Below, in pieces: positions 1 to 64,000 of a stretch of DNA of 64,000 nucleotides (position 1 is its first letter; each line of letters opens with the position of its first letter). The translations under genes and the position numbers were made by a program. Origin of the DNA: Lentinula raphanica (Eukaryota; Basidiomycota; Agaricomycetes; Agaricales; Omphalotaceae); NCBI GenBank assembly GCA_027919835.1, contig JANVFP010000031.1, positions 248,001 to 312,000 on the forward strand, in the 5' to 3' direction. Under the pieces are notes generated by a model. That model saw nothing but the letters and a program-made list of their open reading frames with translations, searched no databases and was not told the origin of the DNA.

Positions 1-657
1 CATTGTTCCCATCGCTCAGCACGGTTCCCTTGATGACTGTGTCTACGTATGTGCCTCGTATCGAGTATTCTATGGATCGATTCTGACTTGTACTTCTTCA
101 GTTCACTGCTTCCGGTGATGGTAGTGCAACCGCTGTGAGTAACTACTTGTCGTCTTTCATGAGACTGATGAACTGACTCGCGACGTGTCTTCCTTCAGTC
201 TAACGCAACTGCTGCTGCCGCTACTGCTGCTGGTGCCGCCGATGCTACTGCTGCTGCTGGTACCGCTGATGCTACTGCCGCAGCTACCGCTGCAGGAGCT
301 GCCGCCACTGCTGCCAACTCGACTGCTACTGGAGCTACCGCCCAGGCTGGCAATGGACAAGGCCAGAACAAGAAGGGCCAGAACCAGAACAACCAGGGTG
401 CTCAGGCCGCTCAGGCTCAGGGTGCTCAGGCCCAAGGTGCTCAGGCTCAAGGACAAAACGCTGGTAACCAGAACCAGGGTGCTCAGGCCGCTCAGGCCCA
501 GGGTGCCCAAGCTCAGGGTGCTCAGGCTCAAGCACAAGGACAAAACGCCGGTAACCAGAACCAAGGCGCTCAAGCTCAGGCCCAAGGCCAAAACGCTGCT
601 GCTGCTGGTGCCAAAGCCAACAGAAACAGGCGATCGCTTAGGCTGAGCCGTCTCTGA
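1..657 (+). CDS. C-terminal part of an Ala/Gln-rich protein (5' truncated by the window)
   Basis: Three exons can be joined in one frame: 1-46, 102-134 and 199-657, with donors GTATGT and GTGAGT and CAG acceptors. The first two exons give a short ordered stretch (GSLDDCVY then FTASGDGSATA). The last exon encodes Ala/Thr runs, then repeats of the type GAQAQ and NAGNQNQ, and ends in a basic tail (NRNRRSLRLSRL). The Ala/Thr/Ser and Gln/Asn/Gly composition suits a secreted or wall-associated fungal protein tail, but the N-terminus is outside the window, so neither secretion nor function can be judged. I do not recognise the family. The long minus-strand Ser/Leu-rich frame over the same DNA is an antisense shadow of the repeats. 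Confidence 0.6.
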
Positions 658-944
658 GCGTCTCGCGCTTTCCTTTTCTTTCTTTCGGACTGAGCACGGT
701 TTCGTCCTAGTAGTTCTTGTATGTCTTGTTGCCACTTTTCAGCATTAGAGGTCCGTGATACCCATTACCACCCATACATATCATTCATGTCGTACTGTAC
801 CCTGGAGCAAATGAAAACAGCTTTGGGTGAGCTATTTTCTTTTCCGTTATTTTGAAGGCAGGAATGAGAGCACGAATCAATTGACATTTGAAAACTTTGA
901 GATGAGCGCTAAATTGGAATGCTTCTTGCTCAACTGTCATTACT

Positions 945-2076
945 ATGGCCGACTCAAAGTTCGCATACGTGAAGAAATTCGAGCTTCCAGACGCGCTCCT
1001 CCCAAATATGTTCATGGTTTTCCGTCTAGATGGACATTCCTTCCATCGGTGAGAGAAGGGACCTTGCAAGTCTCCTATCGCGTTTTATCTCACAAACATC
1101 TTTCTCTTCAATCAAGTTTCTCTGATCAGCATGGATTTACGAAGCCAAACGATCTCCGTGCCCTCCAGCTCATGGACCACGCAGCAAAATCTGTCATGGA
1201 AGAGTATAAAGACATCAGCTTAGCCTTTGGAGAGTCAGACGAGTATAGGTACGACTCGAGGCATCTTCGACCTGTTTGTATTTCTGATCTCGTCTGTTTC
1301 CAAACCTGCAAGGTTAGTTTCTTGCTCCGCAAATCCACCGCGCTGTATAACAGACGTCAAGCCAAGATAGTCTCTACTCTCACATCGCTGTTCACTTCGT
1401 GCTACGTCTTTCATTGGCCGAAATACTTTCCTGATTTACCCTTGCAATATCCTCCGTCGTTCGATGGACGCATCGTTCTTTATCCATCCCAACAAGAAGC
1501 TCGAGATTATTTCGCTTGGAGGCAAGCTGACAGTATGGATGATCTCATCTTCGAGCTTGTGATCTTTTGGCTCATCGATATGAATATTCAGCCCACATCA
1601 ACAATCTTTACAATACTGTTTTCTGGGCTCTAGTACAACAAGGTGGACAAACAACGACTGAGGCTCATGCAACTCTCAGAGTGCGTCTTGGTGTCTTTCC
1701 TCGCGCGGCATTGGTTTTAATTTGGCGTTGTTATCAGGGAACTATCTCAAAGGACAAACATGAGATACTCTTCTCGCGATTCGAAATCAACTACGACAAG
1801 ATAGATCCTCGCTACAGGAAAGGCAGTGTACTTGTTCGCGTTGAGGTACTTTTGACGTTCCCAAAATTACTATTCGTATCTTCTAACTATAATACCTCAC
1901 AGACACCCGAAGCACCTGCTCTCGATTCAGCCCAAGTTGATGTACTATCAACGATTCCCGACGATTCGAGCAAGAGGAAGAAGGCGAGAGCCGTTCGGAC
2001 CCACTTGGAATTGTTACACTGTGATCTCATCCGGGATGAGTTTTGGGATAAGTACGCTCATCTTCTGAAGGACTAG
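945..2076 (+). CDS. THG1: tRNA-His guanylyltransferase
   Basis: Thg1 adds the G(-1) nucleotide to tRNA-His, the identity element for histidyl-tRNA synthetase. The start at 945 gives MADSKFAYVKKFE, the usual Thg1 N-terminus, followed by the metal-binding motif FRLDGHSFHR. Exon 1 (945-1048) splices to 1117 (FSDQHGFTKPND); later exons give the catalytic SFGESDEY-type motif (here AFGESDEYSFLLRK), then FDGRIVLYPS, the INNLYNTVFWALV block and GTISKDKHEILF. The five or so introns are short and most have clear GT-AG borders. The predicted length of roughly 270-280 residues fits the family. The stop at 2076 faces the UBP8 stop 136 bp away, so the two genes are convergent. Confidence 0.93.
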
Positions 2077-2211
2077 GACAACACATTGTAATCTGAATAT
2101 TGTATCTCCACCCTTCGTCCTACGAATGGTTACTACATATTCTACATGAATGTATCCATATCCGGTACACCAGTCCATCCCTGTGTTATTTGTACAACAC
2201 GCCCTACACTA

Positions 2212-4387
2212 TTACACTGTTGCCAGCAACGCATCGTCTAGTTCTTTTTGTCTTGCTGCCTCTTTCTCTCGCTCAAGAGCCCTCTCCCTGACAGCCTCTG
2301 TTTCCCGTAGTCGGACATAAGTTGGCGTGATATGCGGTTTGTACTCAAGATGTTTCTTCACGTAGAAACACATATATGGTGTAGATTTCAAACATGCGCC
2401 GAGACTTGAATGTGTTACTCTGTGAAGCAATCGTCGTTATCGACTGGTATTCTGGAGAAGATTGTGGTATACATACTTGTCATCGTCAAAGCGATACCAC
2501 TGGAAAGACATATACGGTTGAGTATGGATATCAAGGTCCAAAAAGAAACACCACTCACTGCACTGTCGGATCGAGCATAGTTTGTATAATGCCCGTTGTC
2601 TAGTTGACCGTCATGGTTGATGACAGCGAAAAGTTCGTAATGATACATGATAGGTGGCCCCGAGTTCTCTCTGTCGTTGTCTTTCATGTTGATGGTCGTG
2701 AAAGGCATCATGTCTAAATTGGCTGTAAGGCGAACGGGAGAGTCGAGTTTTTTTGCAGATGCAGATTTGTCTGCGCCCTTGTGTTCGTATCGCTACTCGT
2801 TGAAACCATTCTCGTTAGATATTCTCTCTGAAGAAGAAACGAATCGTCACCTTGAATTGAAAGCTCAGCACAGGAGGCAGTCTGCGGAAGCTGAGTTTCT
2901 TGAGAGCACTCTGAGTATCATTCATTTAGTAAACGTGGAAGCTGCGACGAGAATGGGTATAGATCACAGAGGCTTTCCCGCATTTGCTGCAAGTGTAGTC
3001 TTTGGGACCAAGTTTTTCGGGCTGTGTGTACCTAGAGATAGGTTATCGTGAGATGTTGTCACGAGAGAATGAGAGAGAGAAGGCAAGGGGCTCACTTTCG
3101 TAAACACGCTCCAAGGCTAAACGCCGTATTGCTTTTGTCGCCGGAAATCACTCTATCCTTCAACTCCAGACTGACATCAAGTATCGGGTCCACCGTGCTC
3201 GTCACGTTCCCGCAACGTTCGCATTTAACGTCACTCTGTAGTTGACCCGCGAATGTAGAATGAATGATACAGTTACATGATATATTTGTTGAACCTTTGC
3301 AGTTGCTATGAATGTGATTGAGAGACGTGATGAAAAACTCGTGAGCGTCGTGCTGTGCATAGCCTGCGAGTTCCGTGGACTTGCGCCAGGTAGTCGCAAG
3401 GAATGATATTGGACCGAAAGGAGAAGTATCCTCGGAATACACCTGTATGACCCGCATTAGCGACATACACATAGTGGGAGACCCTTGTGTATACTGACTT
3501 CTATAAACAGTTTGTCCATCTCGCAACAAGCGCAATCCTGGATTTTGCATAATTTGTGATTATGTTTATCTCCTAGGAAATGGTTTCGCAGCAGCGGATT
3601 ATGCACGAAGCTTTGGAGAATCACGTTGAGGTAGCACGTTTGACCCAAGTTTAATAATCCTCGACGTCCTGGATGGAGTCTAAGTATCAATTTTTGATAA
3701 GGACAGAGCCAACCGGAGGACCTTGACACGAGATGGCCAATGTTCCCTCTAGAGCAGATGCTTCCTCTGCATCTGCGGAGGGTTCCCAGAACTTGTACGG
3801 CTCGCGAGTTATCTTGGCCACCGATCCTGTTCAAACATTTGTAGGGTCTTCCATTGAAAGCAGAGACTTTGGTTTACCTGTTCGTCTTTCCTCAACTTTG
3901 AGATGAGATTCCAGATACGTCTTGTCCAGAGTGTGATTGTGCACAACGTCGTCGCACGCGGAACAAAAAACCGCGCCCGAACTGGCGTCCACGCCTGCGA
4001 GAGAAATAAGAGAGGTTGATGAAGATAGGTAATAGTGAAAGATAATCCGACATACAGAACATATGAGAACTTTGCTTGAGATGGTCTACGACATGCGAGC
4101 CTGCCCAGCATCCCGAGTATGGGCAGTGCAGACATACGAAGGGGCGGGCCAATGTAATGTGACACGTGCCACATGTGGGAGGTGCAACCTAAACGTTGCT
4201 CAAGATAGAGATACCAATGAGTTCACTGTCTTTAAGCTACCTTCCTCCGCTTAACGAGACTCTTGCCATTTGCATGGCGCATAACACTCCAAGAGACAAC
4301 TCGTCTGTATTTGGTTTCGATAACTTCAGTGAAGCCTGTAGACAAGTGAGAGCAAGGTTCCAGATCGTCAAAGCTGTACGAAGCCAT
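2212..4387 (-). CDS. UBP8: Ubiquitin C-terminal hydrolase of the SAGA complex (Ubp8/USP22 type)
   Basis: It encodes an N-terminal ZnF-UBP domain and a USP catalytic core, as in Ubp8, which removes ubiquitin from histone H2B within SAGA. The start at 4387 (MASYSFDDLEPCSHL) is followed, after a short intron, by CGTCHITLARPFVCLHCPY and GCWAGSHVVDHLKQSSHMFC, the zinc-binding Cys/His set. The USP Cys box GLLNLGQTCYLN lies near 3.62 kb; GYAQHDAHEFF and the zinc ribbon CERC...CSKC follow; the His box GQLDNGHYTNYA lies near 2.6 kb. The C-terminal exon has a charged helix ending at 2212. Several introns interrupt the gene. It is divergent from THR1 (223 bp between starts). Confidence 0.93.
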
Positions 4388-4610
4388 CTTGCTGTTGAGG
4401 ATTGCAACGGAGGAATAGTGTTCGTTGTGGGGAACGACGTTGTTGAAATAATGGGCGCCTAATTTGCTGTAGCGGAATCAATTCATTGAGCTGGGCGCTT
4501 AGATTAAATTACGTAATATGATCAAAATTAATGATAAGAGTGACTCGATCTCCGTGTGTTTTTTTCTTCGGAGGTTTTGACAACGAATTTCTTGAGCTTT
4601 CTACATTCAA

Positions 4611-5784
4611 ATGGCTCGACAATTTTCTGTCAAAGTTCCCGCTACCTCAGCCAATATTGGACCTGGCTTTGACGTTGTAGGACTTTCTCTTTCTCTCCAT
4701 CTTACCCTCACAGTGACCGTCCCCGCCGTCCCCGAAAAACCTCATGTAGCCCCCCAAATCACTTACACTGGAGAAGGAGCCGATGAAGTCCCCTTGGATG
4801 CATACAAAAACCTCACCACAAGAGTTGCTTTGTACGTTCTGCGCTGCAATGGCATTCGTTCGTTTCCTTCAGGTCTCAAGCTCCATGCACACAATGAAAT
4901 TCCCTTCGGTCGAGGCCTTGGATCATCTGGAGCGGCCGTTATCGCTGGTGTCATACTAGGCAACGAACTGGGAGAACTCAATCTACCCAAGGAACGACTA
5001 CTTGATTTTGCACTCATGGTAGAAAGACACCCGGACAACGTCACGGCCGCTTTGATAGGTGGCTTCGTTGGATCTTATTTGCGGGAACTAGATGAAGCTG
5101 ATACAGCGGCTGCTAGTGTGCCTTTGAGTGAAGTCTTACCAGAATATCCTCCGGATGCTGGTGAGGACTGGGGTTTACACCCTCCCCCTCCTCCTGATGG
5201 TATCGGCCACTATGTCCGCTTTGGATGGTCGGAACCTATCAAAGCCATAGCTATCATCCCAAGATTTGAGCTCTCAACAGCCAAAGCGAGGGAAGTCTTG
5301 CCCTCGATGTACACGCGTAAAGACTTAGTGAGCTTCCAAGGTTCTTTGATCTGTGTTTACCATACTCATCAATCCTCCATATGTCAGGTCTTCAATCTGC
5401 AAAGATTAGCCGTCTTGACTACTGCGCTCGCTCAGAACCCACCAGATCCTGATTTGATATACGAAGCAATGAAAGATCGCATTCATCAACCTTATCGAAA
5501 AACTTTGGTGAGCGTCATATGCTCGTGGATACGTTTTGTCCGCGATTAATCTTGTTTTGTAGATTCCGGGCTTGCCAGAGGTGACCTCCTGCATTACACC
5601 TACAACACACCCTGGCCTGTTGGGTATATGCCTCTCTGGTGCAGGACCCACAATACTTGCACTCGCGACCACGAATTTTGAGAAAATTGCAGAGGATGCA
5701 CGGAAAATATTCCAAACTCAGGGAATTGAAGTAGACTGGAAGCTGCTCACTATCGCGGGAGGGAGTCAAGTGCTACCAGGATAG
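4611..5784 (+). CDS. THR1: Homoserine kinase
   Basis: This is a GHMP-family kinase that phosphorylates L-homoserine with ATP in threonine biosynthesis. The start at 4611 (MARQFSVKVPATSANIGPGFD) shows the typical homoserine-kinase N-terminus. The GHMP nucleotide loop PFGRGLGSSGAAVIAG follows, then VERHPDNVTAALIGG and the C-terminal GICLSGAGPTILAL motif. Two introns (GTGAGC...CAG after KDL, rejoining at VFNLQRLAV; GTGAGC...TAG after KTL, rejoining at IPGLPEV) restore one frame to the stop at 5784. The length of about 345-350 residues matches fungal Thr1. It is convergent with the dynein gene, 155 bp away. Confidence 0.95.
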
Positions 5785-5939
5785 AACTATATCCATAATT
5801 CATGATCATGATGTTCGTGATATACTATAATCTAATGTGCACTACAGAACGGTACAGATATTTTTGAAAATTAGTATCAGGGTATATGATCCATAATCGA
5901 AAGCAATAACGAAAAACAATCACAACTCGAACTTGGAAC

Positions 5940-8900
5940 TCAGCCTGCTGTGGTAAGACATGCTGCTCGGGTAGCCACAAGCGATCCTGCGCTGGAGTCG
6001 AAAGGTAGGTCGACCGTGAACAACACGTCGCTGCGGTCGTTGTTGAGATAGACGGGGAGATTGACCAAGTTACCGCGGGCAGTGTCATCAGATTGGACCC
6101 ATCGGATTTGTGATGGATTAAGCCGAACCACCTCCCCATTGTTGAGCATCAACTTGTCTGTTGCCCAAGATGCACCTTCAAGGGCCAGACCTTGATCAGA
6201 AGGGCATAAGCGTTTGATCAAGAACAAGAATCCCACATGACATACCGTCAATGATGAATGCCCCAGGATCGTTGACTCTCTCAATGTCAAGAATTAGGTT
6301 CAACGTTTCCAGACTCCATTTCTTGCGATGTGCTACTGCTTGTCTGGTCGCTGTGATGTACGCTTCAGGGTAGAAGAGACCGCCTAGCCAAACTTCGACA
6401 TTGTTGAGGTTGTCCACGCCAGCAATGCTGTCCAGTTGAGTAAGCCGCTTTGCGAAATTAGCCACCCAGCCTGAAACAGCCATGGCCTTCGGAACTTTGT
6501 AGACGCGCCAATGATTAGGAATAGTCCCTTTGGTCAAGGAGCTCATGAGACTACGGAGGTGGTTGGTCTGTTTGAGTTCGCCCTGGCAAACCTTGACAAC
6601 ATCACTGAGATCTCTTCGCACTTGACCCAACAGACGTCGGCCAATAGCACCCTCTCGCGAGAACAGTCGGTACAAGGGATCCTGGTTCTCGCCAGGTTGG
6701 GCTGGGAGGGTATTGAATTTCTGTAGAGCATTCAGATTTCATGTAGCCTTCAATGAGCCAGCTATCGCGTTACACACCTCTGGCAGCGAAGAAAGCCACT
6801 CCTTACATCGATCGAATAGTTGCCTCATCCATGCGGGTTGTTGTGAGGATTGTGATTTGGATGTAGCAGTCGTGACGGTCTCATCATCATCATCAGCTTG
6901 CATCCTCATCTTGCGAAGTTTACCCAGAAGCTCATCACCTATCGCAAACAGTCATCAGTTTCTAGTAAACTCAGCCATGTTGTCTTTACTCACCCTGTGC
7001 GATTGCAATGACACGTTCGGCGGTGGGAGGAAGGCTGAGCCATGATGGCGGCTCTCGGTCTGGCAATTGCTGCACCCAAGACAAGAATTGATCCATCTTG
7101 GTCCCGTCTGGCGCCCCGAGCATCTTCTGACCAGTTGAACTGGGTACCAAGTCGAAATCTACATGATATGCGTTTGGAGTGAAAAGGGCATCTACGAATG
7201 CATCTAAAATCCTTTGATCAAATTCACTGTCGACTCTTCCTCCATATACCGATTGTTTGATTAGCGTGCGAAGAGCATCCCAAGGAATAGTAGCGGGATC
7301 GATATTCGCCCGGCCTTTGGAAACCGACCCGAGCCACGTATCAATAGTGTCCAGGGCAGAGGACATATCTGAGTCATTGAAATCATACACCTTACTCCAC
7401 CCCAGAGGTACATATCGAAGACGCTCCTGCGCAACCGCTTGGAACCAGGCAAGAAGGAAGTACAGTCTAACTTTTTCAGCAGGTCCTTGGGACAAACGAG
7501 AAGGTGAAATATTGCGCAAAGAGTCGAGCAAATTTGCTTTGACACCAGGAGGTGGTTCGTTCATGAGTAAACGGGATTGTCGGAGAATATTCACGGGGAT
7601 GGATGGATTTGCTTCCATGGTGAGGAAGAGCCGGAAGTTGCGGTGAGGGTTCAATGTCTGTAATTTCTTCTCGAGCTGACCAAGCCATTCGGGAGCGAGA
7701 TGAACGTTCTTTAGCAGTACCCAAGTACCCTGCCGTGCAGCAGAAGCGATAGCTTGATCAGCAAGCGAAAATCCTTCCTGAGAACCCATTGCTACTGATG
7801 ATGAACGAGCTCCAGTATTTTTGATCAGATTCTCAACGCGATAACTAGCATCGTAGCCTGTGACGGAGATCAACGCCAGAGGGGTCGCAGCCGGCACCTC
7901 GTCTGAAACCATAGCACCTAATTCATAAACAGATTGTGCTGACATGTCGGTTTCGAAGACAGTTTGTACAAAACGAGCGGTAGATTGCAAGAGACGATCA
8001 GGACGCAGACACTTGATGATGAGCATTGAGCGAAGAGCTTCGACCGCAGCTAAGACAAGGATCAGTTGAAAATCTAGGATGAGCAAGAGAAAGTAGAACT
8101 GACGAGTGCTAGGTTCCCAAGGCATCGGAACAGATGCTTCAGGTGTATTGCTTTCCAAAAAGCTCCTCCACTCATCTTCGTGTTCGTTGAGGTGAGTGAC
8201 CACAGGTTTGAATATAGAATTCTTTGCGAAACTGTCCAGACGTTGGGCTTGTTCCGTAGTAAGGAATGTATTGTTCTCATTGCTAGCAGCAGAAGCTAGA
8301 ACGTTGTCCCCACTCTCTAGTAGGAACTCAAGCTCGTCAGTTATTTCTTCTACTCCGCGTAATTTGACTTGGGCTAGGAGGACAGCCAACATAACTCGAT
8401 CACGATAGAGAAGGGCACGGGAGGTCCGTTTGTAGACCACTAGGAAGAGGTCGTTCAGGAGAATATCTCGCCGCTGGTTATAGTCCGAGACGTTCTTCAA
8501 GTTGGGATTGTGATGGAGGACATAGTCGAAGATATCGAGGAAGAAATGTAAGGAGAATTGATAGAAGTGGTTGACCACATTCATCTGCTCCAGAACGAAG
8601 AAAACCGCACTACATGCCTGAGCAAGGGGTAGGTACTCAGCGGTAACTTGTTCGACCTCTTTCATAACTACGTCTGTCTCTTCGACTTTGCGAGTAATGT
8701 CTGCAGCTTCACGTTTGAGCGTCTCAAGAGTGTCGATAACTTTATCATCGTCTAAAATATTTCCAGAAGATTCATTGAGAGCTTGCAGCAACAGTTTCTC
8801 CAAGGTACGAAGGCGCAAGCGGAATTCGCCTTGGATTTTCATGAGATCAGTGCGTTTACGTTCTGTGTCGGGTCGCTCCACCTTCAGGACCTGATCAAGA

Positions 8901-11900
8901 GACTGGCTTTGAAGACTGCTGCGGGTCATAGTGAAGTTGACAAATGTGACCCGACTGCAGATATCGGGGGAGAATTCCACGGAGGGGTCTCGAGTAGAAA
9001 GGAACATAGTGAACGATGGAGAAAAGTCAATGTCCTGGCTTCCAAGGCGTATCAAAACACGTCCTCCGGTTCGGCGAATTTCCTTGTTCAGAACGGCGTT
9101 GAGTATAGGATCCAGTCGCTCCACATCCTGGATAAGAAGGGGGTTTCCAAACCGGAGAGCACTTTCTAAAACTTTCAAGAATGCCTCATCTAAGAAGCTT
9201 GTGACGGTGATCTTCCGGTCCTTGTACTCGTTCATAAGGAAAGTAGTCGCTTGACCGGTAGGATCAATAATCAGTGGGTAACGATTGAAGCGTTTGAGCA
9301 TGATAGCGTTTTCGGTTGTGAGATTATCGGAAGGTAGGGATTTGGATTGCCAGCTCAAGCGATCGTCTGCCGACGATAGGTACTCCGTCAGCGAAAGTTC
9401 GGGTTTGAACTTAATGTTGGCTTCGGATAAATGATTAGACCATTCCTGCCACATCACCTCGCGATAATGCTGATCAAAGAATCCTCCATAGGCTAGGAAA
9501 GCAGCGGAGAGGAGCACATCACCGACTATGGTCGACATTTCGTCATCGAAAGTACGGCTCCCTGCTTCCCATCGGCCCCTTTCAGAGGAAAGACTTTCGA
9601 GCAATTTCATGCTGCGATCGACTTTACTTTGAACGCGCTCCATCTCGGATTTAATGGCTTGGGTTTCACTTATGAGGAGAGCGTATTCTTCCTTGTATCT
9701 CCCGATCTTGGCTTCAAGCTCCGCAATCATATTGATGATGGCGGAAGCCTGCTTTTTGGTCGTTTCGGCCTGTTGTTCGAGAGAGAGGACCTCGTTACGC
9801 AGGGGTTCGACTCGATCCAAGATCTCCGAAAATTTGACCTGTGCTAACGCCCATTTAACCAATGGTCCGCAGGCTTTACTTGCACGATTCACAGTCTCGA
9901 AGTTATAAGAAGGTCGGCTGAGGAAATCTCTCTTCATCAGATCGCGAAGGCCTTTCGTCATCTGACTAGTGGTATCGAAATTGACGATGCGCTGAATGAA
10001 GTCGTCGCGACGAATGATACCCTGCACAGTACGCCAGCTGTCTATTTTGTGACCCAAGATTGTACAAACTGACTCCATTGCCAGTTTCACGGCCTCTGGA
10101 GGGTTGGCCATGGCACGCACTTCCTGCAGATGTTGCCGTTTGATATTACCTACAGCCGCTTGTGCCTCGAGAACAGCAGGCTCTGCGTCAGCAAGATCGG
10201 CGGTGGCAATGGCTTTGCGCTGCTCAATATGTTTGTCTTGTTCGACTAGAGCGGCCTGGATTTCAATAGAAGCCGCTTTTTTCTGTTCGGCTTCCTGTTG
10301 ATCTGCAACCATGCGCTTGAGCTTTTCGTTAGCTTCAGCATCTTTAGCTTCCAGCTGGGTCCGTTTGATTGCAAGACTCTTGCGTAGCTCTTCAACTTGA
10401 GTTACGGTATCTCTGAGTTTGTCGAGGCCAACATGTAAGTGGCGTTGCTGTTCTTCGAGTTCATCTCGTTTCTCCGCGTGAAGTCTGACATAGTGATTGA
10501 TGCTGCAATGACGGTTCAAGAACGAGTAATATAAAGCAAAAGAACCGGACTCACAAATCTAGGTAATGACGGGGTGTCACGTAATTATACCGACCTTGTC
10601 GTCGACTGAGGCGTTGATTGATTTGATGAAGGGAGGAATGAACATATACCAGGGCATTAACCACAGCTGTGCGATGCACAGGAGGTAGTGAGAGATCCCT
10701 GTATACGACAGGAAACAGAGCAGGGGGATTGTACGACGACAGATCCAGATCGAGAGATTGGGTGAATTCCATTCCAACCTGATAGAATGCTTGGTCGGAC
10801 CAATCGCCGAACCAATCGAGAACACAACGATTGAACAAAGCAGGCGAGGTTGCAGCCCTGGATGCGAGGCCGTTCGCTGGAGGATTCATAGTGAATACGA
10901 CGTGAAGGTTACGCGCAACTTGTTGTGTGAACCACCGGTACAATTCCTCAGGAGAGTCTAGCATAAGACCGTCTCTCTGAGACCCTTCCTTACAAGCGGT
11001 CATGAGAGCTGCATGCTCATCACCTTCAAACAGACCAGGAACTTCAGCATTAGCGAGGAGTGTGTTCATGCGTTCAAGGAAACCCGAATCAAGAACATTC
11101 GATTCGTCCATGATGAAGCATATCTTCTCCCCCTTGCAGCCCGCTCGGCGAAGGACAGTTCGAAGATCTTCATCGAAATCATCGCCAGTGTATTTGTTCG
11201 AGACCTTGATTTGGAAGATGCTCAACCCGTTCATCCATGCAACGAATCGAGATAAGGTTGTCTGAGTTCACAATTAGCACTGAAATGAAATGATATATAG
11301 CGAAAGTTTACCTTTCCACTCCCACTAACTCCAATGAGAAGCAAATGTCCCTGCACCTGGCGGAAGACACGGTCTATACGGAGAACGTGGTCCAGAACAT
11401 CATTAAAGAGCACAAGAGGAACATCTAGCTCTTCTTCATAGAAGACCTTCAGACGAGCTTTAGTGTATTCGCGCAAGGTTTCGCGATCCACAGGAATATA
11501 GTTCTTGGATGTCCAATTCGAGAATAGAATCGGCCTGCGTAACGCATCATCCTTGTTTATGGTCGGGAAACACTCCAATGCAACCATATCTATGTTTTCG
11601 TCCGTCCAAGCGCGTTCTTCTTCGGTCACCAATCGATCTTGAAAGAGCCGCAGAGCTTCATGGGCCCATACACGCACAAGGCCTTCTACCGATAGGAGCT
11701 CCAAAGGCCGGATAGCCTCGTAAATGCCTCGGACCCAGCGAGTCAGTTCACGAGGACTGTAAACATAGTGCGCCTGAGCATCGGTAGTGAAGCGCTTCTG
11801 CGACGCGAGGTAGAAGGAGACCATAGCATCCGTTAAAGGCTCTGCATAAGTGCGTAGATTAGGAACAACTTTGAGAGCTGCCCGATTATATGTTCCATAA

Positions 11901-14900
11901 ATTTGCTTCAAGGATACTTCACCCGGATAGTCTACCATCACAAGAGGGGCGTGACGCAGGAAACGATGACTGAGTGGAACACGACCGGGGTCAGTAGGAG
12001 GATTGCAAGCGCCTACAAACTGAATGCGCTCCAGCTTCACCCAGGCCATGTCACTCGTACGCCAATAACCTCCAGACTCAACGAGCTGACGAATGAAGGA
12101 TATGACCCGCTGAGTACCATATTTATCGACCGCAGGAAGGTTGATCTCGTCACAAAAGACGACAAGCCACCTTCCAATCTGTATGGGAGCCAGGATTACA
12201 CCATTAGGTGTTTTGCGATATTCACAATACTGCTCGAAGGTCTTCAAGATGAGTTCCGGTGTGGTAGCACTGGAAAAGTTCAAGCCGACAACCTCCATAT
12301 CCGGTAACTTTCGGAGAGCACTGAAGAGGGTCATGGTCTTTCCAGAGCCCGGAGGTCCGCAGAGCATGAGAGGCTTATGTTCAGAAAGCCAGGAATACAG
12401 AACCTCTTCATGTCGTACAGTATCCATCGTCGGCACAACGACATCGGCAGCGGTGACTGCATGGGCTTCAATTTCAATAGTTGGCACCCTCCCTTGCCAA
12501 GCAACCCATTCGCCAGTAGACACTTGGACGTCATAGTCGATGAGAGAACTTCCAGGAAGCAGAGGAGGCAAGTCTATCCCAGTATGACTACGTAGAAAGT
12601 CACCCATCTCTGCACGTAGGTCCAGTTTTGCGTCGCCGGAAAATGCCCAGACGATGCTGACGAGCAAACGTTTAGTGACGTATTGCTCGATACGTTCCGG
12701 AGGTAGAGGGAAGTCCGAGTGCTGGAAGTTGTATTCAATGATATTGCGTACGGTCTTGTTGATGAGGGAGAAAAGCGTGTTCAAAGCGCGCGTAGTGGTG
12801 AAGTCCATGATGTGCTCTATCGACTCCGCAAACGCGAGAGCCGAACTGACTAGATCACCTTCGGAGAAGTATCGTTCCAGAATTGCAGCAACCTGTTTCT
12901 GTGTTTCGAGAGCGGCTGAAGCGGCGGCATCTGAGGGAAGGATTTCATTATTGCGACGTGCAAGTGCGTCACCGGCGTCTTCTTCGTCTGAATCGATGGG
13001 GCTGGTTGACAAGGTACTGAGATAGTTTTCATATACCATAGAAGGCTCGACGATATCTTCACTGAACCAGATCATACCACAACGACTGACAGTAGCGAGC
13101 GTCGCATATTTCAAGTGCTCGACCTCGAACATGATTCGGACGTTGGGAGGAAGATTCAGTCGTTCACCATTGGGCAATGTGAGAAGTTTATTGTCGTCGA
13201 GGACACTGATGATAGTGCTAGATTAGAAAACTGTTTCTTGCCTCAATGGATGAGAACACAAACTGACCTGTTCAGATTCTCGACCCACTCGGGATCAACA
13301 TCTCCATCAAAAATAATCCAGTGGCGCTTTCCGCTCTCGCCACGAGCATCGTCAACAATTCTTCGTAGAATGTGCGTGAATAACCCATCATTCCATTCTC
13401 TTGTAGTGGAATCTAGAGTGCCATATAACGCGTCCTTGTGCATGGCTTTGGGGTCAATGACATATTCGACTCCTTCGACTCCGTCGAATCGTTCCAAAGC
13501 AGCCAACAAAACCCGCCACGCATTCGTTTTACCGGTACCCGAGGGCCCGACCATCATCAGACCATGCTGGATCTTCTGTATTTGGTATAGCTGCAGGATC
13601 TTGGCAATCCAGCGTTCTCCAGTTACCAGCTTACGTTCCTTGCAGATTTTGTAAATTTCGCCTCGCAAGCGATCCAAGTCCACTGGCATATAGTCCACAC
13701 CCGGGAAGACGTCCGCCAAGAGACTGGGTATTCATTAGCGCCGGAGGGATAGGACTACGGAGGGATAGGACTACGAAGTCACTTACTTTGTTAGCAGCGG
13801 GACGTCATCCGCAACGAGTTTGGGCACGATGGTTTCCGTTACACTCTGGATCAAAATGATCTGCTCAGAGATGACGTCGGAGAGACCAACAGCTGCATCG
13901 TCTGCATCTGCCTGTTCTCGGGCCTTCAACAAACGCTCACGTTTGAGTATACCAGCGCTGGCCAGGACAGCCTTGAGTGCTCGAAGACCGAAATCATAAT
14001 GAGGCTGCGGTGAGAGTTGTTCATCGCAGAGATTGAAGAACGGAACGATCTTGGATGCCAAAGATTCTGCAGTACGGAAACCTTGAGAGAACAACATGAC
14101 TTGGGCGATTAACTCTCGGTCAGGTCGTGTCATCGCCATTCTAGAAGTCAATGGGTCATTTTCGTTCTTCGGACAATGTCACAAGGAGCCTACGTACGGT
14201 CTGAACAACTTGGTCAAGTTGGGAGGTAACTGAGAACGTCCGGCGTAGGTAGGGTTAGTCGTGATGAATATTCCTATCACAAATATCAAGAAAGGTTCTC
14301 CGAAAACAAATGAGTGGCGTATGTCATACCGATGTTCTTGTTAATCTTCAAGTTCTTGCCGACCAGCTCGATTTCGGTGTTAGGGTTCTTGACTAAAGCT
14401 GCTAGACCTTGTTGAATCGTCTGAACTTGCTGAGAGACGGCACTCAAAATTCGCTCTTCCAACCGGTTAAACTCGTCGAAGCAGCCCCAAGCGCCTACTT
14501 GACAGAGACCGACAAAGATTCTTCCCATTGCTTTGAAGTCAAAGTTCTCGTCACAACAGAAGACCAATACGAATCGACCTAGTTGAACACCGAGGGCCTT
14601 GACAGATTCGGTTTTACCTAGATCTAAATTGAGCACAAGAAAACAGGCTAACAAGGAATTACCTACCTGTCCCAGCTGGTCCAAAAGGTGCGCCACCCAG
14701 TTGGTTATCAAGAGCTTGAGTGAGTGTGAGGTACACACGATCCGTAAGTGGAGTCTGTACAAGCTTGTCCAAGACACCAAGGTACTCCCATCCGTAAGGG
14801 AAAGTAGCATCCGCGGCTTTGATGGTCAATCGGTCAAGCGGGTTCGATATGGTCCTGTCAAGATAGAACCTCATTTGGTATAGCCAAGTGAAGCCGTCCT

Positions 14901-17389
14901 TGTCCATGACGCGTTGTTGAAGTAGAGACCTAGTAACATCGCGCTGGTGTACGAGATCAGTGATGAGATGCTCGCACTTTCGTCGAGTAACAGGGCTGAG
15001 TTCCTGGAGCACGATATCGGCAAGAAGATCGAGGGCTTGGTTCACAGTGTCCAATGCCGCCTGAGGAGCCTGATTGGCTTCCAGAGCGCTCTCAACAGAA
15101 GCGGTCCAAGCGATTTGGACAGCCAGAGTGACCAACTGGGCTGGGTACTTCTCCATCCAAGAGACGAATTCCTCCATACCGAGCTTGGAGTCCGTGCCGT
15201 AGAAGGTTTGAAGCTCTTCGACCGCTGCAGAAAGCAATGTAGCCAGTGAAACTTGCATGGACGACTCTATCTTTGCAAGCCAGTCATTGATCTTGGGGAA
15301 ATCCTTCAAGAGAATAGGCTCCGTGAACATAACTTCTTCTCCTTCTCTTGAAGCCATCCCCTGAATCTGCGTAAGGTCATCGTCAAGGGTGATGGTGGAG
15401 ATACCCGCGAACATCTTCTTCAGATGTTTCATGATACGCAGGATATCTTTGCTGTTTCCAATGATCTCAAGCAGGTCATCGTCACCAACGAAATAGAATC
15501 GAGGGAACGAAGATCGTTCTCGTTCCAGGTATTCCCCAAGAGCCTTCTTGATCTTATTGAGGAGATCCGCAAGTCGCTCGAGACTCTTTTGAATTCCTTG
15601 AATGTTCATCACGTCGATGACGAATGGGGATTTGTAGACTTTCTTCATGACACCAAGAAACTCTCCGTTGATGTTCTGAAATCGCGCGCTTTCAACAGGG
15701 AGCAAATGCTTGATGTCAGCGCTCCCGGAGAAGATACCCTCGAGGTATACCCATTGCCTCTGCACGTCGAGCCATACATCTTGATAAAGGGTTCAGTAAA
15801 CGAGCTTGACATCATTGACAACGACTTTACCAAACAGCACATGTATTCGGTTCAGTTTCTCCTCCCATGAGCCAGCCTAACAAGAAGGTGAGAACGGATC
15901 TATCGGAGTACGTTTGAAAACCGAACCTCTTCTTCGAAGACTACAAGAGGAATGAGTCAACCATACAAGATTGCCTCAGTCGATGAATGCTCACCTTTGT
16001 AATGCGGTGAAAGTTTCATTGCTGTCAAAGAATTCAAGTTCTCGCTACATTTGTTGAGGAGATCATCCCAGCCCCTAGAAAGAGTTTTCGATGTAAGTAG
16101 ACTGCCCTTTGCCAGACTATGATATGTACCTTATCAGACGACACTTATTCTGGTAGTTGACCAGATCTAGAGTGTAGTTCGTCCAGATTTCCTTGACCTG
16201 CTTGATATATTCTTCCAACGCCATCTATAGGGAAGAGTGAGGAACCATATCTACGAAACCAGGATGCAATTCATACCTCTCCCTGTGCTTGGAATATCAC
16301 CTCCTTGATCAACGACTCATTCTTCTTGAGGTCCAAATCATAAACATGGCCCAAAGTCATCCTATATCATACATATCGTTTGTTACAAGACTCTTGGATA
16401 AACAGTGCAACAAGAAAAAGAACCACTCACAACGTCAAACTAATCTGCGCAGGCAGTTTCAACACCTTGAACAACTGCTTCCAATGCCTATCCTTCAACG
16501 CCTCCGACTTCAAATCCGACACAATAGGATTCGACTTCAACAATCCCCTCAGCACATCCTGCACATACTCAAACGCCGCATACTGTCTCATCCTCGTCGG
16601 CATCTCCTTCGTCGAACCCAACAACCCATCTATATGTTGCCTCAGCTTCCTCGGCTGCACCGTCGCCCAAGTCATCTCCCTCAAATCACTAATCTGGTTC
16701 CAAATTCCGCTCAACGCAGTCCATACGGCCTTAAGATCGCGTAGTTCTTCGAAAACGGGCTCGAGACGCGTGTGTCGTGTTAGTTCTAGGTCGAGGGCCT
16801 CTTTCGCGCGGCAGACGAGGTCGTAGTCTTCTTGGACACGGGTGAGTTTGCCTTCGAAGACGTTGATGGTGTTCATAGCGGTGTCTGCGCGGATGTTTCC
16901 CTGTACGGGTCGAGTCTGCTCCCATTCTGTGATAATGTCGTTGATCTTGTTCTCTACAATCTTGTCCTCGGCGACGATCTTGAGCTGTAATCCGGCTAGC
17001 AAACGAATGAAGCGTCAACAACTATTATTGGTGGCATAGGATTAGGCCTAGGAAATGTTCAAACGAACCAAGTTGTTCCTGGATAGAATCATTCTTCCTC
17101 TTCAGTATCTCATTATAAGCACTCCACTCTCCTCTCAGTTGATCACTATACAGCCAGTCATCCGGAAACTGGTATCTAAACCGTTCTAGTGTCTTCTCCC
17201 CATTCGCACAAAGCTCGATCATCGGACCCCATGCTTTCGTTTTCTTTTTGAGGTCTTGGACAAATGTAATGAAGGTGACGGCTGCTGCCGTGGAGGAATT
17301 TGCTGGAGCTAAAAGCTAAGGGATGAAGGAAACATTTCAGCTGAATGGGCTCGAACGGGTTTAATGATTTTGAAGATACTAACCTCCAT
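5940..17389 (-). CDS. dhc2: Cytoplasmic dynein heavy chain, motor half (split Dhc2)
   Basis: Dynein motor for minus-end microtubule transport. The first codons (17389, MEL after a short intron) lead at once into the tail/linker junction ([20 protein letters not shown]), a region at roughly residue 1200-1300 of ordinary heavy chains, so the tail that dimerises and binds intermediate chains is absent. Then follow the linker ([12 protein letters not shown]), AAA1 with Walker A GPAGTGKT (an intron splits it at about 14.66 kb) and Walker B CFDEFNR, AAA2 [11 protein letters not shown]3 GPPGSGKT with [11 protein letters not shown]4 GVSGSGK with IMDESNV, the coiled-coil stalk with the microtubule-binding region ([14 protein letters not shown]), AAA5, AAA6 and a C-terminal domain to 5940. 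Many short introns interrupt it. The split of the heavy chain into dhc1 (tail) and dhc2 (motor) is published for Schizophyllum commune and other Agaricomycetes; dhc1 is not in this window. Confidence 0.93.
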
Positions 17390-17531
17390 GGTGGTGGTGG
17401 TGGTCGCTAAGCTTCGCTCGTTGGACCGTGGTCGCGTTTTTGGATTGAAGCCACGTGCCGAAATTATTTCCTCCTTCTCGCTTTCATTATACTACTTGTT
17501 CGTTAGACAACTCTCTCGATTTCTATCCACC
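17390..17531. promoter_or_regulatory. Shared divergent promoter between dhc2 and SME1
   Basis: Only 142 bp separate the start codons of the two divergent genes, so their 5' leaders and promoters must share this stretch. It has a short CCA/GGT run beside the dhc2 start and a T/C-rich tract before SME1. No clear TATA box is visible. Confidence 0.6.
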
Positions 17532-18124
17532 ATGTCAGGCCGCCAGCAACGTGTGATGGTTCAGCCCATCGTAAGACACGTCTATATCTTCACATATCCT
17601 TCGTTTGCTAACGATCCCACTGTAGAACGTAATCTTCAAAAATCTCCAACAGGTCGAATTAAATCTCATTTCTCCAATCAGCTCGAAACTCAATTTCCCT
17701 CTGGTGTTTTAGCGGACAAAAGTCATTATATGGCTATACGACAACATCGAGATGCGGATCGAAGGACGAATAATTGTACGTCGCCCAATCTCCTTTGCAT
17801 GCTCGAGTTAAAGAACGACAAACTGCAAGGCCGATTGCACCTCTACCTCTTTAATCATCTCTGGTTTTCCTCCATTCGTTTCTTCCTTCGAATATCTCTA
17901 TTGAATGATCCTGATGCTCACTATGATATGATAGGGATTCGATGAATTCATGAACCTCGTGCTTGAGGAAGCTGCTGAAGTTTTTGTGAAGGGCACAAAA
18001 CCAAGAAGGGAATTAGGCAAATAATTTTTTGCATCTCATGTGTCGCCGCATTAATCTTTGCCCATACACAGGTCGCATCCTCCTCAAAGGCGACAACATT
18101 ACACTAATACAACAAGTAGTCTAA
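17532..18124 (+). CDS. SME1: Small nuclear ribonucleoprotein E (Sm core protein)
   Basis: SmE is one of the seven Sm proteins that form the ring on U1, U2, U4 and U5 snRNAs. The spliced frame gives MSGRQQRVMVQPI / NVIFKNLQQ / RTKVIIWLYDN / GFDEFMNLVLEEA / GRILLKGDNITLIQQVV, covering Sm1 and Sm2 motifs with the typical GFDEFMN and KGDNITL signatures. The last intron (18017-18071) must use a GC donor (exon ...G / GCAAAT...CACAG / GT...): only this rejoins Gly-Arg-Ile-Leu-Leu-Lys. Reading through instead stops at 18003-18005 and loses the Sm2 strand. It is convergent with PEX10, with 81 bp between stops. Confidence 0.93.
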
Positions 18125-18205
18125 CACTCTCGCTCGAACATCGATCTAGTTGCTTGTTGCTGTGTCATTCTCATGTAATTCTTGTACTCTTCAATCAACT
18201 GAACT

Positions 18206-19457
18206 TTATAGGTTGTATATCGGTAATAAGCGAGTAGGATTCAGACTTTGTCGACACAACGGACATTCGGCCTATCACAATCAAGTGTCAAAACTCATGA
18301 AAGCATACAGCTCAATGAAAACACTCACCTTTTCTCGCCCCCACCCAACTATACAACTCCAACAAAATAGATGCCCACATTCCGTTGAACAAGTATCCGT
18401 TCTCTCCTCCAAACATAGAGTACATATTCTCGAAGCTCTCACAGCAGGAGGTAACGACGCCACATCCAACATCGTCCCAGTGTCCTCTTCGGCAGGTTTC
18501 GCAGGTTCACTTTCCGGGTCAACGATGTCCAGCATCTGCGATACCGGTCGATCGTCTATATATGTCTCGCGGCCGTCCGAACCCTGAAGTGCTCGTTTGC
18601 CCTTCTGTCCTTCGTCCGCTGAGTTTGAGGATTTGCTTCTCAAAAACGTTATGAGTCTGTATATCAACCTCACAGCGATCAGCACGCCCAATAATGAATA
18701 CGAAGGAGGCCGGATATGTGGGTTCTCGGGTATAGACGAGATCTGAACCGATGCAGAAATCAACGAGAAGCCTAAAGAAAACCAGAACAGAACAGAACCT
18801 ACATGTCGAACGCCGAGTAATCGCTTGAAGACGTCGTAGTACACTCCCCGAATATAGAAAACTGCAAGATTAATCTCAGTTACAGTTTCCAACGCGGTTG
18901 GAACATATCGCAAAAGCGTGGCCAGCCTGGGATTATTGGCAGAAACATTGTTGATGTTCACGAATCGTGAAAGAATATACGCGGGTAACGAGGGAAGAAG
19001 AACCAAGGCAGCGCGTGTTAGTCGAGAGGGAGGCACGGAGGAGGATTGTTGCCAAATATCGGTATATTCTTCACCCAGAGTCTGGGTTGCTTGAGAGAAT
19101 ATTGAGTTGTTGCATGCGTTTGACAAACTCATGGACTCACCGCGACCGGTCGTAAGACCATAATACAGAAGCTTGACCAGAAAGTCCAGTTCCTTATCCC
19201 ATCTCGTCAACGTTCGAGTGCCTAGGCATCCACCATTGACTTGCAGCTCAAATTGTCCGGAAGACGCACATACATACCCAACCAAGACCTAGCTGTATTC
19301 TCAGCCTGCTCGCGCAAGAGCGATACGTGGTAGAGATCCCTTTGATGAGCACGAACTAAGTAGATTCAGCCTTTAGCATCCCGTTCAGCTTGATATTCGA
19401 ACGATACTCACTTATCTGGGCTTGTTGAGCGATAGGGAATACAGGAATTCCAGTCAT
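18206..19457 (-). CDS. PEX10: Peroxisome biogenesis factor 10 (RING E3 ligase)
   Basis: Pex10 is a peroxisomal membrane RING protein that ubiquitinates the import receptor Pex5. The start at 19457 (MTGIPVFPIAQQAQI) splices to RAHQRDLYHVSLLREQAENT and then TRTLTRWDKELDFLVKLLYY. TLGEEYTDIW is the usual Pex10 signature. Hydrophobic segments follow (for example VGSVLFWFSLGFSLISA), then a charged loop and a C-terminal C3HC4 RING: CTLCLEE, CGHLFCWSCIVGW and, after a last intron, AECPLCRQSLNPTRLLP, ending at 18206. All introns are short GT-AG. It is divergent from the Mgr2-like gene with 118 bp between starts. Confidence 0.94.
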
Positions 19458-19575
19458 CCTCGATGTTAGAAGTTAAGCGCCGGCAGCGGTGCCGGGAATA
19501 GCTGCCGAATTTTATGCCGAAGATTTGCGTCCCCAGCTTTTCTTCAGTCTTCAAGAAAAATACCATTGTGTCAAA

Positions 19576-20177
19576 ATGCAGGCTCATCAACCACCTTCTA
19601 CTGTCGATAAACGTACGTCCTCTACCACTATCTAACCTTGAATCCCCAATAAACTCTATCTTTAGTCAAGTATGTTCTCCTCTTCTCTCCATAACCTCCG
19701 GATCATATCCAACGACTCTCAGGATGGGTGCAATGATGGGCGGAACTGCAGGACTCGCAATGGGTTTCCTCTTTGGCTCATGGACCATCATACGGTGCGT
19801 TTTACGCATACATTACCCTTCGATCGACGAGGGAACTGAACACTACACCGTAGGTACGGACCAGGTCCAAAAGGCGCGCTGGCCACCCTCTCCAAGTACA
19901 TGCTCAACCAAGCTGCGTTCTTTGGCTTCTTCTTCTCTATAGGATCCGTATGTCACTTCATACTCGACGAATTCTGTTTCATGAACTGATAATGGGTTTA
20001 CGTCTAAACCTTCGTTCCCTAAAGGTGATTCGAAACGACGTTGAACTATCACGGGTCCAAGGTCCTCAATTAGCACGGTATACAGCAGCTACGGCAATAC
20101 GTTCACGCGCGGAAGGTGCGCAAATGATGAAAGCTCGATGGGAGGAAGAGAGACGGAGGTTGTTGCGTCAGGCATGA
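19576..20177 (+). CDS. MGR2: Mgr2-like subunit of the TIM23 mitochondrial import complex
   Basis: The spliced frame contains KMGAMMGGTAGLAMGF, then TIIRYGPGPKGAL, then LSKYMLNQAAFFGFFFSIG, the pair of Gly-rich membrane segments of Mgr2/Romo1 proteins. Mgr2 gates lateral release from the TIM23 channel in the mitochondrial inner membrane. To reach this domain in frame from the start at 19576 (MQAHQPPSTVDK), a 4-nt micro-exon (TCAA, 19666-19669) between two introns is needed: 37-nt exon 1 ends in phase 1, and C+TC, AA+G give Leu-Lys before MGAMMGG. The C-terminal extension is charged (RWEEERRRLL) and ends at 20177. If translation began at the internal ATG near 19724, the short N-terminus would be lost. 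Confidence 0.88.
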
Positions 20178-20594
20178 TCATCTACTACCCCTCTTCATTT
20201 TATATCTATGTATGTTTGTGCTAATATATCGCCCGCTCTTCAACAACCTTCATCAACCATATTTCATGTCGGCAGTATTCATCAGAGCTATGTTGGGTAC
20301 AACCTGGTACATACAACTGTTCGGAGACTTTCGATGTTCAATGTCACAAACAAATCTCATTCTACAGCCAGCCAAAGGCGCTTCATTAAACACAATAAGT
20401 ACAGCAGTTAAAGAGAATTATAAAACTTAAGTTCTGATCAGTCTGAATCCGAAGTGAAGGTCAAAGTGCCACCGCAAGCCAAATTCAAGTTCGAGCTCTA
20501 GTAGTAGAATGAAAACCTGCAAGCCCAAAGGCCACCCCTCGTCTTCTAAACATGCGGCAACGGCGACACGCACTCATTGCAAGTGACACTGCTA

Positions 20595-23106
20595 TTACTT
20601 CGCTGCTGCCGATGTCGTCGCCGCCGCCGCCGCAGAAGCCAAAGGCACGTTAACCGTACTCGACGTAGACGGCTGATACCCATAAAAAGTACTCTGCTGA
20701 CCCAACGTTCCCAACTGTCCCGGAAGCTGCCCTGTACCCACCCCATTATGATTCTGCGCCGTTTGGACTTTCATATGAGCAGGCAACGTGGGTGCTGGGA
20801 CCGTAGCTGTCAAAGGCCCAGTCCCCATGGCGGAATAGGGAGAAGCTGCAGAAGAAGACGAGGTGGAAGAAGAAGAAGTACCATTCCACTGTCCCTGCTT
20901 CGGATTTAACACCGTATTGGCGACAGCAGGTGTCCGTGCCTGTGCTCCAGCTGCAGACGACCAGTTGGTGTTCGTCGCCGCGGCTGCTGCCGCTGCAGCG
21001 AGGGAAGGATTGGTGGTGGTGTTGAAGAACGAGCTGTATGAAGGTGCGAATTGAGGGGTTGCTGGCGTATTCCTTCCTGCCGATCCGGATCCAGACGCAG
21101 CGGCGTTCCCATTCACTGCGGAAGTCGCTGTCGGCGTTGTCGTCGCTGTCGCAGTCGTAGCTTGAGGCGTATACGAACTGTACCACGAACTATACGCAGT
21201 AGCACCAGATCCCGAAGCAGGTGTGTATCCCGTCTGTCCGGATTGGGCGTACATCTGCTGATATGGGTAGGAACTGGAGTAGTACGTCGTAGCACCCGAA
21301 GCGGTAGAAGGCTTGTACATATACGTATTAGCGGTTCCGGGACGGTACTGATTCTGCTGGGCGTTCTGTTGTGTGGGTGTTCCTGAATAGGCAGAGTAGG
21401 AAAACCCTGTGTATCCGGTATTTGGGACCGCCGGGGTCGTAGCAGTAGTAGGCGTCGAAGTGGCAGCAGGGGCAGGCACATTAGCTTTGACCTTTAGCGT
21501 GTTATTGTCCCGAATGACGGTCGTTTTTCCTGGGGGTAAATTACCATACCAACCAGGAGAGGGCGAAAGCGGTAAAGTACGATGGAGGGCGTGTAGAACG
21601 GCCGGTGGGGGAATAAGTGGTGTATTTTCGTGCTTTGATGACCGAGGGCGTAATGAAGCCAGTGTAGTTAGAGAGTCAAGGATAGCTTGGGCTAAGGAAG
21701 ACAAGCCAAGATTAACGTCAAATCAGAACATAGAACTACTGTCGTACCTGTATCCCATTCCTCGGATCCTTCTTGTGGTTTGCTAGAACCTCCCCCGTCA
21801 CTCATTGACCTCTCTGTCTGCAGCTCTTGCAGCCTCCGGAGGGCCCTCTTGTTCTTTTCCAACAACTCGGCAACTGCGACTTCCAATTCCAAGCTTCCCA
21901 GTGTAGACTTGATTGCTTGAACCTCTTCAGGTGGAAGCAACTCTTCTAGCTCAACGTCAACATTAATCGCAGGACTTATTTCCTGAATTTCATCTTCCGC
22001 CACAGGAGAGACGCTTCTCATAAGCCTCTCTTTCTCCTTTTCGGACCACCTCTTTAGCTGCTTAGCCTTCTGAGTCTTCTTAGTTTCGCGAGCATATAGG
22101 ATGTGTCCAAGTTCCTGTCTGCCAAGCTCCTCGCTCTCCTGATCAAAAGATGGCGCAAAACTGGCATAGACGCCATAATCAAGGAACGAACCAGACGACA
22201 ACTTCCGGACAGACGGGGGCCTGGTTTTCGAGGGTAGAATAACACTTTTATGGTAAGAACCTAATGTAGGGACATCGGAGGTGGAAGCAGATGGATAAGG
22301 AGAAGGTAAGATGGATACTAGCTCTGAATGGCCTTTGGGTAGTGCTTTGAGCTTTGACGGAGAAGTCTCAGAGCTAAGAGAGGTCCAGTAGTCGCCTGAT
22401 GGAAGATGTTGGACAAGAGCATATCTGGGTTTCTGATGCAGGTGCGAAGTTGAGGAAGAAGGTTTATCAGAGGGATATTCGTCGGGTAAGATAGTTTCTA
22501 CGTCTCCAGGAAACTCGACAGAGTAGACAGAAGCCTGATCGAGAAGAGAGAGAGCAAGATTGCAGAAAGCTTGTTGTTGAGAAGCCGCCTTGGATGATCG
22601 AGAACGAGAGTTTCTGAGGGACACAGGAAAGAGATTCTGCACTGCAGACTAAAAACGAAAGATTTGATCAAATTTGAAATGTCATTCTTGTGAGCCTGAT
22701 AAGGACATACCTTGAGCTCTGAAAGAGGATGATTTGAAGATTCTTGAAGCAAAGTTCGCAGAGAGATCAAAGATTCAGTCGAGTTTAATGCAAAGACTCG
22801 GTCAAGAAGACCTTGCTTGTCAGCTCTGTGGCTCGAATAATGAATGATGAGGAAGATGAAAGAAAGAAGTGGGACACACAATTGAAGAATGTCAAGAATT
22901 TTCTGACTCTGCTCTGACTTTATGGGTACATCGCCTACTGATGGAATAGGTGGTGACTGTGTACGATGAAGTTTGCCTGCTGGCTGTTCGTCGTCGTTGT
23001 TGTTAGAAGAATTTGCTCGTTTGCGTTTTTTGGGAGCAGTTGTTGGAGATTTTGTTGTTGAAGATGGAGGATGTTCAGAAGCAGATGACCGAGTAAATCT
23101 CGCCAT
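20595..23106 (-). CDS. Large low-complexity, probably nuclear protein
   Basis: The start at 23106 gives MARFTRSSASEHPPSS followed by a nuclear-localisation-like PKKRKRA and an acidic NNNDDE patch. A helical ordered part follows (ADKQGLLDRVFALN, SLISLRTLLQESS), then a conserved-looking block with SFLDYGVYASFAPSFD, a basic segment (KRWSEKEKERLMR), and a coiled-coil-like LELEVAVAELLEKNKRALRRL. After an intron near 21.7 kb the C-terminus is Ser/Thr/Ala/Gln/Tyr-rich and looks disordered, ending at 20595. At least three introns rejoin in frame. I do not recognise the family with certainty; the LDYGxYxSFAP block recalls fungal chromatin-remodelling accessory subunits, which is only a guess. Confidence 0.72.
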
Positions 23107-23742
23107 TTTCTGCTTACAGCAAATACGCGACGCGTTCAGAGTTTTTGGCAGAACGATTCACTAGAGGCCCTGATCATGAGAAAGTAAACGAAAAAAGGAA
23201 ATGATGACTAAGTCTCATTGTGTCACTGCCAAACGGTCCAAACCACTGCAGTGTGGATCCCAGAGTTTTTGCTCGTTATTCTCTCGAATTTCGCATCCTT
23301 GGACATCCAGAAGAGCTAGTTCCAACCCCCCTTCAGCTCGCCACTTGTGCTCCAATTCTTCTGGACTGTGGAGCTCGTAGATTCAATAGCAATCAAACCC
23401 GATTTTTTCTTCAGGAATTCGCATTCAGAGCTAATCCAGATGGATATCGATTCAACGACGAAAAACCGAAACTGACATGCATTCAAAGCCAGTTGAAAGC
23501 ACGCCTGGAAATATGCGATGGTACCAGGGTATTACTACACATCGTTCAACTCAAATTTTCGAGTAATTACCCCAGATGATCGGAGCAAAGTACAAGCCAT
23601 AGTTTCTGAATGAATACACAGTGGAATGTAAGATACCGCAGAGACAACGAGCTGAGCGTAGAGAATGTTGAGGTGTTGGTGAACATCGAAGTCAAAGGAG
23701 GCCTGGAAGATACGTGAGAAAATTGCAGCTTTCTCTCTTTCA
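23107..23742. other. Intergenic region, no supported gene
   Basis: It separates two divergent genes. Short open frames exist on both strands, but none has a convincing start, composition or recognisable product. It probably holds the promoters and leaders of the flanking genes. Confidence 0.5.
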
Positions 23743-24239
23743 ATGCGTCTGCCTCCAGTTACGCCCATTATCCGGGCAAAACTTGGTTCTACTCCTGCAA
23801 ACGGCCACACAACCTTTCTACCTCAAATCAGAAAACTTGTAGTCGAATATTGTGACAGATGGCCTTCATCTGCTAACACACGAACCTTCATTCTCAACCA
23901 CATCGAGGACGTTGCACGGAAAAATCCCCATGTCGAAGTAGTTGTCCGGCAACGATCCCACAAGGAACCAATAATTCGTGGCTTTTACGGTGAGTTTTTC
24001 CGAGAAGTATGTGGAAATCTTCTTGATATTCCATTCTCCTTCTGTTCCTCCTAGTCAATAATAGAGACAAAGTCGTGCCATTAAATGGTCTGGAGGTGAC
24101 TCAAATCGAGAAAAAAGTTGAACTTCTCTTGGACTCTTCGGGAGCCAAGATCAAACCTTTGAAGAAGACTGTCGAAAGCACTACAGAGGCAGCTAGAGGA
24201 ATTTGGAGTGGCCTTCATGCCGAGCGTCCGACACTCTGA
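23743..24239 (+). CDS. MRPL51: Mitochondrial large-subunit ribosomal protein mL43
   Basis: The frame starting at 23743 (MRLPPVTPIIRAKLG) contains QIRKLVVEYCDRWPSSANTR, FILNHIEDVARKNPHVEV and VRQRSHKEPIIRGFY. One intron (GTGAGT...CCTAG) joins to VNNRDKVVPLNGLE and the tail ending RGIWSGLHAERPTL. This is the thioredoxin-like L51/S25/CI-B8 fold of mL43 (yeast Mrpl51), about 145 residues as expected. A short basic N-terminus could serve as a mitochondrial targeting signal. Confidence 0.88.
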
Positions 24240-24970
24240 TCCTTCGTTCTTTTCCCTTATTTCCTTATTCGCCTTCCCTCGTTCCTCGTTCACCTCGGTT
24301 CGCCCCTCGCTGTCGTACGCAGTCTCGAATCCATATTAATCATCACGTGGAGAATATCACTATCTTAAAGCATGTTCTACATGCGTCTGATCCTTTTTAT
24401 CGCCTCCGCCCGCAAGAGGGGAAAGTCGATGGGTATTTTCAGATCCCATCAAAAATACGTACAGGTGGTTGTCCGACACATCCGATGACACCAGAAGCTA
24501 CCAGAAGCAATCGGAACGATTGCTCTCGGAGAATTCCGGTTGAAACCTCGATTATTAATTTATTATTATTTTCCATACAACAAGCGCTGAGAGTGCTCAT
24601 GACTCAGTCACAACTCGCGGGTTTTTTGTCACACACCCTTCTCTTATCCCAAGTCTTACTCCTCCGTGATAATCTCCCTTGTAGTGTCCGAGGCTTCAAC
24701 AGTGTCAATGAACAGTTCCATTTTACTCATCCTTCTTTTTTGAACACTGGACTTGAGTTTGTATCCGTGAATTCTCAAACCATATTCCGACTGAACGAAG
24801 CTGGAATGGACCGTCGCATGCGATTACATCGACTATGGGCTACAGTGTTAATTCTGGACCCCAGAAACCAAGACGGAGTAGTTGGAGACAATGAATTTTT
24901 ATTGTTTTGGTGCGTTTGAAAGGTCCTCGATTCAGTATTCAGTGAGACTGACATCCTGCTGTACTCTAGC
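24240..24970. other. Intergenic region with a dispersed-repeat fragment
   Basis: The stretch is A/T- and C/T-mixed, with short frames that I do not believe. It contains the 28-nt repeat core at 24425-24452. The upstream part of the next gene and its promoter must lie in the last few hundred bases. Confidence 0.45.
24425..24452 (+). repeat. Dispersed repeat core, copy 1
   Basis: 28 bases identical, in inverted orientation, to 32268-32295; the encoded peptide in one frame is VDGYFQIPS in both. It is probably a remnant of a short interspersed or transposon-derived repeat. Confidence 0.7.
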
Positions 24971-27900
24971 ATGTCTCAACTATCGACACCTCAACTAAAT
25001 CGAATGTCAGTCTCGCACTTGTTGAACCCACTATCTCCTCAATCTGCACCATCTCGGGTCTCTGTGCTGGCTCTTATGAATCCTGCTCCTCGCCGTCCTC
25101 CGGTAGTAGAGGATGAGCTCAATCATAAAATCATTCACCGGGATTTTGATCTCACGAACAGAACAGTCCTAAAGGTTGTTTATGAGCATGGGGAGAGCGA
25201 CATTGTTGAATATCCCATAAGTGGTGGGCGTTCTGAGGAAGTAGTCGGTCATCTTTTCCGACGTGATACGAACAGTTGGACGAACCCCGCCAATGACTTC
25301 GCTTATTCTCGCGGACCTCCGCGCGGTTACTCAACGGGTGTCAAAGTATCACTCATGGTTGATGCAGAGTCTGGAAATATGGTTCCTTGCACTGTTAGAC
25401 ACTCGACGTGTAAGTTGAGATCACCTCTAAATTATGATCTACAAATAACAAAATCATTCAAAGGCCAAGGCGTCAAAGTTTGTCCATTCTATGACTATAA
25501 TGTCGACGATGTTGTACACTCTTCAGCATCACGGGAACAGCTCCAGTCCAGATTGAAGCATGATAGGGAGCTGAGAGCGATGTTTCGATCTCCGGCTGCA
25601 GATGTTTTTGAACGAACCTCTGCATTCATCGCTGCATTACGGAGAACCGGCTGCCCTGGTACAAGCTTAGTTGAGGATAACGACTCGTCTGAAGATGAGG
25701 ATTTCATGCATCTTCGTCGAGGTTACCCTTTGAAAAGGGATCGGTGTACTGGCCAGCTGGTTTTTGGGTATCAATTCAATGGTGATGCCTTTATCAAGTG
25801 AGTAATCACATTTCAAAACCGTAGCTGTGCAAATTTGACCCAATTCCGTTAGGTGCGAACACTATTCTACACAAGCTCGCGACCATTTCTTTGACTGTAC
25901 AATTGGGAATGGCTCGTATCACTTGGACTACTTGGAAGCAATCTTCACCGAGGACGATGACGAAGTTGAGCGAATTGAGGAAGAGTTAGAGCTAATTGGA
26001 TATGGTCCGAGAAGTAGTTGTCATACAGTAATGAATGTCTCGTCTCAGCGGCCAGTCTGTCGTAAGTAATCTAACTTTTACCATAAATATTTTACTGAAG
26101 CTGTGATTCATGAAAAGCGTTCAACCATCGAGATGCCAGCGGCATATTAAAACAGCCAAAAGTTGAACGAATTGGATGTTCATGTGTCTTTCGAGAATAT
26201 GAGCCAGTACTCGAGTTTCGCGACTCATGCCCCTATATCCTTGTGACCAGCAAAGGTCCTCATTCACATCCAATTCCTCTTCCCGAAAAAACCCCTTACG
26301 CCATAAAAAATGATGTTTATCAGCTTGTTCACCGACTCGATGTTGATATGGCTGATATCACTCCACGTCAGTTCCTTCGCCACCCAATTGTGAAAACATA
26401 TCTCGCCTCTCGCTTCCCTCTGCTTCGTAACCCCATGCTCAGTGATCTACATGTTTCACTTTCAAATCGAAGTCATCTCAGAGTATACATCGAGACGGTC
26501 AAGAAAGACTGCTTCCCATATGGTACTAGCTGGAAAGGTAAAGCTGAGTTCAGCTCTTTGGATACGTATTACGAAGGTGCTGAACCATTTGGTTAGGTCT
26601 TGAATATCTCAAACAACAACAAGACTCCCTCCTACCAATCAACGAACGTTACATTCGGCAGATGATAGAGTTACCAGCTAGTCACCTGGAGAACGACGTA
26701 GATGATGCGTCTGCAGATGATCCAATGGACGATACATTCCGATTTGTGATCTGTATGACACCAGAGGCTAGCAGTCGCCTCGCCGTTGCTCAACACCTGC
26801 AGAGTGATATAGCGTTCAAACGTATTGTCGGGTTTTATGAGTTTGAACTCGCCTCCAAAGATCCCGATAGCAACACCAGTATGTTCAACTCCTTATATAA
26901 TTATGGCTAGTTGCTCACAGAACTCACAGGTATGACATATTGCCGAGTATTTCTCACTCGGCAGACAGCAGATGCACACCGGAGGATATTAGTAGAGATC
27001 AACAAACTTGTTCATCTAGACACTGGGCGATCTCTTCGTTGGAGACATATTCATGGAGAGTCCTTGGATGATCATTCCGACGGCCTCATCTTGAACTGGG
27101 TAGTGGATCAGCATGGCGGACAGGCAAAAGGTCAGATCCGATGTTCAAACTCTTCAGTGAATTAACAGTCCAAATAGGAATCGGGATGTTTCTTGAAGAA
27201 ATTTCGCGGTCGCTACCACTTAAAGCTGATTTTCATCAACCTCTTCGGTCTATACAGAGCCTTGGACCTTACGACCATCTTCAACGATTCCTGACCCTAT
27301 GTACAACTCATTTTGCCCGAAACATACGCCAATGTCAGGTTCCGGAGAGTGTTCGGAACCTCATGAGAAGTTTAGTGAGCGTTCAACATAACGAGTGGGA
27401 GGAAACAGTCCAGGCAATTCAAGAGCATGGAGGGATAGCAGGCCAGAGTGCGTATGATTCTTGCTTTTTACTTCGCTTGGTTTCAACATGGCTTGGTTAT
27501 AGATTGGGTCGCCGATAAGATACGAGCAAAATTCGTGTTTCCTGGAATTTGCTGGGAGAAAAGCTTCATTCCTCTTGATATATGGAACGCAAGGGAAAGA
27601 GACTCCAACGTGAGCGAGATACTTCATGCCGATGTTAATCGCGAGGGTGTACATTGCTCACTGGTCGGAGGCATTAAGAAAAGCATGCACTATGACCATT
27701 TGAAATTGATTAGCTTAAAGGTAGTGATGTTTCGAGTCAAGATTTCAACTTCAGAACTGATTATAACACACAGAATCTTGAATCTATGGGCATTCGAGAA
27801 TCTTACAAAAGCAAGAGCAGCACTGAACGTGCTACCAGAAACTTGAAACGCCGTTGTAAGCTTTTCCTTTGTTCAATGTGCCATAGTTTGTGGACGTATC

Positions 27901-28205
27901 TCACAATGTCCTCAACAGCTCATAATCGCAACAAGCGCTATCATTTGGCAGATGAAAAGATTGCCCTACATAACAAAAAGATCGAGATTCTATGGAACAA
28001 GCTTCAAAGCGCAACAAACAAGACACGCGCAAAGTTTGAACTCATGCAGCAAGACTCTACTTCAGAGCAAGCAGCGCATAGGGCATGGAAAAAGGCAAAG
28101 GAGCAGGAAACACGAGCACGGGTAGCGTTTGACAAACAAGTTGTGATAGGTCGTAGCCTAGTGAACACAGGGTCAGGTAAAATAAATGTGGTAATATCTG
28201 TATAG
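24971..28205 (+). CDS. Probable MULE-type transposase-derived protein
   Basis: A multi-exon gene of about 800-900 residues starting MSQLSTPQLNRMSV. The N-terminal third contains FKGQGVKVCPFYDY and a Cys/His pattern (KCEHYSTQARDHFFDC; GCSCVFREY; CPYILVTSKGPHSHP), which resembles a WRKY-GCM1/FLYWCH-like DNA-binding finger ending in HxH. Later exons give KRIVGFYEFELASKD, LILNWVVDQHGGQAKG, CTTHFARNIRQC and SEILHADVNREG; the spacing recalls the acidic residues and late His/Glu block of MULE DDE transposases. The C-terminus is a charged coiled coil. Such proteins are numerous in Agaricomycete genomes as far as I recall. All exons remain open, so this copy may be intact or domesticated. I saw no terminal inverted repeats. 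Exon borders are approximate. Confidence 0.55.
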
Positions 28206-29863
28206 CTCTATCCTATTTGTCGCTGTCCCATGCCTTCGCACAATCCCCACAAACTCATCCGATGCGCGTACACGGAGGGCCGTAGCAGTTTTCCTTGAGC
28301 GAAGCAGTGTTGGTTTTGAGCATGAACTGCCCCGGCACAGGAGAGAATGCTGGCCATAACGGCAACGCAACAAACCCAACACTGAGGCTGATGAGAGCAA
28401 AGGTGAGGTCCTCGTACACCCATAGGTTTTTTGTACAAGAAACAGGAGAGAGAGGCGGCTTGGAGATGATTCGGTGAGCAAGGAAGGGAGAAAGCAGGTA
28501 GAGAGCGAGAGGCTAGAAACAGGCAATGCAGCCTTGCCTAGATGAGGGGCTGGGCGTGCATTGCCTGCATCTCTTGGCCCTCCCCATCTGGCCTTCCCGG
28601 CGGCTTCATTGTCATCGTGTCGCTCTCGCAGCCTCCGTCATCACGCTGTTCCCATGGTCTCCACCATCGCGTTGCTCTCGCGGTCTCCGTCGTTGCATTG
28701 CTCTCGCGGTCTCTGTCGTTGCGTCGCTTTCGCGGTCTCCGTCGTTGCGTCGCTTTCGCGGTCTCCGTCGTTGCGTTGCTCTCGCGGTCTCCGTCGTTGC
28801 ATCGCTCTAGCGGTCTCCATCATCGCGTCGCTCTCGTGTTCTCATGGCTGTTGTTGCCCTTGTTACTGCGTTGTCCATGTCCTTGGAGCGACGTATCGTT
28901 TGCTGCATCGTCTGGTAGGAAGAGGTGAAAGGTTTCAGTGTGCTGTCAGCTGATGCATGGGTGCGTTGGCTGGAGAGGAGGTCGAAACGCTTATGACCAG
29001 AACAGCCTGCGCAGGAGCAAGAAGATCCGGTGGGGACAATGCTAGAGTGGTAAGGCATGGCCCGAATGGCTACAGCTGTGTAGAGAGGAGTTGGGGGCAT
29101 TGAAGTAAGTTCTGGCCCTCTTCCTGGTCCTGGAGGCGAGGGAGTGGGAGGAAGGAGAGCGGAACGAGGGAGGAGAGAAGAGTTAGGACATTGGGAAGCG
29201 AGGTTGCTACGACTAGATAACCTCAGCGATACACACAAAAAACAATGAGATATTTGGAAAGATTGCTGTTACAACGTTAGCACAACCGGAATCCATGCCA
29301 ACACCCTCCACTTCCCCAAGGACGGGGTGGTGGGAAGGAGCTGGATGAAATGGTAGGGTAGCTAAGGTAAGGCTGCCCTCTGCACACTCCAACTAGGAGC
29401 TGAACAATGACTTTTAAGCCATGGCCTACGCCCGTGCACGAGCGAACTGCAGCACAAACGGCTGCAAACCACGACGTTGAAATTTATGGGAGGCATAGAA
29501 AGAAAGTAATCAATGTAAAACGACAAAAAGCACTTACCAAGGGCTGAGTTTTTGTGACTGGTTTGTGTGGTGTAGTACTGCTAGTAGGGTGTAGTAGACG
29601 GAGGGAAGGTATGGATGGTGGGAAACGAAGAAAAACAAAAGAAAACCTGGGAAAAACATTAGTCGCGTGATGAACCAGGCGCTCAACGACACTCATTACA
29701 CGACGTCAACCGAGTCTCCAACCAGGAATGAGAGGAAGGAATTGAAGCAGACACAGCCATTTATTTGAAAGACTTAAAAGGGTGGCGATCTGAAATGCGC
29801 GTGCAAACCAGTAACATTGTTTTGGTACCAAAAAAAGTTTCGACAATAAGTAGAGTAAGACTC
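28206..29863. other. Low-complexity intergenic stretch without a confident gene
   Basis: It contains the 26-bp minisatellite at 28630-28838 and purine/pyrimidine-skewed DNA. On the minus strand at about 28.2-28.45 kb there is a hydrophobic frame (FALISLSVGFVALPLWPAF) with a Cys-containing tail broken by a TGA (CYGPPCTRIG then stop, then VCGDCAKAW). It could be a decayed membrane-protein exon, but no complete gene can be assembled. Confidence 0.4.
28630..28838. repeat. 26-bp minisatellite, about eight copies
   Basis: Units begin with GGTCTCC at 28656, 28682, 28708, 28734, 28760, 28786 and 28812, exactly 26 bp apart, with one weaker unit before. Because 26 is not a multiple of three and the unit has no stop, all three plus frames stay open, giving false overlapping reading frames. 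Confidence 0.95.
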
Positions 29864-32055
29864 TCAAACACTTTCCTGAGAGAGTCGCAACACACTATGG
29901 CCAATGATGTCCAAGGCTTCATCTCCCTCATCTCCACATATACCCTCCTGCTTGAGGTGCAACAAATGTCCCTGGAATGAACGTACCTTGGCACAGGTAT
30001 CACAGCGCCGCCAGGCCGTAATCATATGGACCCAAGTGTCGTGGGTAACGCCAGCATACGAGTTCCATGTTAACCACGCCAGCCCAACTGGATCGACTGC
30101 CGCAGGCCTTGAAACCGTCATAACACCTGTTTGTAGATGATCAAGAGACAGTTCCGGAATTCGGTTCATAACACCCTGAAGGCTTGGCACTGTAAGTTTC
30201 GTCAATACAGTGTATGAAAAAAACATAGCATAAGAATAAGACCGACCGTTCTCGAATTCTGGGGTGCCGTGGCAACGATTGGTATGACCCAGATGAAGCT
30301 GGTAACCATCGAAGGAAAAGTAAGCATAGCAAGAGATACACTTGTGCATGCGCTTTCGTAGTTCAGCGAATTGATCGAGAGAAATCCCCTGAATGCTGTT
30401 CAACTGTAAGATAGCGATACCAATCGCTGTGCGTCGCAGATGACTGCAACGATTGAACACAGTGGCCTCGGCATCAGCTCCAGTGAAGTTTACGAAGCAG
30501 TCCGGAATTTCGCCTTCACTGCCGCTGATGTCAAATGCTGGGTGCGCCCGTGGATTACCAATGTATTCGCCATTGTTCGCTGCTTCAATAATCGACTTGA
30601 CGACATCGATATCTGCATGAGCACAAGTACATGACATCAGATAATTACATGACAAGGACATCGAGAACACACCTGTAAGACGCCGATCGCGTGCAGCCTC
30701 AGCAGAGAACAGATAAGTCTGTCGAACGGGGCCCAGATCAACGCAGTGAAGCTTCCCAGTGCTGAATAGGGGTCCACTCGAAACAAAGTCTTCTACTTGA
30801 GCATACTGGGCATGATATAAGTCACGCTGTGTATAAACCATAGCATCGGTCTGGAATGTTGCTTCAGAGTTAGCTGAGATATGATATATCATCAGATAAT
30901 GGAACAACAATGTGAGCGGAATCAACGCACCCCATACACGGTGGTCACTTTGAACGGCCAAGGGAGAGGAAGATCGATGGCTGGTAGTCCTGCCCCCAGC
31001 TTCCATTTCCTCAACGTCAGGATATGCCGGCGGACTGCTAGCTGCCAGAGCAAGAGGACGCTCATTGGAGGGGTAGATCGGGTCTACATGAGTTATGAGC
31101 TATCTTTGTGCAATAGATGGAGAGAGTGGACTTACGCCATATACAGTCATGACTCTCCGGTGTGAGATAGCCCGTAACGCCTAACTCGGTATCTTTGACG
31201 TGTCGTTTTTTAACATACATGTGGCAAAAATCTTCACCAAGCGCGCGATTGCGCTCTAGATTGAGGATATGATGGCAAAGAGGAGGATTCGCGACTTGAC
31301 CAGTCTTCAATGCAACGGCCATTTTCTCAAGACCTTGCCATTTGCTTCGAAACGCCAATGAGAACGGAATATATCTCCAACATAAGCATGAGACTCACCA
31401 AGTCCATTCCACATATTCCTGCTTTTGCAAGTCAAACGTTGCCAATCGCTTTTCCTCGGCGAACTGGATGCGAACTTGTTCCTCGTAAAAACGGCAAACG
31501 TTGGGGACAGGATCGAACGAGGCGAACCGGTCATCCAAGAGATCGTCAGGGTTGTATTTAGTAGGCAATCGCACATGGATTTGTCGCCGATTTTGAGTAC
31601 GGAGATAAGGGTGATATGACACTGCAGCAGATGAAGATGTGGGCCAGCTTGACAACGAGTTCAAGTTTGACTTGCCCATGACTCGTAGGGAGTCAAAGTC
31701 GAAGACGGTGAAGGTGGGTTTCTTTTCGAACTTGATACCTGATATAAGGAATTTTGATTAGGCCTTCAGCTTCATGACTTGTAATTTTTCGGAGGTCTTT
31801 ACGCACCTATTGCAATCCCACATCCTAGAGTCCGGGGTCCAGCCTTCAACTAAAACTCAGAACAATGGAAAGACGGAGTTGAGAGCGATTATAGGGTACA
31901 ATCGAGGATGAAACAGCAAGCAGAAGCGGGTGTATCGGGATAAGAGAAATTGTCGGGCAAACGAGACTTCCAACCGCGTCAAGAATCGCGTGTAGAACCC
32001 CGTCGAGACTTCCAACTGCGCTGATATCTTGTATTGAGCCTGCGGATGCTACCAT
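29864..32055 (-). CDS. Unrecognised protein with two C-x2-C-x11-H-x6-C fingers
   Basis: Exons on the minus strand join to a protein of about 600 residues. The clear part begins IKFEKKPTFTVFDFDS near 31.74 kb and continues with YNPDDLLDDRFASFDPVP, EWTCKWQGLEKMAVALKTG (after an intron), HPIYPSNERPLAL, TDAMVYTQRDLYHAQYA, and IEAANNGEYIGNPRAHPAFD. Near the C-terminus CISCYAYFSFDGYQLH...C and CDTCAKVRSFQGHLLH...C share exactly the same spacing C-x2-C-x11-H-x6-C, about 75 residues apart. This suggests two zinc-binding knuckles, probably for nucleic acid or protein binding. The first exon is uncertain; a start at 32055 (MVASAGSIQDISAVG) is possible. The stop is at 29864. Confidence 0.55.
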
Positions 32056-33038
32056 AATAGGAATGTCACGCTTGAGCGGTATTGAAGGGTATTGAACACT
32101 CACAAAATATAGAAAATTGGTGTATTTTCGAGGTGTATACGTGGAGGAATGAGTTACAAAATCAATGAAATGAGTGCGCTCCTGATTTGCCGTCATTACC
32201 CGTTCTCCGACCTTCTCCGACCTGTCCCGCCACCTCAGGCCACCTCCCGCCACTGTCCCTGCCTTCCTTGATGGGATCTGAAAATACCCATCGACTATCA
32301 ACTCCGCCCGCAACGATTCGCCGTTCTATTAAAAAGTTCATTATGCAATCCATCGAAGTTTACACGTGTGGAACGTGAGGTTCGAGTATGCTCTCACCCC
32401 TTCCCAAAACTTTACGCAGGTATTCTCGAGGCTAGCCGTGTGGTAGGCCCATTGAAAAAGCTCGCCGTCATTACGACCTTCCTTTTTTCCACCCCCAGCT
32501 TCCGCAAAGCTTCACCCTCTCTTTTCTTTGCTCGCCTGAGGCTTGAATCCAAATAATCGTTCCCTAATACTAACGCTTCCGCGCACCCTCCCAACACAAC
32601 TTTCCTTCAGCGTGTTTTTGTTTGGGCCTTCCGTCGGCCATTAGTACAGAGAGAGAGGCAATCAGAAATGTATCAAGTGAGTAGATTTTCCGTGTCTTGT
32701 GCGCGCGCGAGAGATGAACAGATCCCCATGTATAGCAACCAAACTTCTCCCTTATATCAATAACTAGCGATGAACTTCGATGGCTTGATGCCGCTGACGC
32801 GATTCTTCAAGAATCTAGCACAACTAGCCTTATAGAAACCAGTCCCACTCCTTCAACCAACAACGGATCCGTGCGTCGTTGAATAGATTGCTGATCATCC
32901 GTCTCTTCTTACCACGTTGATCAGCATTCTACATCGAGCCGTAGCTCAACCACTATCAACGCTTCTACGTTCCCCCGGACCAAGAACAACAAACGACATC
33001 ATTACCAGCGTTCAACCAAATCAAGCAGCGCGAAAGTT
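32056..33038. other. Intergenic region with repeat fragment and C/T-rich leader
   Basis: It holds the second copy of the dispersed repeat (32268-32295) and, from about 32.4 kb on, pyrimidine-rich DNA typical of a fungal promoter and leader. Upstream exons of the Ser-rich gene may lie in its last 170 bp: the frame is open back to about 32.93 kb, next to a CAG acceptor. Confidence 0.5.
32268..32295 (-). repeat. Dispersed repeat core, copy 2
   Basis: Inverted exact 28-nt match of 24425-24452. The neighbouring DNA also has cytosine-rich CCGCC motifs in both places, but similarity outside the core is weak. Confidence 0.7.
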
Positions 33039-35450
33039 GTGAATCGCCTGTCTGGTTCCTTCAACAGGCGACATTCGCGTTCCAACTTGAATCACATTAT
33101 CATGGTTCGTGGTCCTTCCATCGAACATCATTTTTTTGGCTCATTTTGGCTCATGAATTCGCAGACCGCGTCTGGATCATCTTCATCCTCATCTCCTCCC
33201 ACAAGCACAATCGAAGGTTCATTACTAAATACGAGCACGTCCCATCCTATTAAGACATCTCCGCGTCTCAACAAACGCACGGCTTCTTCATCATCTACCC
33301 ACAGCGGCTCTCCGGTCTCTGAATGGATCTACCGTCGACCTAAATCACCTTCTGCATCTTCTCCTACGCGTCCTTCCGCGATCAAATACGCTCGGCGTAC
33401 CGTGTCTGACTCTACCGCAAGCGGTAATACTCCCTCTCCTGCCTCAACAGCCGATAGCAGTCGATGTGTCACTCCCACTTCGACTACATACAAATCTGTC
33501 TCAGTCGGCAGTTATTTTCCAGACGTATCCACCAGTTGTCTGAACGCCAGCTCGTCAAATTTACCAGCACATCTCATTAACTGCAACAAAGACAGCAGTA
33601 ATGTTAATAACGGTAGTGGGAGTAGCATCGGAAGTGTCGGAAGTATCGGCGTCTTGATTCCTTCAACATTGGGATTAAACTCCTCAGCTTCGAGCCTCAC
33701 ACGACACCCGTCGTCAAGTACAAAGCCTAAAGCTTCATCTAGTACGGGTGCTTTTTGGACTTCGATACTTCACCCACGGTCTGGACCCAACTCAACCTCT
33801 GAGAGTCCATCAACAACAAACTCTCCTCCCAGTTCAAACTCAAACTCGAAGATAGCACGGTTGTCGTTGGGCAGATCAAAGAGTAAACGACAACAACCTC
33901 AGCCATCGAGTCCCCTTGCCGTTCATACCGCTACTGCTATTCCTTCGATCTGGTCAGGAGCTGATCTGGATCATGGGTCGAGTCCTAAACGGCGAAAGGC
34001 AAGAGGAAGCTTGAAGGAGTTGGGTATATCCCGTATTCCGGTTTCGAGTCGCATCACAGGGAATAAATCACCTACGTCGTCTACGTTTCAGTCCCCACCG
34101 ATATATAACACTCCTGTTAAGAGGAGATCGAGTCATTTACGTTCGGGGTCGTTCTCCTCGACAACATCTTCTTCCACCTCATCTGCCGCTTTTTCCAACT
34201 CTTCATCATTATCCTCGTCAGCCCCATCGTCGCCGTTGACTCCGTTAACACCTGGTTCGCCTACCATAGGTGGGTTTGGCACAAAGCCGAAGAAATTCCA
34301 GCCCAAATTCGAACCACACCACAGGGCCATCGTCGAAGTCGTCGAAGACGATGACCCCTCCCACATGGACGTCCAACGACGGAAATCTCCCTCGCCTACA
34401 AAATCCATCTTAGCTTCTCGCACACCCTATCCCGAATCCTATCCCGACCGGACAAACCCCTCCTTCAAATTCGACTCTGGCATCGATCTAGGTCTGGACG
34501 CCAGCCTTCAGAGGAAGAACCAGAGAAAGGACAGCGTGAGCACGACTGTTAGCAGTAACAAGTCTGTGAAATTCGTTGAGAAGCCTACGGTGCATTATGC
34601 TAGTGCGATATATGAATCGTGGGATGGGACGACGGGTGCTGGTCCGTTTGATTATGACTCGATGGGGATTGATTTATCCGAGATGGATATGGACCAAAAC
34701 GAGGATATCAAAGACGACGAAGACGGACGCTCGAACGGGGCAGCAGGAGGTTCACTCAACCTCCGCCACCCATACGCAGCGAGCGATGTGATCCCCGCAG
34801 GGGACACGACCCCTCCAGCTCCCTCGGCTGCAGACGAAGCCAAAATCAACATTGGCTCCACGCGGTTCGTAGAAGACTTCCATCATCATCATCAACACCA
34901 GACCCGCCCGACTATGAACAACACTCGCGCACTGCGTGCGCAGGAACGAGAAGACACATGTGTCACACCCACCCCAGATCGAAGCAGGGAACGCACTTCG
35001 AGTGGCAGTACCGGTACTGGCACACTTCGGAGCTTTGTCTCGTTGAAACGAAAAGGCTCTACGGCTTCTAGCACGACTGGTTCGATCGTCAGGCGTGCTC
35101 CGTCAATATCATCTCCTGAATTCAAGACCCCCAATCATCGACCGACAATATCAGGTCCATTTGCTTTGGGCACCATGGCGCCGCATCTTTCTGCTCATCC
35201 CGAAGCGTCTGAGCACCCGGGAGCGTGCTTGGAGAATGTTACTGAGATGGGTGAGAAGATACATAACATTGGGTTGAGGAATGCTGGGTTGAGGAGTGCA
35301 CCTTCGTTGGAGAGTTTCAAGAGTATGAAGAGTGGAAAGAGTATGAGGAGTTTGAAGAGTCTGCCGGAGAGTGTGAAGAGTAGCATCAGCCTTCGGGCCA
35401 AGGGGATGCGGGACTGGTTCAAAGGCAGGGTGACTGTCAGTGCGATGTAG
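33039..35450 (+). CDS. Ser/Thr-rich hypothetical protein (5' end unresolved)
   Basis: A very long open frame, Ser/Thr/Pro-rich, with conserved-looking short motifs such as VSEWIYRRPKSPSASSPTR, SIWSGADLDHGSSPKRRKAR, KPKKFQPKFEPHHRAIVEVVE and KSVKFVEKPTVHYASAIYESW. The C-terminus carries Ser/Lys repeats (SMKSGKSMRSLKSLPESV) and ends RDWFKGRVTVSAM. The composition indicates a largely disordered, probably phosphorylated signalling or polarity protein. The codon at 33039 is GTG, not ATG; the frame continues upstream, so the true start is in an earlier exon. A likely intron runs from GTTCGTGG near 33.10 kb to CGCAG near 33.17 kb. I do not recognise the family. Confidence 0.72.
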   Translation: MNRLSGSFNRRHSRSNLNHIIMVRGPSIEHHFFGSFWLMNSQTASGSSSSSSPPTSTIEGSLLNTSTSHPIKTSPRLNKRTASSSSTHSGSPVSEWIYRRPKSPSASSPTRPSAIKYARRTVSDSTASGNTPSPASTADSSRCVTPTSTTYKSVSVGSYFPDVSTSCLNASSSNLPAHLINCNKDSSNVNNGSGSSIGSVGSIGVLIPSTLGLNSSASSLTRHPSSSTKPKASSSTGAFWTSILHPRSGPNSTSESPSTTNSPPSSNSNSKIARLSLGRSKSKRQQPQPSSPLAVHTATAIPSIWSGADLDHGSSPKRRKARGSLKELGISRIPVSSRITGNKSPTSSTFQSPPIYNTPVKRRSSHLRSGSFSSTTSSSTSSAAFSNSSSLSSSAPSSPLTPLTPGSPTIGGFGTKPKKFQPKFEPHHRAIVEVVEDDDPSHMDVQRRKSPSPTKSILASRTPYPESYPDRTNPSFKFDSGIDLGLDASLQRKNQRKDSVSTTVSSNKSVKFVEKPTVHYASAIYESWDGTTGAGPFDYDSMGIDLSEMDMDQNEDIKDDEDGRSNGAAGGSLNLRHPYAASDVIPAGDTTPPAPSAADEAKINIGSTRFVEDFHHHHQHQTRPTMNNTRALRAQEREDTCVTPTPDRSRERTSSGSTGTGTLRSFVSLKRKGSTASSTTGSIVRRAPSISSPEFKTPNHRPTISGPFALGTMAPHLSAHPEASEHPGACLENVTEMGEKIHNIGLRNAGLRSAPSLESFKSMKSGKSMRSLKSLPESVKSSISLRAKGMRDWFKGRVTVSAM

Positions 35451-35701
35451 TCGTTCTTTTTCGATTACGCTGGACGAGAACTTTTTCTTGGAAAATGGAT
35501 TCTTGACAAAAATGGATACCCATCACTAGTGAAATGGATTTTGGGCGTTGGCTTTTTTGGAGGGAAACCTAGTACATACTGTAGCATCAGTAAATTATCA
35601 CTCAAAGTAACGTATGTCGGTTGCATATTTTCGTATGGTCATAGACTATTCTACAATATACAATCAAATTACAGATCCAGTATAGCCGTCGAACGGAATC
35701 C

Positions 35702-36503
35702 CTAATCATCATCCTCTTCCTTGTCGAGGTCTCCCTCAACACCAACACCTTGACCCTCATCGTCAAAGACCATATCGTTAACTATGTCCCCATCATTGAA
35801 GGCGTCCGATGGATATTGCAGACTCAAGTCGCCCATGGTATCGGAGCTGGACATAGGGTGCACCGGAGGAGGAGAGGAAGGATTGATTGGCTGTGAAGGT
35901 GTCGCGGACAGTGATGCAGATACTGTTGAAAGAACCGTCTCCATAGAATCTCCCAGTCGATCCTCGAGCTCCTCTACGATCTAGTAGTGATATAAGAAGA
36001 CTTTCCAAACTCCAGGGTCAGAAACGTACAACATAGAGCTCCACTGGCTGAGTAGGAGCAAGGTTCACGATCTGCAGTTTTTCGGCTTTTGTTAGTTCAT
36101 ATCCTGCTAGATCTTTGACCAACTGTGTTATTCCGGAGGGCGATTGGGAAGACGTTGGCTGATAGTCAGCCGTCAGATATTGGATTGCCTGACGAAAGAG
36201 GACATATGAATGAACAAGAAGAAAAACTCGAGACGACTGGTTACACACACTTCGACTTGGATCGTCCGTACATTCTCAGTGATCTCTATCGTCGCAGAAT
36301 CTTTAGGCTGAGCAGTCGCGCCAGAGGCTTCCTCTTCCTTCTTGATACGGATGGCAGTCTTTGCACGCGCCAGATGATCGTTTTCGAGGTCCCGCAAAAG
36401 CTCGAGGACTTCAAAGTTGGAGAGAAGAGCAGAGCGTGGATTGAGGACCTGGAATCGATGAGAGGGTAGCTATGCAGGATATCATTTCAGGACGCACCTC
36501 CAT
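35702..36503 (-). CDS. RPC17: RNA polymerase III subunit RPC9 (yeast Rpc17)
   Basis: This is the Rpb4-like stalk subunit of RNA polymerase III, which pairs with Rpc25 and contacts TFIIIB. The start at 36503 (ME) splices into VLNPRSALLSNFEVLELLRD, the family's opening. Then come the ENVRTIQVE / AIQYLTADY exon junction and the hallmark YELTKAEKLQIVNLAPTQ with ELYVIVEELEDRL. The tail is acidic (DLDKEEDDD) with a Ser/Pro-rich linker and ends at 35702. Three introns have regular borders. It lies just downstream of a Pol III-transcribed tRNA gene, a coincidence rather than an operon. Confidence 0.88.
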
Positions 36504-36563
36504 GCAACTCTGGACTCTAGATTTCTTGGTTCAAGAAGCGAAAAAAAACGCACATAGAATGTC

Positions 36564-36567
36564 AAAA
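36564..36567 (-). terminator. Pol III T-run terminator of the tRNA gene
   Basis: On the minus strand a TTTT run follows the discriminator base directly, and a longer T-run follows about 20 bp later (complement of the A-run near 36.54 kb). Confidence 0.7.
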
Positions 36568-36676
36568 TTCCTTCTAGCCGACTCGAACGACTGACCTCGT
36601 CATTAGATCTTCTGAAGCCACAGCGACACACTTGATGAATACTAGTGACGCGCTCTACCAACTGAGCTAAGAAGGA
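36568..36676 (-). tRNA. tRNA-Thr(AGT) with a 36-nt intron
   Basis: The minus strand folds as a cloverleaf: acceptor TCCTTCT pairs with AGAAGGA (7 bp) with discriminator A; D-arm GCTC/GAGC with loop AGTTGGTA; anticodon stem CGTCA/TGACG with loop CTAGTA+A; T-stem AGTCG/CGGCT (one G-T pair) with loop TTCGAGT. The anticodon AGT is at 36641-36643. A 36-nt intron (36604-36639) sits at the canonical position after base 37. The internal A and B boxes are intact. Confidence 0.93.
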
Positions 36677-36705
36677 TCAATGGTTTTACTCTCTCTCAAC
36701 TCTAC

Positions 36706-37474
36706 ATGCATCCACCAACTTCGCGTGCAAAGCCAATCAAACGCTTGCACGCTCTTCGACACGGCCAGGCTATTCACAAGTCAGTATTCACCATCTCATC
36801 ACCTTCCAACACACCTAGACCTCATTCCTCTCAGTGTTCACAGAGGATGGCCAGAACGCGACCCTCCCTTAACAGAACAAGGCCTCGCAGAAGCCACACA
36901 AGTCCACCTAGCCTTCATCCCAGATCTCATCATTTGTTCCCCTATGACTCGCACAATCCAGACTCTCTACGCCATCCTGAACAAGCTCAAGGACCTCTCT
37001 AGTGCACAATCCGGCACGCTCAACAATACCAGTAACAATGTCGATGACATCCATGTAGAAATCTGGCCTGAACTACGAGAAACACACGACCATGCGATGT
37101 GCAACTTGGGTCGTACCAGGGCTGAGCTGGAAACATCCTATCCTTCTCTAGATTTCTCTAGATGCCACGAGACATGGGACTACCCTGAGCATACTGATGA
37201 ACGAGCATTTCAGAGAGCTCAAGGCGTCCTGGAGGAACTCAAGGCTCGTCCGGAGTGCAACGTGCTGATCATATCCCATCGGGGAATCCTGGGTTATCTC
37301 TTTCAAGGAGGCGAGATTTTCCGGAATTGCGGTATGTGTGAATGTGTCCCTTCGTAGCCCTTCGTGGGTTTATGCCGCATGGTTGCTGACTCTGTACCGA
37401 ACGTTTCGTATTGTTCAGAACTTAGATCTTACGAGTTCGATAGTCAAGGCAGAACTGTTCCTGTTCAGCTTTAA
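36706..37474 (+). CDS. Histidine-phosphatase (phosphoglycerate mutase-like) family protein
   Basis: The start at 36706 (MHPPTSRAKPIKRLHALRHGQA) contains the catalytic RHG motif. An intron (GTCAGT...CACAG) joins to GWPERDPPLTEQGLAEA, the usual second motif, followed by DLIICSPMTRTIQT, the WPELRETHD acidic block and the late catalytic His in VLIISHRGILGYL. A last intron joins NC to ELRSYEFDSQGRTVPVQL and the stop at 37474. The length of about 210 residues suits the fungal mutase-like phosphatases (Pmu1/YOR283w-like). The substrate is unknown. Confidence 0.85.
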
Positions 37475-37988
37475 CTAACCCCGTTGATTTGTGACTTTCG
37501 TCCCCTGTTCCTACACACGGAGTCGAGAATTCTCATTCTCGAACCTGAACCGGCGGCTCATTTTCTGCGCGATATGCAAGAAATTTGAACATTGAGCCAG
37601 AGGCTGGAGGAGTAACAGTGATTGCATACATGGAGTAGATCAAGTAAGTAGGTAATGATATCGTTTGCCAAAATAATGAGTATGTCATTGGAAAGGAATG
37701 ATAATGCAGAACTGGAACTTCAAGGAAGGGAACGTTGAAACCGAGAATCCAAGAATGAGCGAGAAACGAATTATGACTACTATGTACTGCGTGAATATGA
37801 ATATGAATATGGGTCAAGAAAGAGAGTGAAGACAAATAAGTTAGAGGCTGAGAGCGATAAGTAATGCAAGCGAAAATACATATGATGAAAAGGTTGAAGA
37901 CAAGAAAGAACGACAAATAATTTACAGATACCGTGTACTCAAGAAAAGAGAGGGAGAGATTTTGGTTTGAATGAATGATGTTGAATGT
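37475..37988. other. Intergenic region between convergent genes
   Basis: It probably contains the two 3' untranslated regions. The DNA is A-rich with GAATATGAATATG-type simple repeats near 37.79 kb. I see no gene. Confidence 0.5.
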
Positions 37989-39887
37989 TTACCTACCCGC
38001 AAAAACAGTCATAACTGCAGCAGTAGATGAACGATTCGCATGATATGGCCGTCGGGATCGAGGTCGTGGTTCTTCAGGTAAAATCTTATCCACCAGCGCA
38101 GAAGGTAGCGGGTCCACATATCTTGGCACATTCGTCCCGAAATACCGTATACTATCTTCTTCTTCTTCCTCACCACCAGCAGCAGACGACGAAGGAACGT
38201 ATCTCCTCGCAGAGGAAACCCCATCCGGGTCAACAGAGTAATACAACACATCGTCCGTCTCCCGATGTCGATTTCGAATCAGATGATACTCCGGAAGCAC
38301 ATGAGACTCGATCACAAGTTGGTTCGGAGGATCGACTCCCATGGATGTCGGTCGAGGGACTTCTTCCGGACGAGGAAAGCCTGAGTTTAGATTGTTTAGA
38401 TTGTAGTGACTTTGATCTGTCGCGTTTCGACGCATCATCATCACGCTGTTTTCCACGTATTGCCGCATTCTCCTGTTGCCCCGGTACACGTCTCGATCTC
38501 TGGGACTGTAAGGGTCGAAAGCGGCTACATGAACAAAGAACCAAAGGGAAAAGAACCCAGGGGGTTTGATAAATGATCTTGGGTCGTGAATCATAACACA
38601 ATAAGAACACTCACGTAAACTGGGCGAAGTATGATTCTGAACTCGGACAGTGTTATCCCGATGATGCCCTGGCCTAATGACATCCGCATCATGCTGCATC
38701 TGAACCGGACTCGACGTAAACAACAACTCTTGTTCAGCTCGAGGGTCCCAACCGAACCCAGCCCGATCCCTAGAAGCTGAATTCTCCTGTGCGCGTTCTT
38801 CCTCGATAAATCCCAACCTAGACTCATCAGCTGTCGGATGTACATAGCTCGTAGGCTCCTCGAACAACAAAGGGGGATTCGACAGCGTCGAAGAAGGCGT
38901 AGGGAAATTCTGTACACCAAAATTGGATAACAACGACAGCCGACTCTGAGAGGAGGCAGCAGAGGGTAGGCTGGATGATACACTCGAGTTCTGGCGAGTT
39001 GGACCGGCTCTTGCTCTGAGATTGGCACGGAGGATAGACGCTTCCGCACTCGGAGACGGTGGTGCTCCAGGGTTATCCAGACTGCGAGAGATACGACTTT
39101 CGACCTCTAATCGGAGTTGTTCGAGAGAGGGATCGTTGTAACGTAGAAGCGCAGGTTCTGATCGTTGAGGTCTAGTACGAAGGCCATACTCGTATTGCCG
39201 TTCCATAACTGTGGGAAGCCTGTAGTGACTATCTCGAGAAGATGTTGTATTGGAACTGTGAGAGGAATCCCTCGCACTGTCTTGCGTAGATTCACGAGCG
39301 GCCACCCGTCGACCTAGTTCAGTATTAGGATCATCCGACAACGACGACATGGATTCCCTCCTTCTGAACGGCGGAGTATCATAATCCAACGGCCTGTAGG
39401 GCAAAAGCCGTTGACGAGGAGGACTGAGAGGGGACGCGAAATGGAGTGGGGACTGAACGGATGACGAGCGTGACGAAGATGGAGAGACGGAGGTGTCGAG
39501 GGGATGCATGTGAGCGGCAGCGGCGTGCAATAGATACGAATGAGCCCGATTGTTTCTCTCCCTCTCTAGCCTCTCTCGATCTGCGTCGACACGACGAGCC
39601 TCAAACTGCCTGAGACGCTCCCGGGTATCTGGAGGAATCATCGTCCTTATTCTGTCCATTCTCTCTCCTTCATCTGGGGAATCTCGTTCGTCTTGGCCGG
39701 TCAGGACGATGGCTTCGTGACCAGGACCTAATCTGTTCCTACTGTTGTTGGAGTTCAAAGAGTCCCATTGCTCCGGGGACAGAATTTCTCTTCTGAGATG
39801 TCGGATACGTTCGAATGCCAGATCAAGCCTCTGTGATTCTATGTCGTCTGAGGTGGGACGATTCGAGTTGGGGTCGCGGGATGACAT
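37989..39887 (-). CDS. Disordered Ser/Arg-rich hypothetical protein
   Basis: The first in-frame ATG is at 39887 (MSSRDPNSNRPTSDDIES); upstream the frame only offers GTG, so an earlier exon is possible. A helical segment (DLAFERIRHLRREILSPEQW) and an Arg/Glu-rich coiled coil (RLRQFEARRVDADRERLER) open the protein. A long Ser/Pro/Arg-rich middle follows with QNSSVSSSLPSAASSQ. An intron near 38.6 kb joins to VAAFDPYSPRDRDVYRGNRR. The C-terminus contains a poly-Glu patch (GGEEEEEDSIRYFG) and ends ANRSSTAAVMTVFAGR at 37989. I do not recognise the family and can only say it looks regulatory and unstructured. Confidence 0.68.
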   Translation of the reverse strand: MSSRDPNSNRPTSDDIESQRLDLAFERIRHLRREILSPEQWDSLNSNNSRNRLGPGHEAIVLTGQDERDSPDEGERMDRIRTMIPPDTRERLRQFEARRVDADRERLERERNNRAHSYLLHAAAAHMHPLDTSVSPSSSRSSSVQSPLHFASPLSPPRQRLLPYRPLDYDTPPFRRRESMSSLSDDPNTELGRRVAARESTQDSARDSSHSSNTTSSRDSHYRLPTVMERQYEYGLRTRPQRSEPALLRYNDPSLEQLRLEVESRISRSLDNPGAPPSPSAEASILRANLRARAGPTRQNSSVSSSLPSAASSQSRLSLLSNFGVQNFPTPSSTLSNPPLLFEEPTSYVHPTADESRLGFIEEERAQENSASRDRAGFGWDPRAEQELLFTSSPVQMQHDADVIRPGHHRDNTVRVQNHTSPSLRECSYCVMIHDPRSFIKPPGFFSLWFFVHVAAFDPYSPRDRDVYRGNRRMRQYVENSVMMMRRNATDQSHYNLNNLNSGFPRPEEVPRPTSMGVDPPNQLVIESHVLPEYHLIRNRHRETDDVLYYSVDPDGVSSARRYVPSSSAAGGEEEEEDSIRYFGTNVPRYVDPLPSALVDKILPEEPRPRSRRPYHANRSSTAAVMTVFAGR

Positions 39888-40918
39888 GGAAGGTACTTCA
39901 GAGAGGAAAGCGCTATCGTATTTCACAGAGATGACTGTTGTCGTTGGTGTAGTAGACTACAAAATCATCCATGAATGCATATCTGTCTTTTTGTACAAAC
40001 ACTCTCCAGCAAACTCACCCGTTGTCATGCACAGATTGAAGGCCGTTGAGAGATCCAAAATCCAGTTCGAAGATGAGGAGTCACTTGTACAAGAGAAAGC
40101 TCAGTAGTCTTCGATTAACTTGTGGTTTTGGTGGGAGAGGTGAAGAGCTTGTCAGAAGTCAACTTTTTTGCTCTTGATGAGAGTGGCCAAGTGTGGGCGC
40201 TAAAGTTAGCCGAAGCGTGCCTGGCCTTTTTGAGATTTTCCGTGCTCCTCGATTCATCTCCTAAACCTCACTCTATTCGGAATCGCCAACTTGGCCACCC
40301 CGTTTGTTTATGAGAATCATTGTATTCATGGCCGGTCACAACGAGATACAGCTCATCAGACCCTCAGACTACTAACTTATCTCTTTCGAAACTTCACAGC
40401 AAGCTCTGCGCTACGAAGATGGTTCAGAAAAAACCTTTGGTGGCATATGGACCGCCTTGAAAGTTGAAACTTATACTGATGATTGACAACGAGAAGAGCT
40501 GATGAACAGTGGCAATGATTATCAATTTCTAACGCTTTACATATGTCACGGCAACGAACAAACAGAGAAGGTGATCCATGCAGTGTCCTATTGATTTTGC
40601 GGTTATTTCAATTCGGTTTCGAATATTTTCAATTGTGACCTACATCATTACATGCACATCTTCTTTTCGAGTTGACCTTGATAATCGCTTTGATCAGAGC
40701 CGGATTTCTTCCAAGTCAAGATTCACTGACGAAGACTCAATCAACAAAATCCTTGAACATACACGCAATGATCATGATGATCCAGATTATGGACAATGCC
40801 CGTCCTTCGTTTGGGACCGAGAGAAAGCGAAGTACAATCAGTTTGTTGCATTGGCAGAACCAAATTCCGACAGACTACCGTGATAGTCACTGATTACAAC
40901 AACGATCATGAAGTACCA
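39888..40918. other. Spacer between the housekeeping block and the secreted-protein cluster
   Basis: Several short frames occur on the plus strand but none is convincing. The last 20 bases belong to the conserved 3' flank of secreted-protein copy A (a GAAGTACCACTACT-type box also found beside copies C and D). Confidence 0.45.
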
Positions 40919-41638
40919 CTACTGACCATGAAGCTGGTCAAGAAGTCGGTTAAAATTATCCCTCTCTTGGACAGATTGGGAGAACCTTATCTCGGATGAA
41001 CTTAGCTTTGCAACCACACCATTAATGAAAGCCGATAATGTCGCATGACTGGCCGCATTGATCTCCGCCCAAAAGTGGTCAGGGCTCACTACAGCACTCG
41101 TAGTCCCTATTATTTCAGTGTCACCACCTTCCTCAAAGTGATCCAGGACGGTGGCATGGATGAACGATTGGCCGTTCGGTGACCCGAAAGTTAGACCGTC
41201 GGGAACATAGGTTAGACCGTTGGGAACATAGGTTAGACCATAGGTATGTTGGGACTCGGAGTCGGATCTAGCAAGCTGCATCCACTTGTTGGCACCAATT
41301 CGAAAGCACACATTGTTGATTGGCCGGTAGGAAACGTTAATTACTGTGACCGACATCTTGACCTCTTGATAAGGTAGTGTGCCGTCGCAACATTATCATC
41401 AGAAAAACTGCCAGCTATGAAAGTAGAAGTCACACATACCCGTCTTAGGGTTATTGCGACGCTCGAGTGGAGAGTTGGGCTCAAGTGACGGGGACGCTTT
41501 CTGGAGCACAGGCGCCTCGTCTGGGGAGGAGGTTTGTGGCACGGGCGAGGCAATGCTCCCAAGAGCAAGAACAAGGAACATGAGAGCGGAAAGCGAACGC
41601 AGAGTCGAAGATTGCGGAAATATGGAAAAAGGTTTCAT
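40919..41638 (-). CDS. Secreted protein family, copy A
   Basis: Exon 1 (start 41638) encodes a signal peptide, MKPFSIF...LMFLVLALGSIASPVP, and a short Pro/Glu-rich pro-region with a dibasic ERRNN. A phase-1 intron leads to exon 2 (EVKMSVTVINVSYRP), with the family strand motif VCFRIG, a tandem 7-residue repeat (GLTYVPN GLTYVPD GLTF), and the family C-terminus (FWAEI ... VVAKL ... RFSQSVQE), stop at 40919. It is about 210 residues with a single cysteine in the mature part. Function unknown; the secretion signal and clustering suggest an extracellular role such as an effector or signalling peptide precursor. Confidence 0.75.
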
Positions 41639-42066
41639 TTCGAACGCCAGCTAAAGCAATGGGAATGGAGTAAGTAACTTGCGTCAACGAGAAATCGGAA
41701 AGGCGGTTGATGATAACGTACTGGTAGAAGATGGGTTTGCTGGGTTGAATACTAGGTGCGTAGGTGCAGGCGTATTGTCGATTGTGATTGACACACGAGA
41801 TTCCAGTGTATAACTGTATCACAACGGAAAAGACGAGAAGTAAGCAAAAAGAAATCTGCGATAGAACAGGATCATCGATGACTACTCACCGAACCAGCGT
41901 TGATACTAAAGACGAGGACGGTGACGGTCAGCCTCAGAAAATCGAGTTTGATGGGGGGAACAACATACCAAACAAGTGTGAAAGAGCGAGCGTTGAGTCT
42001 GGACTTCTTGAAGCTGAGACTGACGAACTGTTTCCAATCTTCAAGGCTTTTGTATCATTTGCTGAG
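41639..42066 (-). promoter_or_regulatory. Conserved promoter and spliced 5' leader of copy A
   Basis: Four blocks shared with the other copies: the first leader exon with CACACTTGTTTG / GTATGT at about 41.97-42.06 kb; a GAACCAGCGTTGATACTAAA box at 41891-41910 followed on the minus strand by the donor GTGAGT; the ACACGAGATTCCAGTGTA box near 41.79 kb; and the AACGTACTGGTAGAAG box near 41.72 kb. No long coding frame is conserved through them, so they look like non-coding leader exons. Confidence 0.6.
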
Positions 42067-42971
42067 CCTGCGGAATTATTCGAAATCTGGTGTGATGGAA
42101 CGAAAAACAACGCAGAGCACATGCGCAGAGCATCAGAGGGGATGATACATCCAAGGATTGATCAGTATCGAAACCTATCGATCGCATCGGTGCGCCGGCT
42201 CTGTGTGTCGCTCATTCACTTATCTCGCATAATTCCACTTGCATGGAGCTTCATGGAGTCCTCGCATGGTGCACAGCGGGTACGAATATGCTGTGGACGG
42301 TGGCGATAGCAGATAATCTTTTGTTAATAGCGCAGCGAGAGAAAGCCAAGGATTATTGAGGTTCACATGAACGCGTTACTATTGAGCGAGGGCATACCTG
42401 TGCCGGGTGCAGTGCATCGTCCAAGCATACCAGATGATCGTAAGATTCTCATCACTCGACTCTCTACCGAAGGCAGAAAGTACCTGAAAGTACTCGCACT
42501 GCCTGTGGAGTTTGCATGCAATCGATGATAAAGAGTATCTTGCTGCAGGGATGAAGTAAGAATTAAAGTGCAACGAAGCCCATTCGAGCAAATTCAAGTC
42601 TGTGATGATGGGAGTTTGGGTAGGGGGAGACTCAACTGAGCGCCTAGACACTGAGAACATCTAGATCATCGTGCATCGGCCAAGTGGATGTCATAATTAG
42701 GTGACAGGTCAGAGAAGATTGTTTGATACGAGAAAATCCACCCAACGGTTTCTTTCTACTGTTCCGAGACTCACCAAACAGTGGAATGAGTTGATATTGG
42801 TGAAGAGGGCTAAGACTAAGTAATGATGGTGTTCGAACACTAAGCCTGTGGACGTGAAAGGGAGAGGGATGAATTAGGTGTTGGTACAGCGTGAGTATCA
42901 TTAAGTACTCTATGGATGGACATACCACTTCATCCCACACACCACCGTGGTAGTCCATGAACAAGATACCA
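42067..42971. other. Spacer between copies A and B
   Basis: No gene is supported. A short stretch near 42.39-42.43 kb (CATACCTGTGCCGGGTGCAG) resembles DNA near 44.60 kb upstream of copy B, in line with duplication of gene plus spacer. Confidence 0.45.
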
Positions 42972-43640
42972 CTACTTGGCATTCGGAAGATTCCTAATCC
43001 TTTCAAGAAGCGCCGTCCTAGCTGCCAGCTGGGCTTTGGTTTGAGTGAACTTCATTCCCCCAAGCTTTTCAAAAACGACCTGCGTAAGATGTAATTCTGT
43101 ATCATAGGGCGCGCGCTCCTGGATCGCTGACCAGAACGATTCCCTCTCGATATAAGACACATGAACAGACCCTACCGTCGTTCCTCCACTTCCATCTGGG
43201 TCACGACTTTGGGAGACCGAAAAGCCACTAGCCACGGCGCCATTGCGGACGTATCGGACAGCCTGCCGAAAGCTCATCATGTCTTCACCGATCTGGAAGG
43301 CCACACCGTTGCCTCCGGGAACGAATAACTTGACAGTATGATCGATAGGACTTTCTAGGCCTTAAGACCATTGTCAGTCAAAGATTATGCCAGTTATGTA
43401 GGTAAGGTGATGGATACTTTTTATCGCAGTTTCTGGTTTCGTCTCGGGCGTCCATCCCGTATAAGATGAAAGATCGCTCCGACGCTTCGGTGACGGCGCA
43501 TCTTGAATTACGGGTCCCTCATGTAGAGAGAGTGGTTGTGGCACAGGCGAGGCAATACTCCCAAGATCAAGAACAACTTGAAGGAGCATGACTACGTAAA
43601 GCATATGCGGCGAGTACAAGAGCATTGATGGGATCTTCAT
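42972..43640 (-). CDS. Secreted protein family, copy B
   Basis: Start 43640: MKIPSMLLYSPHMLYVV, signal peptide ending LDLGSIASP, then a pro-region with the dibasic PSPKRRSD and the motif YTGWTPETKPETAIKS. The phase-1 intron (GTATCC...CTTAAG) rejoins at LESPIDHTVKLFVPGG. Exon 2 contains GVAFQIGED, FWSAIQERAPYDTELHL and KLGGMKFTQTKAQ, stop at 42972. It has no cysteine at all. It is closest to copy E in the C-terminal third even though E is 11 kb away. Function unknown. Confidence 0.78.
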
Positions 43641-44057
43641 GTTGAATGGCAACTGAAGGAACAGGTAATGGATAATTTGTTTCAAAAGACGGTGAATTAA
43701 TGACAACACACAGGTAGCAAATGATTTCTTTGAAGTCGATGATAGATGGGTAGGTGTAGGCGTGTGATAACTTTTCGTCAATTGGGGTGACAACAGACAC
43801 ACGAGATTCCAGCGTATCAACTGACGCGGAATCACATAGGAAAAACCACACTATAAGAAATTGTGAGTATCCTCGATGGAAACTCACCGAACCAGCGTTG
43901 ATACTAAAAGTGAAGAAGATAACTATAAGCTTGGGACAAGATTGATTTCGATGGGAACGTACCGAACAAGTGTGAAAGAGAAAAGTTGAGTCTGAACTTG
44001 AAACTGAAGAGCTGTTCCGAATCCATGAGGCTTTTGTATCTCGGTCGAGCCTGCGGG
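43641..44057 (-). promoter_or_regulatory. Conserved promoter and spliced 5' leader of copy B
   Basis: It has the same blocks as copy A: leader exon 1 at about 43.96-44.05 kb, GAACCAGCGTTGATACTAAA at 43889-43909, and the ACACGAGATTCCAGCGTA box near 43.80 kb. The TATA-like position reads GATACAAAA on the minus strand. Exon 1 here happens to contain an ATG (MDSEQLFSFKF), not conserved in the other copies. Confidence 0.6.
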
Positions 44058-46505
44058 AGGAAGTTGACAGGTATAAATTTTCTGATGTTTTGTCCTCCCA
44101 AGTCCGAGTTTCACATATGCATCCGAGAAAACAATCGTCAAAGACCGGATCCGTTGAGCCATGATTAGACCGTCGTTCAGTGACTAGTTGCAGACAGCGC
44201 ATCCAGGCCGAAGGAGGCCACAGGCGCATCCGAAGGATTCGTTGTCAAGGTCCGAGAGCGTCCGAGGAACACGAGAGACTCAGCCTCAGCCTCAGAACAC
44301 TGCAGTGGAGGCGTCTGATCAAACTAGTGTCAGGCTGCCGGATCCATACGTTTCACGGTGAGTTCAAGCCAGGCTGATCAAGTAAGAGGATCCAAAAGAA
44401 TAAGGAACTTGAGGATATTCTCCACCGAGAAAACAGATACACACTATGAGAATAAGCTCTGGTCCCTTTTTCCTTCCTTTTCTTCTTTTTCCAGCAATCT
44501 TCAGAAGAATAAACCATAAATCAGGGATGTCGGTCTCATGTGCAGACTGCGACAAGTTGGGTGTACAAAGTGAGCTGTGGGTGTGACGGTGTCAGACCTG
44601 TGCCAGGAGCTGCGCGTCATTTGAGCATACCAGTTAGCATTTCACCACCGCCGCAGATTTGCACGCGAATAATGGGTATTGTTTTGGATGAGCGCTGAAG
44701 CCGGGATGTAAGTCACATAGCAAGTCTTACTAGCAAAGAGAACGCACGAAGGTGACCGGTCAGAAATTGACCGCGTATGGGTTGAGTTCAAGGAGCTATC
44801 GGTGCCGGTGCTCGATGAGGAGGAAATGAAAGCAGACAGAGGGGAGGGAGGAATCAGCCCTAGCACAGTACCCTGTCGCCAGCGATATCACAGTAACACC
44901 GCGTCTTTCGAACGATTGATTGAGGTCAATCGAGGAACATCGAATCCAGCGTCTGTGCCCAGGGGTGACAATTTAAAATTAGCAGATAAAGCCGCAGGAT
45001 TCAGGTGCGCACGAGTGGATCTGGTCAAGTTTATTTCGATTCGGGTTTCCGCGCATATAGAAAAAACGATTGATTCTGTTGTGTCGTGTCAAGAAGTCAT
45101 TTTGGGGAAACAAACTCTACAGTCTACACAACGGCTTCTTTCCAATGCTGAAAACGCCGCCCCTCAGGATGTTGCTGAGCTGGACGTAGATGGGCGATAC
45201 GAATGAGGCTTTGGAGTCGAAGGCGATAGCTTGTTTCTGCGCAGGTATCGATGTTACGCGTTCGAATCTGGGTGACAGGCATTGAAGCTGGATACTAATA
45301 GGTCAAGACTTTTAACCAATACAAACTTGTGAATGAATCGGGAGATCAGAATAACATACGCTTTGCGGTCAACCATATCGTTCCTCATTGTTGCCCTTGC
45401 ATTCAAAGAGGTGGGTATCGTACCGTGGTTCACGAAAGCCCAAATGATTGATGATCTTATAGCGAACGAGATTAGTTGGGAGTAGTTCAAACCAAGATGA
45501 ACATTTGCCAAGCTCACCACTCGATCACTCGATCCATTGCAGTTACTCAACGTCAAAATCAGCACCAATCCTTTCAACCCCAGCTGCCCACCTCGCCTGT
45601 CTCAACCAGTCTGAGGATTGCCAAGTCAGTAAGTACATTCACCCAACGTCTTCCTTTTACTTGTTCAAATCCCGTCGAAATGTCGGAGATGACTCGTTGA
45701 CATTCGACGAAAAGGAAAAATTCACTGTTCAGTAACGAATTTGGGTTTGAGCATTGAGAAGAGTGTGAAGGAGGACACTGGACAGCAGACGACAGTAGAA
45801 GGAGAAGAGATAGGTCGAATGCTGTGTGTTCAGAGAGCGTTGAATATCGGGCTTTGTTCGAGGGATACAGTCTGAAAAGACCACATTGAACAGATTTATG
45901 ACATTTTTCTATTTCTCCTTGTCTAACCGAACGCGTCCGGGAGAGAGCAATTGGAAAGAGAGCAGGTTGAGTAGTTGCGGAAAAGATATTCTCCGTCAGC
46001 TTGAGAACGCAAGACGATCGTTGCACAAGGAGCTTGAAGAATCTATGCGATGTGATTTGCCCTCTGGTGCACGTGTTCCACAATAACCCCTTTTTCAACC
46101 ACCACCACTACCAGTGCCACTGACCAGGTATACTACTCTTCAAACACACTCTGGCATGTCTTCGTCCATCTTCGCGCTGCTCGAATGCACTATTTCACAA
46201 TGACCATAGTCAATTTGGAAATTGCCAAGTTGGAAGTCTTAAGAGCGCTAGAGCCTAGTAATAAAGGTTAAAGCGTCATTCACAAGTTCTGCTATGTTGT
46301 TAACATCTTCATATGCAATAGATCTCGTAGCTGCTGATGCGTGCAAGCTGTAGCCTGTAACCTCGCCCACCCAATATCACATCAACATGCTCTGTCGTCT
46401 AGATGCCGAGTCGCGCTCAAGATCTTACTGCTGCAATACTTTGTACATCTCTCACGGCTCAGGCCCGTACATAACATTGATTGGCAGTACAACAATGAAG
46501 TACCA
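44058..46505. other. Long spacer between copies B and C without a supported gene
   Basis: Both strands have short frames with mixed composition; none shows a domain, signal peptide or believable exon structure. The end nearest copy C carries the TGAAGTACCACTACT box of the conserved 3' flank (46487-46510). Confidence 0.45.
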
Positions 46506-47142
46506 CTACTCTAATTTACCAAGAATACTGACCCAATGAGTCCGCATCTCCGGAATCTGTTCGAATTGCGCGCCCTTTTCCTCCAGCCCCTCAACTAACA
46601 TCTTTACGAGTTGGGCCTTTGAATGGAAAACTTGAGACCGGAAATGTGTCAGAAATGTGTATAATTGGTCGGGGGCTACACCGTGGATTACCGCCACTTC
46701 AGGAATAGATGGTTCACTCCGTTGAGTCCGATCTGTACCATTCGGACCAGGTAAATTGTCTGCAGGTTCGATAGAAAAATATCTTTCCGGTGTCGAACAA
46801 GAGCGCCACATACTCCCTGGGCCATAACCAATCTGGAAGGCCAGGTTTTTGCCTGATGTGATCCACGCACTGAACACTTGATCAACAGATGCGAGTCAGA
46901 AATACTGTCAGTCGATTGAATGTCAGAAACAAGTACTTACTGTAGAAATGAGTTGTCCGAGCTGGATCATCACTACGACGCTCAGGGGGCAGCGTGGCAA
47001 GTCGAGGAACATGCTCGGGGGATGCTTCGTCTGGAGATTGTGTTGGCGGCACAGGCGAAGCAATACTCCCCAGAGCAAGAATGAGGAGCACGAGAGCCAA
47101 AAGCGTATGCAGAGAGGATTTTGACATGAATGGAATCTTCAT
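46506..47142 (-). CDS. Secreted protein family, copy C
   Basis: Start 47142: MKIPFMSKSSLHTLLALVLL, signal peptide ending LALGSIASP; the pro-region carries the dibasic PPERRSDD. The phase-1 intron (GTAAGT...ATCAAG) rejoins at FSAWITSGKNLAFQIGYG. The remaining C-terminal domain (FRSQVFHSKAQLVKMLVEG, ending WVSILGKLE at 46506) is the most diverged of the five; the FTQT motif is not recognisable. It has one cysteine. Function unknown. Confidence 0.72.
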
Positions 47143-47580
47143 TTTGAACAGCTGGAGGGATGGGCATTGACTTGTGTTGACAGATAAAAGGGGTGGTTGG
47201 TAATAACGTACTGATAGAGGATGGTTTGCTTTGTCAAGATACTAACTAGGTGGACAGTAGCAGCAGGTGTATTTTGATTTCTTGTCGATTTCGATTGACA
47301 CACAAGATCCCAGTGAATGACTGAGTCGCAATGAAAAAGGCACAGAGTAAGCCAAAAAACTTCAGAATCATTGGGATTGAATAGGATCATTGAAGGAAAC
47401 TCACCGAACCAGCGTCAATACTAAAATCATCGAAGACAGTGAGAGTAAGCCTCAAGCGAATCCAGTCCAGTGGGAAGAACAACTTACCAAACAAGTGTGA
47501 AAGAGCGTAAGATTGAACTTGAAGCTGAAGGGCTGTTTCCAATCTGCAAAGCGTTTATGACTTTGTCGAGCTTGTGACAA
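47143..47580 (-). promoter_or_regulatory. Conserved promoter and spliced 5' leader of copy C
   Basis: Leader exon 1 at about 47.48-47.57 kb (TTTCACACTTGTTTG / GTAAGT on the minus strand), the GAACCAGCGTCAATACTAAA box at 47406-47425 and the ACACAAGATCCCAGTGAA box near 47.30 kb match the other copies, with a few substitutions. Confidence 0.6.
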
Positions 47581-48712
47581 TAATCGCTTCACCTTGCTTG
47601 TTTCCGTCCTTCGCGCCTCTACTTCCTATCTCACTCTCGTTTCATCTTCGTTTCTCTCCGATATCGCTTTCTTTCTCCGGCTCTCGCATACGAGCAGCTC
47701 CACTTCCTATTTCTCTGTCGTTTCATCTTCTTTTCTCCAAATTCCAATGTCACTTTTTTGCATCTTTCGCACCCCTAGTCACCTTCTTATTCAAATTAGA
47801 CCGAGAGACTGTTCTGACACTCATTCGTGGAGGGAGATGGTAAGAGTTCTGGAGTGGAGGAAGGTTCCAGTTCACGTTTGATATCAAGGTCTTCGACCGT
47901 GTAGAGCATTTCCGACTCCTCCAGGAAGGATTTTTCGCTCCTCGTCCATCCCTTCCATACTCCGTCATCATGGCAAGCGTCGCGTGCAATCATCACATTC
48001 TTATATGGTCGAATGCGAATGCACCTCAACATCATCTCCTCTGGCCGAGTCCGGGTCCGTTTGTATTTGTTTCGTTGGCTTGTCATTGTTGTGGATTGAG
48101 ATATCAATAATGTTGATGATGTCGGTGTCGATGATGGCTCATGTAGGGGTGACAAGGCTACAAAGATGATGGTCACAAACTAGGGATAAGACACAGATCA
48201 GATAATTTTAACAAAACGAGAGATGGAGAGGGACTTTACAATCTCGTGGCATGTTCTTGTTCTACCCCTACTGTAAATGACGTGAGTCGCAAAAGCCCCT
48301 CTATCGACTTTTCGCGCTTCCAGTATGCAGTGGCGGCTATTGAGTGAGGGCAGATTGAGAATTTGAAAGGGAAGGAGAAAAGGGAAGGAGGACGGGAACT
48401 TCCGGTGAAGTATTGGTGCGATGGGTTCGATCCGTTCTCTGAAACGAGCTGTTGGCTGCTGTTGGTGGGAAGAAGATTTGTGTAAATCTGGGTGATATGG
48501 CCGGGAGGTACGGAAAGCACAAAATCCGACGTATGAGAAGAGGCAACGGTCACGACGGTGAGACTCCTGAGAGAGGGGCGAGAGTTGGCAGCAAGATTAG
48601 ATTACGGCGCCTAAACAGCGCTTGCCAACGCTCTCACATCTTATCGATATCCCTCGTTTTGGTCTCTTGGTTGTCCTCTTCAGATTTTTTCCGCGAGATT
48701 TGCTGGGAAGAC
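47581..48712. other. Spacer between copies C and D
   Basis: Pyrimidine-rich DNA. A minus-strand frame near 47.8-48.1 kb (LRCIRIRPYKNVMIARDAC) and another at 48.24-48.55 kb are open, but I could not link them to a start or a family. I do not call them genes. Confidence 0.4.
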
Positions 48713-48784
48713 GAATAAAAGCTCTGGCATGAATAAAAGCTCTGGCATGAATAAAAGCTCTGGCATGAATAAAAGCTCTGGCAT
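48713..48784. repeat. 18-bp tandem repeat, four copies
   Basis: The unit GAATAAAAGCTCTGGCAT repeats exactly four times, with starts at 48713, 48731, 48749 and 48767. It lies downstream of copy D and contains an AATAAA-type motif in every unit on the plus strand. Confidence 0.97.
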
Positions 48785-48934
48785 ACTAATGCTCTTGAGG
48801 CAAGTCAATTGCCACATCCACTGGTCTGCTGGCACGAACCAACTCCTGCCCTCTTCTAGTTTGTTGTATCAGAATCATATTCAACCGGCAGACTACTCCA
48901 GTGGTGGCCAGTTACAACATTGAAGTACCACTAT

Positions 48935-49494
48935 TTAATGATGTTCTATGATCTTTGCGAGAAAAGCTTTTGCAGCAGCCTCCTGCACTGGAGATTGAGT
49001 GAACCCCTGCACATCCTTCAGCTTTGCAAGCACTGTCTCTGCGCATATGTATATGGTATAGTAGCCGTAAGATGTTAAAACCGACTGCGCCGTCTCGGTA
49101 TTAGCGGAGGTGGCAAGAGACCCTACTACTACTTCATTGTCACCTCCACTTTCATTGGTCAATCGAACCTTGAGGTACTGTACACCATCGGAGGAAGTAT
49201 GTCCTTGGCGATAGGTCTCCCAACCCTGGCCATTACCTATCCTCAAACCTATGTTGCGGGCGGAGGGATGCTGATGATCTGGGATGATCCATAACTTGAC
49301 ATCTTGATTGGTAGGTGAAAGTCAAACACTGCTAGCCATTTGAATAGAAGATGCAAATATGTACCTTCAACAGTATTAGCCATCCCATGTTGTTGGAGCA
49401 TGGGTGAAGCAATACTTCCAAGAGGAGAAACAAGGAGGAAGAATACAGAAAGCGCATGCAGAGAGGATTTCGACAGAACGGACGAAATCTTCAT
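48935..49494 (-). CDS. Secreted protein family, copy D (short pro-region)
   Basis: Start 49494: MKISSVLSKSSLHALSVFFL, signal peptide ending SPLGSIASP. The Pro-rich pro-region of the other copies is almost missing (only MLQQHGMANTVE) and there is no dibasic site. The phase-1 intron (GTACAT...ATCAAG) rejoins at DVKLWIIPDHQHPSARN. Exon 2 contains GLRIGNGQGWE, an Asn/Gly-rich middle, and VLAKLKDVQGFTQSPVQEA, stop at 48935. One cysteine. Function unknown. Confidence 0.74.
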
Positions 49495-49905
49495 TTTGAA
49501 CAGCTAAAGGAACAGGTAATGAATTAACTTAGGCCAACGAAGAAATAAAGTCATCAGTGACAACGTACTGGTAGAAGAAAGTTTCTTTGTTGATAGTAGA
49601 TGTGCAGGTGCAGGCGTATGGTCTGATTTTTTGTCGAATGCGTTTGACACACAAGATACCAGTGTACAACTGTGGTAGAATTCCATGGCGAACAGTAAGC
49701 AATTAGTAAACATATGAGCATCGAGGAACACTCACCGAACCAGCGTTGATACTAAAAACAAAGAGGATAACTGTAAGCCCCGGACGAATTGAAATCAATT
49801 GACGAGCAACATACCAAACTAGTGCGAAAGAGCGTTGAGTCTAAACTTGAAGCTGAAGAACTGTCTCGAATCCGCGAGGTTTTTATATCTTTGTCGAGCC
49901 TATGG
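49495..49905 (-). promoter_or_regulatory. Conserved promoter and spliced 5' leader of copy D, with TATA box
   Basis: A good TATA element (AGATATAAAA on the minus strand, 49881-49890) stands just upstream of leader exon 1. The GAACCAGCGTTGATACTAAA box (about 49737-49757), the ACACAAGATACCAGTGTA box near 49.65 kb and the AACGTACTGGTAGAAG box near 49.56 kb are all present in the same order as in the other copies. Confidence 0.65.
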
Positions 49906-52015
49906 GAATACTCCTGCCTTATACAGGCCTGAACAGGCCTGAACATGGTCCGAGTCTCCGAGCGTTGGAACTCGGAAATCTGGTGAAGTCAGGGCTACAT
50001 AGTAAGGGTTGTTCAAGCCCAACGTTCAGGGCTGATGCGGATGGCGGCATTGAACAGCCTTGGAACTTCTATTATCAGCACAGGAGCATCGGATACGTTC
50101 CAGGAGCAAAGAAATTTCATACTAAGCGGTGCTCTGTCCGGACTCCGTCGCAGGCTGCAGCTTCAAAGGGTTGATTCCAAACTAGGATCGCAAAGATTAT
50201 TCGTTCTTCCTATCTGGACGAAACCCGGTGCCAAGCGCTAGCAAAGTGTGCAGTGTGCACAGATCTAAACAGGTAGACAGTGGACACAGATGAACCATGT
50301 GCAGCCGTGTGCTTTATGAAAGCCCGGCGGACGATTCGCGAATGTTAGCAGAAAAGACTCTAAAAGTCTCGCGTCTATTTGAGTCTACTACTTAGTCTTT
50401 GATAGCTGATTGATTTCGATTAACGCTCACCCAAAAACAAAACCGAGGCCAGGGAGGTCCAAGGGAATCCTTCATACTCTCGAAATAATCGGTGAAAACC
50501 AGCGGTTTGCAATTACGGTGAGGCTATGAATGTTAGTAGCCACGCTGCTGTGACTGTCCCCTGCTGTCCCCTGTTTCACCGTCTTGATCATCAGATTTTT
50601 GAAGTCGCGATGGTTTATTGGCGGAATTACTGTTATTTTCTCCTCCAAACCCTGACGAAGTGCGATAAGGTGCGATGCCGCGAAGATTGCTGGCTATTTC
50701 TGCACTATACATAACACCACTTTTGATTGTGCCTTGAGGAAAATCCATGATGTGCAACGAAGATGGCCGGCGATCCTTCCTCCAACTAACGCCACTTTTG
50801 ATTATTGTGCCATTAGGAAAAAGCGACAATAATCGACGCCGCAACGACCTGCAACGACGTCAAAATTGAAACTAGTACCGACCGTGGATGAAGCGCCCCC
50901 TGCAATGAGCTTCCATGAGAATCATAGATTCAAAAGAGGGGCTAATCCTGACGATTGAGATACACAATCAAAACCAGACCGACTGCTGATTACTGAGCAT
51001 TGAGTTGATCAACGGCCTGAAACCGTTGCTTACTAGTAACAAGCGATATTCAAGCACATTCATCCAAGATGCGACGGAAGTCTGCGGAAGTCACATAACT
51101 TTTGAAAAGCAAAATAGAATCGGTTACATAGAGCAAAACCAGGCAAAACCACATCATCGTCAAATCTGTGCAATGTGATGCATTGCAGGAGATTGCAGGA
51201 TGCGCACAAGACGCATGAGCCAATGAAAGTTGGTGCCTCCAATGAGCAACCAAGAACATGATCTTAGCCTTGATGATAAGGAGGACTCGGAACTTGAGCT
51301 TGATGCCTGTATGAAATCAGGGGACTCTTTCATGTTTCACTCTCGCGAAACACGGAGACGGTGATGGTGGCTTCGATATTCCAATCGTAGGGTATAGAAC
51401 TGAGCACTGGAGATCAAGAAATTCTACAAACATGAAGGGATACGAGACTGAGTTCGTTTGGCGAAAATATCAGAAATGCAGAGAAACTTACATCTTAGGA
51501 AACAGATTGAACCCATCTTTTACGGATATGACGGGCACTGCTAGCACAGCGTAAGTTCTCAAAAGTTGATGGAATTCTAGTGAAATTCCTATTCCAGATG
51601 AGAGCCTGGAATGTTTTATCGCTCGGTCAGTCTGCAAGTAAGATTAAACCTATGCTCAGAACATAAGGAACCAGTAGGACGACGATTACCACCACTGCAA
51701 GCCATAGTACAGCGGAGTCTGGAGAGTGCCTTCCTGAGGTTGGGTCTGTGATTCAAGCTGATTCAGAAGCAGAGGACGCGAGCTTCGAAGAGCAGCTGAT
51801 ATAGACTTAACGTGCTCGCTCTATAGCATTGGAGACCATTTCCGAGAGTTCACGAACGTCTTTCGTGAATGCAAGTCAGCGTGACAGTGTCTGTTCAAAA
51901 AAATCGTCGGAGTCGAGGTCGCGCAGCGGTTCCCAACCGGACCGGCTCTGATCCGGTGAAATGACGTCGATAGTATTAGACGAGTCTAGGCTTGAGGTCG
52001 TTCGACTTATGCGGC
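49906..52015. other. Spacer between copy D and the FPG gene
   Basis: No gene is supported. An internal direct repeat of about 30 bp (CACTTTTGATT..TGTGCC) occurs near 50.71 and 50.79 kb, and a short AGGCCTGAAC duplication near 49.93 kb. A 41-codon frame at 51244 (MSNQEHDLSLDDKEDSELEL) is acidic but too short to call. Confidence 0.4.
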
Positions 52016-53458
52016 ATGCCAGAACTCCCAGGTAAAGCTGAGGCTCACAGCTCCCACAACCCACTCATTGTTGACATTCATCTTCAGAAGTAGAACGTGC
52101 GGTGCAGCAAATTCGACGCATAGGTCTGAACAAAGTAATAGACAGAGTTGAAACTACCCAAGACGACATCGTGTACTCAGGAATAACTCATATAGAGTTT
52201 GTGAGCGAGAACTCTACCCATCTCATGCTGCAAAGGTTTATCGATATCTGCTGAATGGCAGGCTAATGAGATCAGCCGAAGAAGGATTGTTGGCGTGAAA
52301 CGATATGGTGATCATGCTCGCAGTGAACTTTCTATGCCATAACTCATTCCGGAGATCGTGCACAGGCAAATCTTTCTTCTTGGAACTCGATGGAACAGGA
52401 AGGTTCCCAGTCCTACATTTCGGAATGACCGGAATGCTTCAGGTAACAGCTCCATTCGAAACCCATCTCGAACACAATCTCATGTCTTGGCAAGGTGAAA
52501 GGCGAGAAAGCCATGTACTACAAAGAAACCCCGAGAAACGCTTCCACAGATTGGCCACCTCGGTTCATGAAGGTTCATCCTCGTTATATCCAACTTGCTC
52601 TAATCCATATTGACCTGGCTGATACAGTTTATACTCCATCTCCACGACGGATCCACACCAGAAACTAGTACTGAGATCGCCTTTATGGATGCACGAAGAT
52701 TGGGTAGGATCCGCCTTCGTGATTCTCCGGCCACGGAACCACCTATCTCTGCACTCGGTTTCGATCCAATCCTATGCATGCCCGCTTTGGACGTATTCGA
52801 GCCGCTCGTCAAGAAACGAAGCTGTCCAATCAAGGCTCTTTTGTTAGACCAATCGTTCAGTGCAGGAGTAGGCAATTGGGTCGCAGGTTCTTTTACTTCC
52901 TCTTGTTCGTTTGAAGATATCTCTCTGAACCGATGTCCGAAGATGAGATTCTCTACCATGCCCGTGTACATCCCGAACAAAGATGCAACACGCTGTCGCC
53001 CGCCCAAATTGGAGAGTTACATCGATGTACCAAATTCGTATGTGAGACTGCGGTCTCTGTTGATGCCGACGACACGAAATTTCCAGAAGACTGGTTGTTC
53101 AAACATAGATGGGTAAGAGAACTATATCTCATACTCCAGTAGTAGGAGCCATACGAACACGGATTGATACAATACTCAGGCAAAGGGGAAGAAAACGAAG
53201 GCGCAATCTTTAAAGCTGGTAATGATACAAAAGTCGCGAGGATATAATGTGGGGACTGTCGAACTTATTTCGTATCTTTAGCCTTCAGGTCAGCCGGCGA
53301 CGATTCGATGGGTAACAGTCGGTGGGCGAACATCAGCGTATGTCGTAGAACTGCAACACCTCCGAGGATCCAGTAGTAAAGTGCCTGCACCGTTGGATAC
53401 ACAAAACCCTACAGGATCGTCTTCATCCGATGTACGTCCTCATACGAACCTCCATTGA
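52016..53458 (+). CDS. Formamidopyrimidine-DNA glycosylase (Fpg/MutM family, zincless finger)
   Basis: It excises oxidised purines in base-excision repair. The first exon is tiny: ATG at 52016 gives MPELP, and the intron rejoins with EVERA, restoring the catalytic MPELPE N-terminus. Later exons give IVYSGITHIEF, GVKRYGKSFFLELD, LHFGMTGMLQVKGEKAMYY, FMDARRLGRIRL, IKALLLDQSFSAGVGNWVAD and EILYHARVHPEQ, the helix-two-turn-helix. The C-terminal motif TIRWVTVGGRTSAYV is the zinc-free finger typical of plant and fungal Fpg. The third exon border is less certain. The stop at 53458 is the simplest end; a GTACGT donor shortly before it could join further 3' exons of Ser/Lys-rich sequence. Confidence 0.85.
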
Positions 53459-53768
53459 CGATGGATCATTTGCTCATGTTGGTGGCTGCGCTACAGCTGA
53501 GTAAAAGTGACCTTCCAACGCTGACCGACTCAGAGTCGGAAATGAGGGCATCTCCTAAAAAGCGGGTGGGTCCTATCAATAGTTTGCTACAGCGCAATGC
53601 CATTCTGAAACTGCAACATCTTTAGAGAAAAGTCGCGAAGGACCCACGAAGATTACAACCAAGAAGAAAACGAATATCGAAGTAAATATCAAGAAAGGAT
53701 ACATGTATGTAAATTATTCACTATTTTCCTCCTCGTCTTCGTCGGTATACTCTTCCTCTGCTTCGTCG

Positions 53769-54010
53769 TCAATGAAACCGTTCATCCTCGTCTTTGTCTT
53801 CGTCATCCTCGTCATCCTCGTCCTCTTCTTCCTCAGACTCATTCTGACTACTTCCTACAAGTTCAATATCTTCAACATCTTCATCTTCATTCCCACTGTC
53901 CACCTCAACCCCAACATCCATCTGCGCATCCTCGTCCTCACTTTCTCCCTCTACGTAATGAGTTTCCTCGACAGTCAATGCTACAAAAGTGCCACTCCGA
54001 AAAGGTCACG
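53769..54010 (-). pseudogene. Acidic C-terminal exon fragment, copy 1
   Basis: The minus strand reads SGTFVALTVEETHYVEGE followed by Glu/Asp-rich sequence with SSQNESEEEEDED and a stop at 53769. A diverged copy lies immediately beyond. No upstream exons of such a protein are present, so it looks like a displaced exon fragment. The hydrophobic plus-strand frame over it is a shadow. Confidence 0.5.
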
Positions 54011-54173
54011 ACTCATGGAATCATGAAGGTCATTGAAACGAAGGAAAAAACGACTCATATCGAAGTAGATTTTAAGAAAAGACACATGTAGAATTCGGAT
54101 TATACATCGTTCTGAGTATCCTCCTCCTCGAGTCCTCTTCATCAGCTAGATGTTTGTCGTTATGTATTTGGAT

Positions 54174-54345
54174 CATTCAACATGGGTAGGTTCATTCTTG
54201 TCCTCATCTTCCTCTTCATCTGCCACCTCAGACTCATTCTGAGACTGCCTACTACATCCATTTGAGCGTCATTGTCCCCATCCAAGGCTCCACGTAATGA
54301 GTTTTCTCACTAGTCTCTGTGATAGAAGTCGGCTTCCCGGATTTG
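54174..54345 (-). pseudogene. Acidic C-terminal exon fragment, copy 2 (frameshifted)
   Basis: The minus strand gives SGKPTSITETSEKTHYVE, DNDAQMDVVGS and, in another frame, SQNESEVADEEEDEDKNE. These line up with copy 1 at 53769-54010 but need at least one frameshift, so this copy is decayed. Confidence 0.5.
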
Positions 54346-54559
54346 AATGCAAACACAATCCCAGTGACCGGGACCATTCACCTCCTTGACAAATTGGCAC
54401 AGCTTATGTTCATGTATACGGGTTGCACTGCTGAACTCGAAGCTGAACTATCAGGACTTCGAGGGGCTGACACATTTGTTGTATCAGAATCATATTCAGT
54501 GATTCCTACTAGTCACAACAACGACTGCCAGTCCCTAATGCATGATGAGCCCCCACCAC

Positions 54560-55267
54560 TTAATTCTGAAAATCTCCAATTTGGTTAAGAACTTCTCTGG
54601 TGAATGTCTGCTGTCGTCGAGTTTGAGTGAACCGCATTTCCCCAAGCTTGGCGAACACTGCCTGCGCGAGATGTAGTTTCGTGTCATAGGGTGCGCCCTC
54701 TTTGATCTCTGACCAGAACCTTTCCCTCTCGGCATCAGATATACGAACAGTCCCTACTTTCACACCTCCCGTGTATTCACAATGAGAGATAGAAATGCCA
54801 GATGCTGTACTCACACTCTCTTGAGCACTCGAATTCTCTGAGCCTTTACCAATTCGGAAGGCCACAATCACATTGTTGCCTTCGGGATCACCTCCAGGAG
54901 GAATCATGAACATTACACGAACGGAACGCTTGGCGGGTTCAATGCCTTCAAGAGATCAGAGTCAGTCGATGATGCCAGCTATGAATAAGAAGAAGTCACA
55001 AATACTGTTTATTGCAGTGTCCGAACTTGTGTCCGGTGTCCATCTCGTATAAGGTGTAAGTTCATGATGATGATGCTCAGGTGGTGGCGCAGCCAGTGGA
55101 GGAACGCGTTCACTGTCAGGTGAGGGCGGACTTTGGAGCACGGGCGCATCGCGTGGGGAGGATGATTGTGGCACGGGCGAGGCAATACTCCCAAGAGCAA
55201 GAACAAGAAGTATGAGTATCGAAGGTGTATGCAAGGAGGATTTCGACAACATGAAAGGAATCTTCAT
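54560..55267 (-). CDS. Secreted protein family, copy E
   Basis: Start 55267: MKIPFMLSKSSLHTPSILIL, signal peptide ending LALGSIASPVP; a long Pro-rich pro-region contains a His run (PPPEHHHHEL) where copies A-C have the dibasic site, then TPYTRWTPDTSSDTAINS. The phase-1 intron (GTATTT...TTGAAG) rejoins at IEPAKRSVRVMFMIPPGG. Exon 2 has VIVAFRIGKG, FWSEIKEGAPYDTKLHL and KLGEMRFTQTRRQ, stop at 54560. One cysteine. Its C-terminal half is nearly superimposable on copy B. Function unknown. Confidence 0.78.
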
Positions 55268-55720
55268 TTTGAGTGACAGCTGAAGGAACAGGCATTGATT
55301 AACTTGCGTCAACGAAGAAGAAACGTTATTGATGACAACGTACTGGTAGAGGAAAATCTCTTTGTTGATGGTAGATTAGTAGTATGCAGGTACAAGCGTA
55401 TGGTCTGATCTTTTGTCGAATGTGAATGACACACAAGATTCCAGTGTATAACTGACATGGAGTAGCATAAGACAAGCCATCTGAGTGACACAATGAACAT
55501 TCAAGATAGGTATCGAAGAACACTCACCGAACCAGCGTTAATACTAAGAGGATATCCGTAAGCTTGGGGCAAATCGAATTCGATGACGAGTAGTGTAGTA
55601 ACGTACCAAACAAGTGTGAATGAGCGTTGAGCGTTGGACGTTGACGTTGAGTCTGAACTTGAGCTGAGGGCGCTGAAGCCGAAGAGCTGTTTCGAATCCG
55701 CGAGTTTCTGAGGGTTTTGG
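55268..55720 (-). promoter_or_regulatory. Conserved promoter and spliced 5' leader of copy E
   Basis: It has the same four blocks in order: leader exon 1 at about 55.60-55.70 kb (with an extra AACGTC-type duplication), the GAACCAGCGTTAATACTAAG box at 55529-55548, the ACACAAGATTCCAGTGTA box near 55.43 kb and the AACGTACTGGTAGAGG box near 55.34 kb. Confidence 0.6.
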
Positions 55721-55927
55721 GCCGTTCGTGACTCTAGTGCGTACTCGACTCAGCTAGTAGACTCAGCTCGACTCTAGTAAGTCACGTACTCGACTCCCAG
55801 TCGTTAGTGTCAAGAGGTATGATCGATTCTGCCCTATTCTGCCTTTGGGAGACAAGTAAATCACGTACTTACATAGTAAATGCTCATGCACATGTGTTTT
55901 GCGTTCTTTTATCATCTTTGTACTGCT

Positions 55928-57387
55928 CAGGGGGCCCACGTAAGCAAAAAAATGGGTATCGCAAAACCTGTTGGGGTCTGTTTGGTATTTCTTTGGTAAT
56001 CCATCAAGCCGAAAATGAGCCGAATATGCCGACCCAAGCGCCCTAATCTTCGTTGTATCGATTTCTCTGCAATTATCATCGATTTTGTCCATCCATACTC
56101 GATCTAGTGCTATAATGATAGATTACTTCTTGACAATATGCCATCTACGGTCTTTCCTCATGCCATCAACAGCCTCAACGCCTGACCCGCCTCCGGAATT
56201 TGTGTATCACCACACTGGAAACAATGTCCTTCGGTTCCCAACTTTTAGTGAGGATGGGAAGCTCGTTGTGCACTGTGATCTATGCGGAGGATCGTACTCA
56301 GTTGGTCCACGCGGTAGCACAGCGAACTTTGGCAATCATCGAAGATCTTGTGGGCGTTCAATTGCGCAGGTATGTAAGCTGCTTGTGTTCCATTGGTCTT
56401 TTTGGTTGAACATTCTTCTACATCCAGAATCGATCCAGAGCTCCATCAACTCCAGCAAGACCTGCTAGTGCAATGGCAGCACCTTATCCTTCGATCTCTA
56501 CACGTCTTGCACCTGTCACAACACCGAGTCAATTCACACAACCATCCCATTCATTTACTAGCTCAGTTCAATCTCTTGAGAGCATGATACCCTCTGATAG
56601 ACCTCTCGAGTCTCCCAAATCCGACGCCATCAGTGATATGCAAATGTCTGACCTCTCCGGTGCTATCTCTCATCTCAGTCTGTCCGATACTCAGGATCCG
56701 GCTCCTTCTCAATTCGAGTCCCGATCTAGCGATACTAGAAATCAATGCAAAGGTGCTCTCGTACACTGGAAGCCAGGAAACATCTGGCTGACATACAGCT
56801 TCGCCATGCACTCGCATGATAAAAATCCTCTTCCCTGGGAACTCGCTAATATCGTAGATGGAACCACACTGGATATCCGATCGCTCAACTGTAGAGGCAC
56901 TTTGTCCGGGTTTGAAGAACCTGGATCGGATTGCTGTGACACTTGTAGTAATGCTCCAAACAGATTCCTCTCAGCTCAGATCGTTGATCTACGTGCTCAG
57001 AACCGAATTCTGCTGGATATCATACAGCGCACAGGAAATATCTTCTCCGACATCACTCACGCGAGTAAACGTCTCGATGGACCAGCAAAGTTTCGAGACA
57101 CACTCAATGCATATTTTTTGGACAACGGTGTTGAAGAAAATCAGTCGCAATGATGGCCATGTTATTATAGCCTTTTATTACTATCAAAATTCTAGAGATT
57201 GCCCTTCCTTTGCTACGTTTCGTCCGATTTCTTGCTGCACCATCTCACTTACGGCTCACCTGCGGCTCACTCCCGGCTCGCTCACGGCTAGTTCACGGCA
57301 AGTCTGGCAAGTGCATCGCCTCCGTTGACCAAACAGACCCCAACAGGTTTTGCGATACCCATTTTTTTGCTTACGTGGGCCCCCCTG
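55928..57387 (+). mobile_element. 1.46-kb terminal-inverted-repeat DNA transposon (hAT-like)
   Basis: The ends at 55928-55985 and 57329-57387 are inverted copies of one 58/59-bp sequence starting CAGGGGGCCCACG; they differ by one extra G/C pair. The element is flanked by a perfect 8-bp duplication, GTACTGCT, at 55920-55927 and 57388-57395. CAG termini and 8-bp duplications fit hAT (or KDZ) elements. GAGCCG/CGGCTC motifs are clustered just inside both ends (left about 56.0 kb, right about 57.25-57.30 kb), as expected for transposase-binding subterminal repeats. It carries one gene with a BED-like finger but no DDE/RNase H core, so it is probably non-autonomous. Confidence 0.92.
56160..57153 (+). 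CDS. BED-finger protein carried by the TIR element
   Basis: Start 56160 (MPSTASTPDPPPEFVYHHTG). The first exon encodes a finger CDLCGGSYSVGPRG...H-x3-C, that is C-x2-C-x17-H-x3-C with STANFGNHR in the place of the usual BED STSNLxxH. One intron (GTATGT...ATCCAG) joins to a Ser/Pro-rich linker (NRSRAPSTPARPASAMAAPY). The C-terminal part has WKPGNIWLTYSFAMHSHD, LPWELANIVDGTTLDIRSL and a Cys pair (CCDTC), ending at 57153. It resembles the DNA-binding end of hAT transposases without the catalytic part; it could be a transposition repressor, a captured gene or a truncated transposase. Confidence 0.68.
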
Positions 57388-57401
57388 GTACTGCTACCGT
57401 G

Positions 57402-58484
57402 ACACGAGACTGGATCAGAAATCCTACACATGAAAGGTGTGCCGAAAAACGTGGCACAAATCAGATCAATTTTTGGCCAATATTTCCTGATTAAAATAAA
57501 GTAAATTTCATATGTAATCTTAGTTGAAAAATCAATCTCAATTTTTGTGTGATTTAACAAGAAAAAGGCAAAGAAAAATATGTATCATTTTGTAAATAAT
57601 TTTCTGACCATTTCACATATAATTTTATCCTGATTTCATTTTAAAAACAAAGAGATTTTAGCCGAGATCCTGATCTTGATTTTGAAAGAAAAAATCTTTC
57701 CCTTTCACAAGAAAAACACATTGCAAGCTTTGACCATTTTCATTTGCAAAACATTTCGGATTTCGAGGGTCTCCAGGATACTGGGCAGCATCATGGGCAG
57801 CATCCTGGGTGACCTGTGACATCAAGAAGATTTAGGAAAATCTATGATGACTAAGCCACTTTTGCAAGTGTATGACTAAGCTGTTTGCAGTTGATCAGAT
57901 TATCTGACCAGCATCTTTCCTTTTACAGGTGTTAAAATATATCTCATGAAGATTGCACACTTAGAGAGCGAAGTGTCTGTAAAAGAATCTAATCAACTGC
58001 AAACAGCTTAGTCATACACTTGCAAAAGTGGCTTAGTCATCATAGATTTTCCTAAATCTTTTGATGTCACAGGTCACCCAGGATGCTGCCCATGATGCTG
58101 CCCAGTATCCTGGAGACCCTCGAAATCCAAAATGTTTTGCAAATGAAAATGGTCAAAGCTTGCAATGTGTTTTTCTTGTGAAAGGGAAAGATTTTTTCTT
58201 TCAAAATCAAGATCAGGATCTCGGCTAAAATCTCTTTGTTTTTAAAATGAAATCAGGATGAAATTATATGTGAAATGGTCAGAAAATTATTTACAAAATG
58301 ATACATAGTTTTCTTTGCCTTTTTCTTGTTAAATCACACAAAAATTGAGATTGATTTTTCAACTAAGATTACATATGAAATTTATTTTATTTTAAACAGG
58401 AAATATTGGCCGAAAATTGATCTGATTTGTGCCGCGTTTTTCGGCACACCTTTCATGTGTAGGATTTCTGATCCAGTCTCGTGT
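57402..58484. mobile_element. Fold-back element: two 500-bp inverted arms
   Basis: 57402-57901 and 57986-58484 are almost perfect inverted copies, separated by only 84 bp. The outer ends read ACACGAGACTGG. TGA flanks both ends if the termini are set one base inside, suggesting a 3-bp target duplication. The arms are A/T-rich and non-coding. The only differences I noticed are a few single-base changes. The element would fold into a 500-bp hairpin. Confidence 0.9.
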
Positions 58485-59020
58485 GAAGCTTGAATGGGAA
58501 GTGTTGCGATGCACAGTAGATAGTTCAGTTTATTTAGCAGGTCATTGGGCAAAAGGCCGTAAGGCCTTTCGGGTCCCAGTGCGGTAAAGTATCCACAGTC
58601 AGCTGCGATTGGGTGGGAGGGACCCAAATGCAGTCTGACCGTTGGTCCACACTCAGACTGCATGTTCTTAGCATATGCGAGATGGAATATACTATATAAA
58701 CATGAGCATATGTACTGGGTGGGTGGGTGCGGAAATAAAAGAAAGGTGAGTCAATGTGGAGAGGCTTCGACGCGAGCCTTTTCGACCACTGCCAGTTTGA
58801 TGACTCAGTCGGCAAACTATAGTCTTCGAACTGGACATGTGATGCAGTGCTGTCGTTCTCTTCCAGTACCGCATCACAACGAGTCCTAAGACTCACTCTT
58901 AGGGCAGCTCAAAACTTTCGGTTCTCATATCAAACCTACTTCAGTTGCAAACCAACACTATCCTTTCAACACAATCCTTCAAACGCACCGTTCACCTATC
59001 ACAATCCTTCATTCATCAGA
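58485..59020 (+). promoter_or_regulatory. Promoter-like leader of the gag-like gene
   Basis: It has a TATATAAA box near 58.69 kb and an AATAAA near 58.73 kb within 50 bp, an arrangement seen in LTR-like promoters. No matching second copy is visible at the far end of the element within the window, so I cannot call an LTR. Confidence 0.35.
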
Positions 59021-60852
59021 ATGGCCAACAGACTCCAATTCGACCCAGCTCTCGTGCCGTGTCCAGACTTCACCGACGAATTCTATGTGGCCTTTCGCAA
59101 CTCCCTCATAATAGACCCTAACCACACCGAAGTCACCAACAATGACGAAGCTGCCAGACATCTCAAAGTGCAATGGGAAGTGGTGAACACCCGAATGCGC
59201 GAACAGTACCAAGCTCAAGTATTAGCTGACCGGGAAGAAGCTGACCGGAGGAGAGAAGAGGCAGAAGAACTGCAGAGGCAGAGGGAGGCAGAGGACAGAG
59301 AAAGAGTGATGGAGCAGGCAAGGGAGGTGGAGAAGAAGCGTATCCCCGCCTATAGCTTCATGGCAGGGGAAGGAGCCCATCGCAAGCCGCTTAGGATTCA
59401 CCCATACGCAGAAAAGCTGATGTCGGCGCGCAAGTATGTACCCTTGTGGTACTTCCTTCCTGACGCCGCTTTAGAGGCCGAGGAACGAGCCAAGGAGGTA
59501 CTGGACACGAACCACTACCAGATCGCCAACGAAGGTGGTGATTCCTCCAGCTCGGCCCTGGTTCTTGTGGGCACTCACTCTATCCGAGCCTCTCCCAATG
59601 CCATCCCAGACTCAAGACTCTCATGGAGCCAGGTCATACTCGCTAGAGGTGCATACCTGAAAGCGCTCTCCTTAGGTGCTTGGCCCAACGAACACGTCAA
59701 AATGTTCGCCGAGTTCTTCGCTTGCATGGACACCAGCGAAGAGCTAAACGCCAAGAACGGTATTCGAGCACTTGTTCTGTATCAAGCAGAGATGCGCATG
59801 GACTGGTTCAAGGCAAACGAGAGGCAGAAGCCATATGACCTGGCCGTCACAAACAGGGAGGTGTTGGAAGACTGTTGGAAGACAGTCCGGCAGGAGGAGT
59901 TTGAGAAAACACTCAAAGGTACGTGTTCGTTGTTAGACATATATTGACTGGTGTACTGACTATCTGTCTCGGAACATCACTCAACCACCCAACCTGCATT
60001 GAATGGCTCAACACATGCATCGCCATTACGCATTTGATATCACCCGCCTAATGCATTGTTATTGCATGTGCCATCCTGGTAACGCCTCGCATCGCCGCAT
60101 GTACTATTTTGCTACGCTTTCGCATCGCTGCTGCATGTAATACCTTCATGGGCTCTGCACTGTTGACACGCCTTTCTTTCACGCGCATCGCTATTGATCA
60201 CATCACGGCTTCCAACGATTCGCTTGATGGTCTCTAATGCTTTCATTAACGCAATTGGAATATGTAATCAATGTGTATTTGATTGTTGCATGCTACTCGC
60301 TCGTCATGTCAATGACCTTGCATCAAATGGTCTGTACTTCTTCCTCCGTCGTTTCCAGATATGCGTGCAGAAGCAAAGCCATCACAGTCCCATTCCCGAA
60401 ACAGCTTTGTTGCAGGGAGCAGTCGCGGTAAAGGGGCAAGGCATAGTCCATACCCGACCGCAGCCCAGAGGAAAGCCAGTGGTAATGCAAAAGTAGAGGA
60501 AGACCTGGAAAGCTTTGACCGGTCCTTTCGAGAGAGCAATCAAGCCCCGCTCCCGCGATGCCACAGATGTCTGGGCAGGGACAGACACGACATCAGAACC
60601 TGTTCACGCACGACAATCCACAACGGGAAGAAGAAAGTCCTTTGTCACTGGAACAAAGGTGGATATCTTGAAATCTCCCAAGGTGTCCATGCCAGATTGG
60701 AGGTCTGCGCAGAGTGGCAGCGCCCCAATGGGTGCACCAGTCACACTCATCAAGAAAAGCACAGGTGTTCAGGATGTGCCAGCACCTCGCATGGAGCTCA
60801 GAACTGCCCTGAAGGGGTTGAGAGCCCACGCCCGGTCCACGCTCAGCGTTGA
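59021..60852 (+). CDS. Retroelement gag-like protein with C-terminal zinc knuckles
   Basis: Start 59021 (MANRLQFDPALVPCPDF); the same frame is open upstream to 58847, so an earlier start is possible. Exon 1 (59021-59918) encodes a charged coiled coil (ADREEADRRREEAEELQRQR) and a conserved block RKPLRIHPYAEKLMSARKY, VPLWYFLPDAAL and SLGAWPNEHVKMFAEFF. A long intron (59919-60358, 440 nt) joins to DMRAEAKPSQSHSRNSF, followed by Cys/His knuckles CHRCLGRDRHDIRTC and CSGCASTSHGAQNC (C-x2-C-x4-H-x4-C). The stop is at 60852, inside the start of the reverse-transcriptase frame. Proteins of this type accompany retroelements in many Agaricomycetes. Confidence 0.65.
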
Positions 60853-61750
60853 GACGTGGGAGTCAGCGTTGTCCGATCTTGATTTGACGAGAAAATACCC
60901 AACTTTAGTAAATTCCATCTGTTTCGGCTTCCATATAGGCATCCCCAGCATTCAACATTCCTTCACCCCGTCTAATAAATTAAACAACCCCGTTTCCGAA
61001 GCCGCCTTTGCACAAGTCATGGAGAACGAACTCCGCCTTGGGCGGTGGCTTGGTCCTTTCTCTCATCAGGAGATTGAAAGCGAGATAGGTCCTTTTCAAA
61101 CATCTCCCATTTCCATGCTTCCCAAGACAGGCAAACCAGGCAAATTCAGACTTCTCCAGAATCTATCATACCCTTACAAGCCACTAATCATCCCGAACCA
61201 CATCCCTACTCCCATATCATCTATTAATTCTCATATTGACTCAACTCTTTATCCGTGCTATTGGGGTACATTCGCAAACACGTGCAGGCTGACCTGGACG
61301 TTACCACCGGGATCACAAGGTGCTGTGAGAGACATCTCAGAGGCATACAGAATGCTACCGATCCACCCGTCCCAGTTGCCAGGGGCAGTGATCCGCGCGA
61401 GTGCCCGAGATGAATTCTGTGTGGACACTCGAGTCATGTTCGGACTGTCGTCTTCTGGCGGTGCCTTCGGACACCTGGCTGATGCCGGCATGGAGATTTG
61501 TAGAGGTCGCGGGTTAGGACCGTTGACCAAGTGGGTTGACGACCACCTGTGGCTAAGAATCCTGAGGAAGTACCTCCAGCAATACAACAAACTCAGAGCA
61601 GAGCTGAGGCGCAGGGTACAACAAACAGGAGGACTACATCATTCCAGAGGCAGGTTATACCACTTAGGCAACACTCTACCTAACGGACGACAGGAAGAAT
61701 TCGACGACGACTTTACCTTTCCTGTAACGCCCATAATATATTTTGATTAG
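60515..61750 (+). pseudogene. Reverse transcriptase of a DIRS-like retroelement, truncated
   Basis: The recognisable part begins about 60.83 kb (HARSTLSVETWESALSDL), in the +1 frame relative to the gag-like frame. It contains GPFQTSPISMLPKTGKPGKFR, AVRDISEAYRMLPIHP, MFGLSSSGGAFGHLADAG and the catalytic box TKWVDDH (in place of YxDD), then ends LGNTLPNGRQEEFDDDF. The thumb, RNase H and any integrase or tyrosine recombinase are missing before the stop at 61750. It is therefore probably inactive on its own. Assignment to DIRS-like elements rests on the FGLSSSGG/WVDD pattern and is moderately sure. The 5' part (60515 to about 60.83 kb) overlaps the gag frame and is not itself recognisable. Confidence 0.65.
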
Positions 61751-62013
61751 TAATCTCTCATACACCAGACTGTTTGCACATATTGTAACCTTAGTTCTTC
61801 TTTTATCCCGACTATTAACACGTCCAATATATCTTGTCGTGTTCATCGTCCGATATTAAGAAAGCTCGCCTCAACTCGAGGCATCCACCTTATACTTTTT
61901 TGAACATCTAGAAAGCATACTAGAAGTTCTAAAGTTTCAATAATCGTGCAATATTTACACTCAAAACGCAAATTTCAAAAAGCTAAATTCACAAACAACT
62001 CTCGACTTCAAAC
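61751..62013. other. A/T-rich spacer upstream of the last gene
   Basis: Short A/T-rich stretch; no coding sequence. It likely holds the promoter and leader of the gene starting at 62014. Confidence 0.4.
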
Positions 62014-63108
62014 ATGCCTTTCCCCGAATCAAGCGAAAGGACTGCAATGCAACAACCACACAGCGGAAGTATCACTCCCACGCGAACAGTGAGAACAACG
62101 TTCGGCGGACGTGGCAACCCACAACCGGCCTCAGTAGCGGACACGGTTAGCTCGTGGCGGCAACCTCACGACACGCTCTCAAGACCAGCGAGTCGCCGAG
62201 ACAGCGTTCAAATACTATCCAACGAACCTGTGGAAGTCAATGTAATCGAGGAAATCCTTCCATTAAGACCTCATTCCAACTACTCTAGCCCGCCTAACAT
62301 ATACATGCCAACTAACATGTCACCTAGTCATACCCCGCTATCTCCGTCTCACTCTCCAATTCCTACCTCACCGACTCGCTCCGTACACGGTTCACGAGTC
62401 AACAATGAAGTCGTGAGTGAAGAAGTGCTGGAAGGTATTCGCGAGGACCCCATATCGTTTATGTCCACATTCCAAGAGACGGTCATTAACGATATTCGAC
62501 AAGTACACTCGAATATTGTTAATAGCTTCTCTTCGATTGAACAAAAATACACTCGGTACTTCAATACAGTCAACAACGTCCTATTAACGCGCCCCGAATA
62601 TGACACGGTACAGCGCAATCTCGATCAATTCAACTCAAGTAGCACTGGTATTACCCACTGCGTAATGGCTAGAAGTCCTAGTCCATTGCCAACACCCAAC
62701 AGGTCGCTTCATTCTCCACATGCTCATTCCAACACGTCAAGCCTTCGACTACAAAACCCGGTTCTTCCAGTAGACAATCGTCCACCGGCTTTACCTCCAC
62801 GACATACTAGACCACAATATACTAATCCAATGCCACAATACACAAAATTGACCGCTATACACGCCAAGGAGCTCGATGAGTGGAAAGACGGCGAAACGGA
62901 ATCGAACCTTTCCACAAAGAAACATAAACTCTCTACCAACTTCAATTCACACCATATCCATTCTCATTCCTACTCCCCATCCATATCCACGGATCGGTCT
63001 GAGAGCCCGATAGGATTCATGATCAGCCCGGCTGAAGCAGCGCCGTTCATAGCCACTGCATCGTCTCTCCCACATGAGAACACAAATTTACCGTCACCGA
63101 AACAATGA
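62014..63108 (+). CDS. Ser/Pro-rich protein ending at an in-frame TGA-C
   Basis: Start 62014 (MPFPESSERTAMQQPHSG). It is rich in Ser, Pro, Thr and His, with SNYSSPPNIYMPTNMSPS and TPLSPSHSPIPTSPTRSV, a helical stretch (EEVLEGIREDPISFMSTFQ; IVNSFSSIEQKYTRYFNTV), and PALPPRHTRPQYTN. Single exon, 364 residues. The TGA at 63106-63108 is followed by C, and the same frame continues open to the window edge, so either it is read through or a stop has broken a longer protein. Position next to retroelement sequences suggests a mobile-element protein, but I do not recognise it. Confidence 0.55.
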   Translation: MPFPESSERTAMQQPHSGSITPTRTVRTTFGGRGNPQPASVADTVSSWRQPHDTLSRPASRRDSVQILSNEPVEVNVIEEILPLRPHSNYSSPPNIYMPTNMSPSHTPLSPSHSPIPTSPTRSVHGSRVNNEVVSEEVLEGIREDPISFMSTFQETVINDIRQVHSNIVNSFSSIEQKYTRYFNTVNNVLLTRPEYDTVQRNLDQFNSSSTGITHCVMARSPSPLPTPNRSLHSPHAHSNTSSLRLQNPVLPVDNRPPALPPRHTRPQYTNPMPQYTKLTAIHAKELDEWKDGETESNLSTKKHKLSTNFNSHHIHSHSYSPSISTDRSESPIGFMISPAEAAPFIATASSLPHENTNLPSPKQ

Positions 63109-64000
63109 CGTCCTCCGACCAAATCAGTCACAACCGCACAGGTTGAAGAGTATATCCGGCTTCTATGCGAATCCGAGCAACAGTACAGAAAGCCAGCATG
63201 GCCCATATTCAACATGCTAGAGGTTATGTACAATTGTACCCAAGCAACCCCCGAGCGCGCTAGAACCGCGGTGCAACGCGAAGTTATCTCCCGGTTCTAT
63301 GTGCCATCATTTGTGTCATCCAGCCGTTCAAAGGGCATGATGACGGAACTCAGCAATCGTGCTCGCGCCCACCAAGATCGTCAAGAGGCTGCTCACGCCG
63401 CTGCAGAACAACGACAGACTGACGCCAAACCTCCTTCTATCGATACTCCTGCTGAGGCAATTGCTAAATGGCTTTGCCAATCCCAGTCAGCAAAACCTTG
63501 CAGCATTCTTGGGTTGTTCCACCGAGCCAAAACCAACACAGTCTCTTTATGTTCTATTCGTGGTAGACGATTGATGCAGCTGCGAGAACCACTGGAGATT
63601 GAACGGAGCACTATGGCGTCTGTCAGAATCGCGTACTTCATCACCGCCATTGAAGTGGTGCTCACTCCTTCATATTACGCCAATTTTCTACACGAGAACG
63701 CCATCTTAACAGCTTTCCCTATCCCAGAACCCTCTCGATACCCAAGAGATCCTCGAAACAGATCTATGGATGACATGGCTCGCTTCTTCGCGTCGCAAGG
63801 ACTTTCCATTGAAGATATCCATGACGCCGCGCTTTTTGCATATGTATGGCTCCGCAATATCAAAGCAGTCAACGTTGATATTGTGAACCTCGTATTTCAA
63901 CTTCGCTACCGGTTATATCCCCTCCTTATGACTCATGGCATCCCAGCTGGCGCGAATGAAGACCTGATGAATGTGGATGGTCTGATAACGCATCGTCCCT
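63109..64000 (+). CDS. Continuation of the same frame after the TGA (runs off the window)
   Basis: The frame of the preceding gene stays open without a stop for about 297 codons to the window end. It encodes a mostly helical, charged protein: VEEYIRLLCESEQQYRKP, WPIFNMLEVMYNCTQATP, RARAHQDRQEAAHAAAEQR, ASVRIAYFITAIEVVL, MDDMARFFASQGLSIEDIHD and AALFAYVWLRNIKAVNVD. No internal ATG near its beginning suggests an independent start. I do not recognise the family. The length of open frame argues that it is coding. Confidence 0.5.

What the first reader, a model, noticed from the sequence alone, without database searches (positions are those of the whole stretch)
40919..55720. Five-member tandem family of small secreted proteins with a frozen leader and signal peptide but diverged mature domain
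Seen in sequence: copies A-E (40.9, 43.0, 46.5, 48.9 and 54.6 kb), all on the minus strand, share LxLGSIASP at the signal-peptide end, one phase-1 intron in the same place, a strand motif [AG][FL][RQ]IG, and in four of five a C-terminal KL..F[TS]Q[TS]..Q helix, while the middle has almost no conserved residues. 5' leaders and short 3' boxes are also conserved. This is the pattern of a rapidly evolving extracellular family; I know no named family that matches. Role as effector, toxin-like factor or signal precursor is inference.
Basis: partly seen in the sequence, partly recalled or inferred. Interest (0 to 1): 0.88.

Follow-up and report, generated by a model that had tools for sequence, protein, structure and literature searches.

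The report
Tandem secreted proteins of a mushroom
A shiitake relative carries five side-by-side genes for small secreted proteins whose untranslated leader and export signal stayed alike while the exported part changed greatly, and that part is predicted, on weak structural evidence, to resemble an enzyme that has lost its active site.

The parts
40919..41638 (-). copy A, 214-aa precursor; CDS exon 1 41638-41440, intron 41439-41365, exon 2 41364-40919
   Evidence: protein identical to deposited P0001
41639..42068 (-). leader of A with introns 41968-41906, 41889-41814, 41721-41651
42972..43640 (-). copy B, 203-aa precursor; exon 1 43640-43418, intron 43417-43361, exon 2 43360-42972 (deposited P0004 of another strain uses a different acceptor)
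   Evidence: identical to deposited P0002
43642..44052 (-). leader of B with introns 43962-43904, 43887-43821, 43711-43653 (last donor GTGTGT)
   Evidence: P0003 crosses the first two junctions
46506..47142 (-). copy C, 190 aa, or 172 aa if the 54-nt stretch 46813-46760 is spliced out; exon 1 47142-46941, intron 46940-46877, exon 2 46876-46506
   Evidence: deposited orthologues P0006 and P0011 lack the 18 residues
47143..47573 (-). leader of C with introns 47487-47421, 47404-47321, 47211-47152
48935..49494 (-). copy D, 165-aa precursor; exon 1 49494-49365, intron 49364-49303, exon 2 49302-48935
   Evidence: deposited orthologue P0005 differs at 4 of 165 residues, all in exon 2
49495..49901 (-). 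leader of D with introns 49814-49752, 49735-49670, 49568-49504
54560..55267 (-). copy E, 215-aa precursor; exon 1 55267-55006, intron 55005-54946, exon 2 54945-54560
   Evidence: one search listed no protein more than 61% identical to E over its aligned part
55268..55705 (-). leader of E with introns 55606-55544, 55527-55452, 55343-55280
41890..41905 (-). 16-nt leader micro-exon of A (others at 43888-43903, 47405-47420, 49736-49751, 55528-55543); mean pairwise identity 94%
40908..40921 (-). 3' box TAGTGGTACTTCAT across the stop codon of A; also C 46495-46508 and, with last base A, D 48920-48933
   Evidence: sequence; in part (D18)

Best explanation
A tandem family of secreted precursors, so far seen only in Lentinula raphanica. 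Each gene has its own conserved leader with three introns and no ATG in the last 195 spliced bases. It makes a signal peptide, a spacer with a dibasic (Kex2-type) site in 7 of 9 sequences checked, and a mature domain of about 125-150 residues with 0-1 cysteine. The mature domain is most likely a permuted papain-like (NlpC/P60, PPPDE/PLAAT-type) scaffold without catalytic Cys and His, acting outside the cell as a binding protein, not an enzyme. Shown: reading frames and splice sites, divergence of the domain against the leader, no second cluster found, members in other strains without a close copy here. Predicted with moderate to weak support: the fold. Inferred: secretion itself, loss of catalysis, Kex2 processing, and the role as a diversified extracellular ligand or inhibitor toward other microbes, prey or other strains.
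Confidence: 0.45

Rival explanations
1. An orphan secreted family with an unrelated alpha+beta fold; the resemblance to permuted papain-like proteins is a common arrangement only.
Confidence: 0.4
2. The strong leader conservation reflects gene conversion among the tandem copies, and exon 2 is merely old and weakly constrained, with no arms race.
For: dS in the signal-peptide exon is 0.41-0.75 over 10 pairs, in exon 2 0.73-4.16 over the 9 computable pairs; no pair has dN/dS above 1. The signal+intron segment favours C with D (bootstrap 92%), a grouping that the leader rejects (AU 0.0041 or less), so a local exchange is possible.
Against: One topology, (A,C),(B,E),D, is not rejected by the AU test in any of five data sets (0.14-0.81). 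Exon-2 dS is inflated by poor alignment. Leader exons are kept better than leader introns (78, 94, 79 and 83% against 70-74%), which points to constraint.
Confidence: 0.33
3. A prepro-peptide (signal precursor) system in which the released product is a peptide from the spacer, not the folded domain.
For: Dibasic sites in 7 of 9 sequences.
Against: D has a spacer of only about a dozen residues and no dibasic site; no repeated spacer peptide seen by eye; a confidently modelled domain follows.
Confidence: 0.07
4. Young or decaying duplicates without function.
For: Very low exon-2 conservation of C; a second splice form of C is possible.
Against: Five of five reading frames, splice sites and signal-peptide cores are intact; compared orthologues keep 95% or more identity: B with P0003 and P0004, D with P0005, C with P0006 and P0011.
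Confidence: 0.08

Closest known systems
PPPDE / DeSI (Pfam PF05903, Peptidase_C97; 2wp7, 3ebq)
   Different: No conserved Cys or His, signal peptide present, no significant sequence match.
LRAT/PLAAT and picornaviral 2A H-NC proteins
   Same: First rows for D and lower rows for B.
   Different: They carry a conserved Cys and His (PMC8316810, passages); here neither.
DUF6540 / DUF6914 of fungi (PF20174, PF21858)
   Same: Families present in this genome; DUF6540 is listed as papain-like with a CHH triad in PMC10318531 (passages).
   Different: Members read keep H and C motifs and start without an obvious signal peptide (by eye); no profile similarity to A-E.
Small secreted proteins (effector-like orphans) of Agaricomycetes
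   Same: Signal peptide, under 300 residues, no Pfam domain, tandem; members differ between strains.
   Different: Not cysteine-rich (0-1 Cys); a well-kept leader with three introns. That such a leader is unusual is my judgement; no survey was made.

Membership tests
permuted papain-like (NlpC/P60 clan, PPPDE/LRAT type) | core sheet followed by the helix that carries the nucleophile (permuted order) | tested here: inconclusive
permuted papain-like (NlpC/P60 clan, PPPDE/LRAT type) | catalytic Cys at the start of that helix | tested here: not met
   0 of 8 sequences have Cys at the helix-2 cap, Ser/Thr in 8 of 8; no column has Cys in more than 2 of 8; the equivalence of the cap is inferred from the models
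permuted papain-like (NlpC/P60 clan, PPPDE/LRAT type) | catalytic His on a core strand | tested here: not met
   no alignment column has His in more than 3 of 8
PPPDE (PF05903), DUF6540 (PF20174), LRAT (PF04970) | profile match above the curated cut-off | tested here: not met
   0 of 8 mature sequences list any of them (max E 10, though HMMER's filters drop most matches above about 0.1)
small secreted protein (effector-like orphan) | N-terminal signal peptide, short, no known domain | tested here: met
   165-215 aa; hydrophobic cores 2.5-3.5 (no dedicated signal-peptide predictor was run); no Pfam above cut-off
small secreted protein (effector-like orphan) | cysteine-rich mature part (common, not universal) | tested here: not met
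   0-1 Cys per mature domain in 8 of 8
small secreted protein (effector-like orphan) | induced on contact with host, prey or competitor | not testable with these tools
   no expression data available
fungal repeat-type Kex2-processed peptide precursors (definition recalled) | several similar peptides between dibasic sites | tested here: not met
   at most one dibasic site or run per precursor in the N-terminal parts scanned (9 sequences)
hydrophobin (definition recalled) | eight-cysteine pattern | tested here: not met
   0-1 Cys in 8 of 8 mature domains

The most novel reading that the evidence does not exclude
A secreted, catalytically emptied branch of the permuted papain-like fold has become a diversifying extracellular recognition family in one mushroom species: Ser/Thr stands where the Cys nucleophile would be in every member aligned, strains carry different sets of members, and the leader and export signal are held nearly fixed while the exposed domain turns over.
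Probability: 0.3. Interest if true: 0.68.

Novelty: new variant of a known kind. Interest (0 to 1): 0.5.

Why it matters
If the fold is right, an enzyme scaffold has been turned into a fast-changing extracellular binding protein within one mushroom species. The contrast between a kept leader and a changing product makes a compact system for asking what drives turnover of secreted proteins in saprotrophs: strain recognition, competitors or prey. Differences between strains make the question testable in crosses and pairings.

Tried and rejected
Recombination between copies: a DNA search with the leader of E ranked D first while exon 2 of E is nearest B, which suggested exchange. AU tests leave (A,C),(B,E),D acceptable in all five data sets, but the signal+intron segment favours C with D (bootstrap 92%), which the leader rejects. 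So a whole-module exchange is not shown and a local one is not excluded.

Descent from fungal DUF6540: motif spacing looked similar by eye, but profile comparison gave 0.3% probability, and P0019 and P0024 score below many of their own shuffles. Not claimed.

Positive selection by dN/dS: no pair above 1, one pair (B-C) not computable. Not claimed.

Leader as a structured RNA or an upstream coding frame: no Rfam match at gathering threshold in 40800-55800; no ATG in the last 195 spliced bases of 5 of 5 leaders, each alone 5-10% likely in shuffles. Against this, deposited models P0003, P0004 and P0009 do read the leader as coding, and P0004 splices it in another way. RNA structure outside Rfam was not tested.

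Leader as a mobile promoter: the genome search with the leader of E lists A, B, D and E only; it missed C, so it is not exhaustive. The 110 bp upstream of the leader are at chance level (58% against 59% shuffled), so a conserved promoter beyond the leader is not shown.

Viral structure library: no match at E <= 0.001. Viral contigs with the DeSI-type protein: 7 pattern matches, none confirmed.

Literature (one PMC library; listings only, save passages of PMC10318531, PMC8316810 and PMC3142127): Lentinula raphanica with genome, 3 papers; a wider search, 67 papers, 20 listed; Lentinula with small secreted proteins and effector, 14 papers, 12 listed. None was about this family by its listing. Other searches. 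Subscription papers are not held, so absence from print is not claimed. A published Lentinula phylogenomic study is known to me by recall only and was not read.
Full report
WHAT IS THERE. Five genes on the minus strand, A (41638-40919), B (43640-42972), C (47142-46506), D (49494-48935) and E (55267-54560), each give an open precursor of 165-215 residues once one phase-1 GT-AG intron of 57-75 nt is removed. LGSIASP ends the signal peptide in 5 of 5, L.LGSIASP in 4 of 5. The hydrophobic cores have a best 11-residue mean hydropathy of 2.5-3.5; no dedicated predictor was run. The window lies on a 669,993-base contig of a 49.06-Mb genome. Deposited proteins P0001 and P0002, named Lentinula raphanica and on a contig of that same length, equal my models of A and B letter for letter. 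So the species is settled, and the coding intron agrees with the deposited annotation for those two; another strain's B model (P0004) uses a different acceptor.

THE LEADER. Upstream of each ATG lie 407-438 nt that all five share. They contain three introns, with a 16-nt micro-exon between the first two (one donor in B is GTGTGT). Two junctions are crossed by deposited gene models of other strains (P0003, P0009). Those models, and P0004, run the leader into the protein as coding sequence, and P0004 splices it differently. I read this as mis-annotation, but it is evidence on the other side. Leader exons are kept better than leader introns: mean pairwise identity 78, 94, 79 and 83% for the four exons, 70-74% for the introns, against 54-64% in shuffled controls; the 110 bp further upstream are at chance (58 against 59%). 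No spliced leader has an ATG in its last 195 bases; each alone would show this by chance in 5-10% of shuffles, and the five are related, so this is supporting only.

HOW UNEQUAL THE DIVERGENCE IS. Leave-one-out profiles, built from four copies and run over the window, recover the fifth leader at 228-296 bits with no other hit at E <= 10. The same test for exon 2 on a nucleotide scale recovers it at 95 (E), 63 (B), 34 (D), 16 (C, a 64-nt piece only) and 15 bits (A). On a protein scale E-values run from 4e-20 (E) to 0.21 (C). So the stretch before the ATG is much better conserved than the coding exon it serves. Nei-Gojobori dN/dS for exon 2 is 0.28-0.68 over the 9 computable pairs of 10, never above 1, with dS above 1.2 in 8 of 9; the best-aligned pair, B-E, gives 0.57. 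I claim fast divergence, not proven positive selection. One topology, (A,C),(B,E),D, is not rejected by the AU test in any of five data sets (0.14-0.81), but the signal+intron segment favours C with D (bootstrap 92%), which the leader rejects (AU 0.0041 or less). Gene conversion is thus neither shown nor excluded. Copy A also carries a 21-bp repeat, 2.4 copies, in exon 2.

WHERE ELSE IT OCCURS. Whole-genome searches with P0001, P0006, P0007, P0009 and P0010 and with the leader of E list only cluster members, apart from one chance-level row at E 0.07 on C23. Their sensitivity is limited: only the P0010 search listed all five copies; D is missing, A, C. A diverged copy elsewhere could be missed. 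The profile search of 5.8 billion proteins lists 10, all L. raphanica, from the 7998 best candidates scored. The mature-domain profile lists 5 of 935 candidates, all L. raphanica, one of them new (P0011), but it did not list P0005, P0007 or P0008, which are family members of fitting length. The same database returned L. guzmanii, L. lateritia and L. edodes proteins for another query, so these species are represented. Restriction to L. raphanica is therefore likely, not proven. Orthologues in other strains are close: B differs from P0003 at 1 of 203 aligned residues and from P0004 at 10 of 201, D from P0005 at 4 of 165, C from P0006 at 2 of 172 and from P0011 at 1 of 160 by that alignment (one of the two C-P0006 differences lies at the edge of the 54-nt stretch and vanishes when it is spliced out). 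Yet P0007, P0009 and P0010 find at best about 50, 48 and 32% identity in exon 2 here (P0008, a near copy of P0007, was not searched). Membership varies between strains, or some loci carry extremely diverged alleles.

COPY C. Removing a 54-nt GTATGT..CTGCAG stretch (46813-46760) makes C equal to deposited P0006 at 171 of 172 residues. Whether it is an intron, a retained intron or coding is open.

ACTIVE SITE. No column of the eight-sequence mature alignment has Cys in more than 2 rows or His in more than 3, so a shared Cys-His site is very unlikely whatever the fold, as far as the alignment is right. At the cap of helix 2, where a permuted papain-like enzyme would carry its Cys, all eight have Ser or Thr (Thr88 in model B, Thr83 in model D). 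This is suggestive, not proof: Ser/Thr caps are common, another column is also 8 of 8 Ser/Thr, and no residue-level superposition was available. PMC10318531 (passages) describes papain-like families with Ser in place of Cys beside the remaining active-site residues; here the His is missing too.

SEQUENCE TESTS AGAINST MY READING. Profile against profile with 13 DUF6540-type sequences: 0.3% probability. Profile against the genome's own DeSI-type protein: 2.2 bits, in the register that the fold suggests to me, reached by 3 of 500 shuffles; 15 proteins were tried, the highest being P0016 at 3.5 bits, for which no shuffles were run. These do not support homology.

MECHANISM. Most likely: expression with a conserved multi-intron leader, export by the signal peptide, trimming at a dibasic site where present (7 of 9; absent in D and P0008, and in E at the very start of the domain), and release of a stable, cysteine-poor, non-enzymatic domain that binds a partner outside the cell. 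Turnover of the domain and of membership between strains fits recognition of a changing partner, be it competitor, prey or another strain. All of these steps except the sequence features are inference.

SCORES. Interest 0.5.

Noticed in passing
window 55930-57384: A DNA-transposon-like element with perfect 57-bp terminal inverted repeats and an ORF at 56410-57153, about 225 bp upstream of the leader of copy E. One search gives 49 match rows genome-wide, its own copy and repeat-only or partial rows included; pieces on C5 and C3 are 100% identical, so it was probably active recently.
   Followed up: partly
window 46760-46813: In copy C a 54-nt in-frame, stop-free stretch from GTATGT to CTGCAG that deposited orthologues leave out: possible retained or alternative intron.
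   Followed up: partly
window 48713-48784: Four perfect copies of an 18-bp unit between copies C and D.
   Followed up: no
window 48860-48883 and 54475-54498: A 24-nt exact repeat downstream of D and of E, outside the genes.
   Followed up: no
window 52604-53113: A plus-strand open frame with a weak H2TH (Fpg/Nei-type glycosylase) match, below Pfam's cut-off, between D and E.
   Followed up: no
window 32895-35447 and 37992-39956: Long open frames of 851 and 655 codons without a Pfam match at E <= 0.001.
   Followed up: no
L024 (contig C25): A DeSI-1-type gene with both catalytic motifs (HTS.. and NCN..) in its exons, useful as a reference for the fold comparison.
   Followed up: partly
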